A stretch of DNA of 64,000 bases from a virus. A program made the position numbers and the translations under genes. The stretch is from positions 23,183-87,182 of IMG/VR virus record IMGVR_UViG_3300025096_000008. One strand, given 5' to 3'. Positions 1 to 64,000 of the stretch are shown here, in pieces. Each line of letters starts with the position of its first letter. Within the stretch, counting starts at the first letter, position 1. The notes below the pieces were generated by a model. It saw only the letters and a list, made by a program, of their open reading frames with translations. It searched no databases and had not been told where the DNA came from.

Positions 1-1
1 C

Positions 2-172
2 AAAAAACAGGTAGATAATGATTCTGATCTCCTCTTTAGGGTAAAGAAGAGAGTAACACAAAAAGACGAGGACATAAAAGTAGGTTTTGGAGTATACTCA
101 ACGGAATATGACAAGAACTACATCTATATTGTTTCTCAAACAAAGATAATTCAAGGAGTAAACTATGGTTAA
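2..172 (+). CDS. Partial C-terminus of an unknown protein
   Basis: The reading frame is open from the window edge to a TAA at 170-172, giving 56 residues rich in Lys, Asp and Tyr. The 5' end is outside the window. It overlaps the next start by 8 bases, as is usual here. No family recognised. Confidence 0.6.
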   Translation, partial: KKQVDNDSDLLFRVKKRVTQKDEDIKVGFGVYSTEYDKNYIYIVSQTKIIQGVNYG

Positions 173-440
173 AATTTTTACAGGCTCTTTTAAGAAGAAG
201 AACGACGACATTCGGACTATGATTTTTGTAAAGCTGGAAGATCTCCCTTCCAGCTTTTTAAGTTCCAAGATCAAGGATGGATCATCTCAGCGAAAAGTAC
301 CAGAAGGGCAAGAGCTCGTATGGGATGTTTCCGAGTCTGCTTTCCGGACATTCAACTGGAACTCAGCACTGGGAGAAGTAGATGTGAAACTACTGGAAGG
401 AAAGGAAAAAGAAAATTTTGAGAAAAAGCACTTGACATAA
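165..440 (+). CDS. Small SH3-barrel-like protein (DUF2693-like)
   Basis: This 91-residue protein has a central segment, VWDVSESAFRTFNW, resembling the V-x-D-x-x-x-x-x-F-R-S-F-x-W signature of small phage SH3-barrel proteins of the DUF2693 type. The start follows AAGGAG. The function of that family is not known. It sits just before the promoter of the SSB gene and may end an upstream operon. Confidence 0.55.
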   Translation: MVKIFTGSFKKKNDDIRTMIFVKLEDLPSSFLSSKIKDGSSQRKVPEGQELVWDVSESAFRTFNWNSALGEVDVKLLEGKEKENFEKKHLT

Positions 441-460
441 GAAAAGTGATCTGATATAAT
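432..460 (+). promoter_or_regulatory. Sigma70-like promoter upstream of SSB
   Basis: TTGACA (432-437), a 17-base spacer and TATAAT (455-460). The spacer ends in GTGATCTGA, so a GATC lies just before the -10 box. The next gene starts at 492. Confidence 0.8.
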
Positions 461-491
461 AGTGTCTAACAAAAAGTAAAAGGAGTCATAA

Positions 492-1244
492 ATGACAATT
501 GATATGAAAAAAATGAGAGAAAAGTACAGCACCCTCAAAAACCGAGGTCAGGGTGGTGGTAGTCAGTTCTGGAAACCTTCCGAGGGTTCACAGACTGTAC
601 GGATTGTTCCGACTGAAGACGGAGATCCTTTCAAGAGCTTTTCTTTCCATTATGGTGTCGGCAAAGAGGGAGGCTTCCTATGTCCAAAGAATAATTTTGG
701 AGAGGACTGCCCAGTATGTGGCTTTGTTCGTGGTCTTTACCAAGAAGGCGATGAAGAGAGCAAAGCTATGGCACGACAGCTCGGTGTTAAATCTCGATTC
801 TTCTCTCCCGTCCTTGTTCGAGGGGAAGAGGAGCTTGGAGTCCGTCTATGGGGTTTTTCCAAGACGGTATATGAAACTCTCCTGGGTCTTGTGCTGAATC
901 CGGACTACGGGGATATTACGGATATTGAAACTGGTATCGATCTGGATCTACATTACGGTAAGCCACCTGGAGGTCAATTTCCTATGACCAAGGTGACACC
1001 AAAGCGACGTTCTAGCCGCCTTTGCAGCGATAAGATTAGCGAAGAGCAGTGTGAAGGTCTTTTGGGTACTGTACCAGATTTTGAATCTCTCTTTGAGAAA
1101 AAGACGACTGTCGAAGTCCAAGGATTCTTGGACACTCACTTGACAGCCGACAATCCAGAGGAGTTTTCCAGTGAAGTGGAAAAATATCCTGGAAAAAGTG
1201 TGAACAAGGTTGATAGTGCCCTTGACGAATTGATGACTCGTTAG
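492..1244 (+). CDS. Single-stranded DNA-binding protein, T4 gp32-like
   Basis: The 250-residue protein should coat single-stranded DNA at the fork and during recombination. After a basic N-terminus comes H53, C64, C73 and C76, whose spacing (11, 9, 3) is close to the gp32 zinc site H64-C77-C87-C90 (13, 10, 3). Aromatic and basic residues around it fit an OB-fold binding cleft. The C-terminal part is acidic, as expected for a tail that recruits partners, although the last residues are M-T-R. The start follows AAAAGGAG. It has its own consensus promoter and terminator, fitting a highly expressed monocistronic gene, and the recombinase follows. Confidence 0.85.
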   Translation: MTIDMKKMREKYSTLKNRGQGGGSQFWKPSEGSQTVRIVPTEDGDPFKSFSFHYGVGKEGGFLCPKNNFGEDCPVCGFVRGLYQEGDEESKAMARQLGVKSRFFSPVLVRGEEELGVRLWGFSKTVYETLLGLVLNPDYGDITDIETGIDLDLHYGKPPGGQFPMTKVTPKRRSSRLCSDKISEEQCEGLLGTVPDFESLFEKKTTVEVQGFLDTHLTADNPEEFSSEVEKYPGKSVNKVDSALDELMTR

Positions 1245-1262
1245 ACATCACACACCCACGGG

Positions 1263-1294
1263 GAGGCACAGGGTTAACGGGTGCCTCTTTTTTT
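1263..1294 (+). terminator. Rho-independent terminator after SSB
   Basis: The stem GAGGCAC (1263-1269) pairs with GTGCCTC (1281-1287) around an 11-base loop and is followed by seven T. Confidence 0.85.
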
Positions 1295-1316
1295 ACTTTA
1301 TTTACGGAGTTGTGCT

Positions 1317-2441
1317 ATGGCGAGAAGTTTGAAACATAAAAAAGGTTCTTTGAACATCGATGAACTTAGGAAAAAGATCAATAAAAAGGCTGGCATGAAT
1401 GTAGCACACGATCTTACGACAGATAATCCAACTGAAGTCAAAGACTGGATTCCCACAGGCTCCACATGGCTAAATAGTGTCATTTGCCGAGGAAAGACTG
1501 CTGGTATCCCGGTAGGAAAGATATCAGAGATAGCAGGATTAGAAGCCTCCGGAAAGAGCTACATGGCAGCCCAGACAGCAGCCAATGCCCAGAAAATGGG
1601 AATCAATGTGGTATACTTCGACTCAGAATCATCCATCGATCCTACTTTTCTTAGCAAAAGCGGTCTGAATGTCGATGAAGTTCTGTATGTCCAGGCAAGC
1701 TCTGTTGAGTTTGTGCTGGAGACGATTGAGGAGCTCTTGAATTCGACGGAAGATAAGATGCTGTTTATTTGGGACAGTCTCGCCTTGACACCAGCGGTAA
1801 GTGATGTAGAGGGAACATTTAACCCTAACGAATCGGTAGCTGTCAAGGCTCGTGTATTGGCTAAGGGAATGTCCAAACTAATAGTATCGCTAGCCAACTC
1901 ACAGTCTACCCTTTTGGTATTAAATCAGCTCAAGACAAATCTCCAAGTAGCGAACCCGAAGTACGCGACGGATAGTGAAAAATATACCACTCCTGGAGGC
2001 AAGTCGATGATGTATGCCTACAGTTTGAGAATTTGGCTGACTGGCAAGCGAGGCAAGAAGAGCATCATTGCCGACGACAAGGGTTTTGTCGTCGGCAATG
2101 AAGTCAAGGCTCGATTGGAAAAGTCTCGATTTGGAACAGCCGGCAGAATATGTAATTTCAAGATTATGTGGGGTAATGACATCGGGGTGAGGGATGACGA
2201 GAGTTTATTTGAGGCTATACAGTCTTCGGACCAGTTGATAAACTCGGGTCCATGGTGGACTCTCAAATATGGTGATGGATCTGAACAGAAATTCCAAGCC
2301 GCCAAGTGGGGCGAATTCATGCTGGATTCAAAATTCCGAGATAGAGTCTTGCGGCTTGTGGACGAAGAGGTCGTCCTGAAGTTTGATAATAGGGATGTAG
2401 ATGCCCAACACTTTTACGATGAAGCAGAAGCAGAGGTATAG
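1317..2441 (+). CDS. RecA/UvsX-family recombinase
   Basis: This 374-residue ATPase should form filaments on single-stranded DNA for strand exchange and recombination-dependent replication. The Walker A motif GLEASGKS is at residues 74-81, the hydrophobic strand ending in Asp of Walker B (MLFIWD) at 148-153, and the DNA-loop region with the typical L-N-Q-x-K is near 205. The longer frame opening at 1281 lies inside the terminator hairpin, so ATG 1317 with ACGGAG before it is chosen. The Lys-rich N-terminal 40 residues are not part of the core. RecA and UvsX are relatives; the phage context favours a UvsX role with the gp32-like SSB upstream. Confidence 0.85.
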   Translation: MARSLKHKKGSLNIDELRKKINKKAGMNVAHDLTTDNPTEVKDWIPTGSTWLNSVICRGKTAGIPVGKISEIAGLEASGKSYMAAQTAANAQKMGINVVYFDSESSIDPTFLSKSGLNVDEVLYVQASSVEFVLETIEELLNSTEDKMLFIWDSLALTPAVSDVEGTFNPNESVAVKARVLAKGMSKLIVSLANSQSTLLVLNQLKTNLQVANPKYATDSEKYTTPGGKSMMYAYSLRIWLTGKRGKKSIIADDKGFVVGNEVKARLEKSRFGTAGRICNFKIMWGNDIGVRDDESLFEAIQSSDQLINSGPWWTLKYGDGSEQKFQAAKWGEFMLDSKFRDRVLRLVDEEVVLKFDNRDVDAQHFYDEAEAEV

Positions 2442-2443
2442 AA

Positions 2444-3052
2444 ATGAAAATGTTAAAGCAAGATAAATACTGGGGGAGCACTAGTGATATCCGCCTAGAC
2501 GACAGCAGCTCGAACGAGAATGAGGTATCTTCCTTAAACAACAGGATCTATTTCTACTCAGAAGTAACTCGACCGGAATGTCTGGCACTAAACAAAAACA
2601 TCCAGACCCTATCTGATGCTATGTGCACAAATGGTCATAACTACAATATTCCAGTTCCCCCAATCCGGTTACATATCAGTTCCTATGGAGGCTCTGTCTT
2701 CGCCGGACTTTCATCGGTGGATTATATAATGGCTTCCAAGGCACCGATCCACTCGGTAGTAGAGGGATGTGCAGCATCAGCAGCAACACTGATGAGTGTC
2801 GTGGCTGAAAAGCGATACATCCATAAGAATTCATTTATGCTCATTCATCAGCTATCTTCTGGTATGTGGGGCAAATTTGAAGAGCTCAAGGACAGCATGG
2901 AGAATTGTGAGATTTTGATGCAGACCATCAGGGAGATCTACAACAAACACACTAACATTCCAAAAAAGAAGCTTGACGAGATTCTCAAGCACGATTTGTG
3001 GTTCGATGCTGACACTTGTCTAAAGTATGGCTTAGTTGACGAAATTATTTGA
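2444..3052 (+). CDS. clpP: ClpP-like serine protease
   Basis: The 202-residue protein is a caseinolytic (S14) peptidase homologue. The oxyanion-region motif ISSYGGSVFAG is near residue 85, the nucleophile is S112 in GCAASAA, followed by H135 in LIHQ and D184 in DLWFDAD; the spacing 23/49 agrees with Ser97/His122/Asp171 of E. coli ClpP. It ends in a normal G-L-V-D-E-I-I. No partner ClpX is seen here, so it probably works with a host unfoldase or alone. It lies in the replication cluster rather than next to capsid genes, so a prohead-protease role is less likely than protein turnover (inference). Confidence 0.85.
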   Translation: MKMLKQDKYWGSTSDIRLDDSSSNENEVSSLNNRIYFYSEVTRPECLALNKNIQTLSDAMCTNGHNYNIPVPPIRLHISSYGGSVFAGLSSVDYIMASKAPIHSVVEGCAASAATLMSVVAEKRYIHKNSFMLIHQLSSGMWGKFEELKDSMENCEILMQTIREIYNKHTNIPKKKLDEILKHDLWFDADTCLKYGLVDEII

Positions 3053-3064
3053 GCTGATTCGTAG

Positions 3065-3241
3065 ATGAAAAAACCGAAAATAGAAACTCTCAAAGAAACA
3101 GTCAAGATATCTATAGATGCGATAGAGAACCTTCTTGACGAAATATTTCTCCTGAGAGAAGAGAATGAAAAGATAAAGAAGAAGCTGAAGTCTGTTAGGG
3201 CGAAGCTTAAGCGATTGGTATCTGAGAATGGGCGAAAATAA
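3065..3241 (+). CDS. Small coiled-coil protein
   Basis: ATG 3065 opens a 58-residue frame closed by TAA at 3239-3241. Residues 15-50 form one charged heptad-like helix rich in Glu and Lys. It overlaps the nuclease start by 14 bases, which suggests translational coupling. Function unknown. Confidence 0.6.
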   Translation: MKKPKIETLKETVKISIDAIENLLDEIFLLREENEKIKKKLKSVRAKLKRLVSENGRK

Positions 3242-4214
3242 GAAAAGAATAATGATAGTTGATGGTCACAATGCTTTTATTAGGCACTATATTGTGAACC
3301 CAACTATCTCCTCCAACGGTCAGCCCATCGGAGGTTTAGTAGGCTTCCTCCAGGGACTACAGAAGCTAGCAAGAACGATAAAACCAGATCTGATATCTGT
3401 TGTGTGGGACGGAGAAAACGGCAGCCGCCGCCGTCGAAGCATCGTCAAGGGGTACAAGGAAGGCAGGAAGCCAGTTCGGCTCAATCGATTTATAAGAAAC
3501 CTGCCTGAGAATGAAGAGTCAAAAAATCTCATCTGGCAGCAGGTCAGAGTGCTTGAATACCTAAATGAGACCCCCGTGATTCAGTTTATGTTCCCAGAAA
3601 CAGAGGCAGATGACACCGTAGCATATGTGAGTCAACTCCCTCAGCTTAGTGACTGGCACAAAGTGATAGTATCCAGCGACAAGGATTTCTTCCAACTATG
3701 TGGTGATTCGACAATCTTATATCGTCCCATACAGGACGAGGTTGTGAACAAGAATTCTATTTTGGAAAAATTCAGCATCCACCCCGATAACTTTGCCCTC
3801 GCTAGGGCAATCTCTGGGGATAAATCAGACAACCTTCCTGGTGTGCCGAGAGTTGGAATTCCGACTGTGGCAAAACGACTCCCATTCCTGTCGGAGGACA
3901 AGGAATATCTGGTAGCTGATATAGAGAAATATTGTGAAGAGAGAGAGGAAGAAAAGGTTAAGTTTTATAGAGATGTTTTGGAGAATATTGATATCGTAAA
4001 AATCAATTACAAGATGATGCAACTCTATTCACCATCCCTCTCAACTCAGACAACTAGAAAAATAAGGGAAACATTTGACGAGTACATTCCCCTGTTTAAT
4101 AAGACGGGAATGGTAAAGCTTCTGTTTGAAGACGGCTGCCCTCAAATCAACCTCGACAATCTCTTTGCCCTATTTCAGAGAACTGTTTATGAACTAAAGA
4201 AACAAACCTCTTGA
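3228..4214 (+). CDS. 5'-3' exonuclease / flap endonuclease (RNase H-like)
   Basis: The 328-residue protein belongs to the FEN family that removes RNA primers and flaps. The N-terminal MIVDGHN holds the first metal Asp, VVWDGENG the second, PETEADDT the acidic helix, VSSDKDFFQL the next acidic pair, and ISGDKSDNLPGVPRVG is the helix-hairpin-helix DNA-binding loop. The order matches T4 RNase H and the 5' nuclease domain of DNA polymerase I. It overlaps the coiled-coil gene and is followed by the helicase promoter. Confidence 0.85.
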   Translation: MGENKKRIMIVDGHNAFIRHYIVNPTISSNGQPIGGLVGFLQGLQKLARTIKPDLISVVWDGENGSRRRRSIVKGYKEGRKPVRLNRFIRNLPENEESKNLIWQQVRVLEYLNETPVIQFMFPETEADDTVAYVSQLPQLSDWHKVIVSSDKDFFQLCGDSTILYRPIQDEVVNKNSILEKFSIHPDNFALARAISGDKSDNLPGVPRVGIPTVAKRLPFLSEDKEYLVADIEKYCEEREEEKVKFYRDVLENIDIVKINYKMMQLYSPSLSTQTTRKIRETFDEYIPLFNKTGMVKLLFEDGCPQINLDNLFALFQRTVYELKKQTS

Positions 4215-4239
4215 CTTTCGAAAGAAAAAAAGGTATACT
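4211..4239 (+). promoter_or_regulatory. Sigma70-like promoter upstream of helicase
   Basis: TTGACT (4211-4216), 17 bases, TATACT (4234-4239). The helicase start is at 4261 behind GGGAGA. Confidence 0.75.
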
Positions 4240-4260
4240 ATATACCTGGGAGAAAAATAC

Positions 4261-5616
4261 ATGGAATTAGACAACGATTCGACTTTTGGCTCTTTCGGAA
4301 AAGGATTCCAAGAATCCCTAGCAAAGATGATTCTAGATGATTCTCGCTTTTCGACACAGATTGGCGAAGTGCTTAACATAAATTTCTTTGAATTAAAGTA
4401 TCTTCAAAATTTTGTAGATAAAGTTTATCTGTATAAAGAGAAATACAAGAAGCACCCATCGAGAGACACGTTCGAGAGCATTCTCAAAAGCGAAACTTCC
4501 TCTGGGAACGAAGCCGTTAGAAAGCAGGTTCGGGATTTTTATGTCCGAATCGCCAGCGGAAACTTCTCTAATGTTGATGAAGAGTATGTCCAGGATAAAT
4601 CCCTTGACTTCTGTCGGAAGCAAAAGCTCCAAGAAGCTATGCTCAAAAGTGTGAAGCTCATGCAAAAGTCTTCCTTCGACGAAGTTAGCAAGATCATCAA
4701 TGATGCTCTCAAGCTAGGTGTCGATAACGATACTGGGTATGATTTCATAAAAGATTTTGAGGCAAGGTACGAACTCAGATCCAGGCATCCAATTGCAACT
4801 GGCTGGGGAGAACTAGATAGAATCACTGGCGGAGGTATGGGAAAGGGAGAACTCGGAGTCGTTATAGCTCCCACTGGTGTAGGTAAAAGCATGGTGCTAG
4901 CTCACTTGGGCGCCATGGCACTGAAGAACGGAGTAAATGTTGTCCACTATACACTAGAGCTTCAGGACATGACAATTGGGAATAGATATGATAGTTGCCT
5001 GACTGGAATCCCCATCAACGAACTTCGTCACAGTAAAGAAGATGTATTCGAGGAGATCAAGGAACTGCCAGGAAAGCTTTTGATCAAAGAATACCCAACG
5101 AAGTCGGCTACCACCCAGACTCTCAGGACTCACCTGGAGAAGCTCCGAAACCGAGATTTCAAGCCTGGAATGATCGTTGTTGACTATGGCGACATTTTGA
5201 AGCCTATTTCACACTCGAAGGAGAAAAGGGAAGAGCTCGAAACTATTTATGAAGAGTTGAGGGCAATCGCTCATGAATTCGAGTGCCCCGTCTGGACAGC
5301 GTCTCAAACGAACAGGAGTGGGATAAATGCTGAAGTCATTACAATGGAATCTATTAGTGAAGCATTCTCGAAATGTTTCGTGGCTGATTTTATTTTCTCA
5401 GTATCAAGAACTGGTGCTGACAAGATGAACAATACGGGGAGGGTTTATATAGCCAAAAATAGGAATGGTATTGACGGTGTAGTGTTTCCAATTTTTATGG
5501 ACCCAGGAAATGTCTCGATAAAGGTATTTCCACAAGACGAGCACTCGGCAGAGGTTTTGTCGGGTCCACAGAAGGTATATAAGATGCTCAGGGATGAAAC
5601 AAGAAAAGAAGATTAG
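4261..5616 (+). CDS. Replicative DnaB-type helicase
   Basis: The 451-residue protein is a hexameric RecA-fold helicase expected to unwind DNA at the fork. The N-terminal 150 residues are helical and resemble the DnaB/gp41 N-domain. The core begins with a GWGELDRITGGG element, then Walker A APTGVGKS (203-210), a Walker B-like MIVVDYGDIL, and SQTNRSG, the conserved Q-x-N-R element of DnaB motif H4. No primase domain is fused. It has its own promoter and is followed by the ribonucleotide reductase. Confidence 0.88.
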   Translation: MELDNDSTFGSFGKGFQESLAKMILDDSRFSTQIGEVLNINFFELKYLQNFVDKVYLYKEKYKKHPSRDTFESILKSETSSGNEAVRKQVRDFYVRIASGNFSNVDEEYVQDKSLDFCRKQKLQEAMLKSVKLMQKSSFDEVSKIINDALKLGVDNDTGYDFIKDFEARYELRSRHPIATGWGELDRITGGGMGKGELGVVIAPTGVGKSMVLAHLGAMALKNGVNVVHYTLELQDMTIGNRYDSCLTGIPINELRHSKEDVFEEIKELPGKLLIKEYPTKSATTQTLRTHLEKLRNRDFKPGMIVVDYGDILKPISHSKEKREELETIYEELRAIAHEFECPVWTASQTNRSGINAEVITMESISEAFSKCFVADFIFSVSRTGADKMNNTGRVYIAKNRNGIDGVVFPIFMDPGNVSIKVFPQDEHSAEVLSGPQKVYKMLRDETRKED

Positions 5617-5647
5617 TAAATAAAGACCAACAAATAGGAGAGAGAAA

Positions 5648-7504
5648 ATGGAATTAGCAAGTGAGATTTTGAGCAATATTACCGTTCACATGAAATATGC
5701 TCGGTACTTAGAGGATAAAAAGAGAAGGGAAACTTGGGATGAGCTAGTCACTAGGAACAAGCATATGCACCAGAAAAAGTATCCTCACCTCTATGATGAT
5801 ATAGAAGAAGCTTACAAGCTAGTTCACGACAAGAAGGTGTTGCCTTCTATGAGGTCGCTACAGTTCAGCGGCAAGCCTATTGAGATTTCGCCTAACCGAA
5901 TCTATAACTGTGCTTATTTACCGGTAGATGATTGGCGAGCATTTGGGGAGATCTTGTTTCTCCTCCTCGGCGGAACGGGAGTAGGGTATAGTGTACAATC
6001 CCATCATGTAGAAGAGCTCCCAGAGATTAAAAAGCCAAATCCAGGCAAAATAAAGAGATACCTAGTTAGCGATAGCATTGAGGGCTGGGCTGACTCCGTG
6101 AAAGTTCTTATGAAGTCTTACTTTCGAGGAACTGCCACCTTAGATTTCGATTTCAGTGACATTCGCCCCAAAGGCTCCCAACTGATTACCAGTGGCGGCA
6201 AGGCACCTGGACCAGAGCCACTCAAAAACTGCTTGAGACACATCAAAAGTATCTTGAATGAAAAGTCTGACGGAGATCAGCTTCGACCGATTGAGGTTCA
6301 CGATATCGTTTGCTATATTGCTGATGCCGTATTGGCAGGCGGCATCCGTCGAGCAGCTTTGATATCCCTGTTCTCTGCAGATGATGACGAGATGATAGCT
6401 AGCAAATACGGCAACTGGTATGAGCTCAATCCACAACGAGGGAGAGCAAACAATAGTGCTGTTCTTTTACGACACAAGGTGGACGAAGAGTTCTTTTTCC
6501 AGTTGTGGGAGAAGATAAAGTTAAGCAACTCGGGCGAGCCGGGGATATACTTTTCTAACGATAAAGATTATGGCACCAACCCGTGCTGTGAAATTGCACT
6601 AAGACCGTTTCAGTTCTGTAACTTGTGTGAGGTTAATGCTTCAACGGTAGAGGGGCAGGAAGACTTGGAAGCTAGGATTCGTGCTGCTACCCTTATCGGC
6701 ACCCTACAGGCAGGATATACTAACTTTCATTATTTAAGATCTGTATGGCAACGAACCACCGAGAGAGAGGCTCTTCTGGGCATTAGTCTGACCGGCATTG
6801 CTTCGAATAAGATACAAGACTTGGATGTGAAGGCAGCAGCAAAAGCGGCACGACAAAAGAACAAAGAGGTGTCGTCATTGATTGGAATCAAGAGTGCCGC
6901 CAGGGTCACCACCATCAAGCCAGCGGGAACAACTTCGCTAGCACTTGGTTGTAGTTCTGGGATCCATGCTTGGCATAGCCAGCATTATATTCGCCGGATA
7001 AGAGTAGGAAAAAACGAGCCAATATATGGATATCTACTAAAGAACCATCCAGAGCTTGTTGAGGATGAGTATTTTCGACCTCACGACACAGCCGTCATCT
7101 CAGTCCCACAGAAGGCACCAGAAGGAGCAACATTGAGGGACGAGAGTGCCCTAGATCTCCTCCAGAGGATCAAGTGGTTTTCCAAAAATTGGATAAAGCC
7201 GGGACACTCTAAAGGACAAAACACCCATAATATCTCTGCTACAATATCGATCAAAGATAACGAATGGGAAACCGTCGGTCGCTGGATGTGGGACAACCGA
7301 GGATGCTACAACGGGATTTCTTGCTTGCCGTATGATGGAGGTTCTTATGTTCAAGAGCCGTTCGAAGAATGTTCGGAGGAAACCTACGAGGAGATGATGA
7401 AGCATCTTAAGGATGTTGATCTCACTCAGATCAGTGAAACGGAAGACAATACTGATCTCAAAGGTGAGCTAGCATGTGCCGGCGGAAGCTGTGAGATAAA
7501 ATAA
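5648..7504 (+). CDS. nrdJ: Adenosylcobalamin-dependent ribonucleotide reductase, monomeric class II
   Basis: This 618-residue enzyme reduces ribonucleotides, probably triphosphates, to deoxyribonucleotides using coenzyme B12. The active site N-P-C-C-E lies at residues 311-315, so C313 is the thiyl cysteine; C324 is its +11 partner and C88 in NCAY the third, matching C408/C419/C119 of the Lactobacillus enzyme. The C-terminal CAGGSC is the shuttle cysteine pair of the monomeric type. It is about 120 residues shorter than the Lactobacillus protein. No small radical subunit is needed, and none is adjacent. The start follows AGGAGAG. Confidence 0.88.
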   Translation: MELASEILSNITVHMKYARYLEDKKRRETWDELVTRNKHMHQKKYPHLYDDIEEAYKLVHDKKVLPSMRSLQFSGKPIEISPNRIYNCAYLPVDDWRAFGEILFLLLGGTGVGYSVQSHHVEELPEIKKPNPGKIKRYLVSDSIEGWADSVKVLMKSYFRGTATLDFDFSDIRPKGSQLITSGGKAPGPEPLKNCLRHIKSILNEKSDGDQLRPIEVHDIVCYIADAVLAGGIRRAALISLFSADDDEMIASKYGNWYELNPQRGRANNSAVLLRHKVDEEFFFQLWEKIKLSNSGEPGIYFSNDKDYGTNPCCEIALRPFQFCNLCEVNASTVEGQEDLEARIRAATLIGTLQAGYTNFHYLRSVWQRTTEREALLGISLTGIASNKIQDLDVKAAAKAARQKNKEVSSLIGIKSAARVTTIKPAGTTSLALGCSSGIHAWHSQHYIRRIRVGKNEPIYGYLLKNHPELVEDEYFRPHDTAVISVPQKAPEGATLRDESALDLLQRIKWFSKNWIKPGHSKGQNTHNISATISIKDNEWETVGRWMWDNRGCYNGISCLPYDGGSYVQEPFEECSEETYEEMMKHLKDVDLTQISETEDNTDLKGELACAGGSCEIK

Positions 7505-7507
7505 AGC

Positions 7508-7536
7508 TTGACACGGCAAAAAGAGTATGCTATACT
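7508..7536 (+). promoter_or_regulatory. Sigma70-like promoter
   Basis: TTGACA (7508-7513), 17 bases, TATACT (7531-7536), just after the reductase stop and before the gene at 7563. Confidence 0.75.
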
Positions 7537-7562
7537 TAGACAATAAACAAAAAGGAGGCTAT

Positions 7563-7841
7563 ATGTCTAATGGTAATTTGAAGGTAGTTGATGGTGGAAA
7601 TGACGTGGAGAAGGAGAACAGAATTGTCGATTACATTAAATCACTTTCTGCCTTGGAAACCGAAATGGAGCCATATAAGGAACAGAAGCGAGATCTAAAA
7701 CAAAACTATGTGGAGAACGGATGGCTCTCCAAGGAAGAGATCTCTGCCGCTGTTAAAGCTTATCGACTGATGAAGTCGGAAGTTGATCTTGAGCAAATGA
7801 GAGATTTCTTTGAGCTCTATTCTAAGACGAAGGTGTGCTGA
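7563..7841 (+). CDS. Small helical protein, possibly GapR-like (DUF2312)
   Basis: The 92-residue protein begins at ATG 7563 behind AAAGGAGG; an earlier start at 7527 would lie within the promoter. Residues 20-90 form a long E/K-rich helix pair, with a segment like the 'GF-x-x-K-A-[LI]-R-x-[LIV]-[LIV]-x-L-R-K-M' pattern of GapR/DUF2312 chromatin proteins. The match is only by general pattern, so a role in DNA binding is a guess. Confidence 0.5.
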   Translation: MSNGNLKVVDGGNDVEKENRIVDYIKSLSALETEMEPYKEQKRDLKQNYVENGWLSKEEISAAVKAYRLMKSEVDLEQMRDFFELYSKTKVC

Positions 7842-8116
7842 TGAAATATTCCCCCTTCAATAGGCATTTGATGCTAGAGGAGTGTGAAGTCAATGAGGAG
7901 ACTCCTATTTCGAAGGTACTGGTACCGGACGACTATAAAGCTGTTAAAGATTTTGGCACTTATAGGGTTGTGGGCAAGTCTATGGACAGCTCTCCAGTAT
8001 TTGCCGTTAATTCTAGAGTTATTGTAGAAGAGTCTATGGTAAGGTCAGTAAGTTTAGGCGACAAAAAGATATTCATAATCCCAGAGAACTTTGTTGTTCT
8101 TTATGAAAATGAATGA
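7841..8116 (+). CDS. Putative GroES-like co-chaperonin
   Basis: The 91-residue protein has the 10 kDa co-chaperonin layout: an N-terminal strand MKYSPFNRHLMLEE, a linker ending in VLVPDDYK where GroES has its mobile loop, a V-V-G turn, and the closing strands IVEESMV and FIIPENFVVLYENE. ATG 7841 overlaps the upstream stop. A GroEL gene lies at 19495, so a phage chaperonin pair is plausible, similar in principle to T4 gp31 acting with host GroEL. Sequence identity to GroES is low. Confidence 0.55.
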   Translation: MKYSPFNRHLMLEECEVNEETPISKVLVPDDYKAVKDFGTYRVVGKSMDSSPVFAVNSRVIVEESMVRSVSLGDKKIFIIPENFVVLYENE

Positions 8117-8913
8117 AGAATAAAATATACCAATATGATAGAATAATAATTGGGGGATCCTTGGCATCGTTGTTATGTGGGTATTGTTATAATATTCCCG
8201 TAATCTATACGATGCCGAGGATACCTTTATTTTTTGAGACTGATGAGCGACTAGGCAGCAAGAGTCAGCTATGGAGAGAGTTGTCCGCAACCATGTCTCT
8301 GTCTGGCTTGCTCCCGATGGAAAACAAGACTCAAAGCATCCGAATTGAGGACGGCACCCTCAAAGCCTTTACAGAAGATCCGGTATACGGTCATTTCGCC
8401 TTTGATGATATCATTGTCTTTGACGACACCGAGATTCATGGCTGGGATGGGAAGATTGAAAAAGAAAAGAAGCTTATGGTGCTTGACTGGATGAACGATA
8501 GAGGGAGCTCCCCTCACGATATAGACTTCCTCGAAACTCCAGATGACTTTGTGAGAGATGTTCACTTTTATTTGTCTGATAGGATTTTCGGAAACCCACA
8601 GAAGAAGAAAGACATTCTTTCTATCTCGTGGCTAACAGAGCAGCAGATCAGGAGTGTGGAATACACCGACACTTATGCCAGGTTCAAGGTATTGGAAATG
8701 ATGACGGATGCTGGAATCAAAGGAAGAAAGAACGGCATAGATAAGAAGACTGGCAGAGAAAAGAACCTCTCTATAAAGTTAGAGACAGCCAGCAGAGATG
8801 TCCTTCCTGTATTTAGAGAGCCATTCTCCGAGGAGCAGCTTTTGAGGCTATACGAGAAAGAACCCTCCCAGAACAAATATATCAGGACACTAAGAAAGTA
8901 TCTGAATGGATGA
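8113..8913 (+). CDS. Protein with N-terminal Rossmann-like motif, function unknown
   Basis: The 266-residue protein begins with DRIIIGGSLASLLCGY, similar to the first strand and glycine turn of FAD/NAD-binding folds such as UDP-galactopyranose mutase. The rest has no motif I recognise; a two-cysteine redox site is absent. It overlaps its neighbours on both sides, so it is translated with the next gene, a nucleotidyltransferase-like protein. Confidence 0.6.
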   Translation: MKNKIYQYDRIIIGGSLASLLCGYCYNIPVIYTMPRIPLFFETDERLGSKSQLWRELSATMSLSGLLPMENKTQSIRIEDGTLKAFTEDPVYGHFAFDDIIVFDDTEIHGWDGKIEKEKKLMVLDWMNDRGSSPHDIDFLETPDDFVRDVHFYLSDRIFGNPQKKKDILSISWLTEQQIRSVEYTDTYARFKVLEMMTDAGIKGRKNGIDKKTGREKNLSIKLETASRDVLPVFREPFSEEQLLRLYEKEPSQNKYIRTLRKYLNG

Positions 8914-9850
8914 GATCAAGCCAATTGGCGACACAACATACTTTACCTTAGCGGGGATCATTCCCGTCGCTGGGGAGAAGCTGGATTTTGGCTTCCCGTG
9001 GCACGACTCCTTGATGCCCATTGGAAAGGATTATCTTGCTGTAGAACGAAGTGTCTATGAGTGTGCCATGGCTGGCTGTGAGAGTATCTGGATAGTGTGC
9101 CATCGAGAGATGCAGCCCCTAATAAGACATCGGATAGGAGATTGGATTGTTGATCCGGTTTGGACAGCAGCAAACAGAAGGAAGTTTTCATTCTTTGGCG
9201 GAGGCAAGCAGCACGAAAAGACGATACCCATCTTCTATGTCCCCATCCACCCAAAGGACAGAGACAAGCGAGACTGCTTGGCTTGGAGCGTCATCTACGG
9301 TTCGATGAGAGCATTCTCCGTATCTAAGATCATAAGTAAGTGGACTGTCCCAGACAAATACTATGTTTCTTTTCCGTATGGAGTTCACAGTGTCCGAAGC
9401 CTTAGAAAACATAGGAAGGCTATATCCGACCAGAAGAAGAAGTTTTACATCTCTCACAACGGCAAGACGGTCAAGGATGGAGAGTATCTGTCTTTCACAT
9501 TTGATGTGGAGGACTGGAAGAATTTCCGGAGGATAATAAGAAGCGAAGGCACCGGCATCTATGAGCCAGGATCTTATTTTGATGATGAGGAGAAGACTCT
9601 CAAGGGAGACAAGCTTCCGCCAGAGGAACGATACAGTGCCCGCCACTTCCCGCTAGAGAAAGTATTTGGGCAGCTAGACACGACAGGTCACACCATTATG
9701 GAAACAGACAGGTATTTCAACATCGGGAGTTGGGAGAACTATTGTACATATATGGCTGACGAATATTCAAAATATGTAATAAAACCAAAAATGATACTTA
9801 AATATCACGAACACAATCCTTTCGGCGAGGATACAAAAGAAGAAGTTTAG
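8906..9850 (+). CDS. Nucleotidyltransferase-like (GT-A fold) protein
   Basis: The 314-residue protein starts with LAGIIPVAGEKLDFGFPWHD, then SLMPIG, an E-R-x-V-x-x-C-x-x-A-G-C helix and IWIVCHREMQPLI. This order is that of sugar-phosphate nucleotidyltransferases, but the usual G-G-x-G-T-R-L loop is degenerate. It may modify a sugar nucleotide or be a derived binding protein. It overlaps the upstream gene by 8 bases. Confidence 0.5.
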   Translation: MDEIKPIGDTTYFTLAGIIPVAGEKLDFGFPWHDSLMPIGKDYLAVERSVYECAMAGCESIWIVCHREMQPLIRHRIGDWIVDPVWTAANRRKFSFFGGGKQHEKTIPIFYVPIHPKDRDKRDCLAWSVIYGSMRAFSVSKIISKWTVPDKYYVSFPYGVHSVRSLRKHRKAISDQKKKFYISHNGKTVKDGEYLSFTFDVEDWKNFRRIIRSEGTGIYEPGSYFDDEEKTLKGDKLPPEERYSARHFPLEKVFGQLDTTGHTIMETDRYFNIGSWENYCTYMADEYSKYVIKPKMILKYHEHNPFGEDTKEEV

Positions 9851-9852
9851 GA

Positions 9853-9861
9853 CTACTTATT
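9853..9861 (+). promoter_or_regulatory. Candidate late-promoter motif CTACTTATT
   Basis: This motif recurs in at least 14 places in the window as CTA(T/C)TTAT(A/T). Here it lies 18 bases before ATG 9880, with an AAGGGAGAG ribosome site between. Confidence 0.5.
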
Positions 9862-9879
9862 AGGACTAAGGGAGAGAAA

Positions 9880-10527
9880 ATGAAAAAGATTATCAATGAA
9901 TGGCGACAATACTTGAACGAGTCATCTCTGTCTCGTGTATACCAGCATATTGGAGAGCATGACACGGCTATACTCACGGGCTTCCGTGGAGATCCATCTG
10001 ATACCTCCAGGTGTGTAGAAGGCTCAGCAGAGTATGAGGAAGAGGTAGAGGAAGTGAAGAAGGGTAGGGCGAAAAGCTCGAACATGCTTCGGAACCGAGA
10101 TGTGAAGGCTTCCTTATTGGCTAGCGGCTACGGAGTTACCAAAGTGGACGGCTCTTACATCGAAGACTTTGATACACCCTCGGCAATGGAAGTGTCGGAA
10201 GATAGCTTTTTCGTAGTCAACCTCAAAGATGATCCTTCTTTCGCTTCCAGAGTTGAGGAGATTGGTAAGAAGTTCTGCCAAGACTCCGTGTTAGTAATAC
10301 CAAAAGGCGGCAAGGGAGCATACTTGCTTGGCACTAACAACAGCGAATTCCCTGGGCTCGGACAACAAATATCCGTAGGGGATATAAAAATGGGCAAAGA
10401 GTCGGAATTTATGACCCGAGTCGGCAAACGTCCATTTACTTTCGCTGAAGGGCTGGAGACATATAGTGATCTCTCCAAGAACGAGCGAATGGCTGTAAAG
10501 AACATCGCCAAGAAAATTCTCTCGTAA
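9880..10527 (+). CDS. Tagged phage protein, candidate virion-packaged
   Basis: This 215-residue protein opens with MKKIINEWRQYLNE, an amphipathic peptide similar to those of 36567 and 63048 and to T4 capsid-targeting peptides. The following SRVYQHIGEHDTAILTGFRG and a later GYGVTKVDGSYIEDF are typical of a family common in large marine phages whose function I do not know. A candidate late motif precedes it. Its place between early genes suggests separate late expression. Confidence 0.65.
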   Translation: MKKIINEWRQYLNESSLSRVYQHIGEHDTAILTGFRGDPSDTSRCVEGSAEYEEEVEEVKKGRAKSSNMLRNRDVKASLLASGYGVTKVDGSYIEDFDTPSAMEVSEDSFFVVNLKDDPSFASRVEEIGKKFCQDSVLVIPKGGKGAYLLGTNNSEFPGLGQQISVGDIKMGKESEFMTRVGKRPFTFAEGLETYSDLSKNERMAVKNIAKKILS

Positions 10528-10559
10528 AATCAACAACTTACAAATACTCAACAAATCTC

Positions 10560-10588
10560 TTGACAAGAGATTTGTGATATGATATACT
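10560..10588 (+). promoter_or_regulatory. Sigma70-like promoter upstream of DNA polymerase
   Basis: TTGACA (10560-10565), 17 bases, TATACT (10583-10588); the polymerase starts at 10623 behind AGGAG. Confidence 0.78.
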
Positions 10589-10622
10589 CCTATAACTAAC
10601 CCATTCCCAGGAGCTTTTTGAT

Positions 10623-13600
10623 ATGGAAAGAAAAGAATCAACGATTCCGTTCGTAGGATTACATGCCCACAGTGTCGCCAGTGTGTTTGATGGTCTTGGA
10701 TACCCGCAAGAACACATGGACTTTGCTTATGAGAACGGTATGGATGCCCTAGCTCTAACTGATCACGGCAATATGAACGGGCTGGCATATCAAGTGCTTC
10801 ATGCTAAAAAGATGAAAGAACAAGGTAAAGACTTTAAGCCAATTTTTGGTGTTGAGGCATACTTTATTCCGTCCGTATCGGAATGGCGAGATGACTATGA
10901 TCGAATCAAGAAAGAGCGAGCCGAGAGCAAAAAGCGGCAATCCAAGTTGAACGATGATGTATCCGGTGCGACTGTCGAAGATGAGGAAGAGACAAAGAAG
11001 GCTATCAAGAGCATCCTGAATAGGCGACGCCACTTGATTCTATTAGCCCAGAACCAAAAAGGGCTAAATAATATTTTTCAACTAATCAGCAAGAGCTACA
11101 AGGAAGAGAATTATTATCGCTTTCCTCGCCTAGATTTTGATATGCTACAGGAACACAACGAGGGGGTCATTGCTGCCTCCGCTTGCCTAGGTGGTGTATA
11201 TGCCGGAGACTTCTGGGAGAACCGAGAGGAAGGCTCTGAGGCAGTCAGAGAGGCAATGAGAAAGACAACATCGAGGATGGTGGACATCTTCGGCGACAGA
11301 TGGTATGCCGAGCTCCAATGGAACAGAATTGATGAACAGCATCAGCTAAACAAACATATTATCGAGGTAGCAAAAGAGTTTGATGTGAGCCTAATTAGTA
11401 CCGCTGATAGTCACTATCCAAGCCCCGATGTGTGGAAGCAGCGAGAGGTATACAAAAAGATCGGATGGCTAAAAAAAGGCGATGATGGCTCGGGAATCCC
11501 CGAGACAATCGACGAAATGGATTACCAGCTTTATCCCAAGAATGGTGATGAAATGTGGGCATCTTACAAGGGGTACTCAAAGGATTGTGGATATGAATAC
11601 AATGATAATCTGGTACGCGACTCTATTGCCGAGACATATAACATTGCCCATGAGAGAATATCTAGGTTTTTACCAGATAACCAGGTACGGCTTCCAAGTT
11701 TTGTGGTCCCCGAAGGTAAAACGCCAGCAGATACTCTCATTGAGTGTTCCACTGAGGGGCTCCGAGAAGCCGGTCTTGATAAGAAAGATGTTTATGTAAA
11801 TCGCCTAAACGAAGAGCTTGAGGTAATCAACACTAACGAGTTCTCTCAATACTTTCTTACGATGAAAGCAATTGCAGATATCGCCTCATCCAAGCAGCTC
11901 GTAGGTCCAGCCCGTGGTAGTGCGGCAGGCTCTCTTGTCGCTTATGTTCTGGGTATAACCCAAGTGGATCCGATAAAGTATGATCTTCTGTTCGAGCGTT
12001 TTATGACGAGGAACCAGAAGGATGTAGGCTTTCCCGACATCGACTATGATGTTTCAGATCCTTTTGAACTGAAAGAGGCTCTGATAGAAGAGTGGGGCGA
12101 CGATAAAGTTGTGCCCATCTCAAACTGGAACACCCTTCAACTAAAATCTCTGATAAAAGACATCAGCAAGATGCAGGGCATTCCCTTCAAGGAAGTGAAC
12201 TTAGTTACCAGTGTGATGATGAGAGAGGCAACCCCTTTGGCTAAAAAGGCGAAGGGCATGACGGCAGGCATGTATATTCCAGGCTTCGAGGAAGTGAAAG
12301 AATACAGCCCTACATTACAGGAGTTCTTTCGAAAGTATCCCGATGTAGAGACTAATGTTGATGTACTGTACGGTCAAGTGAGAAGCTGCTCTCGTCATGC
12401 TGGCGGAGTAGTTGTTGGAGACAATCTAGACCAGCATATGCCGATCATCAATAGTGGTGGTGTGAAACAGACTCCATGGAGCGAAGGGCAGAATGTCCGG
12501 CATCTAGAGCCCATGGGCTTCATTAAGTTTGATATCTTGGGACTAGCATCGCTTCGAATGATGGAGTCAGCAATCGTCCATGTTCTCAAGCGACACAAGG
12601 GTAATCCTGAACCCACTTTTGATGATGTGAAAGAATTCTACGACAAGAATCTTCACCCAACAGTTATCAACTTGGATGACCAGAATGTATACAAGAACAT
12701 CTTCGGGAGAGGAAAATGGGCAGGCATCTTCCAGTTTACTGAAGACGGAGCCCAAAGGTTTTGTAAGCATGTCAAGCCAAACAACATCGTTGATCTCTCT
12801 GCTATCACGAGTATCTATCGACCTGGACCTCTCTCCGCCAAAGTGGACAAGCATTACATCCAAGCAAAGAACAATCCTGATGAGATTGAATATGCTCACG
12901 AGATTGTCGAGGAAGTAACCAAGGAGACTTACGGGTTTCTTATCTTCCAGGAGCAAATAGCATTGCTAGCCCATCGCCTTGGTCACGACATCAGTCTAGA
13001 CGAAGGGAATATGCTTCGTAAGATTTTGACCAAGCGAGGCTCTGGGAAAGACAAACTCAAAGAGGATATCCACAATCGGTTCATCACGGGATGTTTAGAG
13101 AAAGACATGAGAGCAGACAAGGCTCAAAGACTATGGGATACATTTGAGTTCTTCTCAGGGTATGGATTCAACAAGTCTCATGCCTTGAGCTACAGCATCC
13201 TATCGTTTCAGTGTGCTTGGCTGCTGAACTACTATCCTTCCGAGTGGATGGCAGCATTCCTAGACAAGGAGCCAGAAGCACGAAAAGAGAAGGCTATCAA
13301 CATAGCACGAAGTATGGGATTCGATATTGAGAAGCTCAATGTAAATACTAGCGGCTTCACTTGGGAAATCAACGAAGATGGCAACACACTAATCCAGCCG
13401 CTTTCGAGCATCAAGGGCTTGGGGAGTACAGCCATCAAAGAGATAATGACCCACCGACCATTCAATACGGTGGAGGATTTCCTCTTCAACGATAGGATGC
13501 TCTACTCAAAGGTAAACAAGAAGAGCATCGATGCACTTGCTCGTTCTCAGGCGATGAACGAACTTATTGACGATAGGTTTAGTGGGATGAGGCACTTCTG

Positions 13601-14057
13601 GATGGCGATAGCCAATGATCGTCCGAGAAAAGAGAAGAATCTTGTAGAGAACATAGAGAAGTATGTTAGTGAAGGAGACTTCACCCCAGAGGAGAAGCTT
13701 GACTACCTTATCGACTTGACTGGGTTATTCCCATTCGAGCTTGTTATGACCAAGGAAGTAGAGCGACGATTGGAAGAGGTTGCTGTCCCTCCCATCAGCG
13801 AGTATGATCCGGGGCTAGGAATTGTGTGGTTTATTCCCAGGAAAGTAGTGGAGAAAAAGACGAAGCACGGCAAGGATTGGTGGCTCATAGAAGCCATAGA
13901 CAAGAACAGCACTGTGACAGCAATAAAGTGCTGGGGAGTCAGGAAGGGCTCTGACAGTGTACAGCTAAACCGCCCCTACATGGCACGACTAGATCACGAT
14001 CCGGTATGGGGATTTAGCACAAGAAGCATCAGGCATTCTTTTAGAATGCTAGGGTAA
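10623..14057 (+). CDS. dnaE: DNA polymerase III alpha subunit (C-family replicase)
   Basis: The 1144-residue protein is a bacterial-type replicative polymerase. The N-terminal PHP domain shows HAHS near residue 15 and LTDHGN near 42. The palm has GPARGSAAGSL and PDIDYD with D472 and D474 as catalytic aspartates, followed by SRHAGG, the conserved finger element. TIYRPGPL-like and GFNKSHA-like motifs in the middle are also conserved. The C-terminal part holds an OB-like region but is shorter than in E. coli. A proofreading exonuclease is not fused. With the gp32-like SSB and UvsX it makes a mosaic replisome. Confidence 0.92.
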   Translation: MERKESTIPFVGLHAHSVASVFDGLGYPQEHMDFAYENGMDALALTDHGNMNGLAYQVLHAKKMKEQGKDFKPIFGVEAYFIPSVSEWRDDYDRIKKERAESKKRQSKLNDDVSGATVEDEEETKKAIKSILNRRRHLILLAQNQKGLNNIFQLISKSYKEENYYRFPRLDFDMLQEHNEGVIAASACLGGVYAGDFWENREEGSEAVREAMRKTTSRMVDIFGDRWYAELQWNRIDEQHQLNKHIIEVAKEFDVSLISTADSHYPSPDVWKQREVYKKIGWLKKGDDGSGIPETIDEMDYQLYPKNGDEMWASYKGYSKDCGYEYNDNLVRDSIAETYNIAHERISRFLPDNQVRLPSFVVPEGKTPADTLIECSTEGLREAGLDKKDVYVNRLNEELEVINTNEFSQYFLTMKAIADIASSKQLVGPARGSAAGSLVAYVLGITQVDPIKYDLLFERFMTRNQKDVGFPDIDYDVSDPFELKEALIEEWGDDKVVPISNWNTLQLKSLIKDISKMQGIPFKEVNLVTSVMMREATPLAKKAKGMTAGMYIPGFEEVKEYSPTLQEFFRKYPDVETNVDVLYGQVRSCSRHAGGVVVGDNLDQHMPIINSGGVKQTPWSEGQNVRHLEPMGFIKFDILGLASLRMMESAIVHVLKRHKGNPEPTFDDVKEFYDKNLHPTVINLDDQNVYKNIFGRGKWAGIFQFTEDGAQRFCKHVKPNNIVDLSAITSIYRPGPLSAKVDKHYIQAKNNPDEIEYAHEIVEEVTKETYGFLIFQEQIALLAHRLGHDISLDEGNMLRKILTKRGSGKDKLKEDIHNRFITGCLEKDMRADKAQRLWDTFEFFSGYGFNKSHALSYSILSFQCAWLLNYYPSEWMAAFLDKEPEARKEKAINIARSMGFDIEKLNVNTSGFTWEINEDGNTLIQPLSSIKGLGSTAIKEIMTHRPFNTVEDFLFNDRMLYSKVNKKSIDALARSQAMNELIDDRFSGMRHFWMAIANDRPRKEKNLVENIEKYVSEGDFTPEEKLDYLIDLTGLFPFELVMTKEVERRLEEVAVPPISEYDPGLGIVWFIPRKVVEKKTKHGKDWWLIEAIDKNSTVTAIKCWGVRKGSDSVQLNRPYMARLDHDPVWGFSTRSIRHSFRMLG

Positions 14058-14117
14058 AAAAACATTAATATTGTTTCTCTCCCGTATTTTATACTTGAGA
14101 GATAAAAGGAGTAAATT

Positions 14118-14294
14118 ATGAAAAAAATTATAGTAGCAGGCATTTTGTCCTTGACAGGATGTATCGAAGATGATAGAGTAAGATGTACCGACTTGGACGG
14201 TGGATTGCCCGATGCTGGAGCCGCCAGCGACGCTGGTTGTGTAGATGAAGAAATCATCGCATTTCCAGATATGGTAGTCCACATGGAGCGATAG
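14118..14294 (+). CDS. Small lipoprotein
   Basis: ATG 14118 behind AAAAGGAG opens 58 residues. MKKIIVAGILSLTGC is a lipoprotein signal with the lipidated C15. The mature part contains LDGGLPDAGAASDAG, a D/G/A-rich linker typical of deltaproteobacterial lipoproteins. It could be an outer spanin-like or surface protein, but no partner is evident. Confidence 0.65.
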   Translation: MKKIIVAGILSLTGCIEDDRVRCTDLDGGLPDAGAASDAGCVDEEIIAFPDMVVHMER

Positions 14295-14304
14295 GAGAAA
14301 GAAA

Positions 14305-14478
14305 ATGATTAGAATGGAATTAGTAAGCGACCCGAACAACTATGAGGATAAATTTGTCCGGGTAGAAGTTGATAATGAAGTTTCCGTATACCGACAGATC
14401 GAGTTTGAGCTTGATGTCGAAGGCAGCAAGAAGATTGTCGTGCCTCGCCAAACACCCTTCTATCAAGTAAAGGATTAG
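14305..14478 (+). CDS. Small hypothetical protein
   Basis: ATG 14305 behind AGGAGAAAG opens 57 residues with alternating V/E/F segments that suggest a small beta fold. It lies between the lipoprotein and dUTPase genes, each 8-10 bases apart. Function unknown. Confidence 0.6.
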   Translation: MIRMELVSDPNNYEDKFVRVEVDNEVSVYRQIEFELDVEGSKKIVVPRQTPFYQVKD

Positions 14479-14486
14479 GGGAAAAA

Positions 14487-15017
14487 ATGATACTAGAATA
14501 TGTAAGAGTAAGAGAAGATGCTTTGCCCCCCGAACGGGCAAACCCGAGTGATGCAGGGCTCGATTTGTTTTTCAATCCAGAAAACAAAGAGTCGATTTCA
14601 ATCGAGCCCGGTCAAAGCAAGCTGTTTCAGACAGGCTACAAGTTTGGTATTCCTCACGGATACTGCTTGGAGGTGAAGAACCGCTCTGGCAATGCTTCCA
14701 AGAAGAATCTGCTGGTCGGAGCCTGTGTTATCGACCCAGGCTACGATGGCGAAGTCTTTGTCAACCTACACAATGTTGGCACAGAACAGAGGCAAATCAG
14801 CCCAGGTGATAAAATTGCCCAGGTGGTGATGTATCCGATTGTCCACTTCAAGGCATTCGAGAAGCATGACCAAGATTTGTATAACTACTATCCAATAGCG
14901 ATGAGTGATCGTAAGGATGGCGCACTTGGGAGCACCGACAACAAGAAGCAGGATCTGCTTTCGAAGCTTCCTGTGTATGCTGATATGTGCTTCGACTTCG
15001 AAGGGGAGCGGTCTTGA
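14487..15017 (+). CDS. dut: dUTP diphosphatase
   Basis: The 176-residue trimeric-type dUTPase removes dUTP and supplies dUMP. All five motifs are present in order: PSDAGLDLFF, NRSGNASKK, CVIDPGYDGEV, PGDKIAQVVM and RKDGALGST (the usual R-G-x-x-G-F-G-S-T with small changes). An extra 30 residues follow motif 5. It overlaps a small membrane gene. Confidence 0.9.
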   Translation: MILEYVRVREDALPPERANPSDAGLDLFFNPENKESISIEPGQSKLFQTGYKFGIPHGYCLEVKNRSGNASKKNLLVGACVIDPGYDGEVFVNLHNVGTEQRQISPGDKIAQVVMYPIVHFKAFEKHDQDLYNYYPIAMSDRKDGALGSTDNKKQDLLSKLPVYADMCFDFEGERS

Positions 15018-15163
15018 GCGACAAAAAACATTATGATGGCATCTTTTTGATAATAATAGCATCATTAGCAGGCTTCATTATCACAGCCCTCCTTTTTTCA
15101 GCTTTCACGGCTCCAATGGGGCTTGAGCGAATGTGTGAGGAGTTCAATGATGCCGGAGAATGA
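15014..15163 (+). CDS. Small membrane protein, TTG start
   Basis: A TTG at 15014 overlapping the dUTPase stop, behind GAAGGGGAG, opens 49 residues with one hydrophobic helix (GIFLIIIASLAGFIITALLF). The strong ribosome site supports it although the start is rare. It resembles in plan the 55-residue gene at 60384. Confidence 0.55.
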   Translation: MSDKKHYDGIFLIIIASLAGFIITALLFSAFTAPMGLERMCEEFNDAGE

Positions 15164-15266
15164 TTGGCTGGGAGTAGACTTTCTACTCTTAGCAGCGGAG
15201 ACACTGATGCCCTGGGCATTTGTTGGAATCTTCATATGGACTATAGCCAAATATTATAGAAAATAA
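15147..15266 (+). CDS. Small membrane protein
   Basis: ATG 15147 (or 15150), behind GAGGAG, opens 39 residues with a central hydrophobic stretch LMPWAFVGIFIW. It overlaps the previous small membrane gene by 17 bases. Function unknown; a holin or accessory role is possible but unsupported. Confidence 0.5.
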   Translation: MMPENDWLGVDFLLLAAETLMPWAFVGIFIWTIAKYYRK

Positions 15267-15290
15267 TAGTCACAAGAAAAGGGATAGAAA

Positions 15291-15770
15291 ATGGATAAGA
15301 ATACAAAAAAGGTTATGTTTAGCAGTAAAGATATGAGTTGGGAAACTCCTCAAAAGTTGTTCGATAAGCTAGACGAGGAGTTCAGCTTTGATTTGGATCC
15401 CTGTGCCTCCAACGACAATGCTAAATGTAAGAACTTCTTTACGGAGGACGACGACGGACTAGCACAGTCTTGGGGACCGAACAAGTCAATATTTGTCAAC
15501 CCACCATATGGCAAGGCGATAAAGAGCTGGGTAAAAAAGGCTTACGACGAGAGTCGAAAAGAAAAAACTACTGTCGTAATGCTAATACCTTCTCGAACTG
15601 ATACATCGTATTGGCACGAGTATTGTATGAAAGCCGCCGAGATCTACTTCATAAAAGGGCGAATCAAATTTAGCGATAGCAGTATGTCAGCCCCATTTCC
15701 GTCTGCAGTTGTTGTTTTTCGGGACCACTGGAAGCAACAAAACCCGCTGATGGGAGCGATCACCAGGTAA
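15291..15770 (+). CDS. Phage DNA N6-adenine methyltransferase (Dam family)
   Basis: The 159-residue protein matches the short phage Dam type: WETPQKLFDKLDEEF at the start, DLDPCAS, FVNPPYG as the catalytic N-P-P-Y, and PFPSAVVVF near the end. It transfers methyl to adenine; GATC is the usual target of the family, but the specificity here is not shown by the sequence. GATC is frequent in the early promoters of this window. Confidence 0.88.
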   Translation: MDKNTKKVMFSSKDMSWETPQKLFDKLDEEFSFDLDPCASNDNAKCKNFFTEDDDGLAQSWGPNKSIFVNPPYGKAIKSWVKKAYDESRKEKTTVVMLIPSRTDTSYWHEYCMKAAEIYFIKGRIKFSDSSMSAPFPSAVVVFRDHWKQQNPLMGAITR

Positions 15771-15775
15771 AAATA

Positions 15776-15784
15776 CTACTTATT
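15776..15784 (+). promoter_or_regulatory. Candidate late-promoter motif CTACTTATT
   Basis: It ends 1 base before ATG 15786, and there is no ribosome site, so a leaderless transcript is possible. Confidence 0.5.
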
Positions 15785-15785
15785 T

Positions 15786-16466
15786 ATGGTGTCTAGAGTT
15801 TTTACCCTCCCCATCGTGTTATTAGCAGCCATATTTTTCCTGGGTGCTGGGTGTGTATCTCTTGGCGAAGATGTTAAAGTTCGACCTGCTTCCTGTGAGG
15901 AAAAGAGCGAGATAACGAGGATACCAGGATGGGATATGTCCTATCAGATAGAACCATCCTGTAGCCTCCCGGATCCAGCCGACACATCGCTAGCATTACA
16001 TGTTTTCTACATGGAGTGGTATAAAAGATTCGGAGATAAGTCGAACATCGTGCTCAAGAACTTGAACAGGATGACTATTGAGTGGCGACTAGAAAAGATG
16101 GTATTCAACAATGGCTACCGGATGGACGGCACTTTCATAGAGCAAGGGACAGCAATTGGACTTACATTAGATAAAGATTATGTCGTTGTTTATTTAGGTC
16201 CAGGAGAAAAAGTACCAGACACATCTCTGATTCACGAACTTGTCCATGCCTCGATAAGGGTTCTCTCTCCAGATAATCGAGGAGACCCAGACCACGAAGG
16301 TGGCATATACCCTGGATGGACAGAAAACCATACACGACTCATAAAAGAAGCAAACGAAATTTTAAAATTGATGGATTTAAGAAATGCCGAAAAAGATAAA
16401 AAAGACTACGAAGTCTTCCAAACGAGCGAAAAAAGACCTACAACAAAAAATGAACATGTTCGATAG
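15786..16466 (+). CDS. Lipoprotein with HExxH metalloprotease-like site
   Basis: The 226-residue protein has a lipoprotein signal with C23 in FLGAGC. H150-E-L-V-H154 followed by H170 in DPDHE gives a zinc-peptidase pattern (HExxH-x15-H). The distant third His makes the exact family unclear. It is expected in the periplasm attached to a membrane, where it could cut envelope proteins. Its end overlaps the next gene by 83 bases in another frame. Confidence 0.65.
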   Translation: MVSRVFTLPIVLLAAIFFLGAGCVSLGEDVKVRPASCEEKSEITRIPGWDMSYQIEPSCSLPDPADTSLALHVFYMEWYKRFGDKSNIVLKNLNRMTIEWRLEKMVFNNGYRMDGTFIEQGTAIGLTLDKDYVVVYLGPGEKVPDTSLIHELVHASIRVLSPDNRGDPDHEGGIYPGWTENHTRLIKEANEILKLMDLRNAEKDKKDYEVFQTSEKRPTTKNEHVR

Positions 16467-16641
16467 ATTACCAGACGAGTGTAGTGCTTGTTTGAAATCG
16501 TTCGACAAAAAAGACAAGGAGATGGTGAAGTCCTGGCATGTAGTGGTAAAGAATGACGAGAATGTGGTCAGGCTTTATTGTACAAGTTGCTGGAAGGCAG
16601 CCACCTCGGTTGTTGAAGATTTCGAATCGGGCATAAAGTGA
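16384..16641 (+). CDS. Small zinc-ribbon-like protein
   Basis: The 85-residue protein has a basic N-terminus followed by DECSACLKSFDKKDKEMV and YCTSCW, that is two C-x-x-C pairs. This arrangement recurs in phages near late-transcription genes. The start inside the preceding gene is supported by ATG 16384, but ATG 16447 is possible and would nearly remove the overlap. Confidence 0.65.
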   Translation: MPKKIKKTTKSSKRAKKDLQQKMNMFDRLPDECSACLKSFDKKDKEMVKSWHVVVKNDENVVRLYCTSCWKAATSVVEDFESGIK

Positions 16642-16940
16642 TCATCGGGTTCGAGGACGAAGACACCACTTATGCTAAGCTACTTACCAAGCTTAAGCAT
16701 GAGGGCATCACAAAGAGACAGTTTTTCAGAGGAGTTGTATCTTCTTTCCTGGAAGATGACCCGAAGTTTGCCGACTACATAATAGAGTTCAAAAAAAAGA
16801 AGCATCTTTTTGTAAAAAGTAAGCAGAAAATACTTGACAAAGAGAAACAAATATCCGATAATACAAAGAGAAAGTTTAGACTATCAGAAGATGAGATAGA
16901 AGGCTTGTTCGACATGTTTGAAGAGGAAATGGACATATGA
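16638..16940 (+). CDS. Hypothetical helical protein, GTG start
   Basis: A GTG at 16638 overlapping the previous stop opens 100 residues. It is highly charged and helical and ends in an acidic cluster (LFDMFEEEMDI). Its position between a zinc-ribbon gene and a sigma-like gene suggests transcription work, perhaps like T4 gp33, but there is no sequence proof. Confidence 0.6.
   Translation: MIIGFEDEDTTYAKLLTKLKHEGITKRQFFRGVVSSFLEDDPKFADYIIEFKKKKHLFVKSKQKILDKEKQISDNTKRKFRLSEDEIEGLFDMFEEEMDI
16834..16862 (+). promoter_or_regulatory. Possible intragenic promoter before the sigma-like gene
   Basis: TTGACA (16834-16839), 17 bases, GATAAT (16857-16862), inside the gene ending at 16940 and 75 bases before ATG 16937. 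Confidence 0.4.
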
Positions 16941-17173
16941 AGGACTGCGCTAAGAAATGCTACACATCGGGCGACATGTGTCTGAAAGAGGATTGTAGGC
17001 TGTGGATAGAGCACAAAGAGGATAACAACTGTGTAGCGATATCCATAGAGAAGAACGGAGAAATGACTCTCCACCAGATTTCTGAAAGGCTGGGAGTTAG
17101 TTATGTGAGAGTGAAGCAAATACAAGATAAGGCACTAAACAAGCTTAATAAAAGATTGCTTGTTATAGAGTGA
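16937..17173 (+). CDS. Small protein with sigma-region-4-like helix-turn-helix
   Basis: The 78-residue protein has a Cys-rich N-terminal half (C4, C8, C15, C20, C30) and a C-terminal MTLHQISERLGVSYVRVKQI, followed by DKALNKLNK. This is very close to the sigma70 region 4 pattern T-L-x-E-I-G-x-x-L-G-V-(S/T)-x-x-R-V-R-Q-I-x-x-x-A-L-x-K-L. Region 4 binds the -35 box and the beta flap. It may direct RNA polymerase to phage promoters, possibly those with CTATTTAT. No region 2 is present, so it cannot be a complete sigma. Confidence 0.7.
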   Translation: MKDCAKKCYTSGDMCLKEDCRLWIEHKEDNNCVAISIEKNGEMTLHQISERLGVSYVRVKQIQDKALNKLNKRLLVIE

Positions 17174-17201
17174 TAAAAAGGGATTTTTGCCTTTCTGAAC
17201 A

Positions 17202-17210
17202 CTATTTATA
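17202..17210 (+). promoter_or_regulatory. Candidate late-promoter motif CTATTTATA
   Basis: Preceded by TTTCTGAACA and 62 bases before the scaffold-like gene at 17272. Confidence 0.5.
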
Positions 17211-17271
17211 GATGATTTAAAGTTTCTTTATCGCCACAAAGGCGAATTAATATTCATAGGGAGAGAGAGTT

Positions 17272-17826
17272 ATGTCTAAGAAAACGTTGCTAGAAGAAGG
17301 TTCAGTCCGTCATTTTATGAAACTGGCTAGCCTACAACCACTAGCTGAAGAGTTCGTATCGGATTTGTACAAGGAAGAAGTAGTCGAAGAGGCTGCTGAC
17401 GAAACAGAGGAAGTCGCCGAAGCAGTTGAAGCTGATACGGCAGAAGTTGTTGACGAAGATGTGACCGAAGAAGTCGTTAGTGAAGAAGAGCCAGCCCCTG
17501 AGATGGACATGGAAGCAGAAGAGCCAGCCCCTGAGATGGACATGGAAGCAGAAGAGCTCTCCATCACTCCAGAAGAGGCTGAAATTCTTGTGAAGCTCGG
17601 GCAAAAGATTGCTGCCGCCGGCACCGAAGAGGCTCCTGCCGAAGACGAGATGGAAATGGATTCCGAGCTAGAGGCACCCGCTGACGACATGGGCGGAGAA
17701 GAGATGGAAATGGCTTCCGAGGAAGAGGAAGAAGCTCCTGCCATGAGAGATATGTATGAGAACCTAGATGACTTGGTAGCCGAGGTTAGCAAGCGAGTAA
17801 AAGAACGACTAGCCGCTAAACAATAA
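17272..17826 (+). CDS. Acidic scaffold/prohead-core-like protein
   Basis: The 184-residue protein has a tag-like N-terminus (KKTLLEEGSVRHFMKLASL), a very acidic centre made of E/A/P/D/M and a basic C-terminal helix (EVSKRVKERLAAKQ). An 11-residue unit, EEPAPEMDMEA, occurs twice in tandem. Charge, size and expression behind a late motif resemble phage head-core proteins such as T4 gp67/gp68, but no capsid neighbour is visible. Start follows AGGGAGAGAG. Confidence 0.55.
   Translation: MSKKTLLEEGSVRHFMKLASLQPLAEEFVSDLYKEEVVEEAADETEEVAEAVEADTAEVVDEDVTEEVVSEEEPAPEMDMEAEEPAPEMDMEAEELSITPEEAEILVKLGQKIAAAGTEEAPAEDEMEMDSELEAPADDMGGEEMEMASEEEEEAPAMRDMYENLDDLVAEVSKRVKERLAAKQ
17485..17550 (+). repeat. 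Tandem repeat, 2 x 33 bp
   Basis: Two exact 33-base copies at 17485-17517 and 17518-17550 encode the duplicated acidic unit of the scaffold-like protein. Exact identity at third codon positions suggests a recent duplication. Confidence 0.9.
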
Positions 17827-17849
17827 GCTATACATCTAGAAGAAGATGG

Positions 17850-17889
17850 AAAAAACCACCTGCATCCCTTTGAGCAGGTGGTTTTTTTG
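17850..17889 (+). terminator. Rho-independent terminator
   Basis: AAAACCACCTGC pairs with GCAGGTGGTTTT around ATCCCTTTGA, followed by more T. It ends the scaffold-like transcript. Confidence 0.9.
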
Positions 17890-17890
17890 C

Positions 17891-17919
17891 TTGACAAGCT
17901 TGAAAAGAAGTTTTATAAT
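17891..17919 (+). promoter_or_regulatory. Strong sigma70-like promoter
   Basis: TTGACA (17891-17896), 17 bases, TATAAT (17914-17919), directly after the terminator. Confidence 0.8.
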
Positions 17920-17928
17920 CTTTCTGAA

Positions 17929-17937
17929 CTATTTATT
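17929..17937 (+). promoter_or_regulatory. Candidate late-promoter motif CTATTTATT
   Basis: Ten bases after the TATAAT box; preceded by TTTCTGAA as at 17202. Early and late promoter types are stacked here. A second similar TTATTTATC at 17952 touches the start at 17961. Confidence 0.5.
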
Positions 17938-17960
17938 TTGAATATGGGAAGTTATTTATC

Positions 17961-18149
17961 ATGGTCGAGTTTTCTAGAAAGTTATGGTACAAGACAGTGC
18001 TACACACCCTACAGAAGAAATATGATCGGCAGTGGAACAGATGTCTTAAACTGAGAGGCTCCGGTCAGATCGGCAAGATGGCAACTGAATTTTTGAAAAG
18101 CGAGGAAATACGGACCAGAATTGAGTCCGAAAGGAAGAAGATGAAATGA
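17961..18149 (+). CDS. Small basic hypothetical protein
   Basis: 62 residues, rich in Lys and Arg, helical. It overlaps the start of the nuclease-like gene by 4 bases (ATGA). Function unknown. Confidence 0.6.
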   Translation: MVEFSRKLWYKTVLHTLQKKYDRQWNRCLKLRGSGQIGKMATEFLKSEEIRTRIESERKKMK

Positions 18150-19420
18150 AGAAAGAATCTAAGCTATTGTTGGAATTTATCGACGAAGAGATGGAGGCAA
18201 TCGCCCCTTCAAAGGCTCGCCTTTTGAGAGAGGCTACTGAGGGCATGGGACTACACGATCTAGCGAGCTCGGGGCAGACCAAAGCATCGGCAGATGGATA
18301 TGATTGTAGGCAGGATAAAGTAAACAGAGGAGACATCGTTGAGGGCATTGTGGCTGCAGCCATCGCTGCTTCTTTTTATAACAAAGGTGAGCCAGTTAAG
18401 GCAGGGCAGATCTTCTGGTGGCTCAAAGAAGGGGCAGGAGTTTTCGAGCTTCCAGGGCACCCCCACATCTCGATTGATTTCACTTCCAAGGTGGCTGGTG
18501 GTGGAGACTCTCACTTAGAAGATGTTAGATTTGTCCCGTGCCTAATCGGAGAATACGAGGGGGCACTAAGTTATGTGAACGATTATGCTGCTGGCATAGT
18601 TAAAGAGACAATAGAAGGGATTAATCGAGCTAAGAGTAAGTCGCCCCATACGATTTATATCGGAGCGGACGGAACTTCTGACCAAAAAGGGTCAAAGGCT
18701 GATGTAAAAGTGCTTCTGGATGATGAGCCTATAGCTGGCTTGAAGCCTCTGAGCCTGAAAGTAAAGGGTGGCGAGCAATTTTTTCAAGTGGCAGTCACCA
18801 ATCCTGTTGCCGGCATTGACAAAATGTTTAACGATACCCTAAAGCTAGGTATTAGTGTTCCAGGCTTCAAAAAATACTATGACAATGAGCCAGGCTGGAA
18901 AACTCAATATTCTGCTAGAATTTCCCAGGAAAATGCTGAGAAAGATCCTAGGATGAAACGTTTTCTAGAGAAAGCAATCTCCGAGTATAAGAATGTTTAT
19001 AAAAAAGCAGAAGAAGAGCTCAGCCAGCTTCTGAAGGTTCCAGAGTACATAAAAACGACATTAGCTAGTGCGATTGTAGAGGGAATGGTTGGAAAAGAGG
19101 ACATAGTTATGCTAAAGATTGATAACCGAGCGGGACGATACTTTGTGAGGAATAGGGAGGCGATATCTAAGCTGGCTGAAAAAGATGTTTTCGACTTTAA
19201 AACTGAGCTTGTCGGTGAAAAAGGCTGGCCAGAGATAAAGGTTAATGTCGTCAACAAAACGACAGGCAAAGAGTATGAACTTCTCAAGATCAGACCCAGA
19301 GCAGACAGTGCTAAGAGCAGTTCAGGCAAATATTCTCCTTGGTTCCGACATCTAATGTCAACGGGATCTGGATTTTTCGATTTCGACGAAGATGTTGAAA
19401 GGCAAATTTCCGCTTCCTGA
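18146..19420 (+). CDS. PD-(D/E)XK nuclease-like protein with N-terminal tag
   Basis: The 424-residue protein starts MKKESKLLLEFIDEEMEA, a short amphipathic segment like other tagged proteins here. RGDIVEGIVAAAIAASF (E66 in a helix), KADVKVLL (D186) and PLSLKVK (S203-L-K205) give the order E...D...(S/E)-x-K of PD-(D/E)XK folds, with Ser in place of the last acid. If packaged and injected it could act on host DNA, but catalysis is unproven because of that change. Confidence 0.55.
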   Translation: MKKESKLLLEFIDEEMEAIAPSKARLLREATEGMGLHDLASSGQTKASADGYDCRQDKVNRGDIVEGIVAAAIAASFYNKGEPVKAGQIFWWLKEGAGVFELPGHPHISIDFTSKVAGGGDSHLEDVRFVPCLIGEYEGALSYVNDYAAGIVKETIEGINRAKSKSPHTIYIGADGTSDQKGSKADVKVLLDDEPIAGLKPLSLKVKGGEQFFQVAVTNPVAGIDKMFNDTLKLGISVPGFKKYYDNEPGWKTQYSARISQENAEKDPRMKRFLEKAISEYKNVYKKAEEELSQLLKVPEYIKTTLASAIVEGMVGKEDIVMLKIDNRAGRYFVRNREAISKLAEKDVFDFKTELVGEKGWPEIKVNVVNKTTGKEYELLKIRPRADSAKSSSGKYSPWFRHLMSTGSGFFDFDEDVERQISAS

Positions 19421-19433
19421 CGAAAAATAATCC

Positions 19434-19461
19434 TTGACTTTCTAAATAATACGGTTATAAT
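19434..19461 (+). promoter_or_regulatory. Sigma70-like promoter upstream of GroEL
   Basis: TTGACT (19434-19439), 16 bases, TATAAT (19456-19461); GroEL starts at 19495 behind CGGAGGA. Confidence 0.75.
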
Positions 19462-19494
19462 ACTAAGAGAGATTTTTCTTTTCTCGGAGGATAC

Positions 19495-21060
19495 ATGAAA
19501 AATTATGATGACGGCAGCTCTTTATCACAAAAAATTCTAGACGGAGTTAACAAGTTGGCGGACAATGTTGCCGCCACAATGGGACCAAGGGGCAGGAATG
19601 TTGTTATCCAGCCTAAGAATGGAAATCCGATCATAACCAAAGACGGGGTAACAGTAGCACGGTTCATAGACTTTACTGACCCATTCGAAAATGTCGGTGC
19701 CCAAGTAATCAAACAGGCAAGCGAAGAGACGAACACCAGTGCTGGTGACGGCACCACCACAGCCATCGTCCTCTCTCGGGCAATCTTCATTGAGGCACAG
19801 AAATACATCGCTGCTGGAGCATCTCCAGTTGAGCTCAAACGAGGCATCGACAAGGCATCAGCCGTTATCGTAAATAACCTCCGAGCCAGTGCCAAGAGGG
19901 TGACGAAGCTGGACGACATTGAAGACATCGCCACCATCTCGGCTAACGGTGATCGGACAATAGGAAAGCTCATCTCCACAGCCATCGACATGATCGGCAA
20001 AGACGGTTCAATAACCATCGAGGACGGCAAGTCGCTAGAGACTAGCCTAGATGTAGTTGAGGGCTTTCGCTTCGACAGCGGCTATGCCGCCAGTGCCTTT
20101 ATCACTGATGAGCGGAGAGGAGTTCTAAAATATAACGATCCTCTCTTCCTAATCACAGACGAAAAGATTGAGTTCGTGGAAGACATCCTCCCAGCACTAG
20201 AACTGGCGGCACGAGATGGTCGCCCCATCGTCGTCGTAGCAGAAGAGATTGAGGGTCAAGCTTTAGCGGCAATGATTATGAATACGGTGAGGGGAACGAT
20301 GAAGGTCGCCGCCATCAAGGCACCTCGCTACGGAGACGAGCGAAGGAACATCCTCCAAGACTTGGCTACCAGTGTCGGTGCCACTTTTGTAACCAGGGAG
20401 TCAGGGCTCAGTCTTCGTGATATCAAATTGACTCACCTCGGAAACGCTAAAACGATTGAGGCATCAAAAATAGCCACAACCATCGTTGGCGGCAACGGGG
20501 ATACTGCCCAGGTAGAACAAAGGATTGAATCTCTTAAATCACTCTTTGAGCAGACAGACAACATGCAGGCTTGTGAGAGGATCCAAGAGAGGATTACTAG
20601 ATTGGCTAGCGGCATTGCTATCATTAGTGTGGGGGGCAACACTGAAATAGAGATGACGGAAAAGAAGCATCGCATCGAAGATGCTCTTGAGGCAGTGAAG
20701 TCAGCTCAGCAAGAGGGGATGGTATGTGGCGGAGGCATGGCACTCCTGTCGGCAGCCCGAGGTGTGGAGATACAGGCAGATAACTCTGACCAGGAATATG
20801 GTGCTCAGATTGTGCTCAAGGCGATTCAGGAGCCCTTGCGGCAAATGGCGGCTAATGCCGGCAAGAAGCCAGATGTCTTGTTAGATGGAGCTCTAGGGCT
20901 TGACGAGGGCTATGGCTTCGATATGTCAACAGGTAATACGGTGGATCTGCTGGGTAGCGGGATCATAGATCCAGCAAAAGTAACCAGGTGTGCTCTTCAG
21001 AATGCTGTATCGGCAATAGGGACACTTATTACTACGAGTCACGCCATTATCGAGGACTAG
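19495..21060 (+). CDS. groL: GroEL-type chaperonin (Hsp60)
   Basis: The 521-residue protein is a full-length group I chaperonin that folds proteins inside a double ring. NVAATMGPRGRNVV, TKDGVTVA, AGDGTTTAIVLSRAIF, RGIDKAS, IATISANGD and the EGMVCGGGMALL segment are all present in the usual order. The flexible G-G-M tail of bacterial GroEL is missing and the chain ends in HAIIED. It has a dedicated promoter. A GroES-like gene is at 7841. Large phages such as EL and OBP also encode GroEL. Confidence 0.93.
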   Translation: MKNYDDGSSLSQKILDGVNKLADNVAATMGPRGRNVVIQPKNGNPIITKDGVTVARFIDFTDPFENVGAQVIKQASEETNTSAGDGTTTAIVLSRAIFIEAQKYIAAGASPVELKRGIDKASAVIVNNLRASAKRVTKLDDIEDIATISANGDRTIGKLISTAIDMIGKDGSITIEDGKSLETSLDVVEGFRFDSGYAASAFITDERRGVLKYNDPLFLITDEKIEFVEDILPALELAARDGRPIVVVAEEIEGQALAAMIMNTVRGTMKVAAIKAPRYGDERRNILQDLATSVGATFVTRESGLSLRDIKLTHLGNAKTIEASKIATTIVGGNGDTAQVEQRIESLKSLFEQTDNMQACERIQERITRLASGIAIISVGGNTEIEMTEKKHRIEDALEAVKSAQQEGMVCGGGMALLSAARGVEIQADNSDQEYGAQIVLKAIQEPLRQMAANAGKKPDVLLDGALGLDEGYGFDMSTGNTVDLLGSGIIDPAKVTRCALQNAVSAIGTLITTSHAIIED

Positions 21061-21064
21061 CATA

Positions 21065-21073
21065 CTATTTATG
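21065..21073 (+). promoter_or_regulatory. Candidate late-promoter motif CTATTTATG
   Basis: Between the GroEL stop and the gene at 21097, which has its own AGAGGA ribosome site. Confidence 0.45.
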
Positions 21074-21096
21074 GTATCTAGCCAAGAGGATTTTCC

Positions 21097-21378
21097 ATGT
21101 CGCCCACGGACTCTGACGAAACAGTAAAACAACTAGTTGAGCTTAATTCTAAGCTGGATATGCTAGAGATGAAAATTGACGAAGTAAAAGAAAGGCAAGA
21201 AGGCATGGCTGAAGACATGGCGAAAGTCCGAGAATCGGTATACCACCCCGATCAAGGATTGTATGCTCGACTTAGAGAGCTGGAGGCTTGGCAGAAGACA
21301 TCCTCCAAGATCATTTGGATGGTTGTATCGACAATGATAGGTATTGTTGCATACACCATCACAAAAACCCTAGGCTAA
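21097..21378 (+). CDS. XhlA-like coiled-coil membrane protein
   Basis: The 93-residue protein has a 45-residue coiled coil, then VYHPDQGLYARLRELEAWQK and a C-terminal membrane helix (IIWMVVSTMIGIVAYTI). This layout is that of hemolysin XhlA-like phage lysis accessories and some tail-associated anchors. Confidence 0.6.
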   Translation: MSPTDSDETVKQLVELNSKLDMLEMKIDEVKERQEGMAEDMAKVRESVYHPDQGLYARLRELEAWQKTSSKIIWMVVSTMIGIVAYTITKTLG

Positions 21379-21389
21379 ACAAAAAACAC

Positions 21390-21418
21390 TTGACTTATTT
21401 ATATTAAGGTGCTATGAT
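21390..21418 (+). promoter_or_regulatory. Sigma70-like promoter
   Basis: TTGACT (21390-21395), 17 bases, TATGAT (21413-21418). Confidence 0.65.
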
Positions 21419-21451
21419 TATGACTAGCATTGGACAAGTATGGAGGTATTT

Positions 21452-21745
21452 GTGAGCGAAGTAAAGATTTCTTTCCGAACATCCCTTAAGGATTTACCGG
21501 GAGATATAAAATTATTGATTTCCGACATAGCTAATAACTTACAGTTGGAAGCCAACAACAGCAGAGCGGCTTCTGACTCTCTATCTCAAGGTAGATGTAG
21601 TCGAACCATCTCATCTCTGGAGGATATGAAGAAAGACATGAAAAAGATAGAATCCAGAATAGAGGACTGTATTTCTATTTTACGGCAATACGAGAGTTAT
21701 ATGACACTTGACACCTCAGAGGCAGAGCCCGATGAAGAGCGGTGA
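21452..21745 (+). CDS. Hypothetical helical protein
   Basis: 97 residues from GTG 21452, which has GGAGGT four bases before it; the in-frame ATG 21440 overlaps that ribosome site and is less likely. The chain is helical with a C-terminal acidic tail. Function unknown. Confidence 0.6.
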   Translation: MSEVKISFRTSLKDLPGDIKLLISDIANNLQLEANNSRAASDSLSQGRCSRTISSLEDMKKDMKKIESRIEDCISILRQYESYMTLDTSEAEPDEER

Positions 21746-21950
21746 TCTAGTTCATGTACCGTCAAATGTCCTTCTTCTTTCTGATGCCGAAGGTGGTTCG
21801 TTTAAGTTTACCACCGAGCCCACATTGGGAATCGTGACTCGGGAAAGCCTTAGTGACGGAAAGTATTATAAGATTTATTGCCTAGGAAGGGAGTGGACGA
21901 TTCGCCAAGAGTGTGCCTACCCTTTTAGCAAGAAGGAGACGAGATGTTAA
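21732..21950 (+). CDS. GDLV barrel family protein
   Basis: 72 residues, starting MKSGDLVHVPSN and continuing with GIVTRES, KIYCLGREW; the pattern is the family core G-D-L-V, G-I-V and a strand ending in W. It overlaps the upstream gene by 14 bases. Role unknown. Confidence 0.65.
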   Translation: MKSGDLVHVPSNVLLLSDAEGGSFKFTTEPTLGIVTRESLSDGKYYKIYCLGREWTIRQECAYPFSKKETRC

Positions 21951-22222
21951 TTGAGCTTGTAGAAGTAGTGGACAGAGGAAAGGGAGTCTACGAAATAAAA
22001 GAGGTCTTTGTAAATCCAGATAGCATAGTGAGTGTCAAGAGGGATGACAATACCAAGAGGCTCCTAGATGAAGGTAAGCTTCCGTGGGATCTCCACAAGC
22101 AGCAATCATTTTCTAGGATCGTGCTTGGAGCTACGGCAGAAGAGACTCTGGTAGTAGTGGGAACCCCAGCACAGGTTATGGAAAAGTGTTATGTTGCAAC
22201 CTCTCGCCTCTTGAAAGGATAG
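21944..22222 (+). CDS. Hypothetical beta-rich protein
   Basis: 92 residues behind AAGGAG; strands such as IELVEVVD and SFSRIVLG suggest a small beta fold. No family recognised. Confidence 0.6.
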   Translation: MLIELVEVVDRGKGVYEIKEVFVNPDSIVSVKRDDNTKRLLDEGKLPWDLHKQQSFSRIVLGATAEETLVVVGTPAQVMEKCYVATSRLLKG

Positions 22223-22225
22223 AAA

Positions 22226-22480
22226 ATGTTTTCATTCTACCATCTGTTTATAAAAGTGGATTGCCCATACTGCCGAGAAGCCATAGAGCTGCTGGAAGAA
22301 CATCAAGAAAGCTATGTGGTATCTGTTGTCGATAAGTGCCAGGGATATCTCAACATGGTGAAAAAGCAATTCGGACACGAGACAGTTCCTGTCATCTTAT
22401 ATTGTAAGAGCGACGGAGCAATGGACTTAGTTGGCGGTGCCCGAGAACTCATTGAATTTCTTGAGACACAGAAAAAATAG
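22226..22480 (+). CDS. Glutaredoxin
   Basis: The 84-residue protein has the thioredoxin fold of glutaredoxins with the active-site C13-P-Y-C16 and the cis-Pro segment TVPVIL. It could reduce phage or host disulfides. The reductase at 5648 may use it as electron donor, which is common for phage pairs, but the two genes are not adjacent. Start follows AAAGGA. Confidence 0.85.
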   Translation: MFSFYHLFIKVDCPYCREAIELLEEHQESYVVSVVDKCQGYLNMVKKQFGHETVPVILYCKSDGAMDLVGGARELIEFLETQKK

Positions 22481-22488
22481 GAGCAGCT

Positions 22489-22872
22489 ATGGAAATCCCC
22501 TGTAAATGGAAACCAATCGAGGAGTTCTCATTTAGGAACGAAGAGAAGAAATACGGTAGGTATCACGGCTCTATGTTTTGGAACGTCAAAGGATTCGGCT
22601 TAAAGCGCTGGGTTGTCGGAGGATACCTAGAGGTTGATTATGAGGAGCTAAAGGCAGATGGGCTTACAGAGAGAGAAATAGTCGAGGGATGCTTGGTATA
22701 CTTGAATAGGCCACCACCAAGACAAAAGTTCCAGAGGAAAGAAGGCAAGCCACTTTATGGGTGCCTAGAATACTACAAGCATAAGATCACACCAGCCGGC
22801 ATTGAAGTTCTGGTGATCACAAACGAAAGAAAGAATAAGCGTTTTTGGTCAGAAGGTGCCGTAGTTTCATAG
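22489..22872 (+). CDS. Hypothetical protein
   Basis: 127 residues behind AGGAG, Trp/Tyr/Lys-rich, with no recognised motif. It is the last gene before the tRNA promoter. Confidence 0.6.
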   Translation: MEIPCKWKPIEEFSFRNEEKKYGRYHGSMFWNVKGFGLKRWVVGGYLEVDYEELKADGLTEREIVEGCLVYLNRPPPRQKFQRKEGKPLYGCLEYYKHKITPAGIEVLVITNERKNKRFWSEGAVVS

Positions 22873-22896
22873 AGAACAGAAATATTGAGAAATAGC

Positions 22897-22925
22897 TTGA
22901 CAGATTAGAGGCAATATGTTATGAT
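22897..22925 (+). promoter_or_regulatory. Sigma70-like promoter of tRNA-CAT
   Basis: TTGACA (22897-22902), 17 bases, TATGAT (22920-22925). The tRNA begins 12 bases later. Confidence 0.75.
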
Positions 22926-22936
22926 CTAATCTGCTT

Positions 22937-23011
22937 GGACTTGTAGCTCAGCGGTAGAGCGACCCGCTCATAACGGGTTGGTCGTAGGTTCAAATCCTAC
23001 CGGGTCCACCA
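22937..23011 (+). tRNA. tRNA with anticodon CAT (Met elongator or Ile2)
   Basis: The acceptor GGACTTG pairs with CGGGTCC, allowing two G-T pairs. The D arm AGCTC...GAGC, anticodon stem ACCCG/CGGGT with loop CTCATAA, and T arm GTAGG TTCAAAT CCTAC are all complete, and CCA is encoded. The first pair is G-C, so it is not an initiator. CAT could be Met or, with modified C34, Ile. Confidence 0.93.
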
Positions 23012-23012
23012 C

Positions 23013-23040
23013 TTGACAGCCACTCTGTGGTGTTTATATT
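23013..23040 (+). promoter_or_regulatory. Sigma70-like promoter of hsp20
   Basis: TTGACA (23013-23018), 16 bases, TATATT (23035-23040), beginning 2 bases after the tRNA CCA. Confidence 0.7.
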
Positions 23041-23104
23041 ATATCTGTGTCGCCTTCTAGGGGCACACTAACTAAGTCATAAGCTTGCTTATAAAGGAGA
23101 ACAG

Positions 23105-23545
23105 ATGACTAAACTAACTAGAAACCATTACTTTCCGTCCATCATGGGGCAATCGGTGCTGGACTCGATCTTCGAACAGTTGATCGTTCGCTCGCCAGAT
23201 TGGTCCGGCGAGGTCACCAAGAAATCCACAGAAGGATATCCTCTTACGGACATCTACAAGGACGAGGAAAACAATCAGGTAATCGAGGTAGCTCTCGCTG
23301 GCTTCTCCAGGGAAGACTTGAAGGTGGAAGTGAGGGATAACTACATTACGATTTCTTGTGAATCCATCTCAAAAGGAGATACAACCTCACGACGAATTGC
23401 TAGGAGGTCTTTCTCGAAGTCGTTCGTTGATTATGAGAATCAGCTTGATTTGAATAAGTCCGACGCATCCTTCGAGAATGGATTACTGAGGGTTACTATC
23501 CCCCCTACCGAAGAGGCGAAACCAACTGTTATTTCGATTGGGTAA
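23105..23545 (+). CDS. Small heat-shock protein Hsp20 (alpha-crystallin)
   Basis: The 146-residue protein has YPLTDIYKDEENNQVIEVAL followed by AGFSREDLKVEV and the closing ASFENGLLRVTIP; this is the alpha-crystallin domain with the A-x-x-x-(N/D)-G-x-L-x-V/I signature. It holds unfolded proteins and is one of three chaperone genes in the window. Start follows AAAGGAG. It has its own promoter and terminator. Confidence 0.9.
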   Translation: MTKLTRNHYFPSIMGQSVLDSIFEQLIVRSPDWSGEVTKKSTEGYPLTDIYKDEENNQVIEVALAGFSREDLKVEVRDNYITISCESISKGDTTSRRIARRSFSKSFVDYENQLDLNKSDASFENGLLRVTIPPTEEAKPTVISIG

Positions 23546-23560
23546 AATTTGGTATGTATA

Positions 23561-23592
23561 GAAAAACACACTTCGGTGTGTTTTTTCTTTTT
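23561..23592 (+). terminator. Rho-independent terminator after hsp20
   Basis: AAAAACACAC, a TTCG tetraloop and GTGTGTTTTTT, then more T. Confidence 0.9.
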
Positions 23593-23656
23593 TAGCTTTT
23601 TAGGAACTAGTTATTTTAGGGAGAGTAAGCGGAAACAGTGCCTGAAACGAACAAAA

Positions 23657-23863
23657 ATGCCTGAAAACGAACATAGCAAGCTCTACGTGAAGACGGGATG
23701 CCTAGTATGCTTAAATAAATCGTATGCGTGTTCGTATTGTGACGGTGTTGGTAGTGTTTTTGTTGAAGCATCAGATAAAACTGTCTCAAAATGGCTCAGT
23801 CAGTTGACAGATGACAGAAGGCAAGATATAATAAATATGGCAGCAATAAAGGAAGGCGATTAG
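23657..23863 (+). CDS. Small zinc-finger-like protein
   Basis: 68 residues from ATG 23657; CLVC and CSYCDGVG form two C-x-x-C pairs as in one DnaJ-type zinc module. A longer frame back to 23549 would cross the terminator and is rejected. A CTAGTTATT motif is at 23607. Confidence 0.6.
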   Translation: MPENEHSKLYVKTGCLVCLNKSYACSYCDGVGSVFVEASDKTVSKWLSQLTDDRRQDIINMAAIKEGD

Positions 23864-23880
23864 CAAAAAAAGGTGAATCT

Positions 23881-25836
23881 ATGATAATCAGAAAGATATG
23901 GATGTTTCTTATAACGATGATGGCACTTACGAGTGCATGTAATTGTGACGATGACCTTCTCTCTTTTTCATGTCCAGAGCCTATTCCGTGCCTAAATCTT
24001 TCTGACGGTGGTATATATGTTTTCGATGACGACATCATTTCCCGAGCAAAGGGTGAGTGCGAACTCGGCAATACCACCTGTGATGCCCTAAACCGACAAA
24101 TCTGCGTCAACGAGATAAAGCCCGTTGATGAAGTGTGTGACGGTCTGGATAACGACTGTGACGGCACCATAGACAATGGGCTATCCACTGATGCCGACGG
24201 TGATTTGTTCAATGACTATTGGTCATGCCTAAAACCTGTTGATTGTGACGACAGCGACCCATACATCCACCCGAATGCCTCTGAGACTTGTGATGGCATT
24301 GACAATGACTGCAACGGTGAGATAGACGAGCTTGGTCCTTATGAGTGCTGGACTGGCGAATCTGACTCCGTTTTCGAAGGAACCCCATGCCAGACTGGGA
24401 TAGTTTCATGTGTCGCTGGAGCCTGGACCGGATGTGAAGAACAGGTGTTACCAGCACACGAATTGTGTGATCTTGTTGATAATGATTGTGACGGGGAAGT
24501 AGACGAAGACTCTTGGCTAGAGGGATTTCCTTGCGGTCCAGACACTACTGTCGGGCAATGCTCTTACGGCAGAAATTCGTGTGTTGACGGAGAGCTCCTC
24601 TGTATTGATGCCCAGTATTCCCAGAACGAAGTATGTGATGATATCGACAATGATTGTGACGGCATCATTGATAACGATTTGGAAAGACTCTGTGAGTCTG
24701 AGTGTGGAATGGGCATAGAGTTCTGCTCCTATGGCTCTTGGGGCGGCTGTACGGCACCATCACCAGGGATAGAATATTGTGATGGTGTTGATAATGACTG
24801 TGACGGAGAGGTGGACGAGAACTGTCCCTGTGTAGAGGGTGATGCCCAGACATGTCAAGAGGATCCTATGATGGATCAATACACGGGTGTTATGATGAGT
24901 TGCGGCATCGGAATCCAAGTATGTGACAACTTCGGAGTGTGGGGAGAGTGCTTTTGGTTTGGTCCATCTGTCGAGGTATGTAACAATTGGGATGACGACT
25001 GTGACAACATCATAGACGGAATGGAAGTCATATGTGGTGTCCAGCCAGAGGAGAATATGGGAGTTGGAGAGTGCAAAGCCGGAGTTACTATTTGTACAGC
25101 CGGTGAGTTTGGCGAATGTGTTGGAGAGATAGTGCCAACAGAGGAAGTGTGTGATGGCTTAGACAACGACTGTGACGGAGAAGTAGACGAAGATCTAAAT
25201 ATCCACGACAGAGTAGATATGGTATTCGCCATTGATATTTCCGGCTCTATGACTTCATACATTATTGCTCTCGCCCAGGGCATCTCGAACTATGTAGCAG
25301 ACTTCGAAGACACAGAGCATCGCTTCGCTCTTGTTCTATTTCCAGACTATCCAGACGGCTTGGGCGGAAATGGGGATCCCTACATTGTTGCAACGGCGCC
25401 CCCTCTGGTTGATGTAAATACCTTCCTTAATACACTGACATCTATAAGTGCCCAAGGTGGAGGGTACGAACCATCCATAGATGTGATGTATGACCTGGCG
25501 GATCCCACCGACCCTGCTGGTATCGGCTGGAGAGAAGATGCCTACCCTTACATAATCTTGATCAGTGACGAGCCGGCACAGAGCTGGTCCTCACTCCAAG
25601 CATCTTCGGTGTATCCGAGTGCTCACAACTGCCAGATTGGTTCTTGTGAGCCCGGCGACGAGATAGAGACATTTATCATAAACAAGACACAGTTCTTTTT
25701 CGGCTTCCATGAGATAATTTATGGAGATCCAGACAGATATTATGAAATTTCCCCACCTGACGGAAATCGCTATACCGAAGTCCTAAACGACATATTCGCC
25801 AATATCTGTTTATACGAAGCAGATGGTGGTGCATGA
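23881..25836 (+). CDS. Lipoprotein with seven MopE-type repeats and a VWA domain
   Basis: The 651-residue protein has a lipoprotein-like signal (C20 in ALTSAC). Seven repeats of the form E-x-C-D-G-x-D-N-D-C-D-G-x-x-D fill residues 85-440, with C-x-G-x-x-x-C spacers; such Ca/Cu-binding-like repeats are common in myxobacterial surface proteins. From about 445 comes a von Willebrand A domain with the MIDAS DISGS and a later TSISAQGGG and ISDEPA. It could bind a partner cell or a polymer at the surface. It is unlike its neighbours in content and may come from a host. No tail-fibre motif is present. Confidence 0.75.
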   Translation: MIIRKIWMFLITMMALTSACNCDDDLLSFSCPEPIPCLNLSDGGIYVFDDDIISRAKGECELGNTTCDALNRQICVNEIKPVDEVCDGLDNDCDGTIDNGLSTDADGDLFNDYWSCLKPVDCDDSDPYIHPNASETCDGIDNDCNGEIDELGPYECWTGESDSVFEGTPCQTGIVSCVAGAWTGCEEQVLPAHELCDLVDNDCDGEVDEDSWLEGFPCGPDTTVGQCSYGRNSCVDGELLCIDAQYSQNEVCDDIDNDCDGIIDNDLERLCESECGMGIEFCSYGSWGGCTAPSPGIEYCDGVDNDCDGEVDENCPCVEGDAQTCQEDPMMDQYTGVMMSCGIGIQVCDNFGVWGECFWFGPSVEVCNNWDDDCDNIIDGMEVICGVQPEENMGVGECKAGVTICTAGEFGECVGEIVPTEEVCDGLDNDCDGEVDEDLNIHDRVDMVFAIDISGSMTSYIIALAQGISNYVADFEDTEHRFALVLFPDYPDGLGGNGDPYIVATAPPLVDVNTFLNTLTSISAQGGGYEPSIDVMYDLADPTDPAGIGWREDAYPYIILISDEPAQSWSSLQASSVYPSAHNCQIGSCEPGDEIETFIINKTQFFFGFHEIIYGDPDRYYEISPPDGNRYTEVLNDIFANICLYEADGGA

Positions 25837-25851
25837 CTCTCGAAGGAGGCA

Positions 25852-25860
25852 CTACTTACT
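25852..25860 (+). promoter_or_regulatory. Candidate late-promoter motif variant CTACTTACT
   Basis: Three bases before ATG 25864, with AAGGAGG 15 bases before the start. Confidence 0.4.
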
Positions 25861-25863
25861 GGT

Positions 25864-26142
25864 ATGATGACGGACTTTAAAGATTCGAACATGCGACAGA
25901 AAAAAGTGCTTGACTTTCATGCGGGAGATCTGGTATACTTAAAAAGTGATCTCTCTCTGAGATCGGGAGTTGGGTTGATTTTATCAACAGAATTCAGGAG
26001 TTTTGATATACACGACTTGAGAGATCATAAGGCAGGAAAGTCGTTTTCTGTGCTGCTACCAAAGGTGTATGTTTGGTGGACCCAAGGAGATAAGAAGCTT
26101 TGGATGGACGAGCAAGATCTTTGCTTGTTAGAAAAGAGCTGA
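25864..26142 (+). CDS. GDLV barrel family protein
   Basis: 92 residues; FHAGDLVYLKSD, GVGLILS and VYVWWTQGDKKLW are the three family elements in order. A consensus promoter lies within its first codons. ATG 25867 is also possible. Confidence 0.65.
   Translation: MMTDFKDSNMRQKKVLDFHAGDLVYLKSDLSLRSGVGLILSTEFRSFDIHDLRDHKAGKSFSVLLPKVYVWWTQGDKKLWMDEQDLCLLEKS
25910..25939 (+). promoter_or_regulatory. Intragenic sigma70-like promoter before lysis genes
   Basis: TTGACT (25910-25915), 18 bases ending AGATCTGG, TATACT (25934-25939). It is inside the barrel gene and could drive the endopeptidase at 26154. Confidence 0.5.
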
Positions 26143-26153
26143 GCGGAGATAAG

Positions 26154-26693
26154 ATGATAGTTTCTAATATTTTACTCATGTTTTTCATTAGCTCTGGCGA
26201 TGTCAGTGCTACCAATTTTTCTATGAAAGTTAGGGGGTATGAAAACGGAGAGCCTAAGCCTCTCTATGTATCTTCCATCCTACAGAAGAGAAAGGCGAAG
26301 ACACTCCTTCTGTCACGAGATGCTTCTGATAATTTTAGAGAGATGGTTGTACAGGCAGCGAAGGATGGATTCCACCTAGATGTACTCAGTGCCTTCCGTA
26401 CCCACGGCGAACAGCATCGGATGAAGAGGCAGAGAGGTGATTTAGCAGCTCCGCCCGGCTGGAGCAATCACCAAATGGGACTGTCCATCGATGTGGGCGG
26501 CACAACTAGAATCATGCAAGGGAAGAGATATAGGACAATCTTGTATTGGTGGATGAAGCGAAATGCCAAGCGGTATGGATTCTACAATGATGTGGAAGCG
26601 GAACCATGGCACTGGACATTCTACGGAGATAATCCGCCACCCCCCAAAAAGAAGGTGAGAGAATCACCAAAGGAGAAAAGTGATAATGTCTGA
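26154..26693 (+). CDS. Exported M15 (VanY-like) D-Ala-D-Ala endopeptidase, likely endolysin
   Basis: The 179-residue protein starts at ATG 26154 with a signal-like MIVSNILLMFFISSGDVSA. Zinc ligands and catalytic residues of the M15 family are visible: S-x-H106-Q-x-G-x-x-x-D113 and E150-P-W-H153-W. It cuts peptide cross-links in peptidoglycan. The signal segment suggests export by Sec, so a holin may only trigger it. A three-helix membrane protein follows 8 bases earlier than its stop, as in lysis cassettes. The longer frame from 26100 lacks a ribosome site. Confidence 0.85.
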   Translation: MIVSNILLMFFISSGDVSATNFSMKVRGYENGEPKPLYVSSILQKRKAKTLLLSRDASDNFREMVVQAAKDGFHLDVLSAFRTHGEQHRMKRQRGDLAAPPGWSNHQMGLSIDVGGTTRIMQGKRYRTILYWWMKRNAKRYGFYNDVEAEPWHWTFYGDNPPPPKKKVRESPKEKSDNV

Positions 26694-26967
26694 AGAAAAA
26701 CAAGAAGAAACAAACAAAGAGAAGGAAGAACAAGTTCCCAGCCCTGATAGGTACGGTCTTTTGTGTATCCTAGCTTTCGCAATGCTTATTTCGTCCTTAT
26801 TTACGGCAAGCACATTCATGGTTAAGGTGTGCCTAATCTGGATGTTCGTTCTTCGTAGCTATGGACTTTTGGTCAAGAAAATGAATAGAGAGTGGTTAGC
26901 AGTTATTTTATATGGTTCGTGCTATGTATATTATGCTACTCAGGTTTATCCCACTGGGATACTATAA
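26686..26967 (+). CDS. Putative holin (three membrane helices)
   Basis: 93 residues from ATG 26686 behind AAGGAG; a GTG at 26680 is also possible. The charged N-terminus is followed by three hydrophobic helices. It overlaps the endopeptidase gene, and that position supports a holin role, though no holin family is recognised. Confidence 0.5.
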   Translation: MSEEKQEETNKEKEEQVPSPDRYGLLCILAFAMLISSLFTASTFMVKVCLIWMFVLRSYGLLVKKMNREWLAVILYGSCYVYYATQVYPTGIL

Positions 26968-26985
26968 AAGAAAAGGAGCGAGAAA

Positions 26986-27342
26986 ATGTCTAACAAACAA
27001 AGCCGAATTTCACCGGCACAACAACTGGCACAGGCGATGAGAGAAAACGGCAATGTGCATGTTATACCCACCAAGGCGGCAAAAATCGTAAAAGAAATGG
27101 AAAAGCAAATTGAGAATTTATTTGCCGAACTGGTCAAATCTAAATCGGAGGTGTCCAAGTTAAGTGATCTCGTGGAATACCAGAGAGATCGCATTCGAGC
27201 CTTGGAAGAGGCTAACCAGTCGAAAAATAAGACGGAAACACCTAAAGTGAGTAAAAACAGTGACTTGGCGAAACCAAAGAAATCGAGGGCAAAAAAGCCC
27301 AAGAAAACCAGCCGAGTAAAAAAATCCTCACAAAAGACTTGA
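26986..27342 (+). CDS. Coiled-coil protein with basic tail
   Basis: 118 residues behind AAAAGGAG: a 40-residue coiled coil (near 38-85) and a Lys-rich tail with repeated K-K-S/P. It could bind nucleic acid. No family recognised. Confidence 0.6.
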   Translation: MSNKQSRISPAQQLAQAMRENGNVHVIPTKAAKIVKEMEKQIENLFAELVKSKSEVSKLSDLVEYQRDRIRALEEANQSKNKTETPKVSKNSDLAKPKKSRAKKPKKTSRVKKSSQKT

Positions 27343-27366
27343 CATGATCTCTGCTTTGTGTAATAA
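27339..27366 (+). promoter_or_regulatory. Sigma70-like promoter
   Basis: TTGACA (27339-27344), 16 bases, TAATAA/T (27361-27367). The spacer begins TGATCTC. Confidence 0.55.
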
Positions 27367-27403
27367 TATGTAAATCAGCATTACTCACAAAGGAGCAACA
27401 AGA

Positions 27404-27670
27404 ATGGTTTCCGTTAAGATTTATCAGAAAAGCAAAGATGGGCTCAGTGTACCAACCGTGACGAAAGAATTTACAATGGATTCTTTCGAAAAGAAGACTA
27501 TAATGGATATTATCTCCCTTTACGATCCAGATGAGTACATGGTTGTCGCGACCTACGGTAAGATTTCGCCCCGAGGCAAAAACTGGGTTCGTCTTTCTTC
27601 TGCTTTCGATGAGATACATATAAAATACGGCAATACTGATATGACAGATCATCTTATCGGAAAGGCATAA
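27404..27670 (+). CDS. Hypothetical protein
   Basis: 88 residues behind AAAGGAG, mixed alpha/beta, no recognised motif. Confidence 0.6.
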   Translation: MVSVKIYQKSKDGLSVPTVTKEFTMDSFEKKTIMDIISLYDPDEYMVVATYGKISPRGKNWVRLSSAFDEIHIKYGNTDMTDHLIGKA

Positions 27671-27673
27671 GAA

Positions 27674-28339
27674 GTGGTTACGAAACAGAGGAAGCCAAGA
27701 AGATGTTCCTACTGTCGAGAGGAAGGTCACGACAGAAGGACATGTGCCCCTCTTAGGCGAGATAAGTCTAAGGCAGCCGAGGTAAACAGAAGGTTTATTG
27801 ATCTTGTGGTAGACGACATGGTAGAGCGAGGGATCGGTCCAGGTGCTCTTATCGAGTTTACTATCCCAAATAAGGAGACTGCAGATAGAGAGCCCACACC
27901 ACTGGCGATGGTTACTGGTCTTCATTGGGAACAGCTCTTTTATAGAAAGCCAGGTCGGCGATGGGTATCAATAAAGATGATGAACGGAGTGACCGTCTAT
28001 CACATCGGGAACACTATCCGGAGAGTTAAATTCCCCCAACATGAGCTTGATAGAACTTACGATAGCAAGAAGGGGACATATATTTATTCTGAAGTTTTGA
28101 GACCACATCGCACACGGTCACCCGACCGAGCCGCTGACTATAGTTCATACCCGCTCCTTTCATCTGGCGAGTGGAATGTAATCTCCCCAGTGACCATTAA
28201 CAAGGAGGCTCTAGTTCAGAGCCAACCTCTTGGTTTCTATCTTGGGTGGAATGGGATTGATGACTATTTTTTGGATTTAAATATTGAGAGTTGCCATCAA
28301 GGCAGTTACTACTTAGAGAAAAGAAGAAAAAGACTTTAG
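27674..28339 (+). CDS. CCHC zinc-knuckle protein, GTG start
   Basis: The 221-residue protein has C-S-Y-C-R-E-E-G-H-D-R-R-T-C near residue 11, a complete C-x2-C-x4-H-x4-C knuckle like those that bind single-stranded nucleic acid. The remaining 190 residues have no family I know. GTG 27674 is the only start before the knuckle. Confidence 0.7.
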   Translation: MVTKQRKPRRCSYCREEGHDRRTCAPLRRDKSKAAEVNRRFIDLVVDDMVERGIGPGALIEFTIPNKETADREPTPLAMVTGLHWEQLFYRKPGRRWVSIKMMNGVTVYHIGNTIRRVKFPQHELDRTYDSKKGTYIYSEVLRPHRTRSPDRAADYSSYPLLSSGEWNVISPVTINKEALVQSQPLGFYLGWNGIDDYFLDLNIESCHQGSYYLEKRRKRL

Positions 28340-28362
28340 CCGCCAGTGTTTTTAGGTTGGCT

Positions 28363-28371
28363 TACTTATAA
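28363..28371 (+). promoter_or_regulatory. Candidate late-promoter motif variant TTACTTATA
   Basis: Lies 28 bases before the MoxR start at 28399, with AGAGGA between. Confidence 0.4.
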
Positions 28372-28398
28372 GATTAAAAGAGAAGAGGAAAAGCTATT

Positions 28399-29499
28399 AT
28401 GGCATCAGTAGATTTTAAAACGTTTCTTTCAGCAGCCCCCGTCGTCCTTGGGGCTCGATACCCTGTTATCCTTCGAGGTCGCCACGGCATCGGCAAGTCA
28501 GAAATAGTCTACCAGATTGAGGAAATGCTGGGATACACTGATGGTGTTATCGAGAGACGAGCATCACAGATGACGGAGGGTGATTTGATTGGCTTGCCGT
28601 CAATCTCCTCAGATTCTTCATCAACCCGATGGAATCCACCAGATTGGTTCACGGAAGCATGTTCCCGTGGAGTGCTGCTCTTTCTAGACGAGATAGACAG
28701 AGCAATCCCAGAAGTGAGGCAGGGAATTTTCGAGCTCACCGATAGTCGGAAGATCAATGGGTACTCTCTACACGAGAATACTGTCATCGTTGCAGCCGTC
28801 AATGGCGGAGAGCACGGTTCGGAGTATCAAGTGGGAGAGATGGATCCAGCAGAACTGGATCGATACACTGTTTTTGATGTGGAGCCCACAGTCGAAGATT
28901 GGCTAACATGGTCGAAGGGGGAAGTTTCGGAAGTGGTATGGGATTTCATCAACCAGAATCGAAGCCATCTTGAGCACCTGGATAACTTCGAGCCGAACAA
29001 AGTATACCCCAGCCGACGATCCTGGGTCCGGCTCGACAAGACACTCAAGACATGTCCAGACCAGCTAGCTCAGATGCACGAGCCTCTACTCTTCACTCTC
29101 TCTCAGGGTTTCGTCGGCTTCGAAGCTGCAATCGCTCTCAGAGATTTCGCCATCAATTATGGCAAACAGGTTACTGTTGAGGATGTTATCCATGAAGGCA
29201 ATGTTTCGATGACGAAAGACTTCGACATCAATGAGCATGGTGCCTTGATTGAGAAGATGGAAGCTTCTGGAATATTCAACACTCTCTTGTCTGAAAGCAA
29301 TCTCTCGAATCTCGCTGGATATTTTGTATCGGTCCCAGGCGAAATGGCAATGAAGCTGTTTAGCATCATAGGAAAGTCTCCATTGAGAGAGAATATTCTC
29401 AGCTTTCACGGCACAGAAGTGGAAGGAAAGCGGATCGGCGATCATGTTGTGTCCTTGGTCTCGAATATGGCAGATCAGGAAGCCGTAGAGCAGCCGTAA
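28399..29499 (+). CDS. MoxR-type AAA+ ATPase
   Basis: The 366-residue protein has Walker A G27-R-H-G-I-G-K-S34, Walker B LLFLDEID (94-101) and the R-R-A-S-x-x-x-E-x-D-L-I-G-L-P segment of MoxR proteins. These ATPases remodel partners bearing VWA domains. A VWA metallopeptidase-like protein lies two genes downstream (30285), so the two probably work together. Confidence 0.85.
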   Translation: MASVDFKTFLSAAPVVLGARYPVILRGRHGIGKSEIVYQIEEMLGYTDGVIERRASQMTEGDLIGLPSISSDSSSTRWNPPDWFTEACSRGVLLFLDEIDRAIPEVRQGIFELTDSRKINGYSLHENTVIVAAVNGGEHGSEYQVGEMDPAELDRYTVFDVEPTVEDWLTWSKGEVSEVVWDFINQNRSHLEHLDNFEPNKVYPSRRSWVRLDKTLKTCPDQLAQMHEPLLFTLSQGFVGFEAAIALRDFAINYGKQVTVEDVIHEGNVSMTKDFDINEHGALIEKMEASGIFNTLLSESNLSNLAGYFVSVPGEMAMKLFSIIGKSPLRENILSFHGTEVEGKRIGDHVVSLVSNMADQEAVEQP

Positions 29500-29540
29500 G
29501 TGCTTGATTAATAAGGGACAAAAAAACACTAAAAAAGAGC

Positions 29541-29569
29541 TTGACAGAGTTGATCTCCTGTGATATGGT
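29541..29569 (+). promoter_or_regulatory. Sigma70-like promoter
   Basis: TTGACA (29541-29546), 17 bases with TTGATCTC, TATGGT (29564-29569). Confidence 0.65.
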
Positions 29570-29601
29570 ATTATATTCACAGGCAAAGAAGGAGCACTAA
29601 T

Positions 29602-30063
29602 ATGCCATATAAGAGCAAATACAGCAAGAACATCAATAAGTTAGTAAAATGGGCGAAAGAAGTCAAGCAGATCACTGTTGTTTTTGCCACAGGTCAGGTA
29701 GATAGATACATGCCAGAAGATAGGCTAATCATAATCAACGAAACTCAGAACGGTGAAAATCAGCTCTACACTCTCCTGCACGAAGTGGGTCACTCAATGA
29801 ATAGAGAGACCGGTAATCTCGCCTATCGCTATGGCAAATATAAACTGTTAGCTAAATCAGATGAGACAGGCAAGCCCATCAAGTCATATGCCTACAGAGT
29901 CCAACTTCTTGATGAGGAGATGCAGGCATGGAAGAACGGCAAAGAAATTGCCGAAGGTCTTGGAATGAAGCTAGATGAACGGGCATACGAGAACTGTGCC
30001 GCCAAGTGTATTATGTCGTATATCGACTGGGCTGCCGAAAGAGAGTGGAATGCGCCGGCATGA
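29602..30063 (+). CDS. HExxH metallopeptidase-like protein (ImmA/IrrE-like)
   Basis: The 153-residue protein has LLH60-E61-V-G-H64-S in a helix and an E-E-M-Q-A-W segment 45 residues later that could supply the third ligand. Size and motif resemble ImmA/IrrE peptidases that cut regulators. Start ATG 29602 behind AAGGAG. Confidence 0.65.
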   Translation: MPYKSKYSKNINKLVKWAKEVKQITVVFATGQVDRYMPEDRLIIINETQNGENQLYTLLHEVGHSMNRETGNLAYRYGKYKLLAKSDETGKPIKSYAYRVQLLDEEMQAWKNGKEIAEGLGMKLDERAYENCAAKCIMSYIDWAAEREWNAPA

Positions 30064-30295
30064 TTTCCATCCAGGAGATCTGATCGAGGACCGGAAAACC
30101 GGGCTAATCGGTCTTGTCTATGGAGTCCATCAGGATCCGTACAACATCACCAAGGGACGAGGATATTTCTATGTCTGGTGGATGGATAACTCCAGAGGAT
30201 ACAGAAAGAGCCTGGTCTCACCCACAGATAAGCGAGTGAGACAACTGGGTAAGAAGCTTAAAGAGAAGAAAGTGGTGAGGAACAATGTCGTTTGA
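30050..30295 (+). CDS. GDLV barrel family protein
   Basis: 81 residues; FHPGDLIEDRKTGLIGLVYG and YFYVWWMDNSRGY show all family elements. It sits between the peptidase and VWA genes, overlapping both. Confidence 0.65.
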   Translation: MRRHDFHPGDLIEDRKTGLIGLVYGVHQDPYNITKGRGYFYVWWMDNSRGYRKSLVSPTDKRVRQLGKKLKEKKVVRNNVV

Positions 30296-31460
30296 TTTGA
30301 ACAAACATATATTCAGGCTCCTACAGGATGAGCCGTTTTTTGCTGCTCTTTCTCGGCGAATTGATAAGAGAGAAACTCTAGGGGTACCCACGGCTGGAAT
30401 AGGAATCAACCCAGACTCCGGTCAGTTCGAGATGTTTTATAACCCCCAGTATTTCGACACCCTCACTGATCAACAGAAAGCTGGTGTCATCAAGCACGAG
30501 TTCTACCACCTTGTTTTCGAACATGTTACCGAAAGACTTCCAGAAGAGGGAATGTCTCCGATGTGGAACATTGCTACAGATCTTGCTATCAACGGATTTT
30601 TAAAGAGTGAGCTACCTCCAAAGTGCTGTATTCCAGGAGTTGACGATTTCAGCGAGATGATCCCACTCCAAACAGCGGAATGGTACTTCGAAGAGCTTAA
30701 GAAGAGGAAGGAGAAGGATCCAAGTTTTATGTCTCCTCAGTCGGGCTCAGAAGTGGGCTCCGGAAGCCCAGAGGGTCAGTTCGATAGCCACGAATCTTGG
30801 GGCAAAAGTGATTCTCAGACCAAAGAAATAGCCAAAGAGAGATTCAAAGACATGGCTAAGAAGGCTGTCGAGGAGTGTGATAAGGGGCGAGGCTGGGGCT
30901 CTCTATCTCACAGCATCAGAGAGCAGATTCGGACAAAGGTGAACTCTGCCACGATTGACTGGCGAAAGATGCTTAGATACTTCGTGAGGACATCTCAGGC
31001 ATCATCTAAGAAGTCTTCTATCAAGCGAATTAACCGCCGATACCCATACATACATGCCGGCAAGAAGTCAGAGCGACAGGCAAGGATAGCTATTAGTATT
31101 GACCAGTCTGGCTCGGTAAGCGATAGCCTTCTTGAGCTTTTCTTCTCAGAGCTTGAGGCTCTCGCCAAGATTGCAGAGTTTGTAGTGGTTCCATTCGATG
31201 ACTTGGTTTATACTGACGAAGTATTTGTCTGGAAAAAGGGTGAGCGCAGAGAACTGAATAGGGTTCTAAGAGGGGGAACCAATTTTGATGCCCCAACAGA
31301 GTATGTGAATCAACATAAGTTTGATGGTCATCTGATATTGACAGACATGTATGCTCCGATGCCAAAGGCTTCTAAATGCCAGAGAGCTTGGATAACGGAC
31401 TCGAACGGAGCATCGATGCCTTACTTTAAGACCAAAGAGAGGGTGTTGGTACTAAAATAA
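30285..31460 (+). CDS. VWA-like protein with HEFYH metallopeptidase site (DUF2201-like)
   Basis: The 391-residue protein has an N-terminal putative zinc-peptidase half with H71-E-F-Y-H75, then a linker and a VWA domain with D273-Q-S-G-S277 and a conserved GGTNFDAP. This two-part plan is that of DUF2201 proteins, usually next to MoxR ATPases. The pair could act as a chaperone that inserts metals or remodels proteins. Confidence 0.78.
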   Translation: MSFDLNKHIFRLLQDEPFFAALSRRIDKRETLGVPTAGIGINPDSGQFEMFYNPQYFDTLTDQQKAGVIKHEFYHLVFEHVTERLPEEGMSPMWNIATDLAINGFLKSELPPKCCIPGVDDFSEMIPLQTAEWYFEELKKRKEKDPSFMSPQSGSEVGSGSPEGQFDSHESWGKSDSQTKEIAKERFKDMAKKAVEECDKGRGWGSLSHSIREQIRTKVNSATIDWRKMLRYFVRTSQASSKKSSIKRINRRYPYIHAGKKSERQARIAISIDQSGSVSDSLLELFFSELEALAKIAEFVVVPFDDLVYTDEVFVWKKGERRELNRVLRGGTNFDAPTEYVNQHKFDGHLILTDMYAPMPKASKCQRAWITDSNGASMPYFKTKERVLVLK

Positions 31461-31462
31461 TA

Positions 31463-31475
31463 CTACTTACTTATA
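31463..31475 (+). promoter_or_regulatory. Candidate late-promoter motif CTACTTACTTATA
   Basis: A doubled form of the motif, 32 bases before the tiny coupled frame at 31507. Confidence 0.4.
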
Positions 31476-31506
31476 GGGGCAAAATTTACTATAGGAGAAA
31501 TATAAA

Positions 31507-31545
31507 ATGTTATCTTTATTAAATTCAGGAAAGTCACAGTTATGA
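31507..31545 (+). CDS. Possible 12-residue leader peptide
   Basis: ATG 31507 behind AGGAGA opens MLSLLNSGKSQL and stops in ATGA, overlapping the next start. The ribosome site belongs to this frame rather than to the next gene, so it may couple translation. Confidence 0.35.
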   Translation: MLSLLNSGKSQL

Positions 31546-31811
31546 CAGGCGAGTTCAGCGGATCAGTTGATGTGGGCGACGAATTTGCCAGCGATAAGAT
31601 GGAAGATTTGGCTTCTCTCATTGCTGACCTCCAAACTGAAGAAGGTGGATTACCACCCCTAACGGAAGCCTCAACAATCTTACAGGACTATATGGATGCC
31701 TGGGTGATGTGGAGCCAGCAAGCAGGACAGCCAGGCTCTCGAACATATTATGAATATCTTTTTCAAGCGGTGGCAACCCGTGCCATCTTTATAACGAGGA
31801 ACACACAATGA
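31542..31811 (+). CDS. Hypothetical acidic protein
   Basis: 89 residues, acidic, helical in the second half. It has no ribosome site of its own and probably depends on the leader frame. Function unknown. Confidence 0.6.
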   Translation: MTGEFSGSVDVGDEFASDKMEDLASLIADLQTEEGGLPPLTEASTILQDYMDAWVMWSQQAGQPGSRTYYEYLFQAVATRAIFITRNTQ

Positions 31812-31823
31812 AAGGAAAGTATT

Positions 31824-32267
31824 ATGATGACTAACGATTGGACAGAGTTCGATATTTATTTCGAGGAAGAGGAAGCAAAGAGCGAAGAAGAAAAGCAGAA
31901 GGAACTCGACGCTCTCTATGAAACTCCGCCAGAAGATATTACACTGGACAAAGAAAAGCTAATGAACATCACGAAGAGGGCTCTCGCGAAAGAGGAAAGC
32001 AAGAAGAGCTTTGTATCCCCAGAACAACAGGAAGAGGTAAACGCTCACGCCCGCCAAGTTGCTTATAATATTTTAGAATGGGTTTATTTATCCGCCGAAG
32101 CCGGCGAGTGGAGCTATAGACATGATATGACGAAGCTCCCTCGGGCATACCTGATGCCAACTGTACAAGAGGTGAAGAGGAATCTTTTAAATACCTTTGT
32201 TCGTTACTCAGATTCGGAATCCAATCGATGGATCGAAGTAAGTTGGATAAAATCAAATGAAGTGTGA
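31824..32267 (+). CDS. Hypothetical protein
   Basis: 147 residues (or 146 from ATG 31827). The N-terminal 50 residues are acidic; the rest is helical with W and Y. No family recognised. Confidence 0.6.
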   Translation: MMTNDWTEFDIYFEEEEAKSEEEKQKELDALYETPPEDITLDKEKLMNITKRALAKEESKKSFVSPEQQEEVNAHARQVAYNILEWVYLSAEAGEWSYRHDMTKLPRAYLMPTVQEVKRNLLNTFVRYSDSESNRWIEVSWIKSNEV

Positions 32268-32541
32268 GCGGAGGGGAGGAGCCATAGGCTTTGAGAAAGT
32301 TTATAACAACGATCTACTGGTCGAATGTCGTAAAGAACTTTTGGCAGTCGGTGTTAAGGTAGAGACAGAAATCATCAGAGAGAGGTATTTTGTTACATCG
32401 AGGATCGTTGGGTCCAGCCGACGCTATACCATACGAGCAATTGAGTCTGCCACTCAAAGCATATCTATTTTTGGTATGAGTGATGGGTTCTCAACAAGGA
32501 GATCGGCACTAAAATGGTTGATAGGAGACAAGCAAAAATAG
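32257..32541 (+). CDS. Hypothetical protein
   Basis: 94 residues overlapping the upstream gene by 11 bases; basic, with a beta-rich centre. No family recognised. Confidence 0.55.
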   Translation: MKCERRGGAIGFEKVYNNDLLVECRKELLAVGVKVETEIIRERYFVTSRIVGSSRRYTIRAIESATQSISIFGMSDGFSTRRSALKWLIGDKQK

Positions 32542-32648
32542 GTCCGGTGATATATTGTTACTCGATACTGGCACTCGGTGCCACCTTTATTGTACTAAGA
32601 GCCATTAAGGAGCTTGGAAGATGTCAAAGAAGAAGAGAGAAATGGTAA
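32514..32648 (+). CDS. Small membrane protein
   Basis: ATG 32514 behind AAGGAG opens 44 residues with one hydrophobic helix (VIYCYSILALGATFIVL) and a basic end. It overlaps genes on both sides by 28 bases. Confidence 0.45.
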   Translation: MVDRRQAKIGPVIYCYSILALGATFIVLRAIKELGRCQRRREKW

Positions 32649-32839
32649 TTTATACCAGCCCCACTGAAGTGATTGTTGGACCGCTGTCCGCAGAGCTAGA
32701 CTTAATAGAAAATTGCTTTACTTTGCCAGGCAGGAAGATAAAAGATTTTAAGAGAGAGATACATCCCATGAGTGATATGGGCGACATGTTCAAGAAAGCG
32801 AATGAAGCAAGGCGAGCACAAGGAGGTATCGATGAATAG
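32621..32839 (+). CDS. Hypothetical protein
   Basis: 72 residues behind AAGGAG; no motif recognised. Confidence 0.6.
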   Translation: MSKKKREMVIYTSPTEVIVGPLSAELDLIENCFTLPGRKIKDFKREIHPMSDMGDMFKKANEARRAQGGIDE

Positions 32840-33059
32840 TGTTACTGTGGTATTAGAACATCCAGCCTATTCAGATCTGAGCTCTGTAATACTACAAGAG
32901 CATTTTGAGCTTAGATATTTAGCACTAAGGTGCTATCACGAATTATCAAACATATATACAGAAGGACACTATAGTGTGGTTATCACTGAAGACGGCAAGC
33001 AATTTAGTCTGGATTCACATAACGACATACTTTGCCGAATGAGAGAAGAGGTGAAATGA
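32832..33059 (+). CDS. Hypothetical protein
   Basis: 75 residues from ATG 32832, placed 6 bases after AAGGAGGT; no motif recognised. Confidence 0.6.
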   Translation: MNSVTVVLEHPAYSDLSSVILQEHFELRYLALRCYHELSNIYTEGHYSVVITEDGKQFSLDSHNDILCRMREEVK

Positions 33060-33099
33060 TTCAGCAATGGAGGGAATTATAAGATGGCAGGAATAGAAA

Positions 33100-33360
33100 A
33101 TGTATAATCTTTACACATGCAACTCTGAACTAATTTTACAAGAGCTTGGCAGTTCTATTGAGGCTATCGATAGGAAACTACGATTCGACAGAGACCCAGA
33201 ACTTATTGGGCAGCGAGAAGAATTGTATGATTTGAGAGAATGGGTTGAGTCGTACATGACACCTCGAAAGAGAGAGTCATCAAGTATGATCTATTATGAT
33301 GCCAGATATCACAAAACCTGGCGAGCATTAAATGGGAGGAAATCAGATGAAAATTTTTGA
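33100..33360 (+). CDS. Hypothetical helical protein
   Basis: 86 residues, mostly helical with many Glu and Arg. Overlaps the next gene by 14 bases. Confidence 0.55.
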   Translation: MYNLYTCNSELILQELGSSIEAIDRKLRFDRDPELIGQREELYDLREWVESYMTPRKRESSSMIYYDARYHKTWRALNGRKSDENF

Positions 33361-33601
33361 AAAAATGATCGGTATGAAAAAGAGATGTGAGGTGGGAATA
33401 TCAGTCCTTCTTCTTGCTGTTAGCCTTTTTTGTTTATTCATTTGTCTTGAGGGTGTGGCTATGATAGTCAGGCATGATGTCGCTACAGCGATAAATGTCC
33501 TTTTTCTAGGGCTATTGCTCTCGATAAATGGTGCAGCAGTGTTTTTCAATCTTACGAGGCTATCGAATGCCATCCGAGAGAGACTCAAGAGCTATGACTA
33601 G
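33347..33601 (+). CDS. Two-helix membrane protein
   Basis: 84 residues from ATG 33347 behind GGGAGGA; two hydrophobic helices at about 15-35 and 45-70, basic ends. Function unknown. Confidence 0.6.
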   Translation: MKIFEKMIGMKKRCEVGISVLLLAVSLFCLFICLEGVAMIVRHDVATAINVLFLGLLLSINGAAVFFNLTRLSNAIRERLKSYD

Positions 33602-33791
33602 TGGTGATTGGCACCCGGCAGTTGGCGATATGGTTCAAGTAACCCTCCAGAAGATTCCAAGTGTAGGAATGATCATTGACTTACGAGGTGAAGAGATCAT
33701 TGTGAAGGGTGCCTGGTGGCAAGAAGTTTTTAGGAAGGAAGAGGTGACTTACATCCACCCAGAATCTGAAAAGGGAGAAGAAGAATGTTGA
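33594..33791 (+). CDS. GDLV barrel family protein
   Basis: 65 residues from ATG 33594; AVGDMVQVTL, VGMIIDL and VKGAWWQEVF fit the family with M for L. Overlaps the preceding gene by 8 bases. Confidence 0.6.
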   Translation: MTSGDWHPAVGDMVQVTLQKIPSVGMIIDLRGEEIIVKGAWWQEVFRKEEVTYIHPESEKGEEEC

Positions 33792-34012
33792 AGAAATTAT
33801 TTACAAAACACCCAAACGAAGTTGGCGAAACTTACTGGCAGCACTTTCGAGTGGCTTCAAAAATATCGTGGAGAAGCTTTCTTGCTTCGACGACTCAATT
33901 GATTCATGCTATTTTTCCATTCTTCAAGCCTCCTCTCGGAACGGATGTGAATTCTATGAAAAATTTCCTCCAAGAAGTATCTCCTGATACTCGAAAAAAA
34001 AATAACCTATAA
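33785..34012 (+). CDS. DUF6356-like small protein
   Basis: 75 residues. HPNEVGETYWQHF, then an A-x-x-x-x-x-x-x-x-L-A-x-x-x-x-L-I-H-A-I-F-P-F-F segment, is the signature of DUF6356 proteins, small and possibly membrane-bound. Its last codons run through nine A before the stop, where a barrel gene begins in another frame. Confidence 0.65.
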   Translation: MLKKLFTKHPNEVGETYWQHFRVASKISWRSFLASTTQLIHAIFPFFKPPLGTDVNSMKNFLQEVSPDTRKKNNL

Positions 34013-34226
34013 GCGGGGCGACTTGGTTCAATACTGTCGGCTAACAGCCTACCCAAGAACGCCATGGGTAAAGGTGGGCATTGTGCTAGATAGCTTTGAT
34101 GGAATGTATTCGGAGATCGTAGAAGTCTATTGGTTCGAAGAGCAGAACATAGAGATCATTTCATCACCATGGCTTGAAAAAACAGCCGAAGTGCCTGATA
34201 TTGCTGATGAAAACATAAGTAGCTGA
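34002..34226 (+). CDS. GDLV barrel family protein without a standard start
   Basis: The frame reads YKRGDLVQYCRL, KVGIVLDS and EVYWFEEQ, so the family core is complete, but there is no ATG or GTG before GDLV. The first standard-like codon is TTG 34023, which would cut the core. ATA 34002, placed here as an approximate start, or slippage on the A run of the previous gene are alternatives. Confidence 0.5.
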   Translation: MTYKRGDLVQYCRLTAYPRTPWVKVGIVLDSFDGMYSEIVEVYWFEEQNIEIISSPWLEKTAEVPDIADENISS

Positions 34227-34307
34227 AAAGGTTATACTTTTTTTGGGACGAGATCTGGCTCTTGTAAGTGCCCGATATGTCTGTGTAAAAAAACTGTTAT
34301 TATGTTC

Positions 34308-34336
34308 TTGACAGAGTGATCTCTCTGTGTTACGAT
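34308..34336 (+). promoter_or_regulatory. Sigma70-like promoter with GATC repeat
   Basis: TTGACA (34308-34313), 17 bases containing GTGATCTC, TACGAT (34331-34336). The 35 bases after it contain GGGATCACC just before ATG 34371. From 34227 to 34307 nothing else is seen. Confidence 0.65.
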
Positions 34337-34370
34337 GGTCCTACAACATCAAGCGAAAGGGATCACCACT

Positions 34371-34655
34371 ATGTCACTCAAACTTACAACACTCGGATCA
34401 AACCAAACTGAGATCAAAACAAGCAAACACACTGTCCTGTTTTCATATGAAACCCCAGTAGTGGCTCATACTCACTATGGCAACGGGCATAAGCCTGTGG
34501 TGTTCATCACTAACGGAGCAAATGAGGAAGGCAAGAAGATCCGGACTCGAACCACCTACGGACACATCAATTCTTATGTGAAAGATCTGCCTTCCAACTG
34601 GGAAAGGTTCGATGTCGATCAGGAAGAACTAGAAAACATTTTGGCGAACGGATAA
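34371..34655 (+). CDS. Hypothetical protein (DUF8033-like)
   Basis: 94 residues from ATG 34371 behind GAAAGGGATC. A KLTTLGSNQTEI start, a VLFSYETPVVAH strand and T-T-Y-G-H-I-N-S-Y resemble a small phage family with T-S-K-H-I-N-x-Y-L at this place. Function unknown. Confidence 0.6.
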   Translation: MSLKLTTLGSNQTEIKTSKHTVLFSYETPVVAHTHYGNGHKPVVFITNGANEEGKKIRTRTTYGHINSYVKDLPSNWERFDVDQEELENILANG

Positions 34656-34661
34656 AGCACA

Positions 34662-34889
34662 ATGAAACTGAAACATATGAGCGGCAAGCTTAAGGCATTA
34701 GTTATTCTAGACTTCTTCTTCTGGACTCTCTTCATTCTCGTTTTATTGATAGGAATAAAGGGACTCCACCTCTCGGGCATCCTGGGAATTGATGTGGTCT
34801 GGTGGAACTGGCTAGTGCTTCCTCCATGTGGCGGAGCAACAACAACCTTAGCGGGATTATATCTCGCGAGAAAAGAAGGGATACGATGA
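34662..34889 (+). CDS. Two-helix membrane protein
   Basis: 75 residues with hydrophobic segments at about 11-32 and 45-68. Overlaps the next start. Confidence 0.55.
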   Translation: MKLKHMSGKLKALVILDFFFWTLFILVLLIGIKGLHLSGILGIDVVWWNWLVLPPCGGATTTLAGLYLARKEGIR

Positions 34890-35200
34890 TGAAACAGGAC
34901 TTCAAAAAAAAGCTAAAAGCACACGACTGGTATTATAGCTATAGTGATGATCACAATGTGTGGGAGCGAGGAAGGCGCCAGCTTCAGAACATTGTGGCAC
35001 TGTACGACAGCACCAACTGCCCTTTTGATCTTGTGGAGCTTCGAAGGTGGGCTACGGGCATGGTCATAGGTCCATTTGCTGAAGAAGGACCAGACGAGTG
35101 GTACCTTCAGCCTCGAAAGTATAAGTGTACTGCCTCTGTCAAGAAAGCAGAGCTACTTACCACCGAGAGGAACCAGGAGATCGAAGTATGGTTCGAATAA
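34886..35200 (+). CDS. Hypothetical protein
   Basis: 104 residues from ATG 34886 (ATG 34889 possible). Trp- and Tyr-rich, no recognised motif. Confidence 0.6.
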   Translation: MMKQDFKKKLKAHDWYYSYSDDHNVWERGRRQLQNIVALYDSTNCPFDLVELRRWATGMVIGPFAEEGPDEWYLQPRKYKCTASVKKAELLTTERNQEIEVWFE

Positions 35201-35832
35201 AGGACGACACCATTCCAGAGAGAATCAAAGAATGTCTGACCGTATTTGAGCGGCAAGGGAACTGGAACAGTATCAATATAGCCAAGTCGCTGCTAAGGCA
35301 ACATGCCCAAAAGGGCGAATTGAGCACCAAGCAGACTGCCATGGTTGAGATATGGGAAAGGGATTATACCCTCCCAGACGACAACTGGAAAGACGAATAT
35401 TCAGCTTCGGAACAAGAGAGGAAATTGTTTGAAAAGGCAGTTAGCTATTTTGATAGCACCAACTCGCTTTACTATTACAGGCAACGAATCGCCTACTGTA
35501 AAGACCGAGAGGGGTACATCCCAACCCGCCGAGACTTCAATAGGATGACCCAGAATAAGTATTTTGTTCGATGGCTGGAAGCTTCTGATGCAGAGCCCAA
35601 GTTTAGTCTGGGCGACTTGGTTGAGTCGCGCCAAGGCAGCGGCTCTCGTTGGAATCTAAGGGGGCTGCAATTTGTGATCACCAAAGTGATGGACGAGGTT
35701 GACCCTTGTAAAGGGGGAAGGTGGTATGCCGGGTATTCCATAACGGGAGAGGTGAAATACGGAAATCGGCTTTTCGAAAGCCGACGATTCACGAAGTTCA
35801 GAGAGAAAGAAGTAAAGACTTTTAGAAAGTGA
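35188..35832 (+). CDS. Hypothetical protein with C-terminal GDLV barrel
   Basis: 214 residues from ATG 35188 behind AGGAGATC. The first 135 residues are helical and unknown. From about 140, FSLGDLVESRQG, QFVITKV and RWYAGYSITGEVKYG follow the barrel family plan, so the module can be fused to a larger domain. Confidence 0.6.
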   Translation: MVRIKDDTIPERIKECLTVFERQGNWNSINIAKSLLRQHAQKGELSTKQTAMVEIWERDYTLPDDNWKDEYSASEQERKLFEKAVSYFDSTNSLYYYRQRIAYCKDREGYIPTRRDFNRMTQNKYFVRWLEASDAEPKFSLGDLVESRQGSGSRWNLRGLQFVITKVMDEVDPCKGGRWYAGYSITGEVKYGNRLFESRRFTKFREKEVKTFRK

Positions 35833-35838
35833 GATAAT

Positions 35839-36114
35839 ATGAAGCCGATAAAGAAAAGTAAACTAAAGAAATATAAGGGAAGAATCTTAGACCTCCACAA
35901 GGTTAGCCATGCTGATGTTCCGGAGGTGCTATCTGCCTTCCTGTACAAGAGCATAGACAAAAAAAGAATGCCTGTGGAAGTCATTACGGGCAACAGCAGT
36001 GCTATGAGGGATGTTGTGAATAGTGTGGTAGACTACATGGGCTTTATGTCTATTAGACAGCCAGCTACGGACGAGGCGGGCAAGCTTGTCATTGACATAG
36101 AAGAGCTGGACTGA
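35839..36114 (+). CDS. Smr-like domain protein
   Basis: 91 residues. LDLHKVSHADVPEVL is the L-D-L-H-G-x-x-x-x-E-A helix of Smr domains with K for G, and VEVITGNSSAMRDVV takes the place of the I-I-T-G-K-G loop. Smr domains of MutS2 cut or nick nucleic acid; the altered loop leaves activity uncertain. Confidence 0.6.
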   Translation: MKPIKKSKLKKYKGRILDLHKVSHADVPEVLSAFLYKSIDKKRMPVEVITGNSSAMRDVVNSVVDYMGFMSIRQPATDEAGKLVIDIEELD

Positions 36115-36194
36115 TGGTAGTAGAAACATTCGGAATCGTTTTCTTTGTAGGCTATCTGATTCTAGCAGGCTGTGTTGCCTACTATTTGTGGTAG
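36114..36194 (+). CDS. 26-residue membrane microprotein
   Basis: ATG 36114 overlaps the upstream stop (ATGA type); the frame is nearly one hydrophobic helix. No ribosome site apart from coupling. Confidence 0.45.
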   Translation: MVVETFGIVFFVGYLILAGCVAYYLW

Positions 36195-36224
36195 ATATAA
36201 ATCGGGGTTTTGCTGCTTGAAAGA

Positions 36225-36233
36225 CTATTTATA
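36225..36233 (+). promoter_or_regulatory. Candidate late-promoter motif CTATTTATA
   Basis: Four bases before ATG 36238, which has no ribosome site. A leaderless transcript is possible. Confidence 0.55.
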
Positions 36234-36237
36234 TATT

Positions 36238-36561
36238 ATGAGAATAATAATTGAAGGTAACGGCTCTTTATCAAAGCAGCAGTTACAGAAAATGTCTCCC
36301 GAGGAAGTGAAGGCTTACTTCTCGTCTATAGAATCAGAGGAAGAGCCCAGGGTAGGTCCACCGCTTAAAGGCTCTCCCGACTTCAAGAACTCCGGCAAAA
36401 CCGTCCCCAGCAATGAAGATGATCGTATCCGCCAAGCCGTCCAGTATGTACTCCAGGATCCATCCGTCATGGACATGATAAAGAAGCACCTTTCTGGTGT
36501 GGCTGGAGCATCCCCCTTGGAACCAACGAAGCCAGGCAGGAAGAAGCCTGCTAGCGAGTAA
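36238..36561 (+). CDS. Hypothetical protein, leaderless start
   Basis: 107 residues beginning MRIIIEGNGSLSKQQLQKMS; helix-rich with a Pro/Lys tail. It is directly behind a CTATTTATA motif and in front of the ART-like tagged protein, likely in one late operon. Confidence 0.6.
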   Translation: MRIIIEGNGSLSKQQLQKMSPEEVKAYFSSIESEEEPRVGPPLKGSPDFKNSGKTVPSNEDDRIRQAVQYVLQDPSVMDMIKKHLSGVAGASPLEPTKPGRKKPASE

Positions 36562-36566
36562 GAGCT

Positions 36567-37766
36567 ATGAAGCTATTGTTTGAGAACTGGCGAAGCCACC
36601 TAGAAGAAGGAATAAGCGATATCGTCTATCACGGCACCAGCCTAGGTAGACTATCGGATATCGCCAAAGGCAACCGACTTATGACATCTGGTGTCTTCGG
36701 TGCTGATGCTGAAGAGATCATCGGCAAGGGAAAGTTCTACTTTCTCTCTACGGCACGGTCCCCATCAGCCTTCAAGCATGGATATCCTTTGGTCAAGGAC
36801 GGCAAAACTCGTATCACTCTAGACGGCAAGAAGATCGGACAGAAGTATTCGGGTGGACCAATAGATTACTGGCGGGATCGAACTAAAGGCGGCAAGTCAG
36901 AGATGGAAGATAGGATCATAACAGACGATCCTTGGATAGAGAATGCTGCTGATTACATTACAGAGATAGTCGTCTACCTTCCGATCCTCAGAGGAAAGGC
37001 AACTGATTCAGACAGCATCCTAGGATCAATTGCATCGGACAAGCCGACAAAATATGAATACATTCCCAACCGAGATATTGGATTTGCCGATATCAAAGCT
37101 CTAAAAGAGGTAAGCGATTTTGCTCAATCCCACGGGATCCCTCTAAAGATAATACCGACAGAAGAAAAAGAAAGTGAGTTCTATATGAACAACCAGCCCT
37201 CAGCAGTATCCCACGACGAATTCGATAAAATGAGAAAAGAGTTAGACATAGACCCAGAGGAAAAAACACATCGTGGGAAGGAGCGAGATGCCTTCCACAT
37301 AAAGCTAAGGAATGCGTCATCCTATTCTCTTCTTCCTCCACTAATGGAACTGACCAAGATGCTGGATGCCGGCAACTTTAACTCATCCTCATCCGAGAAA
37401 TGGTTTCCAACGAAAGAGGACATGCTGGAGGTCAAAACAGATTTGTACGAGTGGTCCAAGAAGCCAGACTTTGAGGAGTATCCACTACCAGAGTATGATG
37501 AGCCCGAAAAGCGAGAGCTACGAAGGAAGTTCCTGGAAGGGCAAGTGATAGTTACCAAGGAAGACATCGATGATGTTGAGGAAAGGCTCACTCGGTTTAA
37601 AAACGAGGCAGCCAGTGTGTTCGGTACCGACTTTCTAAGTGCTAGGACAGATCCTCGCCGAAGACCCTTCATTCAATTCTTTACGAAATACATGAGAAGC
37701 AAAAAGCTTGAGAATGTCACTGAACTAGTCAAGCATCTAGAGCAAGAGCTCAGAAAAACTATTTAG
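36567..37766 (+). CDS. Tagged ADP-ribosyltransferase-like protein
   Basis: The 399-residue protein opens with MKLLFENWRSHLEE, a capsid-targeting-like peptide. IVYHGTSLGRLSDI (H22-G-T-S) and FYFLSTARSPSAFKHG are the strand-1 and strand-2 motifs of diphtheria-toxin-like ADP-ribosyltransferases; the last catalytic Glu is not clear, although several E lie near 140-175. T4 Alt, an injected ADP-ribosyltransferase, has the same plan of tag plus ART. The C-terminal 170 residues are helical and unknown. Confidence 0.6.
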   Translation: MKLLFENWRSHLEEGISDIVYHGTSLGRLSDIAKGNRLMTSGVFGADAEEIIGKGKFYFLSTARSPSAFKHGYPLVKDGKTRITLDGKKIGQKYSGGPIDYWRDRTKGGKSEMEDRIITDDPWIENAADYITEIVVYLPILRGKATDSDSILGSIASDKPTKYEYIPNRDIGFADIKALKEVSDFAQSHGIPLKIIPTEEKESEFYMNNQPSAVSHDEFDKMRKELDIDPEEKTHRGKERDAFHIKLRNASSYSLLPPLMELTKMLDAGNFNSSSSEKWFPTKEDMLEVKTDLYEWSKKPDFEEYPLPEYDEPEKRELRRKFLEGQVIVTKEDIDDVEERLTRFKNEAASVFGTDFLSARTDPRRRPFIQFFTKYMRSKKLENVTELVKHLEQELRKTI

Positions 37767-37776
37767 GGGGAGCAAG

Positions 37777-37968
37777 ATGAAGGTGGACCTAAAAACACTA
37801 GCAACCATCCTAGGTTTGATAGCCCTAGTCGGCGGCTCTGTCGCTCACTTTGGAGGCTTCTATTACACCACCCAGCTAAGACTGGAAAGCCTAGAAGAGA
37901 AAACATCTAAGCTAGAAAAGAAGATCCAGAAGCAGGATCGGAAAAAGAACAAAGGGAAGAACAAATGA
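37777..37968 (+). CDS. Small membrane-anchored coiled coil
   Basis: 63 residues behind GGGGGAG; one membrane helix (ILGLIALVGGSVAHFGGF) and a Lys-rich coiled coil. Overlaps the lipoprotein start by 4 bases. Together they have the layout of an inner and outer spanin, but this is not near the endopeptidase. Confidence 0.6.
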   Translation: MKVDLKTLATILGLIALVGGSVAHFGGFYYTTQLRLESLEEKTSKLEKKIQKQDRKKNKGKNK

Positions 37969-38558
37969 AAAACTTACTTACACTGATCGTATCACTATCA
38001 TTCCTCTCCGGATGTATGCTAGAGAGGCAATACGATGTAGTATCAGAGCAATCTATGGTAGCAAGCGGAGGCGACTACTATGACTTCCTTTCTAACTCCA
38101 GCGATACTTTTGTTGATATTGTGGGCAGCAGTCTCCACGGTGTGGTGGGGCAGGTAGAGGATATAGAGACAGACCTCAGCTCTGTCTCTGGCTTCGACGA
38201 AGGAGACCATACTTATGTCGAGGTATTGATGACTGGTGTCCACGGATCCGCCATGGTCGCCTTTACTTTCTATGGAGGCATCACCCACCCAGATGTGGCA
38301 CCAGGACATGTCCATCGATTCGTGCCTTCTTCTGCCGAGAGATATAAAGATGATTTGCATGTAGAGGCTATTGTTTGTTCGGGAGCATTCCCTCACGAGT
38401 GGTCGTATGACGACATAGTGAACATAGTTGGTATCGAAGTAGAGCAACTCGTGGTGCCCAACGACGAACCACCAGCAGTTCGAATCAATTTTACCACAAC
38501 GACTGAAGGCGACATTGTTACAGGTCATCTCGATGTTGTCGCCACCTCACAAGAATAG
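37965..38558 (+). CDS. Lipoprotein, unknown function
   Basis: 197 residues; signal MKNLLTLIVSLSFLSGC with C17 lipidated. The mature part is acidic and His-rich in places (PDVAPGHVHRF). It is coupled to the membrane coiled-coil gene. No family recognised. Confidence 0.65.
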   Translation: MKNLLTLIVSLSFLSGCMLERQYDVVSEQSMVASGGDYYDFLSNSSDTFVDIVGSSLHGVVGQVEDIETDLSSVSGFDEGDHTYVEVLMTGVHGSAMVAFTFYGGITHPDVAPGHVHRFVPSSAERYKDDLHVEAIVCSGAFPHEWSYDDIVNIVGIEVEQLVVPNDEPPAVRINFTTTTEGDIVTGHLDVVATSQE

Positions 38559-38573
38559 AAAGGGGTCGTTCCT

Positions 38574-39470
38574 ATGTCTATCGAAGAATACAGAAATAGC
38601 AATAGAATAGAGCAACTTTACCACAAGGGGCAGAAAAACATCTGGGATGGTAGAGAATATCTCCAGGCATGTATCGAAAAGAACAACGGAATAAGCCTTA
38701 CCCCAGAGAAAAAGAATGCCCTTGGAAACATTTTTAGCACCATCTTGTGGGGCGAACTGGCAGCCTGGAAGATATCTTCCATCCTGGCAGCCCGGCTCGA
38801 AGACGAGCCAGCCAGGATGGCAGCGACATCACAAGCACATGACGAAGCCAGACACTTTTATGTGATGAGAGACTACCTCCGTTTCCTAGGAATAGAGACA
38901 GCCGATGTCCAAGGAATGAAGAGTCACTCCCAAGACTTTCTCCAGTCGATAATGGAAGCAGACACGACACCCAAAATGATACTAGGTATGCAAATGATGG
39001 TTGAGCCGATGGCTCTTACTCTGTTCAAGGTAGTGAGAGAGAGGAACATCGAGCCTGTGCTATCGGACTTGCTTCTGATGTATGAAAAGGACGAGGCAAG
39101 ACATGTGGCACTCGGAACATTATACCTTCCCAAGATGATGTCTGAAATGGGACCAATAGCCAAGGCAGATCTGCTCGTATGGCAATTCTTTAGGTATATG
39201 AAGCAGTTCGAGATGCTAAAGGAGCTAAAAGACGACTTCAGAGCTCTTGACACCCCTCCCAGAGAAGTCTTCCTTCTCGCCCGTAAGAAGCAAGCCAAGA
39301 CTATGGAGCTCCTCTCAGAGGAGATGGGAGAGCGCTACCCGCTGATGGATACGATGCTGAAATTCATCGATTTCCGTAACGAGATAGACTTTCCAGAAGA
39401 AGAGTCGAAATACCTAGATAGACTTCGAGCAGCGGCTCGGAAGACATACCTCAAACAACCATCCAAATAA
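38574..39470 (+). CDS. Ferritin-like di-iron protein
   Basis: The 298-residue protein has the four-helix di-iron pattern: E in WGELAAW, E-A-R-H in HDEARHFYV, E in MVEPMAL and E-A-R-H in EKDEARHVAL. These are two E-x-x-H sites each with a partner Glu, as in ferritin-like oxygenases and R2 proteins. It is not a partner for the class II reductase, which needs none. It could oxidise a small molecule, bind iron or remove oxygen species. Start follows AAAGGGG. Confidence 0.75.
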   Translation: MSIEEYRNSNRIEQLYHKGQKNIWDGREYLQACIEKNNGISLTPEKKNALGNIFSTILWGELAAWKISSILAARLEDEPARMAATSQAHDEARHFYVMRDYLRFLGIETADVQGMKSHSQDFLQSIMEADTTPKMILGMQMMVEPMALTLFKVVRERNIEPVLSDLLLMYEKDEARHVALGTLYLPKMMSEMGPIAKADLLVWQFFRYMKQFEMLKELKDDFRALDTPPREVFLLARKKQAKTMELLSEEMGERYPLMDTMLKFIDFRNEIDFPEEESKYLDRLRAAARKTYLKQPSK

Positions 39471-39484
39471 AACGAAAATACTGC

Positions 39485-39513
39485 TTGACATAGTGAAAAT
39501 GATCTGCTATAAT
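39485..39513 (+). promoter_or_regulatory. Sigma70-like promoter with GATC
   Basis: TTGACA (39485-39490), 17 bases ending AATGATCTGC, TATAAT (39508-39513). It drives the nuclease-like gene at 39569. Confidence 0.8.
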
Positions 39514-39568
39514 GGCTTATGAGACTTGGTTAGCTAATTGAGTACCACTCAAAGAAAGGGCAAAGAAG

Positions 39569-40420
39569 ATGGGATACAATACTACGGGAGAGAGTCACAC
39601 TAATGGTATTAGTGGAGAAAAGCTGGTATTAAAGTTGATTCGCGAAAACCGAGATCTTCAACTTGATCTGGATCCAGGCAGCACGTCAAAGACAAAAATA
39701 TGTGAACTTGGAGGCACCAAGCAAACTGCCGATCTGGGATATGGTGAATCTCGAATTACCGTCAAGTCTAAGAAGGACAAAAAAAGCGGCACTACAGACT
39801 GGCTAAATACTAGCAGGGTGGGCGATCACCTCCCGAACACCATCGAGCTCTTAGCCTTGCAGGAAACAATCAAAAGCCTCAAAGGCAGCTTTGATTCTAG
39901 AACAAAAAGAGATTCACCCGAAGGAAAAGAAGCATGTGCCTCCGCTAAGAAAATGATAGAAGAAGATACCGATTCAGTCTTAGAATCTTTCCCCGAGTCA
40001 TCACTCCGAGATTTTATCAAGCAGGTATACGAAAAACAAATCGAACAGCTTCACGTTATATACAACCTGGCTTATGACTCTAAGGTTTTGCTTTTCCATG
40101 GTAGTAGCCACCCAATCGGAAGGTACATATCCGATGGCGGCTGCTTTTTTCTAAAGAATACAAAGCGAAACGGAGACATATCGAATTCTCGAAAGATAAT
40201 GTATAAAAAAGATAATCTTTCAGAAGAACAATATACGGGGTGGCGATTACGCATGGTACTAAATAACGGGACAGGAGCATTGCTAGCAGGAAAGCACTGG
40301 TCATCAAATCCAAGTTCCGTACTCACTTTAAAGATTCAGGAAGAGGGCTTCTCTAACATGGTAGCCCAATTGAAAGAAAGAAATTGTCTTAAGGAATATT
40401 CCCATTGTGAGGAGTATTGA
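39569..40420 (+). CDS. Restriction-endonuclease-like protein
   Basis: The 283-residue protein has NGISGEKLVLKLI (E17), then TADLGYG (D55) and SRITVKSKK (T64-V-K66), the order of a PD-(D/E)XK core with Thr in place of the last acid. It stands at the head of a cluster with a DUF262-like gene and a DNA methyltransferase, which supports a restriction role. The family is not recognised, and the 135 C-terminal residues contain no known domain. Confidence 0.5.
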   Translation: MGYNTTGESHTNGISGEKLVLKLIRENRDLQLDLDPGSTSKTKICELGGTKQTADLGYGESRITVKSKKDKKSGTTDWLNTSRVGDHLPNTIELLALQETIKSLKGSFDSRTKRDSPEGKEACASAKKMIEEDTDSVLESFPESSLRDFIKQVYEKQIEQLHVIYNLAYDSKVLLFHGSSHPIGRYISDGGCFFLKNTKRNGDISNSRKIMYKKDNLSEEQYTGWRLRMVLNNGTGALLAGKHWSSNPSSVLTLKIQEEGFSNMVAQLKERNCLKEYSHCEEY

Positions 40421-40443
40421 CTTAAGTTGTCATTGTGAGGAGA
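40403..40443 (+). repeat. Direct repeat CATTGTGAGGAG in cassette
   Basis: Two 12-base copies, at 40404 and 40431, straddle the end of the nuclease-like gene; two shorter GCATTGAG copies follow (40474, 40500). They could be operator sites for the next gene. Confidence 0.45.
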
Positions 40444-40528
40444 CTCTCTTCATGGCGACAATATGTGTGAGCATTGAGCTCATCACTTATAACCGTAGGC
40501 ATTGAGTCCTACAAAGAAGGAAAATAAC

Positions 40529-41860
40529 ATGGATACACGATATCGAACAAACTGGAAAACACTTTATTCGCTAGCTAAAGGTAGTAAAAAAATAGGCTCC
40601 GCAGATGCGAATCTACAGAGAAAAAAAGGCTGCTGGTCCTCAAAGAGGTCCGTAGAGTGGCTTCTAACTGCTGTAGGGGGGAGAAACTATGCCCCTATTT
40701 ACACTGTCGATCTCTCTAGCTGTCTGGAGTATTCCACACGTCTCGAAGAGCAGCTCGCAGACGAGTTGACTCGTCTTCAATTAGAAGACAAGCTTGGGGC
40801 TCGGATTAAGAGCCAAGCCAAGCTTAGAGCTCAGGCTAAAGAGCTTTCTCTAGGTATTGGGGAATTCAAGAAAAGAATGGAGCGAGGACAAACTCATCTC
40901 ATTCTTGAGGGAGGAAACCGGCACAGAACAATGCTCGATTTTTTTAATGGAGAGTTACAACTCCCGAAGGGTACAGAGATTCCACTAGCAACGGGGTCCG
41001 TATTCTTGCCTAAAGCTATGAGTTACGACGAGATTACTGATTCAAAGTTTGAATTCGAAGGGAGATTGGTGGGTTCAGCATGTGAGCAATATCTTAGCCA
41101 GCTTAATTGCCTGGATATTGAAATTCAGTCGGAAACCTGGGCGGATCTGGAGAAAGACTTTGTTAATATCAATGACGGTGTGCCTTTGAATTCCATGGAG
41201 AAGCTGTGGGTGAAGACAACACCGTTTTCGTCTGTTCTCAGACCAATGCTGACATCAGTATCAAAGGAGTGGCTACAAAACTATGGAAAATCAGCCAACA
41301 TAGACATTTCTCGCCGCGACGAAGCACTACTTATGAGCCAGTTGGCTATGTTGCTGAAATACGGCTTAGGCTGTGATACCAAGAAAGCAGATGTTAGATT
41401 ATTTTGGCAAAAGGATGAAGAGGTGACAGAGAAAGAGAAGCACTTGTTGGAGCGTCTACAGGAGAATATTTTACATGCCAATTTTGATAAAATAATCTCA
41501 GAGTCAAACTTGGGCGGCAAACAGCTTCCAAAGTGGCTGTCCACCTCCTTTCTCTATTCGATACTACACTTAACTGATCTCGGGCTTAGTATTCGCTTTG
41601 ACAACAGAGATGAGTGTTGTGAGCTAATCTACGGTACCGCCACTAAGCTATATAGCGATAGCAAGGCTCGGTATGCTAAAGATTTAAATGATTTCTCTTC
41701 AGGCGATGTGGAAGTAGAGCCCAGAGAATCTCAGTATCCACATTGGCTCATCACTAATAGTGATGTCGGCTCAGCTAGGAAGAAGTTTCTTGATGAGTTC
41801 CTCCCACTGCTCGATGAAAAGGTGCAGGAGAGGAAGCACCTCTTCTCCAAGGCAGCATAA
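40529..41860 (+). CDS. DUF262/ParB-nuclease-like protein
   Basis: The 443-residue protein starts at ATG 40529 behind AAGGAAA. I-L-E127-G-G-N-R-H-R133-T-M-L-D-F-F-N-G and VNINDGVPLNSMEK correspond to the D-G-Q-Q-R and I-N-x-G-G-x-x-L-N motifs of DUF262, found in GmrS-type subunits that use NTP to cut modified DNA. The D in D-G-Q-Q-R is E here, and Q-Q is N-R-H. It lies between a nuclease-like and a methyltransferase gene. Confidence 0.6.
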   Translation: MDTRYRTNWKTLYSLAKGSKKIGSADANLQRKKGCWSSKRSVEWLLTAVGGRNYAPIYTVDLSSCLEYSTRLEEQLADELTRLQLEDKLGARIKSQAKLRAQAKELSLGIGEFKKRMERGQTHLILEGGNRHRTMLDFFNGELQLPKGTEIPLATGSVFLPKAMSYDEITDSKFEFEGRLVGSACEQYLSQLNCLDIEIQSETWADLEKDFVNINDGVPLNSMEKLWVKTTPFSSVLRPMLTSVSKEWLQNYGKSANIDISRRDEALLMSQLAMLLKYGLGCDTKKADVRLFWQKDEEVTEKEKHLLERLQENILHANFDKIISESNLGGKQLPKWLSTSFLYSILHLTDLGLSIRFDNRDECCELIYGTATKLYSDSKARYAKDLNDFSSGDVEVEPRESQYPHWLITNSDVGSARKKFLDEFLPLLDEKVQERKHLFSKAA

Positions 41861-41918
41861 AGCTGTTTATTGAAGATATGTCGAAGTAAAAATAGAAATA
41901 GAAAGAGAGGCAAAAGGT

Positions 41919-42908
41919 ATGATTAAACAAGGAGACTCACTGGAGTTGCTAAAGGAGATCGAAAGTGATACTGTATCAACAGCTTATTTCGATCCACCCT
42001 TCAACACTGGTCGAAACTTTGAGCTAGATTCTTCGTCTGAAGGAAAAAAGGTAAAATTTTCAGACAAGTGGTCTAGCGACGAAGCTTATCAGAATTTCAT
42101 AAGCCCGGTTGTAGAACAAATCAAACGAGTTTTGAAGCCAGAAGGATCTTTGTTTTTTCATATCTCTGCTGCAGAGATGTATATTCCAGAGAAGGTATGC
42201 CGAGCTCACTTTGACAATGTTAAGCCTATATTTTGGAAAAAGTCACGCTCCAAAAACAATGTAAAGAAAAAGCTTGGTGCAACGATTGATATTATATTTC
42301 AGTGCTCGAAGACGAAAAATCCAAAATTTAACCCCGTGTATCAACCACTCGATGCTTATTATCTAGAGCACTCCTACCGGAACAAGGACGATGTTGGGTA
42401 TTATGCACTTGGTCATTTAGTTAACGACAGGACGAGGAAGGTGAACCTGGAAGAAGATGCCAATAAGCCGGAGGCTAATAGGAGGATATATTCTTACACT
42501 GCTAACGGCAGAACATGGATGCCCGATAATGGATGGCGCCTTTCAGAGCCTGACTTGCTTAAATTAATCGACCAAGGTCGTGTCCATTTCCCGGCTAGCG
42601 AAAAGAGAGGAAATCTCTATCGAAAGATCTACAAGCATGAATCCAAAGGGAAGCCCTGTACAGATCTGTGGGACGATATTCACTCCATTGCACAGGGAAC
42701 TGAGAGATATTATCCGACACAAAAGCCAGATAAGCTTCTGGAGAGAATCATAGAAATGTCTTCTGATTTGGGCGAAGTAGTTTTAGATCCAATGGCTGGA
42801 TCGGGAACGACGCCAGCGATGGCTAAAAAGCTTGGAAGGAAGTATATTGCCTTCGACATAAGCGAAGAAGCAGTTCATATAATGAGGACGAAGAGACAAC
42901 TCGCTTAA
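41919..42908 (+). CDS. Site-specific DNA methyltransferase, N4/N6, beta class
   Basis: The 329-residue protein has motif IV D25-P-P-F at the N-terminus and motif I D290-P-M-A-G-S-G-T-T near the end, the order of beta-class amino-methyltransferases of type II and III systems. It methylates adenine-N6 or cytosine-N4; the target cannot be read from sequence. It may protect phage DNA against the nuclease two genes upstream. Start is behind AAAAGGT. Confidence 0.82.
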   Translation: MIKQGDSLELLKEIESDTVSTAYFDPPFNTGRNFELDSSSEGKKVKFSDKWSSDEAYQNFISPVVEQIKRVLKPEGSLFFHISAAEMYIPEKVCRAHFDNVKPIFWKKSRSKNNVKKKLGATIDIIFQCSKTKNPKFNPVYQPLDAYYLEHSYRNKDDVGYYALGHLVNDRTRKVNLEEDANKPEANRRIYSYTANGRTWMPDNGWRLSEPDLLKLIDQGRVHFPASEKRGNLYRKIYKHESKGKPCTDLWDDIHSIAQGTERYYPTQKPDKLLERIIEMSSDLGEVVLDPMAGSGTTPAMAKKLGRKYIAFDISEEAVHIMRTKRQLA

Positions 42909-43151
42909 CGAGTCTAGAAGTAGAGTCCCCATGCCTATCCGTGGTAGGCAGATACGACAAGCCATTATGTTCTAGGAAAAAGCCAATAGATCCGAGCACT
43001 TACGGTCAGGCTCCTATGCTACTATAAAGTAACGACTTTTTCTGATCTGTGGCGATGGATGCCCTAAGCAGATCCGATCCAGATCTGGAGAAATAAAACC
43101 TGTTATAAATCAAGAGGTTATAAAAAAAGTAAAAAAACATCTCTCAAAAGC
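42909..43151. other. Intergenic region after methyltransferase
   Basis: 243 bases without a convincing frame. A weak hairpin GCCTA...TAGGC is at 42931-42948. GGTAGGCAGATACGACAA at 42943 is repeated with two changes at 44463, so related sequences flank the next gene. A weak A/T-rich end (AACCT...AGGTT then A-rich) lies near 43100-43128. No RNA gene is seen. Confidence 0.5.
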
Positions 43152-43180
43152 TTGACAGATTGAAAATGATCTGTTATAAT
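43152..43180 (+). promoter_or_regulatory. Sigma70-like promoter with GATC
   Basis: TTGACA (43152-43157), 17 bases ending AATGATCTGT, TATAAT (43175-43180). Confidence 0.8.
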
Positions 43181-43223
43181 GACCTATGCTCAGCAACAGA
43201 GCAGGAGCGAAAGGAAACAGAGA

Positions 43224-44360
43224 ATGAAGAAAGTTTTAAAGTTCAACGAATACGAGAAAGAGAAAGTAATAGCTTTGCCAGAAGATGAAGAAACTGGCGA
43301 GCCAGGACGAGAATACGGATTTAAGCTAAAGTGGAAGGATCCTAACGACGTAGCCAAGGTTCCAAGGAGTAAGCAAATACGAGCCCTCGGCACTAAAGCA
43401 AAGGGAGTGGTGGAAAAGAGGAACGCCATGGCTGATGATGGATTGGAGCAACCTCTTATTAGTTATGATGGTCTTAACGGAACAGATGAGCTTATTGATG
43501 CCTACACTAGGCGCGCCGCTATTGAGCAATATTTTATCGTGCCTGGCGAGGGCAAGCTTCCATTTTGGGAACTACAAGGGCAACACACGGTAGAGCAAAT
43601 AGAGGATTTACAATTATTCCTGAACCAAGATAAGGACACCACTCAAGGCAACGATATGCCAACAATAAGAAGCCGACTGCTAGCAAGGTTAGCTAACAAC
43701 AATGACATGTCGCCAGCCGAGAAGTTGAAAGAATGTCAAAGGGTGGTAAGATTGTCGGCACCGGCAAGATGGAGCCCCCAACAGAGAAACAATGAAGCCA
43801 AGGGGATTTTTAATGAAATAAATGGCGGCGACACATCTATCCTTGCTGCCATAGAAGGCTTTAATACTGCTCTAGTAAAAGAGCAGTTGGTTCGGGGAGT
43901 CAATAGGGGGCTATACCCTCAGTTGGATATGAGCGACTTTATCTTGAAAAACAACAGTTTCCATTCGGGAGGTTTCCACGGCAACAAGTCTGTTCGAGTT
44001 TTGCCGACCAGCGATGTCGCCAATAACATTGGAAAAGAAGGAAAGTTGAGGTATATCAACCGAGAACAGACTAGCTCACCTGGTGATGAGGTTCATTGGA
44101 TCTTCTTTGTACAGGATTCCAAAGGGGCTGACGACGTTCTAAGGAAGCGAAAAGAAGCAGAACAGAAGGCTCAAAAGCTCATGAGCTTGATGATGCCAGA
44201 CGTGAAATTCTACGCTTGGTTCTTCCCACAAATCTTAGATTCCGTTGGCAATATTGAAGCGGAACCCCCTGGCGTTCTGATAAGGGGCAAGAGCAATACA
44301 TATGGTAATGTGAAGAAAGCGCCACCATCGACGGTTGTCAAGTTCAGGGCTAAGAAATAG
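43224..44360 (+). CDS. ParB-like protein
   Basis: 378 residues from ATG 43224 behind GAAAGG; a start at 43179 would be at the promoter. GLEQPLISYDGLNG and ELIDAYTRRAAIE resemble the ParB-fold segments P-I-x-V and L-I-D-G-x-x-R-x-x-A. It has its own promoter but lies next to the methyltransferase and may be part of the cassette, for DNA binding or regulation. The C-terminal half is unknown. Confidence 0.55.
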   Translation: MKKVLKFNEYEKEKVIALPEDEETGEPGREYGFKLKWKDPNDVAKVPRSKQIRALGTKAKGVVEKRNAMADDGLEQPLISYDGLNGTDELIDAYTRRAAIEQYFIVPGEGKLPFWELQGQHTVEQIEDLQLFLNQDKDTTQGNDMPTIRSRLLARLANNNDMSPAEKLKECQRVVRLSAPARWSPQQRNNEAKGIFNEINGGDTSILAAIEGFNTALVKEQLVRGVNRGLYPQLDMSDFILKNNSFHSGGFHGNKSVRVLPTSDVANNIGKEGKLRYINREQTSSPGDEVHWIFFVQDSKGADDVLRKRKEAEQKAQKLMSLMMPDVKFYAWFFPQILDSVGNIEAEPPGVLIRGKSNTYGNVKKAPPSTVVKFRAKK

Positions 44361-44362
44361 CA

Positions 44363-44429
44363 CACTTCTCATTTCAAAGCTTTCCCTTAGAGTTTCTTTT
44401 CCTTTCGCCAAGGGAAAGCTTTGGAAGTG
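44363..44429. repeat. Long inverted repeat after the ParB-like gene
   Basis: CAAAGCTTTCCCTT (44375-44388) pairs exactly with AAGGGAAAGCTTTG (44410-44423), extended by CACTTC/GAAGTG with an inner bulge. There is no T run, so it is not a typical terminator. Confidence 0.7.
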
Positions 44430-44480
44430 TTGATGGTATCAAAACCATAAGATATAGACATTGGTAGACAGATGCGACAA

Positions 44481-44503
44481 TAAAAGATCGCCCCGATTTT
44501 TTC
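44481..44503 (+). repeat. 23-bp direct repeat, copy 1
   Basis: This segment, containing AGATCGCCCCGATTTTTTC, is repeated exactly at 47107-47129. Its core GATCGCCCCGATT can form a short AATCG...CGATC-type hairpin followed by T, so both copies may be weak terminators. Confidence 0.7.
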
Positions 44504-44527
44504 ACACACCAAACACTTACTTTTAGC

Positions 44528-44556
44528 TTGACATACTGGAAATGATCCGCTATAAT
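44528..44556 (+). promoter_or_regulatory. Sigma70-like promoter with GATC
   Basis: TTGACA (44528-44533), 17 bases ending AATGATCCGC, TATAAT (44551-44556). Confidence 0.8.
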
Positions 44557-44575
44557 GAATAGAAAGGCAACAGAG

Positions 44576-44740
44576 ATGAGTAAGCACCATATAGGCGAGA
44601 AGATTTGTGATGTTATATGGGGAGGCAAGGTGGAAGTGTTAGAAATAATTGACCACTTGGAGCCCACAGTGTATAAAGTAAAAGACGAGGACGGTAATGA
44701 ATACCTCCTCCCAGAAGACGATGTAGACACCCTCCAATAG
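44576..44740 (+). CDS. Small barrel-like protein
   Basis: 54 residues: KICDVIWGGKVEVLEII and VYKVKDEDGNEYLLPEDDV. It is a paralogue of 45208 and a remote member of the barrel family without GDLV. Confidence 0.6.
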   Translation: MSKHHIGEKICDVIWGGKVEVLEIIDHLEPTVYKVKDEDGNEYLLPEDDVDTLQ

Positions 44741-44762
44741 GGAACGAAAGGAGAAAAGAACA

Positions 44763-45218
44763 ATGAAAAATCCAGAAGTTGATATCAATACAAGAAAAGT
44801 TCACGAGCTTGAAATGGAAGGTCGAGGCGGAAAGGAGGATGAATACTTGAAGATCTTGGGAGATGATTGGAAAAAGGTGAATGGTGTTTTACACGACTTT
44901 GTAAATGTGGTCACGGGGCAGTGCATTGAGCTTAAAAAACAGCAAAATCAACAATGGTTGGATCCATCAAAATACACTTCAATGTCAGAGTCAGAACTAG
45001 ATATTCCAATGCACTGGGTATGTTGGAAAAAAGGTAATGGTGTTGATCTGATTCTAGAATCAAGCACGAGGCAGATGATGAGTGTGATGGGATGGGATAG
45101 ATCTTACCTCGACGATCTAGTCAAATTCAAGTCTAAACATAATGTACCAACACAGTGGAAACAGCCCATAAGAGTGAGAAGTTTCAAAGATAAATTTAAG
45201 GTGATATATGAACGATAA
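44763..45218 (+). CDS. Hypothetical protein
   Basis: 151 residues behind AAAGGAG; mixed fold, no recognised motif. Overlaps the next gene by 11 bases. Confidence 0.6.
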   Translation: MKNPEVDINTRKVHELEMEGRGGKEDEYLKILGDDWKKVNGVLHDFVNVVTGQCIELKKQQNQQWLDPSKYTSMSESELDIPMHWVCWKKGNGVDLILESSTRQMMSVMGWDRSYLDDLVKFKSKHNVPTQWKQPIRVRSFKDKFKVIYER

Positions 45219-45399
45219 AATTCTCCCTGATATGAAGCTGTTTGATATCTTACAGCAGGAAACTGTTACAGTCATAGCTGTTAATGAAGAGGTGTGTCCG
45301 AAGATATTCACTGTCATAGATTCAGCCGGTTGCCGATACAATTTATCTGAGGATGATTCTCACGGATTACAGGCAACAACGAAAGGATACACAAGATGA
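45208..45399 (+). CDS. Small barrel-like protein
   Basis: 63 residues; LFDILQQETVTVIAVNEE and IFTVIDSAGCRYNLSEDD align with 44576. The two probably arose by duplication. Confidence 0.55.
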   Translation: MNDKILPDMKLFDILQQETVTVIAVNEEVCPKIFTVIDSAGCRYNLSEDDSHGLQATTKGYTR

Positions 45400-45662
45400 T
45401 TATCAAGCCAGCCGAAGGATACATAAAGGTAGATCAGGTCCAGCCCACAGAGGTGGGACAGACTGTGAATCCCCCATATGCCTTCTTCCGAGTTACTGAC
45501 CATAACAAGTCTCGCTATCACTCGGGTGACATCGTGGTTGCTCTGGGCAATCAAGTCGCTTGCCTACAAGGTATTTCCGGCGAAGTAGAAAACCGAGATA
45601 AAGCTCTTCTCCTCAGAGAGGAGAACGTAGTCTGCCAGGTACTTCCTGTCAGCAACAAATAA
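45396..45662 (+). CDS. GroES-like barrel protein
   Basis: 88 residues behind AAAGGAT. MIIKPAEGYIKVDQVQPTE, SGDIVVALGNQVAC and ALLLREENVVCQVL are like GroES strands (K-P-L-x-D-R-V-x-V, G-D-x-V, I-L-R-E-x-D-I-L), but the mobile loop is not evident. It could be a second co-chaperonin or another barrel. Confidence 0.4.
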   Translation: MIIKPAEGYIKVDQVQPTEVGQTVNPPYAFFRVTDHNKSRYHSGDIVVALGNQVACLQGISGEVENRDKALLLREENVVCQVLPVSNK

Positions 45663-45764
45663 GCATAACCCCGCCCATGATATTCTTAATAATGATTTTA
45701 TTGTGTGTGTTGGTTGCAGCGGATAGAAATAGATAAAGAAAAAAAAGGAAAGAAGGATCCGAGA

Positions 45765-45965
45765 ATGAAAGAAAATAATAGTAATAATTTGCTAGCAGTA
45801 GCAGAGGGTTCTCTTGTCGGTAAGAAGATTGATGATTGTGATATCATCATCGATAAAATCAACGAGATTGAGGCACGATGCTTGGACCGCTTAGAATCAG
45901 TCGAACAGCTCCTCAACTCCCTGAAGCGGGAGATTGATTACATCCAACCCAGAGACATAAGCTAA
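45765..45965 (+). CDS. Small coiled-coil protein
   Basis: 66 residues from ATG 45765 behind AAGGATCCGAG; heptad-like from 30 to 62. Function unknown. Confidence 0.55.
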   Translation: MKENNSNNLLAVAEGSLVGKKIDDCDIIIDKINEIEARCLDRLESVEQLLNSLKREIDYIQPRDIS

Positions 45966-45969
45966 GCTT

Positions 45970-46245
45970 ATGAGCGATGGCACAAGAAGGATAACTTGGA
46001 AACAGGTAGAGAAATATCTTGATTTGTGTAAGAGGTATAATCTTGAGCCGGGCTTGGAGAAGCTGAACTACTCTTTGGTTAACGAAGATTCAGCTTCTCC
46101 GCTGTCCGGCTGGTATCCTAACGATCCCAATTGTAGGACTGAAGATTATATAATCATAATGCCAGATGGAGAGCACTACCATCACGACATATACTTAGCC
46201 AACAGCAAGAGCATGAGAGACTGGCTGTACGGCATTACCTGGTAA
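45970..46245 (+). CDS. Hypothetical protein
   Basis: 91 residues; ITWKQVEKYLDLCKRYN start and a Trp-rich end. No recognised motif. Confidence 0.55.
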   Translation: MSDGTRRITWKQVEKYLDLCKRYNLEPGLEKLNYSLVNEDSASPLSGWYPNDPNCRTEDYIIIMPDGEHYHHDIYLANSKSMRDWLYGITW

Positions 46246-46267
46246 AAGAGAAAGAGAGAGAGACAAC

Positions 46268-46513
46268 ATGGCTTCAAGAGCTAGAAAAAAAGAACTGTTC
46301 GATGCCGTAGCCAGTCGCTACGAAGCAGAGATAGCCCGCCACCGGGTAACATTACATATGTATATTAGCGAGCCAATAGCTGTGGCTGATCATTCAACCA
46401 TTGTGGAGGAGATCGCCGGTCTGGTAGATAAGCTTGCCTCGGCAAAAGACTCCCTCACAACCCTCCAGTCACTGAACGAGTACCTTTTCCTTGACGATGA
46501 CGAAGAAGAGTAA
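46268..46513 (+). CDS. Small helical protein
   Basis: 81 residues, basic helix first and an acidic end (DDDEEE). Overlaps the next gene. Confidence 0.55.
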   Translation: MASRARKKELFDAVASRYEAEIARHRVTLHMYISEPIAVADHSTIVEEIAGLVDKLASAKDSLTTLQSLNEYLFLDDDEEE

Positions 46514-46850
46514 GCCACCCGAAGAGACGACATTCGTCAATTGGTACCCATCAGAGTCCAGTTCGTATGATCGCTCAATGGCACCAGTACCAGTTGATGA
46601 AGACTGTCGAGCCTGGGCTAGTCCAAGAACACCCACCCTCAAGAAGGGAGATCTCATCCAGGATAAAGAGCATCCGGATGACTTCGGCTTGATAGTGGCT
46701 GTGGATGAAAGCAGGGAAGACCCATACAGGGTGTATGTGTTCAACCACATTGGTGAGGAAAACAGATGTTATTGGATGTTACAGTGGTATGTGGAGGAGG
46801 GCTGTGTTGTTGTATCCGAAGAGCAGCCGAGTAAAGGAGATGTTTCATAG
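46497..46850 (+). CDS. GDLV barrel family protein
   Basis: 117 residues from ATG 46497. After an N-terminal 50-residue extension come LKKGDLIQDKEHPDDFGLIV and YRVYVF. It is closest to 47226, sharing P-D-D-x-G-L-I. Confidence 0.65.
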   Translation: MTKKSKPPEETTFVNWYPSESSSYDRSMAPVPVDEDCRAWASPRTPTLKKGDLIQDKEHPDDFGLIVAVDESREDPYRVYVFNHIGEENRCYWMLQWYVEEGCVVVSEEQPSKGDVS

Positions 46851-46874
46851 TGGCGAAGAAGGAGGTAGAGAATA

Positions 46875-46961
46875 ATGGCGGACATGATAATGAACATTGG
46901 CTTCGTAATGATGATGGTAACTGTAATATTGGCAGGAATTGTCGCTCTTTGTAACCTATAG
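46875..46961 (+). CDS. 28-residue membrane microprotein
   Basis: ATG 46875 behind GAAGGAGG, a strong ribosome site, opens a single hydrophobic helix. Not recognised. Confidence 0.6.
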   Translation: MADMIMNIGFVMMMVTVILAGIVALCNL

Positions 46962-46974
46962 GAAAGAGAGGCTG

Positions 46975-47058
46975 ATGGAACTGTTTGTAACCGCGATAGG
47001 GATAGGTTATGTGGTAGTGATAGTAGCCTGTATCGTTGGTATTTTTAGATTGTTTTAG
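46975..47058 (+). CDS. 27-residue membrane microprotein
   Basis: ATG 46975 behind GAAAGAGAGG opens one hydrophobic helix (GYVVVIVACIVGIF). It follows another microprotein by 13 bases. Confidence 0.55.
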   Translation: MELFVTAIGIGYVVVIVACIVGIFRLF

Positions 47059-47065
47059 AAAAGAC

Positions 47066-47090
47066 TTGACAAAGAGTATTGTGTTATGGT
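47066..47090 (+). promoter_or_regulatory. Weak promoter-like sequence
   Basis: TTGACA (47066-47071) has TATGGT at 47085, a spacer of only 13, so the call is weak. The 135 bases to the next start contain the 23-bp repeat and GCCTGCTTACTGCCTGCCTG-like short repeats. Confidence 0.3.
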
Positions 47091-47106
47091 AGTGTTATAA
47101 GATGTA

Positions 47107-47129
47107 TAAAAGATCGCCCCGATTTTTTC
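47107..47129 (+). repeat. 23-bp direct repeat, copy 2
   Basis: Exact copy of 44481-44503, 2.6 kb apart. Confidence 0.7.
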
Positions 47130-47225
47130 GCGGTAATTTTTTCCACAAACAACGAGCCTGCTTACTGCCTGCCTGCTTAGCTGCTCAAAGCTCAAAATGC
47201 TTAGGATGCTAACTCAGGAGATGTT

Positions 47226-47579
47226 TTGAAGAAAGAACCACTATTAGAGCTTGACCTAGGGACCATAATCTACGACAGAGAGTGGCCAGACGACGTAGGC
47301 TTGATTTGTGCCAAGGACGAGGGTCGCTCTCTGTATCTGATCCGTTGGTGGAATTGGGGAAACTTTAGCCCCATATGGATTAAGGCTAGTTATGTGGAAC
47401 ACTCCTGCAGTGAGTTGACAATGGAAGATCTGCCCCTCTATTACGAGCGACTACAGAAATGCCACGAAAATGCCGAGAAGGGTAAGGAATATTATGATAT
47501 TGCCGAGGCAGAGCTAGATGCTGATCTCTATGCAGCAGGCATGTTGGGGCTGCCCTACGACAGCGAGGAGGAAGAATGA
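47226..47579 (+). CDS. GDLV-type barrel family protein, TTG start
   Basis: 117 residues from TTG 47226 behind AGGAGAT. LDLGTIIYDREWPDDVGLICAK and YLIRWWNWGN match the family core with G-T-I-I in place of G-D-L-I. The C-terminal 45 residues are an acidic helix. Confidence 0.6.
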   Translation: MKKEPLLELDLGTIIYDREWPDDVGLICAKDEGRSLYLIRWWNWGNFSPIWIKASYVEHSCSELTMEDLPLYYERLQKCHENAEKGKEYYDIAEAELDADLYAAGMLGLPYDSEEEE

Positions 47580-47606
47580 GCCGAGAGAGTAAAAGAAATA
47601 AATATT

Positions 47607-47807
47607 ATGAATATCCAGAAGCTAAAGAGAAAGATATTACAGATAGCATATAGAATGCTTATGGTAGAGATAGACTTCCAGAACAAATGTGATCACTGCT
47701 TTGAGAAGAAAGAGTGGCAAGGAAAAGACGGAAGCTCATTGTGTGATAAGCACTATAAAGAAACATTAGGTAGGTTAGGTAAGAAAGGAGTTGATAATGC
47801 CATATAA
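47607..47807 (+). CDS. Small zinc-finger-like protein
   Basis: 66 residues; C-D-H-C and C-D-K-H form a possible metal site. Overlaps the GIY-YIG gene by 11 bases. Confidence 0.55.
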   Translation: MNIQKLKRKILQIAYRMLMVEIDFQNKCDHCFEKKEWQGKDGSSLCDKHYKETLGRLGKKGVDNAI

Positions 47808-48348
47808 GCAGAGAGAGTGTACGAGGTGTGAAGCTTCTTATATTCCGAATTCGAATAGCCAAAAATATTGCAAAGAATGTGCCCCAAAGGCATATAAAGA
47901 AGGCAATAAACGATACCGCCAGGATAACCCAGGGAAGGTCAAAGCCATCTATGCGCAAGTCTACCAAGAAAAGAAAGAGCAGGATATTGCTTGCCTGTAC
48001 TCAATATTAAACAAGATGACTGATCGGGGCTATATCGGCGAGACGGTAGGATTTGAAAGGAGAGTATATGAACACAAAAAGAACCTCCAGGGAGGACGGC
48101 ACCCCAACTCACTCATCCAAAAAGACTACGACAAGTATGGTGCTGATGCTTTTGAATTCTCGATGGTAAAAGAAATAAATAAAGAAGACTTCCAGAGCGA
48201 GAAGGAGCTGAAAGAGTGCCTAAAAGTAGAGGAAGCAATGCTGGTATTAGAGGAAGTAGAGGAAGGCAAAGAGTTGTATAACTTGGCATTAAATCTACCC
48301 ATAACATCCATACCGGCTGTCCTTAGAGGTAGAGAAACATTTAGGTAA
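47797..48348 (+). CDS. GIY-YIG endonuclease with N-terminal zinc ribbon
   Basis: 183 residues from ATG 47797 behind AAAGGAG. C-T-R-C and C-K-E-C pairs form a zinc module; then LYSILNKMTDRGYIGET is the GIY-YIG core, followed by RRVYEHKKNL and a possible catalytic E in EEAML. It resembles free-standing homing nucleases that spread among phages. Confidence 0.75.
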   Translation: MPYKQRECTRCEASYIPNSNSQKYCKECAPKAYKEGNKRYRQDNPGKVKAIYAQVYQEKKEQDIACLYSILNKMTDRGYIGETVGFERRVYEHKKNLQGGRHPNSLIQKDYDKYGADAFEFSMVKEINKEDFQSEKELKECLKVEEAMLVLEEVEEGKELYNLALNLPITSIPAVLRGRETFR

Positions 48349-48359
48349 GAAGGAATAGA

Positions 48360-48485
48360 ATGATTCATATATGTCCAATTGAGATAGCAGCAGTATTGGG
48401 AATGGTCCCGGTAATACCATACTTGATGGCAAGACTTCGAACGCTAGCCATGAGGCAAGGCGAGCAAGCCAGCAACCACAAGTAA
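48360..48485 (+). CDS. Small membrane protein
   Basis: 41 residues from ATG 48360 behind GAAGGAA; one hydrophobic helix (IAAVLGMVPVIPYLM) and a polar tail. Confidence 0.5.
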   Translation: MIHICPIEIAAVLGMVPVIPYLMARLRTLAMRQGEQASNHK

Positions 48486-48520
48486 AGATAATAAGCATCA
48501 GCAAGGAGAAATAATAAGCG

Positions 48521-48862
48521 ATGATACAAAAAATAAAAAACATATTAGGTAGTATAGCAAACAAGATAGACAATAACCTAATGAAGACAGAGCTAGCAAA
48601 AGAGAAGTATCATATAGCATACCCAGTAATGTTATGTGTATTGTCTTATGGATTGTTTATAGTAGCTACATTGTTAGCTGTAGAAGTATTGATGATGAAG
48701 AAAGCTGATCCATTAGAACTACTAGTTGTAATACACTCAGTAATCTTAGGAGCAATATGCTTGTTCGCTATGTTCAAGAGTTCCTTCTCTGTAGGAGTGC
48801 ATGTACATAGATACCAAGCAAAGAAGGAAGAGCAAGCCAAACAGCAGCCAAAACAAGCCTAA
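48521..48862 (+). CDS. Two-helix membrane protein
   Basis: 113 residues behind AAGGAGA; hydrophobic segments near 34-60 and 68-90, C-terminal Q/K/A-rich tail. The region is richer in ATA/TTA/GTA codons than its neighbours. Confidence 0.6.
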   Translation: MIQKIKNILGSIANKIDNNLMKTELAKEKYHIAYPVMLCVLSYGLFIVATLLAVEVLMMKKADPLELLVVIHSVILGAICLFAMFKSSFSVGVHVHRYQAKKEEQAKQQPKQA

Positions 48863-49169
48863 TTTTATTATTATATAAGGGGGAAAAGGAGTAGTTGGAG
48901 CTACAAAGCTCTAACAGTAGAAGTGGTGGTGCCTGTATAGTATAATAAGGTTATATAAATATAAGGGATAAGGATAAGCAAGGGATACTAATGAGGTACT
49001 GGGATATAGTGAAAAAGCTAGTAGTATCTACTCACAATATAAGTAGTCAGTCAATACCCCTTCGTTCTTTTATATAATAAATAGCTCCCCCTTGTAAGGG
49101 TACGGAATTGCTAAGCATTTTAGGGTGTGATTTATATCACAGATCTAGTGCTTTTTCTTGATTAAAAGC
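48863..49169. other. Long AT-rich intergenic region
   Basis: There is no convincing gene in about 300 bases; a 28-codon frame from ATG 48991 has only a weak ribosome site. TAGTATAATAAGG near 48936 could be a -10 box. A CRP-like palindrome is at 49126-49141. Confidence 0.5.
49126..49141 (+). promoter_or_regulatory. CRP/FNR-like palindrome TGTGATTTATATCACA
   Basis: A perfect 6-base half-site pair TGTGAT/ATCACA. Its centre is about 72 bases before the expected transcription start of the next promoter, a class I activator distance. A host regulator could bind. Confidence 0.5.
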
Positions 49170-49198
49170 TTGACAGATAGAGATCACTCTGCTACAGT
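49170..49198 (+). promoter_or_regulatory. Promoter with AGATCACT operator-like repeats, copy 1
   Basis: TTGACA (49170-49175), 17 bases containing AGAGATCACT, TACAGT (49193-49198). The 40 bases after it contain further AGAGATCACT and AGATCACC copies up to the start at 49240. It is nearly the same as 53407. Confidence 0.7.
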
Positions 49199-49239
49199 AG
49201 ATCATATAGAGAGATCACTTTTAGGAAAGGCAGATCACC

Positions 49240-49506
49240 ATGACCAAGCACCTCACCAGCACCCAGCTCAGTGTTCAAGAGCTCCTTGTACTACGATTCG
49301 CGGCACGAGATGTAACCCGATTTGTTGAACACCTCGACGACGAGATGCTAGGCGAGTTGTATGCTGCCGTCAAGGCGGAGCGAGATGAGCGCTCATGCTT
49401 CAACGACGACGACATATGTTATGCTCCCCTCTTCGAGGAGTCTAGCTATTACGACACCAACGAGGAGAGCAACTTGGATTGGAACCAGAAGCGAGGAGAC
49501 CTATAA
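49240..49506 (+). CDS. Hypothetical acidic protein
   Basis: 88 residues behind AGGAAAGG, with a long helix at the start and acidic end. No family recognised. Confidence 0.6.
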   Translation: MTKHLTSTQLSVQELLVLRFAARDVTRFVEHLDDEMLGELYAAVKAERDERSCFNDDDICYAPLFEESSYYDTNEESNLDWNQKRGDL

Positions 49507-49700
49507 TGGATATCAAAGTAGGATCATTAGTGAAGAACAAGAACACCCAAGAGATTGGTCTAGTAACTAAGCTTGGCGATTTGGTAGCAATAGTTAACTA
49601 TTGGGATATCGTCGATGGCAGGATTCAACGGCAAGACCAATCTGGGCATGAGCTCATTGCTAGCCTAGAACACTTTCACGATTACGACTTAACTGTTTAA
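49506..49700 (+). CDS. GDLV-type barrel family protein
   Basis: 64 residues, MDIKVGSLVKNKN, EIGLVTK and VAIVNYW; G-S-L-V replaces G-D-L-V. Starts at the last base of the upstream stop. Confidence 0.6.
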   Translation: MDIKVGSLVKNKNTQEIGLVTKLGDLVAIVNYWDIVDGRIQRQDQSGHELIASLEHFHDYDLTV

Positions 49701-49723
49701 CTTAAGAAGAAGGATATAAGATT

Positions 49724-49888
49724 ATGAAACACTACACAGAAAACACTAGCATTATGGGAACACCTTTACCTCCGAGCAAAGACGAGAATGAATGGGTACT
49801 ATCTAATCCAGAGTATAATATGGGTGATGATACTAACCTACTTAAATTTGCCGTCCATCTAGAACAGCTAGCTAGCCTAGGATTATAA
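49724..49888 (+). CDS. Small hypothetical protein
   Basis: 54 residues from ATG 49724 behind AAGGAT; no recognised motif. Confidence 0.55.
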   Translation: MKHYTENTSIMGTPLPPSKDENEWVLSNPEYNMGDDTNLLKFAVHLEQLASLGL

Positions 49889-49892
49889 GAAC

Positions 49893-50084
49893 ATGCTTAA
49901 GCCAGGCGATATCGTAAGACATGTATATAAGAACTGGACCGGCATTGTGGAGAGTGTGATAGATACATACTGGTACCATGTCAAGTGGACACGAGCCGAC
50001 GGGCGCGAGCTAGGTCGAGCACACTGGAGCACTTCACACCTAGCACAATCACTTAGTCTTATCACAAAGGAAGACTTTATCTAG
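49893..50084 (+). CDS. GDLV-type barrel family protein
   Basis: 63 residues, MLKPGDIVRHVY, WTGIVES and WYHVKW follow the family core. Confidence 0.65.
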   Translation: MLKPGDIVRHVYKNWTGIVESVIDTYWYHVKWTRADGRELGRAHWSTSHLAQSLSLITKEDFI

Positions 50085-50096
50085 CTATGAACGACA

Positions 50097-50145
50097 GTTC
50101 GCCCAGTAACCATCGCCCACTAAACCCTAGGATCAATCCAATGAC
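50097..50145 (+). repeat. 49-bp direct repeat, copy 1
   Basis: Repeated at 50348-50396 with two changes. Both copies end at an ATG, so a translation start region was duplicated. Confidence 0.85.
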
Positions 50146-50374
50146 TAACTATGAACGACATCAGGGAATCTATACATACAAAGCTATTGAGAAAGGCACC
50201 GACGTGCTTGTTCTGGATCCCCAGTCAGACAGATACCAGTGGCTAGGCAAAGCAGCAGAGTCATGGATACCCATGACCCGATGGGAGAGTGTTAGCGTTA
50301 AGCTAGCATTCGAAGACGGGACCACCGAGGAGTATCAACGGCGAACTGTTCGCCCAGTAACCATCACCCACTAA
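50141..50374 (+). CDS. Hypothetical protein
   Basis: 77 residues from ATG 50141, the start equivalent to that of the duplicated copy; ATG 50087 in frame is an alternative giving 95. Contains KGTDVLVLDP and a W-E-S-V-S-V-K strand, perhaps another barrel. Confidence 0.5.
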   Translation: MTNYERHQGIYTYKAIEKGTDVLVLDPQSDRYQWLGKAAESWIPMTRWESVSVKLAFEDGTTEEYQRRTVRPVTITH

Positions 50375-50396
50375 ACCCTAGGATCAATACAATGAC
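50348..50396 (+). repeat. 49-bp direct repeat, copy 2
   Basis: Second copy, spanning the end of one gene and the start of the next. Confidence 0.85.
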
Positions 50397-50574
50397 AAAG
50401 CTGACCGAAGCAATGAAAGCAAAATGGCAAGAACAACGAGCAGAGCGAGCGGCTGAGATAGCAGCATGGAAGCGACCTATCCCATGGCGGCTAGCTAACG
50501 TTGCCGAAATGGAGCGGTATGATCGAGAAGATGAACAAGGTCGCCCAGTACGAAAGGTAGCAACAACAATATGA
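50392..50574 (+). CDS. Small hypothetical protein
   Basis: 60 residues, basic helix MTKLTEAMKAKWQEQRAER first. No family recognised. Confidence 0.5.
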   Translation: MTKLTEAMKAKWQEQRAERAAEIAAWKRPIPWRLANVAEMERYDREDEQGRPVRKVATTI

Positions 50575-50756
50575 TTAATGACGAAACACTAGAGAGCATC
50601 AAGCCGCACCAATTGGTGGTATCTACCGATGGTGCACCCGCCAAGATAGGCGTTGTATTGGAAGTCGGCGAAGACGGGTGCTGCCAAGTATGGTGGGCAT
50701 GGACCAAAGACTGGTCCTTCTCCGTGGAAGATACAGCCAACTTGGCTCGATTCTAG
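50571..50756 (+). CDS. Barrel-like family protein
   Basis: 61 residues; KPHQLVVSTDGAPAKIGVVL and CQVWWAWTKDW fit the family with H-Q-L-V in place of G-D-L-V. ATGA overlap with the gene before. Confidence 0.6.
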   Translation: MINDETLESIKPHQLVVSTDGAPAKIGVVLEVGEDGCCQVWWAWTKDWSFSVEDTANLARF

Positions 50757-50768
50757 AAAGGATAAATA

Positions 50769-50999
50769 ATGTCTTACTTCAGTAACTATGATACAACAAC
50801 AAAGCGGACCATTATCAATTGTGCCGCTAAGGATATTATCAATAATGAGGTCCACCTCAGAACAGAGATGTTAGACCAGCTACTCGAAGCACTCTTACAC
50901 GAGAGAAACCATAGAGATAGAGAAGAGCGAGAGGCTCGGGACTTCGAACGGCATGCCTACCTCTACAAGTGGATCAACGAAACTCCCGAGGAGAAATAA
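50769..50999 (+). CDS. Small hypothetical protein
   Basis: 76 residues behind AAAGGA; helical, R/E-rich. It resembles the helix of 49240 (LLEALLHERNHRDREE versus LYAAVKAERDER). Confidence 0.55.
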   Translation: MSYFSNYDTTTKRTIINCAAKDIINNEVHLRTEMLDQLLEALLHERNHRDREEREARDFERHAYLYKWINETPEEK

Positions 51000-51003
51000 A
51001 ACA

Positions 51004-51282
51004 ATGTTACAAGTAACACTAAGAATGTTGTACACCCCAGAGAATCATACCTTTCCTGCTGATCTTAAGATTCTTATCGAGGCATATAAAAAGGATTTAG
51101 AGCATGCCGTATCTCATAGGGATCAGCATGGCGGCAAAGGCAAAACCTATGACCGCTACAAGCAGAACATCTTAGATGCAAACAATGCCATCTATAACTT
51201 AGAGAAGCAGTTAGCTCTCTACCAACCTTATGTAACACCCGATGGTGAAATTTACCAAGAACCCACCCAACAAGGAGAATAA
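51004..51282 (+). CDS. Small hypothetical protein
   Basis: 92 residues from ATG 51004 behind GAGGAG; helical with a Gln/Pro end. No family recognised. Confidence 0.55.
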   Translation: MLQVTLRMLYTPENHTFPADLKILIEAYKKDLEHAVSHRDQHGGKGKTYDRYKQNILDANNAIYNLEKQLALYQPYVTPDGEIYQEPTQQGE

Positions 51283-51285
51283 CAT

Positions 51286-51561
51286 ATGCCCTGGTCTTAT
51301 AATGCAATCGATTATCAAGGAAACAAGATTGGATCCATTTTTGGACTACTCACTTTTATGAGCGAGTATAGAAATTTAAATGATGAACAAAAGGAAGAGT
51401 TAGGTAAGCTCAAGCAACGATACTACCTACACAAGTACATCACACCATCAGACATCAAGATGGTATTCAGTATGATTGAGGATACCAAGCAGCTTAAGAA
51501 GAAGCAAGCTAAGACAAAGAAGAAGCCAGCAACTAAACCCAAGGAAGCTAGCAAGTCATGA
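51286..51561 (+). CDS. Small hypothetical protein with Lys-rich tail
   Basis: 91 residues behind CAAGGAG; C-terminal K-K-P-A-T-K-P-K tail may bind nucleic acid. Confidence 0.6.
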   Translation: MPWSYNAIDYQGNKIGSIFGLLTFMSEYRNLNDEQKEELGKLKQRYYLHKYITPSDIKMVFSMIEDTKQLKKKQAKTKKKPATKPKEASKS

Positions 51562-51644
51562 CACCAATCGATATCATAGTAGGCGGATCCCTGGGTGTTA
51601 TGGGCATCGTCAGCATAATCATCATCGCAATGAACAATGTTTAA
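51558..51644 (+). CDS. 28-residue membrane microprotein
   Basis: ATG 51558 overlaps the upstream stop and follows AAGGAAG; one hydrophobic helix (GVMGIVSIIIIAM). Confidence 0.5.
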   Translation: MTPIDIIVGGSLGVMGIVSIIIIAMNNV

Positions 51645-51680
51645 TCGCGATATATAAAGAAAATAAAAAAGGATACCCAG

Positions 51681-51827
51681 ATGGAAGACAATTGTTACAA
51701 GTGTAAAGCAAGTGAGTATGAGAGTACAGTCATTGAAGACGAGAAGGGTAAGCTAATATGCACAGACTGCTATGATAAGAAGAGCAGCAAACAGAAGAGC
51801 CGTGAAGCAAATAAATTATTTATCTAA
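51681..51827 (+). CDS. Small zinc-ribbon protein
   Basis: 48 residues from ATG 51681 behind AAAGGAT; C-Y-K-C and C-T-D-C pairs 24 residues apart form a zinc ribbon. Confidence 0.6.
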   Translation: MEDNCYKCKASEYESTVIEDEKGKLICTDCYDKKSSKQKSREANKLFI

Positions 51828-51845
51828 AGCAGGGGAAGAGCAAGA

Positions 51846-51863
51846 GGGGGGGTACTACCCCCC
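51846..51863. repeat. G/C-run hairpin
   Basis: Seven G (846-852), TACTA, six C (858-863). A strong small hairpin in a 138-base gap without genes; no T run follows. Confidence 0.6.
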
Positions 51864-51965
51864 TACCCCGAATCTATGTCCCAATGTAGGCTAAACAGGC
51901 AACCGGCGCCTAAGTACGTTTGAAATAGCGGAGAAAATTTTACCAGATTTGAAGGGTGCTAAAAA

Positions 51966-52148
51966 ATGCCCAGAAAAAAAAGAGAGAGTTGTAAGATGAA
52001 AGAAAAGTTGTATAATATTGTAAGGTTCCATTTCAAAGGACCAGAAGAAGTCATTGATTACGGTTACACACTAGAAGAAGCACAAGAGCATTGCGAGCGT
52101 GAAGACACAAACGGCGAAGGCTGGTTCGATGCTTACAGAGAACAATAA
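51966..52148 (+). CDS. Small hypothetical protein
   Basis: 60 residues (50 if ATG 51996 is used). YNIVRFHFKG, YTLEEAQEHCE and GWFDAYREQ are the pattern of a short family widespread in phages, of unknown function. Confidence 0.6.
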   Translation: MPRKKRESCKMKEKLYNIVRFHFKGPEEVIDYGYTLEEAQEHCEREDTNGEGWFDAYREQ

Positions 52149-52165
52149 ATTGAGGAAGGTATAAT

Positions 52166-52447
52166 ATGGGAACACCAGCACCGATTAATGTAGGCGACTT
52201 AGTGGTTCATGTTCGGATGGATGTGAATGGTGTCGTGCTAAGCAAGAAGAATCAAACATTAACAGTGTATAGAATGTATTGGCTTACCGATACGGGTTGG
52301 ATGAAACAGGCACCCATGTATGTAACGAGAGATGAGATAATATTAGCCGAAGAGCTAACACTTAAAGAGAAAAATGATTGCTTTAACAAGGGGCTCTGTG
52401 GAAGATGCCTTCAGTTAGGCGGAGGATGTAGAAATGAAACAAGATAA
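52166..52447 (+). CDS. GDLV barrel family protein
   Basis: 93 residues behind GAGGAAGG; INVGDLVVHV, VNGVVLS, VYRMYWLTDTGW. The end has C-G-R-C and further Cys, an added metal site. Confidence 0.65.
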   Translation: MGTPAPINVGDLVVHVRMDVNGVVLSKKNQTLTVYRMYWLTDTGWMKQAPMYVTRDEIILAEELTLKEKNDCFNKGLCGRCLQLGGGCRNETR

Positions 52448-52871
52448 AGTGGTAATAACATCGATGTATGCTAATCCTATCCATCCAGGGCACATTGAGT
52501 GCCTACAGGCAGCAAAGGCTTTGGGGGATTACTTAATTGTGATTGTGAATAACGACAAGCAACAGAAGCTTAAGACAGGCACAATGTTTCAGGACCAGTT
52601 CTTTAGGAAGACTGTTGTAGGAGCACTCAAGCCGGTGGACGAGACATTCATGTCAATTGATGAGGATGGGTCTGTCTGTGAGAGCATACGATCTGTTGTG
52701 GAGCGGTGTAGCCCGCATAGTGAGGTTATCTTCGCCAAGGGTGGTGACAGGTTCGCAGATAACATTCCAGAGGTTGATGTCTGTAAAGAGTTGGGTGTGG
52801 AAATTGTAGATGGCTTAGGGAAAAAGATACACAATAGCTCCAAGTACCGCATTGCCGCCATACTTAGATAA
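52434..52871 (+). CDS. Cytidylyltransferase-like nucleotidyltransferase
   Basis: 145 residues behind GGAGGATG. YANPIH17-P-G-H20 is the H-x-G-H-type motif of the HIGH nucleotidyltransferase fold; VIVNND is the second. Such enzymes join CTP or ATP to glycerol-3-phosphate, heptose or similar. FAKGGDR is near the usual nucleotide site. It may make a precursor for surface sugars; the substrate is unknown. Confidence 0.75.
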   Translation: MKQDKVVITSMYANPIHPGHIECLQAAKALGDYLIVIVNNDKQQKLKTGTMFQDQFFRKTVVGALKPVDETFMSIDEDGSVCESIRSVVERCSPHSEVIFAKGGDRFADNIPEVDVCKELGVEIVDGLGKKIHNSSKYRIAAILR

Positions 52872-53108
52872 GTGGAAGTCGGTGACTTAGTAATATTTCA
52901 GCATGGGTCGTATACAAAGCGACACCTAGGTGTGGGTATAATCTTCAAGAAGAGGGAAATGGAGAAAGGCGAGAACCTGTATTTCAAGGAAGGTGTGTTA
53001 GAGGTGTATTGGTCAGCCACTGGCGCCAAGATGGTCTTTCCCGTCAACTCAAGCATGCTAGAACCATGTTTCGTTGTGGAGGGCTCTACGGATGCCGAAG
53101 CCGATTGA
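52872..53108 (+). CDS. GDLV barrel family protein, GTG start
   Basis: 78 residues from GTG 52872, directly after the previous stop; MEVGDLVIFQHG, GVGIIFK and VYWSATGAKMVF. Confidence 0.65.
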   Translation: MEVGDLVIFQHGSYTKRHLGVGIIFKKREMEKGENLYFKEGVLEVYWSATGAKMVFPVNSSMLEPCFVVEGSTDAEAD

Positions 53109-53283
53109 TGTAGGTTCACTGGTAAAGTTCAAGAATGATTACAACATTCGGTGTGGCTATGGCATTGTCGTAGTTTCCGGAAGCCTTAACTCGGAAATTT
53201 ATTGGCTTAGTGATAACAAAACAGAGACTACATTTACCATGGTATTAGAGGAAGTGAAGTGGATTGACTTACCAGAGCTGTAA
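53092..53283 (+). CDS. GDLV-type barrel family protein
   Basis: 63 residues from ATG 53092 behind GGAGG; IDVGSLVKFKND, GYGIVVV and IYWLSDN. Confidence 0.65.
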   Translation: MPKPIDVGSLVKFKNDYNIRCGYGIVVVSGSLNSEIYWLSDNKTETTFTMVLEEVKWIDLPEL

Positions 53284-53406
53284 GTAGCCGAAAAATAAGC
53301 ACTTTGTAAGTAGTTAGAAAATAAGCAGAATAAAGTGTGGATCTGCTGACTGTAAGTGCCTAAAAAAATTGGCGAAAAAAAATGTCGTTTTTCGTTGATT
53401 ATGTTC

Positions 53407-53435
53407 TTGACAGGGAGAGATCACTATGCTACAGT
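53407..53435 (+). promoter_or_regulatory. Promoter with AGATCACT operator-like repeats, copy 2
   Basis: TTGACA (53407-53412), 17 bases containing AGAGATCACT, TACAGT (53430-53435), then AGTGATCT, AGAGATCACT and CAGATCAC up to the start at 53478. It is a near copy of the region 49170-49240. The 120 bases before it hold no gene. Confidence 0.7.
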
Positions 53436-53477
53436 GATCTATATACAGAGAGATCACTTTAAGAAAGGGCAGATCAC

Positions 53478-53660
53478 ATGAAAGATCGCATGAAAATCAA
53501 ACCAATACTTGATTACTACTGGACTGGCGAACACACTCTAGATAGTGATAAAGTTTATGATGTCGAGCTAGCAACAAACCAACCGGGTTGGGAGAAGCAT
53601 GGTCTAGTCTTTGTTGAGGGCTATTTGTTAACTTCAGAAGAATATGAGGTGGTAGGATGA
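53478..53660 (+). CDS. Small hypothetical protein
   Basis: 60 residues (ATG 53490 possible). Beta-rich with Trp/Tyr; no recognised family. Confidence 0.55.
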   Translation: MKDRMKIKPILDYYWTGEHTLDSDKVYDVELATNQPGWEKHGLVFVEGYLLTSEEYEVVG

Positions 53661-53785
53661 AGGAAGTTTTCAAAAGTCTTTTTGAAGAAGAATGTTACAC
53701 ATTTTTAGATAACAATTCCCATATCAATGGGGTTGTTGAAAAAGATGTTTTTTCGGGTTATTTCAAAGTTTTAGACTTAGGCTAG
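53657..53785 (+). CDS. Small hypothetical protein
   Basis: 42 residues from ATG 53657 overlapping the previous stop, behind AGGTGGTAGG. No recognised family. Confidence 0.5.
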   Translation: MKEVFKSLFEEECYTFLDNNSHINGVVEKDVFSGYFKVLDLG

Positions 53786-53795
53786 GAAAAGAATA

Positions 53796-54131
53796 ATGGA
53801 AAATCTAGAAGTTGGTGATTTAGTATTCTTTCACCGTGAGGTAGATGGTGAGCCTGGTGCCGGCATTAAGAACGGTAGAGCCTGGAAAGGTATTATCACT
53901 GGTCCGGTATCAGAAGAAAAGAAGGACTGTGCTGACTGGGAAGTTAAGTGGCTATTCGATACCGATGGTAACAACTCTGAACACAATTGTGCTCATTGGA
54001 GTTGGGAACTTGTAAAGGCAGAGGATCAAGGCAAGCCATGGGAACGGCTAGACACATATGTTGCCAATGGTGGTTTAATGAAAGAACTAGAAGCACAGTT
54101 ATTTGGCGATAACCCAATAGAAGGAGAATAA
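53796..54131 (+). CDS. GDLV barrel family protein
   Basis: 111 residues; LEVGDLVFFHRE, WKGIITG and WEVKWLFDTD, with a 40-residue helical tail. Confidence 0.65.
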   Translation: MENLEVGDLVFFHREVDGEPGAGIKNGRAWKGIITGPVSEEKKDCADWEVKWLFDTDGNNSEHNCAHWSWELVKAEDQGKPWERLDTYVANGGLMKELEAQLFGDNPIEGE

Positions 54132-54376
54132 TGCTAGCAACCCATAGAGCAAAGAAGGATGCCTCAAGGCGGACCAAGAACCGGTTTAGAGAACATACCC
54201 TAGTGTTTGTTAAGAAACTACCAGTATGGTCAGACACTTGGATCAAGAACGAAATCGATAGTGTATTTAGAGGCACCAGCATTTTGTTCGAGAGTGTAGA
54301 GAAGGATGAAAAAGGTAAGTTTGCTAAGTGGTGTGGATGGATTCCCGCTAGTGAAGTTGAGAGGATAGAAGAATGA
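54131..54376 (+). CDS. Small hypothetical protein
   Basis: 81 residues behind AAGGAG. Basic N-terminus (RAKKDASRRTKNRFREH), then strands ending KWCGWIPASEV that may form a barrel. Confidence 0.55.
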   Translation: MLATHRAKKDASRRTKNRFREHTLVFVKKLPVWSDTWIKNEIDSVFRGTSILFESVEKDEKGKFAKWCGWIPASEVERIEE

Positions 54377-54576
54377 CCGTATTGAACTACCATAAACAAC
54401 CTGGGACAGTCTTCCCCATAGAAGAGGCTAAGAGTTTAGTGTTGGAAAACATCCGATGGGAAACAGATGGCTGGGATTATAGAATCGAAACAGTCAACAC
54501 TGATTCCAGAGGAAACAACACCACGGCTAAAGTGAGAGTATACGATGACGAAAATATATTCGTTGGATACCTATAG
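54373..54576 (+). CDS. Small hypothetical protein
   Basis: 67 residues behind GAGGA; beta-rich second half. Overlaps neighbours at both ends. Confidence 0.55.
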   Translation: MTVLNYHKQPGTVFPIEEAKSLVLENIRWETDGWDYRIETVNTDSRGNNTTAKVRVYDDENIFVGYL

Positions 54577-54766
54577 GCGAATCAAGGTCCGTACAGTGGA
54601 CCTCACAGAGATGCCGGATGATTTGCTGATGCTGCTTCTGAATGGATCCATGTCCTATAGTGACGCAGCTAAGGCATACCCCGGTCCCATCTGTACCATC
54701 ATAGAGGAGCCAGCCGATAAAGCAGCACCTCCTCCATTGCCGGAAGATGCCGACTGTGATGAGTAG
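54545..54766 (+). CDS. Small hypothetical protein
   Basis: 73 residues; Pro/Asp-rich end. It overlaps the previous gene by 32 bases. No family recognised. Confidence 0.5.
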   Translation: MTKIYSLDTYRRIKVRTVDLTEMPDDLLMLLLNGSMSYSDAAKAYPGPICTIIEEPADKAAPPPLPEDADCDE

Positions 54767-54773
54767 CTGAAAC

Positions 54774-54863
54774 ATGCTATTAGCCGCCAAAGTGATTGTT
54801 GTATTTTGTTTAACATACGATTTGCTAACACTATTTGATATTTACCAGAAAAGAGAACGATAA
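54774..54863 (+). CDS. 29-residue membrane microprotein
   Basis: ATG 54774 opens a hydrophobic helix (LLAAKVIVVFCLTYDLLTLF) and stops one base into the next start. No ribosome site is clear. Confidence 0.4.
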   Translation: MLLAAKVIVVFCLTYDLLTLFDIYQKRER

Positions 54864-55042
54864 TGATCAACACCAAGAAGAAGAAGCCCGATATGGTGAC
54901 AGTGCTGCTAACACAGCAAGAGATCCAAGCATTATATTTTACCCTAGAAGCGGCAATGAATAAGAGCGGCGTTGTGAGAGAAGAACACCATATGCCCATT
55001 AACTGGATCCTTAATTGTATCGAGGAAGAAGTGTCCCAATGA
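54863..55042 (+). CDS. Small hypothetical protein
   Basis: 59 residues from ATG 54863; N-terminal K-K-K-K, then TVLLTQQEIQALYFTLEAAM, a helical segment. Overlaps the lipoprotein gene start. Confidence 0.55.
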   Translation: MINTKKKKPDMVTVLLTQQEIQALYFTLEAAMNKSGVVREEHHMPINWILNCIEEEVSQ

Positions 55043-55356
55043 GAATCCGAGTTAACACAATCATCTTACTAGCACTCCTGGCTCTCTCAATTGGACTCTG
55101 TAGCTCTTGTGTTGTCGTTGTGGATGATACACCGGCTGAAAGCCGGGAGGGCACACAGGTCATCGTGAAGCATTCTGATACTGATGAAAGCTGTGACGAA
55201 GTACCTCACGAGCACCGAGCTCAGCGGTGTGATGTATATGAGGGAAGAGATTGTTGTGAGTGGTATATTGGTGATGGATGTTTTGAGAAGTATTGCTTCT
55301 ATTATCACAATTGCGAATGGCATTGGTACGGCACGACTTGTGAGGTTCAAGAATGA
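55039..55356 (+). CDS. Small Cys-rich lipoprotein
   Basis: 105 residues from ATG 55039 (ATGA overlap). A hydrophobic signal ends LCSSC, a lipobox-like site at C24, followed by VVVVDDTP. The mature part has ten Cys including C-C-E-W-Y and may be disulfide-bonded. It resembles secreted proteins of bacteria more than phage proteins. Confidence 0.6.
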   Translation: MRIRVNTIILLALLALSIGLCSSCVVVVDDTPAESREGTQVIVKHSDTDESCDEVPHEHRAQRCDVYEGRDCCEWYIGDGCFEKYCFYYHNCEWHWYGTTCEVQE

Positions 55357-55640
55357 CAAACAAATGGAAGCATCCTGCACCACCACATGATTTTGAAATT
55401 GGTGATCTCGTGGTTGAGTCTGGGTATGATTTTGGCAAAGGCTGTGGTGTAGTGGTAGACTTAGCTAATACTAGCCCACACTTTGCCGGCGGAACCTATC
55501 GAATGGGCACAATACAAATCTTTTGGACTGGTGACGAGTACGAGGCTGCTGGTATGGACGGCAAAGATCCTGGTGTCTATTGGGCTCTCCCTCATAAGAT
55601 AAAGAAACTAATCAAAGCAGAGGAACAAAATGATGGATGA
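55353..55640 (+). CDS. GDLV barrel family protein
   Basis: 95 residues; FEIGDLVVESGYDFGKGCGV, IQIFWTGDEYE and VYWALPHKI. Confidence 0.65.
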   Translation: MTNKWKHPAPPHDFEIGDLVVESGYDFGKGCGVVVDLANTSPHFAGGTYRMGTIQIFWTGDEYEAAGMDGKDPGVYWALPHKIKKLIKAEEQNDG

Positions 55641-55920
55641 GAATAAACTAAACCGTGGTCGCTGGCCAATAGAACATCTTATAACTAGCGGTGTTGAGGC
55701 GAAGCGGAAGCGAGCCGAAGAAGAAATAGCTGGCTATGACATGTCTAAAGCAAGAAAAAATCTTGCCGATTTTGACAATGTGCTTTGGTGCATACGAAAC
55801 CTGAAAAAAAATTATGCCGACGAAAAAAATATCGTCGAGGCTTGTCGTCTAATTTCTATCGTCTATCGATGGAATCTAACACACTGGCGAGCCGGAACTC
55901 AACACTGGAGGTTGATCTAA
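55630..55920 (+). CDS. Small hypothetical protein
   Basis: 96 residues (95 from ATG 55633) behind GAGGAA; helical, R/K/E-rich. Confidence 0.55.
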   Translation: MMDENKLNRGRWPIEHLITSGVEAKRKRAEEEIAGYDMSKARKNLADFDNVLWCIRNLKKNYADEKNIVEACRLISIVYRWNLTHWRAGTQHWRLI

Positions 55921-56195
55921 TGGAAGAGCATAATAGAAAAAATGATAAGTTCTGGGTGGTGAGCAAGCCGAGCAAGACATGGGATTTAGATTTCTTATCA
56001 AACTATCTCACTATCGAAGACATATGTTTTTGTACTTGTTATCGAGGGCTTATGACCCAAACTTTGGGTGGACTCACTCCGTCAGATATAGTTGGTGTTT
56101 TTGTGAGCGAAAAACCGGCTAAAGTATGTGCAGAACAGATTCTAAAACAATGTATTATCGAAAAAACCTTAGAAGAAAGCAAGAGCAAGTTATGA
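55920..56195 (+). CDS. Small hypothetical protein
   Basis: 91 residues from ATG 55920 at the last base of the upstream stop; C-F-C-T-C cluster in the centre. No family recognised. Confidence 0.55.
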   Translation: MEEHNRKNDKFWVVSKPSKTWDLDFLSNYLTIEDICFCTCYRGLMTQTLGGLTPSDIVGVFVSEKPAKVCAEQILKQCIIEKTLEESKSKL

Positions 56196-56197
56196 TT

Positions 56198-56365
56198 ATG
56201 AAAGTTGGAGATTTGGTAGAAGTTTCTATTGACTGGAGAGATGAGATTGGTGTTATCGTTGGCTTCGACTCTGAAAAGGATCCTGTAATTAAAGTTGATG
56301 ATGGCTGCATTGTTGATTACCGAGAGAATGTAAGGGTGTTAAATGAAAAAAGGCAATATCTATAA
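56198..56365 (+). CDS. GDLV barrel family protein, minimal form
   Basis: 55 residues (57 from ATG 56192), MKVGDLVEVSID, EIGVIVG and PVIKVDDG; one of the shortest members and a good guide to the core. Confidence 0.65.
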   Translation: MKVGDLVEVSIDWRDEIGVIVGFDSEKDPVIKVDDGCIVDYRENVRVLNEKRQYL

Positions 56366-56543
56366 GTTCAGTTATATCTCGGAAAACTCAGAGCTAAATT
56401 ACAAGAATATCATGTTCCTTGGTGAAGAGTGGAGCTATCCCGAAGGTGGCTTCGCTGTAAGAAATTATAAAGTTTTAATACTTGGAGAAATTTCGCCTGT
56501 CACAATAGACAAGAGCCTAGTTAGGTATATGACACCTGTGTAG
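56343..56543 (+). CDS. Barrel-like protein
   Basis: 66 residues; MKKGNIYKFSYIS and NYKVLILGEISP. Remote member of the family. Confidence 0.55.
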   Translation: MKKGNIYKFSYISENSELNYKNIMFLGEEWSYPEGGFAVRNYKVLILGEISPVTIDKSLVRYMTPV

Positions 56544-56576
56544 GTGTGTAAGAAGAACAGGGAGCACCATGGCACA

Positions 56577-56810
56577 ATGGGAAATGAAGAAGATACATAT
56601 ATTACTATAAATGATGTGAGACCTGGTGATTTCGTATGTATTGTTCCACGAACATGGTGGTCTGCTCTTCGTGGAGAATATAAGATCGAATTCGGTACCA
56701 TAGTATCAAAGCCGGAAGATCTAAGGGGTGGTGTAAGAGTGTATTCATCTTCCAGAGGAACATGGATTGTTTTCCCACACCAGTGGTATTTTAGGAAGTT
56801 AGACACATGA
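56577..56810 (+). CDS. GDLV-type barrel family protein
   Basis: 77 residues from ATG 56577 (GTG 56544 possible); VRPGDFVCIVPRTW, FGTIVSK and TWIVFPHQWYF. Confidence 0.6.
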   Translation: MGNEEDTYITINDVRPGDFVCIVPRTWWSALRGEYKIEFGTIVSKPEDLRGGVRVYSSSRGTWIVFPHQWYFRKLDT

Positions 56811-57019
56811 AAACAGGCGATTTAGTGGAGTGGGATGGTTTATTTACTGAGTATGGTAAGACATATATGTCTAAACAATATCTCGGGCTTGGAATCATAA
56901 TTGACGATACTAGCTATCGAGAAACTGTCATTGTCCAGTGGCTTAATTCTGGGTGGAAGCTTCGCTGCGTAAAGGAGTCTCTCAGGATAGCGACTAAAGA
57001 ACAGCAAGACTTCCTGTAG
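56807..57019 (+). CDS. GDLV barrel family protein
   Basis: 70 residues; MKTGDLVEWDGL, LGLGIIID and VIVQWLNSGW. ATGA overlap with the gene before. Confidence 0.65.
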   Translation: MKTGDLVEWDGLFTEYGKTYMSKQYLGLGIIIDDTSYRETVIVQWLNSGWKLRCVKESLRIATKEQQDFL

Positions 57020-57039
57020 AAAGATAGTTGATTTATTTT

Positions 57040-57068
57040 TTGACTTTTCTCGAACATTCTGATAATAT
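57040..57068 (+). promoter_or_regulatory. Sigma70-like promoter
   Basis: TTGACT (57040-57045), 17 bases, TAATAT (57063-57068). Confidence 0.6.
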
Positions 57069-57073
57069 AACAT

Positions 57074-58003
57074 ATGGAGGATTCCTTGACAGATGTGAGC
57101 CAAAGATTTAAGGACTATGGTGAAGAGCATTGCTGGCAGTATGAAATCCGTCTTCGGAATCTAGAAGAGGATATATCGCTAGCTGGGCTTAAGCCAGGAG
57201 ATGCTGAGTCTCTTCATGTTTCCGATTTCAAATTTGAATATGTTGATAAGTCGGAAAAAGATAAGTGTGCAGAGATAAGTGACTTCATAAAGAAGCACGA
57301 ATGGCTCGGCAAGCTTCCGAACCGTCCTACACAACGATTTACAGCCCGGCTCAAGGAAGGTAATGTCCTTGCTGGGGTTATCATTATGGCTGTTCCAAAT
57401 ACCTTCTCTCACCTCCTTGGGAAAGAGAATATCGGCATCGAAAAGTTAATCTCTCGTGGCGCCTGTATATCATGGTCGCCTAAGAGCCTAGGTTCTTGGC
57501 TCGTAACGAAGTCTATCAAGTGGATGGTACAGAATACTGATTTTCGATACTTCACAGCATACTCCGATCCGGAAGCAAAAGAATTAGGGACAATCTATCA
57601 AGCTTGTAACTTTATTTATCTTGGCAAAGGCTCCGGAGTAGCAAAGCAGTATTTCGATCCGGAGAATCCCAAGCAGGGGTGGTTCAGCGGCAGAGAATTC
57701 AGGAAGAAATCAAAGTATTATAGATATGCCAAGGAGGTGGGTATCAGCAAAGAACAATGGGCACTATGGATGAAGAAGTATAGCCCAGACTGGACATTGG
57801 TTCCTCCAGCGGTAAAGACTATGGTAAAGGAAAGAGAGAGAGTGTATCGAGACAGTTGCCATGTTCGAGAGGTAGTTTCGAAGCATAAATATTGTTATAT
57901 CCTCGGGAAAACAAAAGCCGAGACAAAGAGCTTGAGAAAATTATTTATCGAGAAAAATCCAGATAAAATTAACCTTCCTTATCCTAAGAATCGTGGAGAG
58001 TGA
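57074..58003 (+). CDS. Mom-like GNAT protein
   Basis: The 309-residue protein has LISRGACISWSPKSLGSWLV, then FRYFTAYSDPEAKELGTIYQ and ACNFIYLGKG. This matches the core of Mom, the phage Mu enzyme that modifies adenine (A/S-x-S-D-P-x-x-x-x-x-G-T-I-Y-Q-A). Mom protects phage DNA from restriction. A dedicated promoter precedes it. ATG 57074 lies at the expected transcription start; TTG 57086, with GGAGG five bases before it, may be the real start. Confidence 0.68.
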   Translation: MEDSLTDVSQRFKDYGEEHCWQYEIRLRNLEEDISLAGLKPGDAESLHVSDFKFEYVDKSEKDKCAEISDFIKKHEWLGKLPNRPTQRFTARLKEGNVLAGVIIMAVPNTFSHLLGKENIGIEKLISRGACISWSPKSLGSWLVTKSIKWMVQNTDFRYFTAYSDPEAKELGTIYQACNFIYLGKGSGVAKQYFDPENPKQGWFSGREFRKKSKYYRYAKEVGISKEQWALWMKKYSPDWTLVPPAVKTMVKERERVYRDSCHVREVVSKHKYCYILGKTKAETKSLRKLFIEKNPDKINLPYPKNRGE

Positions 58004-58005
58004 GA

Positions 58006-58194
58006 ATGAAAAGCGGTGATTTAGTAAAGTGTAGAGATGACGAAAACTACCTTTTTGGAATGGGCTTGGTTGTCAAAGAAGAGACAAGAATGGTTAAGGT
58101 GCTATGGCTCTCTGGGTTCGCCGATGATGGCTTCGGCAGAATTGATGATCCGGCTGACTGGAACTGGAAATGCAACCTGGAGCTAGCGAAATGA
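58006..58194 (+). CDS. GDLV barrel family protein
   Basis: 62 residues from ATG 58006 behind GGAGAG; MKSGDLVKCRDD, GMGLVVK and VKVLWLSGF. Confidence 0.65.
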   Translation: MKSGDLVKCRDDENYLFGMGLVVKEETRMVKVLWLSGFADDGFGRIDDPADWNWKCNLELAK

Positions 58195-58385
58195 AAAAGC
58201 AGAAAAAGAAAAAGCAGAAAAAGAAAAAGCGGAAGAAAAGGAAGAGGAAAATGAAAAACAGAAATCTCCTTGTTAAGAATATGATCTGTAAACCAAAGAA
58301 CAGTGGAGCACATAAAGATAAGAAGAAAGAGGCTAGCAAAAAGGAGTGTCGTAGTAAACCTACGAGCCATAGCCAGGGAGAATAA
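58191..58385 (+). CDS. Lysine-rich repeat protein
   Basis: 64 residues, about half Lys or Arg, with an imperfect 18-base repeat at the start of the gene coding K-K-Q-K-K-K. ATGA overlap. It could bind nucleic acid. Simple composition makes it a weaker gene. Confidence 0.5.
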   Translation: MKKQKKKKQKKKKRKKRKRKMKNRNLLVKNMICKPKNSGAHKDKKKEASKKECRSKPTSHSQGE

Positions 58386-58397
58386 GCTATTGCCCAT

Positions 58398-58406
58398 CTA
58401 TTTATA
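58398..58406 (+). promoter_or_regulatory. Candidate late-promoter motif CTATTTATA upstream of tRNA-Ala
   Basis: It ends 7 bases before the tRNA's first base, a normal -10 to start distance. Confidence 0.6.
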
Positions 58407-58413
58407 TGTGTAT

Positions 58414-58489
58414 GGGGCTATAGCTCAGTTGGGAGAGCACTTGCATGGCATGCAAGAGGTCATCGGTTCGAACCCGATTAGCTCCACCA
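58414..58489 (+). tRNA. tRNA-Ala (anticodon GGC)
   Basis: Acceptor GGGGCTA/TAGCTCC, D arm AGCTC...GAGC, anticodon stem CTTGC/GCAAG with loop ATGGCAT, T arm ATCGG TTCGAAC CCGAT and encoded CCA. All arms pair, with one G-T in the acceptor. Confidence 0.93.
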
Positions 58490-58504
58490 TACGGAGCTCT
58501 AAAG

Positions 58505-59155
58505 ATGAAAAAAATCCTACTGATATTATCTATGTTAATACTGCCGGCGACTGCCCATGCTTACGAAGGCTCATCGCTTGTAATTTCTGCTGAGGAAGCC
58601 TTTGATTCATTGTCCTCAACAGGAGAAGCAACACCAGAAGATACCGAAGATAAACTTAACTATTTCGGGCTGGGACTGACAGCGGGCTCGACTTCGGGGA
58701 TTGGGATCACAAACAAGTTCCATTCAAACTATGGACTCGGCTACCAACTAACTGGTGGTATCTTTGGCACTCCCGGCGACTTCATCTTCGCCTCTGTTGG
58801 AACTCAGCTTACCTACACTTTCGGCAGTATCAAGAATGCGAGGATATATGGCATTACTGGTATCGGAAGCTTCTTGAACCGGACTGTTGAAGGGGAATGG
58901 GATAGGTGTGACTGGAACGAAGAAACTCAGATGGAAGAGAACTGTATTCACATACCAGAGGTAGTTTCCTATGGCGCCATCTTCAACTTTGGTGCTGGAC
59001 TTGGTATAGAATTGATTCTATGGGATACTATTGGACTTTCTTTCGACTTACCATTATCAACTTCCATTTCAATTGATAGCGGAATGTCCGGAGGATATGT
59101 AAATCTTCTCGGCTTCTTTCCGATACCAAATGCTTCTTTAGTGTACTATTTCTAA
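58505..59155 (+). CDS. Outer-membrane beta-barrel-like protein
   Basis: 216 residues from ATG 58505 behind CGGAG, with a signal peptide MKKILLILSMLILPATAHA cut before Y. The mature part has alternating hydrophobic strands (YFGLGLTAG, GYQLTGGIFG, YGAIFNFGAGLGIEL) and ends VYYF, the C-terminal aromatic that guides barrel assembly by BAM. It is late-adjacent and could alter the host surface, as with superinfection-exclusion proteins, but this is inference. Confidence 0.65.
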   Translation: MKKILLILSMLILPATAHAYEGSSLVISAEEAFDSLSSTGEATPEDTEDKLNYFGLGLTAGSTSGIGITNKFHSNYGLGYQLTGGIFGTPGDFIFASVGTQLTYTFGSIKNARIYGITGIGSFLNRTVEGEWDRCDWNEETQMEENCIHIPEVVSYGAIFNFGAGLGIELILWDTIGLSFDLPLSTSISIDSGMSGGYVNLLGFFPIPNASLVYYF

Positions 59156-59161
59156 CACAAT

Positions 59162-59170
59162 CTATTTATA
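59162..59170 (+). promoter_or_regulatory. Candidate late-promoter motif CTATTTATA
   Basis: Three bases before ATG 59174, no ribosome site between. Confidence 0.5.
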
Positions 59171-59173
59171 AAA

Positions 59174-59383
59174 ATGGTAAAGAAAAGAATCAACAGACTA
59201 ATATCTAAAGTTCTCTCGATCAACTGGTCGCATGGGGAGGTGAAGACAATGTATTTTCAAATAAAAGTGCAGGATACTACAGAAGAAGTGTCTGTAAAGG
59301 TAGGAGGTACCAGTTACGGTCCAATGAGTGTTACGGCTCAATCTGTGCCTAACAGTGTAAATTTCGTGGATATGGATGCCTAA
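59174..59383 (+). CDS. Small hypothetical protein
   Basis: 69 residues from ATG 59174 directly behind the motif, or 44 from ATG 59249, which has GGGGAGGTG before it and is equally likely. The common part is beta-rich (MYFQIKVQD, VSVKVGG). Confidence 0.5.
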   Translation: MVKKRINRLISKVLSINWSHGEVKTMYFQIKVQDTTEEVSVKVGGTSYGPMSVTAQSVPNSVNFVDMDA

Positions 59384-59406
59384 AAGCAAAATAGCAAATT
59401 AATATA

Positions 59407-59415
59407 CTATTTATA
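59407..59415 (+). promoter_or_regulatory. Candidate late-promoter motif CTATTTATA
   Basis: 69 bases before the tagged gene at 59485. Confidence 0.5.
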
Positions 59416-59484
59416 GTTGTAGTTGGAATAAGTAACACTAAAACGATCTCTTAAAAAGAGTATTTACAGTTAAAGGAGCTAAAG

Positions 59485-59814
59485 ATGAAAATAACAAAAA
59501 GCCAATTGAAGCAAATTGTCAAAGAAGAAATATCCCGAGTGTTTGATGAGAGCGATGTTCGAATCGATGAATTCGGCTTGGGAAGGTCTATCAAAGGTGC
59601 CGCAGCCTCGCTCAAGGCGAAAGGCATGGATATGGTCAAGGGAACCGGTAAGTTGGCTCAGACAACCCAGGCACAAAAACAGATTAAGATGATGGTTAAG
59701 GATATTATAAAATCCGGAGATACCCAAGAAGCAAAGTCGATGGCTAATCATTTGAAAGCATTGACAGACGAGCTGGCGGCTTTCGCTGGAAAAGACGACA
59801 TGCCTTATCAGTAG
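59485..59814 (+). CDS. Small tagged protein
   Basis: 109 residues behind AAAGGAG. MKITKSQLKQIVKEEISRV is an amphipathic N-terminal helix seen with small variations in many large phages; 59824 carries a close copy. The rest is a Lys/Ala-rich helical body. Candidate internal head protein. Confidence 0.6.
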   Translation: MKITKSQLKQIVKEEISRVFDESDVRIDEFGLGRSIKGAAASLKAKGMDMVKGTGKLAQTTQAQKQIKMMVKDIIKSGDTQEAKSMANHLKALTDELAAFAGKDDMPYQ

Positions 59815-59823
59815 GAGAAAAAA

Positions 59824-60297
59824 ATGAAAATAACAGAAAAAGTACTTCGTAAGATGATTAGAGAAGAAGTAGAGGTCGGCGAAACGGCTGAAGAAGCATA
59901 TGAAGCCAACTTGAACGATGAGAAAATCATCCGTTTTTTCGAAGAAGGTATTAACCAAGAAGAGCAGCTTGCAGAAATTAGCTCGCTGGATGAGGCGGCA
60001 TTACTAGCTCAGATCCCTAGGCTCGTTTCCGCTCTTAAGAGCAACAAAATGATTCAAGCTTTGATAGGTAAGATCGCAGAAGATCCTAAAGCTGCTGCTC
60101 AGTTTCTTTCCACTATGGCACAAATGGTCGGCATCGATACTGATAAGACTTTTACCGGTAGACAGAAATCAGTAGCTAAGAGCCTTGACAATACCACTCC
60201 CCAATCCGAGCCGGCGGCAGACGATAAAGACGGATTAGTTGAAGGCTTAATTAGAGAAGTGCTGAATGAAATATTCGGTAATAAAGATAAAAAATAA
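59824..60297 (+). CDS. Small tagged protein
   Basis: 157 residues behind AGGAG. MKITEKVLRKMIREEVEVGE matches the tag of 59485, and a related segment, GLIREVLNEIFG, occurs at the end. The body is acidic and helical. Same class as its neighbour. Confidence 0.6.
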   Translation: MKITEKVLRKMIREEVEVGETAEEAYEANLNDEKIIRFFEEGINQEEQLAEISSLDEAALLAQIPRLVSALKSNKMIQALIGKIAEDPKAAAQFLSTMAQMVGIDTDKTFTGRQKSVAKSLDNTTPQSEPAADDKDGLVEGLIREVLNEIFGNKDKK

Positions 60298-60324
60298 TAT
60301 TGTATAATGGAATAAATAATAGAT

Positions 60325-60360
60325 AAAAGAAAGGGTTTCGTCCGAAACCCTTTCTTTTTA
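60325..60360 (+). terminator. Rho-independent terminator
   Basis: AAAGAAAGGGTTTCG pairs with CGAAACCCTTTCTTT, with T after it. It ends the tagged-protein transcript. Confidence 0.92.
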
Positions 60361-60383
60361 TAATTAAGATTGGAGGTGATATT

Positions 60384-60551
60384 ATGGAAAAACATACTAC
60401 CGCTTTGGCAATCTCTTTCGGAGGTGCTCTGGTCGTAACTCTTGTTTGTGCATTCTTTTTTGGGGCGATTAATCATCCTGGACACTGTGGAGCTAGCAAT
60501 CCTAATGATTTAGACTACGATGCCTTGTTTTCTGATGCTGGGTATGAATAA
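60384..60551 (+). CDS. Small membrane protein
   Basis: 55 residues from ATG 60384 behind GGAGGTGA; one hydrophobic helix (ALVVTLVCAFFFGA) and an acidic end. It is similar in plan to 15014. Confidence 0.65.
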   Translation: MEKHTTALAISFGGALVVTLVCAFFFGAINHPGHCGASNPNDLDYDALFSDAGYE

Positions 60552-60554
60552 TCG

Positions 60555-61124
60555 ATGAGTGTGCTGGACGAGAAGGTTCTTGTGTTAGATAAGGGGTATC
60601 AGCCCGTACATGTCGTCAGTGCTAAAAATGCTATCTATCTGCTTTTCCGAGAGGTAGGCAAAGTTATCGATGAAGACTGGAATGTACACTCCCTAGAGGA
60701 GTGGATAGAGAAGAATAACGGCATTGAATGTGAGAAGCCGGTAAGAACTCCAAGATATAGTTTTCCAGTACCAAACATAGTTTTATTAAGATTTTATGTG
60801 AAAAAAAACCTTCCCATGCTTAAGTGCAATAAGAGCAACATTTGTCTGAGAGATAACTGGCGATGTGGATATTGCGATAAGAAAATGAGGGAGAGGGATT
60901 GTACAATTGATCACATTGTCCCTGTCTCACTCGGAGGTATAACGGAGTGGACAAATGTCGTAATCTCCTGTTCGAAATGCAACAATAGGAAAGGCAATCG
61001 GACAATAGAGGAATCTGGTTTGGAGCTTAAGACAGACATATATATCCCTAGTTGGTCAAAGCAAATTCTAAAAAGATACATTGGTAATGATAGCTATCAT
61101 CCATGGAAATCTTTCTTGAGGTAG
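60555..61124 (+). CDS. HNH endonuclease
   Basis: 189 residues. VLVLDKGYQPVHVVS is the start of a common bacterial HNH group; C-G-Y-C and C-S-K-C bind a structural zinc, and CTIDHIVPVSLGG plus NRKGNRT is the H-N-H core. It may be a selfish nuclease or act in packaging; no intron is evident. Confidence 0.85.
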   Translation: MSVLDEKVLVLDKGYQPVHVVSAKNAIYLLFREVGKVIDEDWNVHSLEEWIEKNNGIECEKPVRTPRYSFPVPNIVLLRFYVKKNLPMLKCNKSNICLRDNWRCGYCDKKMRERDCTIDHIVPVSLGGITEWTNVVISCSKCNNRKGNRTIEESGLELKTDIYIPSWSKQILKRYIGNDSYHPWKSFLR

Positions 61125-61140
61125 TTAGCTGCTGATTAGC

Positions 61141-61149
61141 CTACTTATT
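61141..61149 (+). promoter_or_regulatory. Candidate late-promoter motif CTACTTATT
   Basis: Four bases before ATG 61154, no ribosome site. Confidence 0.5.
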
Positions 61150-61153
61150 TTTG

Positions 61154-61402
61154 ATGAGAAACGGAGATTTAGTTGTTTTCAAGTATTTCAAAAATAGCTA
61201 TAAAAATGAAAACTATTTAGGTATAATAGTAAGCACCCAAACTGATATCTTGATTCCCACTGAATGGGGATATGATAAGGTGGATCTAGTTCTCGTTAAC
61301 TGGTTCGATCCAGAAGGCGCCGAGGATCTACCTTACCACACTATCGGGCTTAATGGAGAGAGGTGGTATCATAAGGGTCAATTTTACCTCGTAGGAGAAT
61401 AG
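61154..61402 (+). CDS. GDLV-type barrel family protein, leaderless start
   Basis: 82 residues; MRNGDLVVFKYF, YLGIIVS and VLVNWFDPEGAE. A CTACTTATT motif is directly upstream. Confidence 0.65.
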   Translation: MRNGDLVVFKYFKNSYKNENYLGIIVSTQTDILIPTEWGYDKVDLVLVNWFDPEGAEDLPYHTIGLNGERWYHKGQFYLVGE

Positions 61403-61403
61403 T

Positions 61404-61907
61404 ATGGCAGCATTTAAAGTAGGAGATTGGGTAATGGTAACTCCGTCTGCAGACTACCATTGGGAGTATTGGACAATTACCCACACAGAATTTGCCGGTG
61501 AGTATGCTGAGATTTTGGCTATTCAGCCAGATCAAGTAGATCCAAGTGTCGAGTATTATTATCTCAGGCTCAATGCACTTGGCACGGAGCAACCACTTGA
61601 AGCATGGTTCTTGCCTCGTCATGTAATTCTCGCCAAGAAGGCAGATGTCTATTCGAGCAATAACCTCAAGAAAGCCTGTGATGAACTACAGGAGTGGGAG
61701 ACCAAGAAGAGGAAGTTGGTCGATGATGCACTGAGACATGTCTTTGGAAATCCGAAGAAGGAAGTTCGACCACTACGGAAAAGGGTAGGATTGGCTAGCA
61801 GTGACGAGAGGAGTGCCGCCACACTTTTTGACGATGAGTGGGAAGAAGAAACAATAGAGATAGATATAAATCATATTGTGCCGGCAGACTACGAAGGCTG
61901 GGATTGA
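61404..61907 (+). CDS. Barrel family protein with helical tail
   Basis: 167 residues behind AGGAG; FKVGDWVMVTPS and YYYLRLNALGTEQ form the barrel, then a charged helix and an acidic end. Confidence 0.6.
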   Translation: MAAFKVGDWVMVTPSADYHWEYWTITHTEFAGEYAEILAIQPDQVDPSVEYYYLRLNALGTEQPLEAWFLPRHVILAKKADVYSSNNLKKACDELQEWETKKRKLVDDALRHVFGNPKKEVRPLRKRVGLASSDERSAATLFDDEWEEETIEIDINHIVPADYEGWD

Positions 61908-61908
61908 G

Positions 61909-62184
61909 ATGGAACTCAGTAAGGATACATCATATAAATCTGGCGACCTAGTTTATTGTGATGTCTTGGAAGTTGCCAAGCACGAATGGGAGTTTGGCAC
62001 AACTTATGGTAGGTTAAGAGGCATAGAATCTATCACAGATATGTGGCCGTGGATTATGTGTATTGTTATAGAGGTTCGAAAAACATTAAAGGTAGCAAAG
62101 CTCTATATTCCATTCCTCGGCATTACGATAAGGGCACCGTTTTCTGGTATTAGAGCTTACGAAGGGAGAGGTACAAAGGAATGA
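61909..62184 (+). CDS. GDLV barrel family protein
   Basis: 91 residues from ATG 61909; YKSGDLVYCDVLEV and WIMCIVIEVR. Overlaps the next start by 4 bases. Confidence 0.6.
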   Translation: MELSKDTSYKSGDLVYCDVLEVAKHEWEFGTTYGRLRGIESITDMWPWIMCIVIEVRKTLKVAKLYIPFLGITIRAPFSGIRAYEGRGTKE

Positions 62185-62804
62185 CAACAATTAAAAATGT
62201 AATGGCTGACTTGTTTGTAGAGCAGTTTAAAACAGCTATGAAAAAGAAGAAACATGCTTTCTTCGATTCTTACTTATCTTATAATCTGAACATTATTGGA
62301 GTAAGAAAGAAAAACAATTTATCTAATCAGTTCGACGATAACATAAATGTTATTTATCGAAACTCGGATAAAGAGTGGGAGGTATTTTCGGCGGCTGCTA
62401 CGACAGATCCAGGCAGGACGGCACTATTCAAGCCTCTAAGCAGAAAAGGGACCGCTATTTTGGTGCCTGGACAATACCGTGGCTCTCACAAGATAGACTT
62501 ACATGCCGGCAAATATACCGCCTTAAGGCAAAGCGGAGGAACGGTGAAGGTATGGCGAGACAATGATAAGGATAGTATATTAGATATGGACGACTCCAAG
62601 ATAGAAGAGGGTTATTTCGGGATAAACATCCATAGAGCGTCAAGGTATGGCGAAACAAGCTTGGTGAACTCTTACAGTGCTGGGTGTCAGGTATTTCAAA
62701 GTATTACTGACTTCAGAGAATTTATGGAGCTATGTGAGATGAGTGCTTCAAAGTTTTCGAACAAGTTTACATACACACTGTTAGAAGAAGGAGATTTTTC
62801 GTGA
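62181..62804 (+). CDS. YkuD-like (L,D-transpeptidase-like) protein
   Basis: The 207-residue protein has TTDPGRTALFKPLSRKGTAI, HKIDLHAGKYTAL, GINIHRAS and, 15 residues on, SAGCQVF. The order H...S-x-G-C is the active-site plan of YkuD L,D-transpeptidases (H-x14-17-S/T-H-G-C-h-N), with A for H. Related phage proteins exist. It could act on peptidoglycan. There is no signal peptide. Confidence 0.55.
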   Translation: MTTIKNVMADLFVEQFKTAMKKKKHAFFDSYLSYNLNIIGVRKKNNLSNQFDDNINVIYRNSDKEWEVFSAAATTDPGRTALFKPLSRKGTAILVPGQYRGSHKIDLHAGKYTALRQSGGTVKVWRDNDKDSILDMDDSKIEEGYFGINIHRASRYGETSLVNSYSAGCQVFQSITDFREFMELCEMSASKFSNKFTYTLLEEGDFS

Positions 62805-62995
62805 AAGAAATAAATACAAATCTATTAACACTTGAGAACATAGAATATCAAATTGCACTACAAGAATACACTGAAGCAAAGCAAGATATGGATAGAGAGA
62901 TTCCCACCAAGGACAGGCTAAAGAGAATTATAGTAGCAGCATCGAATTTGGCTAAAATTCGTAAAAAAATGCAAGATAACTCGCCACAAGCATAA
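62801..62995 (+). CDS. Small helical protein, GTG start
   Basis: 64 residues from GTG 62801 overlapping the previous stop, helical throughout. Function unknown. Confidence 0.55.
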   Translation: MKEINTNLLTLENIEYQIALQEYTEAKQDMDREIPTKDRLKRIIVAASNLAKIRKKMQDNSPQA

Positions 62996-63033
62996 AAACT
63001 TCGTTTTTCAGCTTAAAATAGGCACTCTCAAGA

Positions 63034-63042
63034 CTATTTATT
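63034..63042 (+). promoter_or_regulatory. Candidate late-promoter motif CTATTTATT
   Basis: Five bases before ATG 63048, no ribosome site; one of the best leaderless cases. Confidence 0.55.
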
Positions 63043-63047
63043 TTCGT

Positions 63048-63833
63048 ATGTCATATTTTTTTAAAGAATGGAAGAAACTCATCACTGAAAAGGCGGATCC
63101 GAAAGATATCGACCTTTCAAGCTTCGAAGTAAAGGACATTCTAAGTCCAGATGTCTGGGAAGATGATGATTTTATAAAATCCGAAGTAAAAAACAACCTT
63201 AAAACGATAGCAGAGGACTTTTTGGATGGCTTAGACATCAAAAAGAGCCTTATTGATGATATTGTCATTACTGGAAGTGGCGCCAACTACAATTGGAGCA
63301 AGTTTTCCGATGTTGACTTACATATTCTCTTAGATTTCTCGAAAATTGATGAAAATACCGATCTTGTGAAGAAAATGTTTGATAAAGCAAGAATAAATTG
63401 GAATAGAACCCACGATATCAATATTGGGAAGCACGAAGTCGAAATATATGCCCAAGACACGAATGAGCCACATGTTTCGACTGGTGTTTACTCTGTTTTA
63501 GACGATAAATGGGTAGTAAAGCCAAATAAGCTCCAAGTGACCCTACAAAAAGACGATATAAAGAAGAAAGCGGCACAACTAATGGAAGAAATCGACGAAA
63601 TAGAGAAAGAGGCTGCCAGTAGCCCAGGAAAAACATACGATTCTATCATTTCTTTGAAGAAGAAAATACAAAAAATGCGAAGATGTGGACTCGAAAAGGG
63701 AGGTGAGTTTTCGGTCGAGAACCTTGCTTTTAAAGTTCTTCGAAGAAATGGTTATTTACAAAAATTGAGTGATATGAAACTAACTGCTTACGATAGCCTG
63801 CTTAGTTTAGAGGAATTAGAGAAAGATGATTAA
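63048..63833 (+). CDS. Tagged nucleotidyltransferase (Pol-beta-like)
   Basis: The 261-residue protein opens MSYFFKEWKKLITE, matching the tags of 9880 and 36567. G76-S-G-A-N-Y-N-W-S-K-F-S-D88-V-D90-L-H is the G-S-x(n)-S-D-x-D metal motif of the nucleotidyltransferase superfamily; an acidic strand VEIYAQD follows. These enzymes add nucleotides to proteins, RNA or small molecules. The C-terminal part is helical. If packaged, it could be injected to modify a host target. Confidence 0.68.
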   Translation: MSYFFKEWKKLITEKADPKDIDLSSFEVKDILSPDVWEDDDFIKSEVKNNLKTIAEDFLDGLDIKKSLIDDIVITGSGANYNWSKFSDVDLHILLDFSKIDENTDLVKKMFDKARINWNRTHDINIGKHEVEIYAQDTNEPHVSTGVYSVLDDKWVVKPNKLQVTLQKDDIKKKAAQLMEEIDEIEKEAASSPGKTYDSIISLKKKIQKMRRCGLEKGGEFSVENLAFKVLRRNGYLQKLSDMKLTAYDSLLSLEELEKDD

Positions 63834-64000
63834 AATAAAGATAAAACCCGAGTATTCCGGCTGCCTAGAAGAGGCGATGGCGGATCTAAAAGCAATGAAG
63901 GCAAAATACAAGGACGATCCCATCCTATCTAAGATAGTTGATGCTCTAGAAGACAGAGATCCATCCGGCAATCACAAATATATCAACTGGGCAATGAAAC
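63826..64000 (+). CDS. Partial N-terminus of an unknown protein
   Basis: ATG 63826 opens 58 codons to the window edge, overlapping the previous gene by 8 bases. It starts MIKIKIKPEYSGCLEEAM and reaches DPSGNHKYINWAMK. The D-P-x-x-N-x-K-Y segment recurs in large phage proteins, but the family is not known to me. Confidence 0.6.
   Translation, partial: MIKIKIKPEYSGCLEEAMADLKAMKAKYKDDPILSKIVDALEDRDPSGNHKYINWAMK

Follow-up and report, generated by a model that had tools for sequence, protein, structure and literature searches.

A hyperplastic field of small genes with a predicted SH3-like barrel family in an uncultivated T4-like phage

Genes and repeats of the field

The window analysed here is a 64,000-nucleotide stretch from an uncultivated large T4-like myophage. 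T4-type major capsid proteins are the best matches of its capsid gene, and this T4-like (gp23-type) gene sits in the same genome as the field of 46 small genes, g01 to g46, listed in Table 1. The first-pass annotation had described a dense block of small genes, and indeed 42 of the 46 have fewer than 120 codons, with a median product of 76.5 aa and all 46 on the + strand. To the left lie a conserved gene, the product of which looks by eye like the small subunit of ribonucleotide reductase, and a DNA-modification cassette bordering the field, where the methylase matches Pfam N6_N4_Mtase at 4e-41. The homing nuclease and the Mom-like gene proposed earlier are both borne out by Pfam and PHROG matches (g11 and g45), and g45 is displaced in the window, because relatives have a Mom-like gene adjoining GroEL. 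The membrane microproteins are likewise seen as hydrophobic microproteins (g12, g13, g37), and the zinc ribbons stand in part: g10 and g24 are short Cys-rich genes by sequence, and g10 has no family match.

Among the repeats, the duplicated leaders were recovered as a promoter plus leader common to two sites. The direct repeat given as 49 bp exists, albeit as 55 nt at 93%, and reads as a duplication scar around g18, the end of which its left copy resembles. Similarly, the repeats put at 23 bp are an exact repeat of 24 nt.

Table 1. Features of the window, with profile, Pfam and PHROG values as E-values
Feature	Position	Strand	Remarks
Barrel outside field	25864..26142	+	Family profile
Barrel outside field	29975..30295	+	Family profile; between MoxR-like and DUF2201 genes
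Barrel outside field	34023..34226	+	Family profile
Left-flank gene, conserved	38574..39470	+	Relatives 64-99% identity; anchor for comparing relatives
DNA-modification cassette bordering field	39515..44350	+	N6/N4 methylase at 41,919-42,908 plus neighbours
Exact repeat, 24 nt	44,480-44,503 / 47,106-47,129		
Hyperplastic accessory field, g01-g46	44576..58194	+	46 small genes; gene list, turnover
Barrel g08	46497..46850	+	Profile 1e-9
Borderline barrel g09	47226..47579	+	Profile 0.05; resembles g08
GIY-YIG homing nuclease g11	47797..48348	+	Pfam GIY-YIG 5e-8; PHROG homing endonuclease 1e-13
Leader copy 1, upstream of g14	49164..49238	+	Promoter-like TTGACA and GAGATCACT boxes
Barrel g15	49506..49700	+	Family profile
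Barrel g17	49893..50084	+	Profile 9e-6
Direct repeat, 55 nt, 93%	50,094-50,148 / 50,345-50,399	+	Surrounds g18
Barrel g20	50571..50756	+	Profile 4e-6
Barrel g26	52166..52447	+	Profile 2e-8; C-terminal Cys cluster common to relatives
Barrel g28	52872..53108	+	Family profile; start retains 3' half of array joint (GTGGAAGTCGGTGACTTAGT)
Barrel g29	53092..53283	+	Profile 2e-8
Leader copy 2, upstream of g30	53402..53477	+	
Borderline barrel g32	53796..54131	+	Profile 0.02
Borderline barrel g38	55353..55640	+	Profile 0.04
Barrel g41	56198..56365	+	Family profile; 23-nt overlap with g42
Barrel g44	56807..57019	+	Family profile
Mom-like DNA modification gene g45	57074..58003	+	Pfam Mom 4.5e-10; PHROG Mom-like 1.5e-15
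Barrel g46	58006..58194	+	Profile 4e-11
tRNA-Ala, right edge of field	58414..58489	+	
Barrel outside field, right flank	61151..61402	+	Family profile

The barrel family

The barrels are one real, lineage-wide family of ~60-residue proteins. The earlier estimate that about half of the genes are barrel paralogues was too high: two profiles identify ten of the 46 firmly (g08, g15, g17, g20, g26, g28, g29, g41, g44, and g46) and three as borderline (g09, g32, and g38), whereas g01, g03, g18, g33, g42, and g43 look like barrels yet have no profile support for membership. Four further members lie in the window outside the field. The family profile recovered 49 members at E<0.003 and matched none of 5,420 decoy sequences.

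The fold is predicted to be a five-strand SH3-like barrel (pLDDT 87). The first AlphaFold model, of g46 from a shallow alignment, yielded no more than weak fold matches, and no Foldseek match for the barrel fell below E 0.001; the fold matches include KOW, PWWP, and Tudor-type barrels and the Lon specificity factor 5ycq. Profile similarity to the KOW regions of SPT5, NusG, and uL24 lies at E 0.01-0.08, and the Pfam KOW model matched one of 62 members (E 0.002), with no match for the family as a whole. Scanned against Pfam, PHROGs, and PADLOC, the barrels returned nothing or isolated weak matches, and no Pfam or PHROGs family covers them. The barrels share the predicted fold with KOW (NusG/SPT5), PWWP, R67 DHFR, and HspQ, but lie outside every Pfam family and have marginal sequence similarity. 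Their dN/dS of about 0.22 indicates purifying selection, and therefore that they do something.

All seven new polymerase-chosen records of at least 75 kb from the lineage carry barrels, 8-17 each, and copy number varies widely among records. With 349 polymerase-bearing stretches in IMG/VR, the lineage is frequent among uncultivated viruses, yet the family scarcely occurs in cultured phages, and its arrays (below) are almost missing from 50,697 deposited phage records and 84,980 prokaryote genomes, which would explain why the family has no name. Nucleotide and protein searches with array modules against deposited phages were empty or at chance level, and literature searches of limited coverage found no description of such arrays; their novelty is thus provisional.

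Gene turnover and tandem arrays in relatives

The rearrangement noted earlier in the field exceeds the background of the genome itself. Close relatives cover the field up to 51.9 kb. Against a 96%-identical one, seven indels of >100 bp fall in 7.6 kb of field and four in 29 kb of core, a density per kb ~7 times higher, and the field indels lie mostly at direct repeats of 10-26 bp. In two more distant relatives, B18 (from L018) and C05 (from L005), both contigs, the flank genes are kept while inner genes have been lost, gained, and reordered; for example, the counterpart of g46 is placed elsewhere in the field of B18. Strict conservation of gene order among relatives, the finding that would have refuted the earlier proposal, was thus not seen, and even the 96%-identical relative differs by many indels; content and order vary among close relatives between conserved flanks, as in a hyperplastic region and as expected of the accessory field with active turnover that had been proposed. 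The modification cassette is mostly replaced in the 96%-identical relative and was not found in C05 or B18. Single events can also be located: in relative A15, g11 is missing at its site, where a 17-nt imperfect repeat marks the junction, and at g15 there is an extra 203-bp segment, with an exact 18-nt repeat bounding it at its start. Viral-contig searches with the right-flank protein (58,445-59,152) and with the gene at 43,224-44,357 found no relatives.

The window contains members of the barrel family but no array; its barrels are dispersed and diverged, with no intact joint or 14-nt overlap joint, and the array mechanism was therefore read from relatives. There, outside the window, barrels form tandem arrays, the largest with 30 genes in 14.8 kb. 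An exact 14-nt overlap links 224 neighbouring barrel pairs in 61 loci, compared with 24 of 541 for non-barrel neighbours. It belongs to a joint of ~33 nt that carries three elements at once: the coding end of one barrel gene, the ribosome site for its successor, and the start of that successor (MKVGDLV); the joint consensus is sharp, and information is near zero outside it. The overlap of g41 and g42 in the window is possibly a relic of such a joint (..VLNEKR.. over ATGAAAAAAGG). The one clean single-module event comes from L048 and L055, which are 99.5-100% identical: one has a single module, lying between exact 20-nt joint repeats, that the other lacks. The remaining breakpoints come from diverged pairs, where their position at joints is partly expected, no DNA but the joint being conserved. 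Nearest-neighbour counts argue that modules do not arise mainly by local tandem duplication, which was rejected: the best match lay on another contig for 486 of 516 modules and within the same locus for 22.

Exchange at the joint and possible roles of the barrels

The turnover is very probably modular. Genes would be gained and lost in the field through recombination between short repeats located around gene starts, and a joint serving two genes would permit gain or loss of one gene with its neighbours intact. It is probable that the field as a whole is a fast-turnover accessory region in which a lineage-wide barrel family supplies diversified binders through repeat-mediated exchange. That a probably marine large-phage lineage keeps an integrase-free, swap-ready barrel library, with the ~33-nt joint doubling as recombination site and binding specificities against hosts or rivals reshuffled gene by gene, is a reading for which we see the case as evenly balanced. 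Each barrel may be a binding protein with a host or rival target of its own, in takeover or counter-defence, a role that we rate at slightly less than even odds; among the field proteins tested, none matched a known anti-defence or takeover family, and the PADLOC scan for defence proteins gave no match. All the genomes are uncultivated.

The short conserved joint at every module boundary would also suit site-specific cassette shuffling by an integrase or invertase in integron or shufflon style, in which recombination would take place at the joint. This is very improbable: tyrosine recombinase families, the recombinase class searched, had no match in 31 records, several of 185-200 kb, and were detected in 14 of 14 control genomes, and the joint is fully explained by coding. 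The lack of tyrosine recombinases in these records speaks against an integron-like mechanism and makes homologous exchange at joints, by general recombination or annealing, the likely one. The joint repeats also suit unequal exchange, so arrays might instead grow and shrink neutrally or selfishly with no gain from diversity, in keeping with the wide copy-number spread; yet the purifying selection, the frames that remain open across arrays, and the low share of own-locus best matches, which argues against local duplication as the main source, make this improbable.

Two further readings, both unlikely and about equally so, concern function. The barrels could be adaptors or cofactors of a remodelling or proteolysis machine that the phage's own MoxR-type ATPase forms with a DUF2201 (metallopeptidase/VWA-like) partner, their diversity letting this one machine serve many substrates. 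MoxR and DUF2201 genes are the commonest neighbours in barrel-pattern loci (21 each; next core genes 9, 6, and 5), a barrel of the window lies between the two (29,975-30,295), and 5ycq is among the fold matches; however, many arrays lie away from these genes (e.g. L098, L132, and L073), and several phages in culture that have a related ATPase, such as Vibrio phage Va1 and PA5oct, show zero to one weak barrel match. Alternatively, the KOW profile similarity and the KOW, PWWP, and Tudor-type fold matches could reflect nucleic-acid-binding proteins acting on phage or host transcription or translation, with diversity meaning different sites, but every match is marginal, the SH3-like fold has many roles, and the conserved GDLV, G, and W look structural.

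Diversified binders exchanged at repeats, the reading we prefer, can be placed beside known systems. Hyperplastic regions of T4-like and other large phages (e.g. PMC2147016, PMC2984593, PMC2993671) likewise combine a conserved core and fixed flanks with a variable block, in which many small genes lacking annotated function are found together with homing nucleases; the present block differs in its one expanded barrel family and, in relatives, arrays with a dual-coding joint. Like integron gene cassettes, the modules are gained or lost singly at a short repeated site and form arrays of unrelated-looking units, but the arrays have no tyrosine recombinase in 31 records, the site codes both neighbours, and the modules are one family. 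Boundary or linker sequences of lambdoid phages and mycobacteriophages (PMC3029335) are also short common sequences at gene borders where mosaic exchange occurs, whereas the ~33-nt joint recurs many times within one genome and links the translation of adjacent genes. What had been a vague field of tiny phage genes can now be searched for as a defined family of clear architecture, its exchange rule open to testing, and the joint offers a direct means of following exchange between phages gene by gene. Should the barrels bind host proteins, each array would be a ready panel of phage-made inhibitors.

As to expression signals in the window, the field shows no enrichment of sigma-70-like promoters as such, with 28 found against 31.7 expected. 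The repeated AGTGATCTCT box looked like an operator, since six of its seven exact copies are within or next to strong promoters or belong to the two leaders, but with one mismatch allowed it exceeds chance modestly (15 against 7.8 expected), and we simply record it.

Barrel arrays and the joint between their genes

The barrel genes encode proteins of ~60 residues with a predicted SH3-like fold. An iterated profile from 16 seeds found 49 members at E<0.003 in the window and first relatives and no match among 5,420 decoys, and no Pfam or PHROG family searched covers them. AlphaFold modelling of one array module (62 sequences, pLDDT 87) gave a five-stranded model with an SH3-like strand order; the closest solved structures are PWWP, R67 DHFR, BAH and HspQ-type barrels (TM ~0.7), none matching at E <0.001 in the fold search, and the sequence profile leans to SPT5/NusG KOW regions (E ~0.01). 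The barrels are under purifying selection, with a dN/dS of ~0.22 as compared to 0.10 for the core.

A DNA pattern for MKVGDLV starts matched at least 120 stretches of viral contigs. In the stretches listed and the first relatives, the profile search recognised at least 659 barrel genes, with as many as 30 within 14.8 kb, and at least 224 neighbouring barrel pairs at 61 or more loci overlap by exactly 14 nt. Among the matches listed, the second commonest barrel-barrel overlap is 4 nt (44 times), and 24 of 541 non-barrel neighbours, some perhaps unrecognised members, overlap by 14 nt. The array gene borders share a joint with the consensus ttGGAGGTnaTcArTGAAAGTcGGTGATtTgGT (among matches listed), spanning about -13 to +19 around the predicted start codon, with sequence information near zero on either side. 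One frame encodes the gene end LEVI(N/S)ESR-stop, GGAGGT is the ribosome site, and the other frame encodes the next MKVGDLV start. The search pattern specified only this start, demanding neither the 14-nt overlap nor the upstream half of the joint, and a contig reached independently via its Mom-like gene (L008) carries the same joints.

Of 39 array records, 32 carry the same polymerase as the window's record, with 54-66% identity in 31 of them and 42% in the remaining one. In a second sample, picked by polymerase and not by barrels, all 7 new records of at least 75 kb hold 8-17 barrels and shorter fragments 0-9; eight other large phages gave 0 or 1 weak barrel match each. A search of 84,980 prokaryote genomes for the joint pattern found five stretches, each from a metagenome-assembled genome. 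Their probable source is phage contigs, since one encodes a homologue of a phage gene from the window and, in a WOR-3 metagenome-assembled 'chromosome' (CP070664.1), a phage-type barrel array lies next to a run of N; the latter stretch is probably a mis-joined phage contig. A probable 'marine' origin is based on the titles of some of these records.

Probable exchange at joints and comparison with known systems

Two array records, L048 and L055, differ by one barrel gene, which is extra in L048, and share 99.5-100% identity to either side of it. The additional 176 bp has an exact copy of ATGAAAGTCGGTGATTTGGT at each end, and the L055 joint is intact. Across arrays, alignment-block edges fall at joints in 64 of 194 and 47 of 188 cases, as compared to 13 and 6 for random points, an excess that is partly to be expected, since no DNA other than the joint is conserved. 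Furthermore, among the matches listed, 486 of 516 modules have their best match on a different contig, which argues that arrays draw on a shared pool. Beyond the barrel family, the tandem arrays with a dual-coding joint, this one clean single-gene difference and the turnover of the field, all of which we have shown, homologous exchange at joints would move barrel genes, and the diversified barrels may bind host or rival targets. A RecA/UvsX-like gene, recognised by eye, could be the source of homologous recombination; no tyrosine recombinase was found in 31 records searched.

As a stretch of genome, the field belongs to a known kind, the hyperplastic regions of T4-like phages. Unlike in other such regions, here one protein family fills them lineage-wide, and the joint is at once coding for two genes, ribosome site and repeat; judged against the open-access literature, these features provisionally depart from the known kind. 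Integron cassettes work somewhat similarly, but we do not file the arrays with them because no integron-type (tyrosine) recombinase was found in the 31 records.

Content and turnover of the accessory field

The median field gene has 76.5 codons and 42 of 46 are below 120, in agreement with the small genes of the first-pass annotation; family matches bear out its homing nuclease and Mom-like gene, and its repeats and duplicated leaders are present in the window sequence. Barrel paralogues, put there at about half of the genes, are indeed present but fewer, 10 of 46 being firm and 3 borderline by profile; further genes are barrel-like by eye, yet outside the family by profile. A profile built almost wholly from other phages' arrays recovers g41, g28, g44 and g29 (E 1e-7 to 6e-4). 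No intact joint was found in the field, and the possible relics are at g41/g42 and g28 only. We take the field to be a dispersed version of the array system.

A15, a 96%-identical relative covering just 7.6 kb of the field, differs there by 7 indels >100 bp, versus 4 in the core (10,306-39,514); for 7 of the 11 to fall within 21% of the aligned length, the binomial probability is ~0.002. Most field indel junctions carry direct repeats of 10-26 bp, often located where a gene starts or at a ribosome site. The g02-g03 loss is bordered by a 10-nt repeat and g11, the homing nuclease, by an imperfect one of 17 nt; the segment that is extra before g15 is bordered by an exact repeat of 18 nt. When genes are pooled, synonymous divergence comes to ~0.2 in the field (including two wrong pairings, g03 and g11) versus 0.09 in core genes. 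Many field genes taken singly also lie above the core figure, which fits an import from other lineages. Two more distant contigs (L018 and L005) retain the flanking genes whereas field content and order are altered, so the strictly conserved gene order that would speak against an accessory field was not seen. The L018 copy of g25 is 91% identical, the flanking 38,574 gene only 64%.

The Mom-like gene adjoins GroEL in relatives L004, L005 and L007-L010, and in the window it lies ~36 kb away, inside the field. Its place there is thus derived, via a move or via loss and regain. The A15 record, in which the GroEL region is covered, has no Mom-like gene.

Source genome and further features

The window takes up bases 23,183-87,182 of an 87 kb IMG/VR virus record. 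This record encodes a T4-type capsid protein (protein matches), other myophage structural genes (recognised by eye), DNA polymerase III alpha, GroEL and the Mom-like protein, which argues for a large uncultivated myophage as the source. Its polymerase is ~30% identical to the best matches among deposited phages; no close deposited phage was found, and in the 16 kb around the field a tRNA gene was all that matched them. All genomes compared are uncultivated and mostly fragments, with predicted gene starts.

Positions of features in the window
Feature	Position	Observation
RecA/UvsX-like gene	1,281-2,441	
GroEL	19495-21060	
Secreted protein (predicted)	23881-25836	long; many DGxDNDCDGxxDE repeats, VWA-like end
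MoxR-like ATPase + DUF2201 metallopeptidase/VWA-like pair	28399-31460	
DNA-modification cassette	39.5-44.4 kb	largely replaced in A15
24-nt element ATAAAAGATCGCCCCGATTTTTTC	44480-44503, 47106-47129	identical copies; short hairpin + T run
Accessory field	44,576-58,194	46 genes, all + strand
GroES-like small protein	45396-45662	by eye
Cytidylyltransferase-like gene	52434-52871	Pfam CTP_transf_like 4e-8
Mom-like gene	57074-58003	
Strong TTGACA/TATAAT-type promoters	432, 25910, 34308, 39485, 43152, 44528, 49170, 53407, others	

The 24-nt element is possibly a terminator or leader element. A TGATCT or AGTGATCTCT box recurs inside or beside the spacer of the strong promoters, which suggests a common phage regulator. 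The GroES-like protein had no support in Pfam or PHROG, and that it may be a phage-encoded partner of GroEL is only a guess. The cytidylyltransferase-like gene is isolated among barrels, immediately before g28. Among the barrel-pattern loci listed, the MoxR-like ATPase and DUF2201 genes are the commonest barrel-gene neighbours (21 each). A15 has a 418-bp insert at 14481, just upstream of a dUTPase-like gene at 14,487, with a second GIY-YIG-like frame 27% identical to g11. The secreted repeat protein, unusual in a phage, is kept in one relative at 64%.
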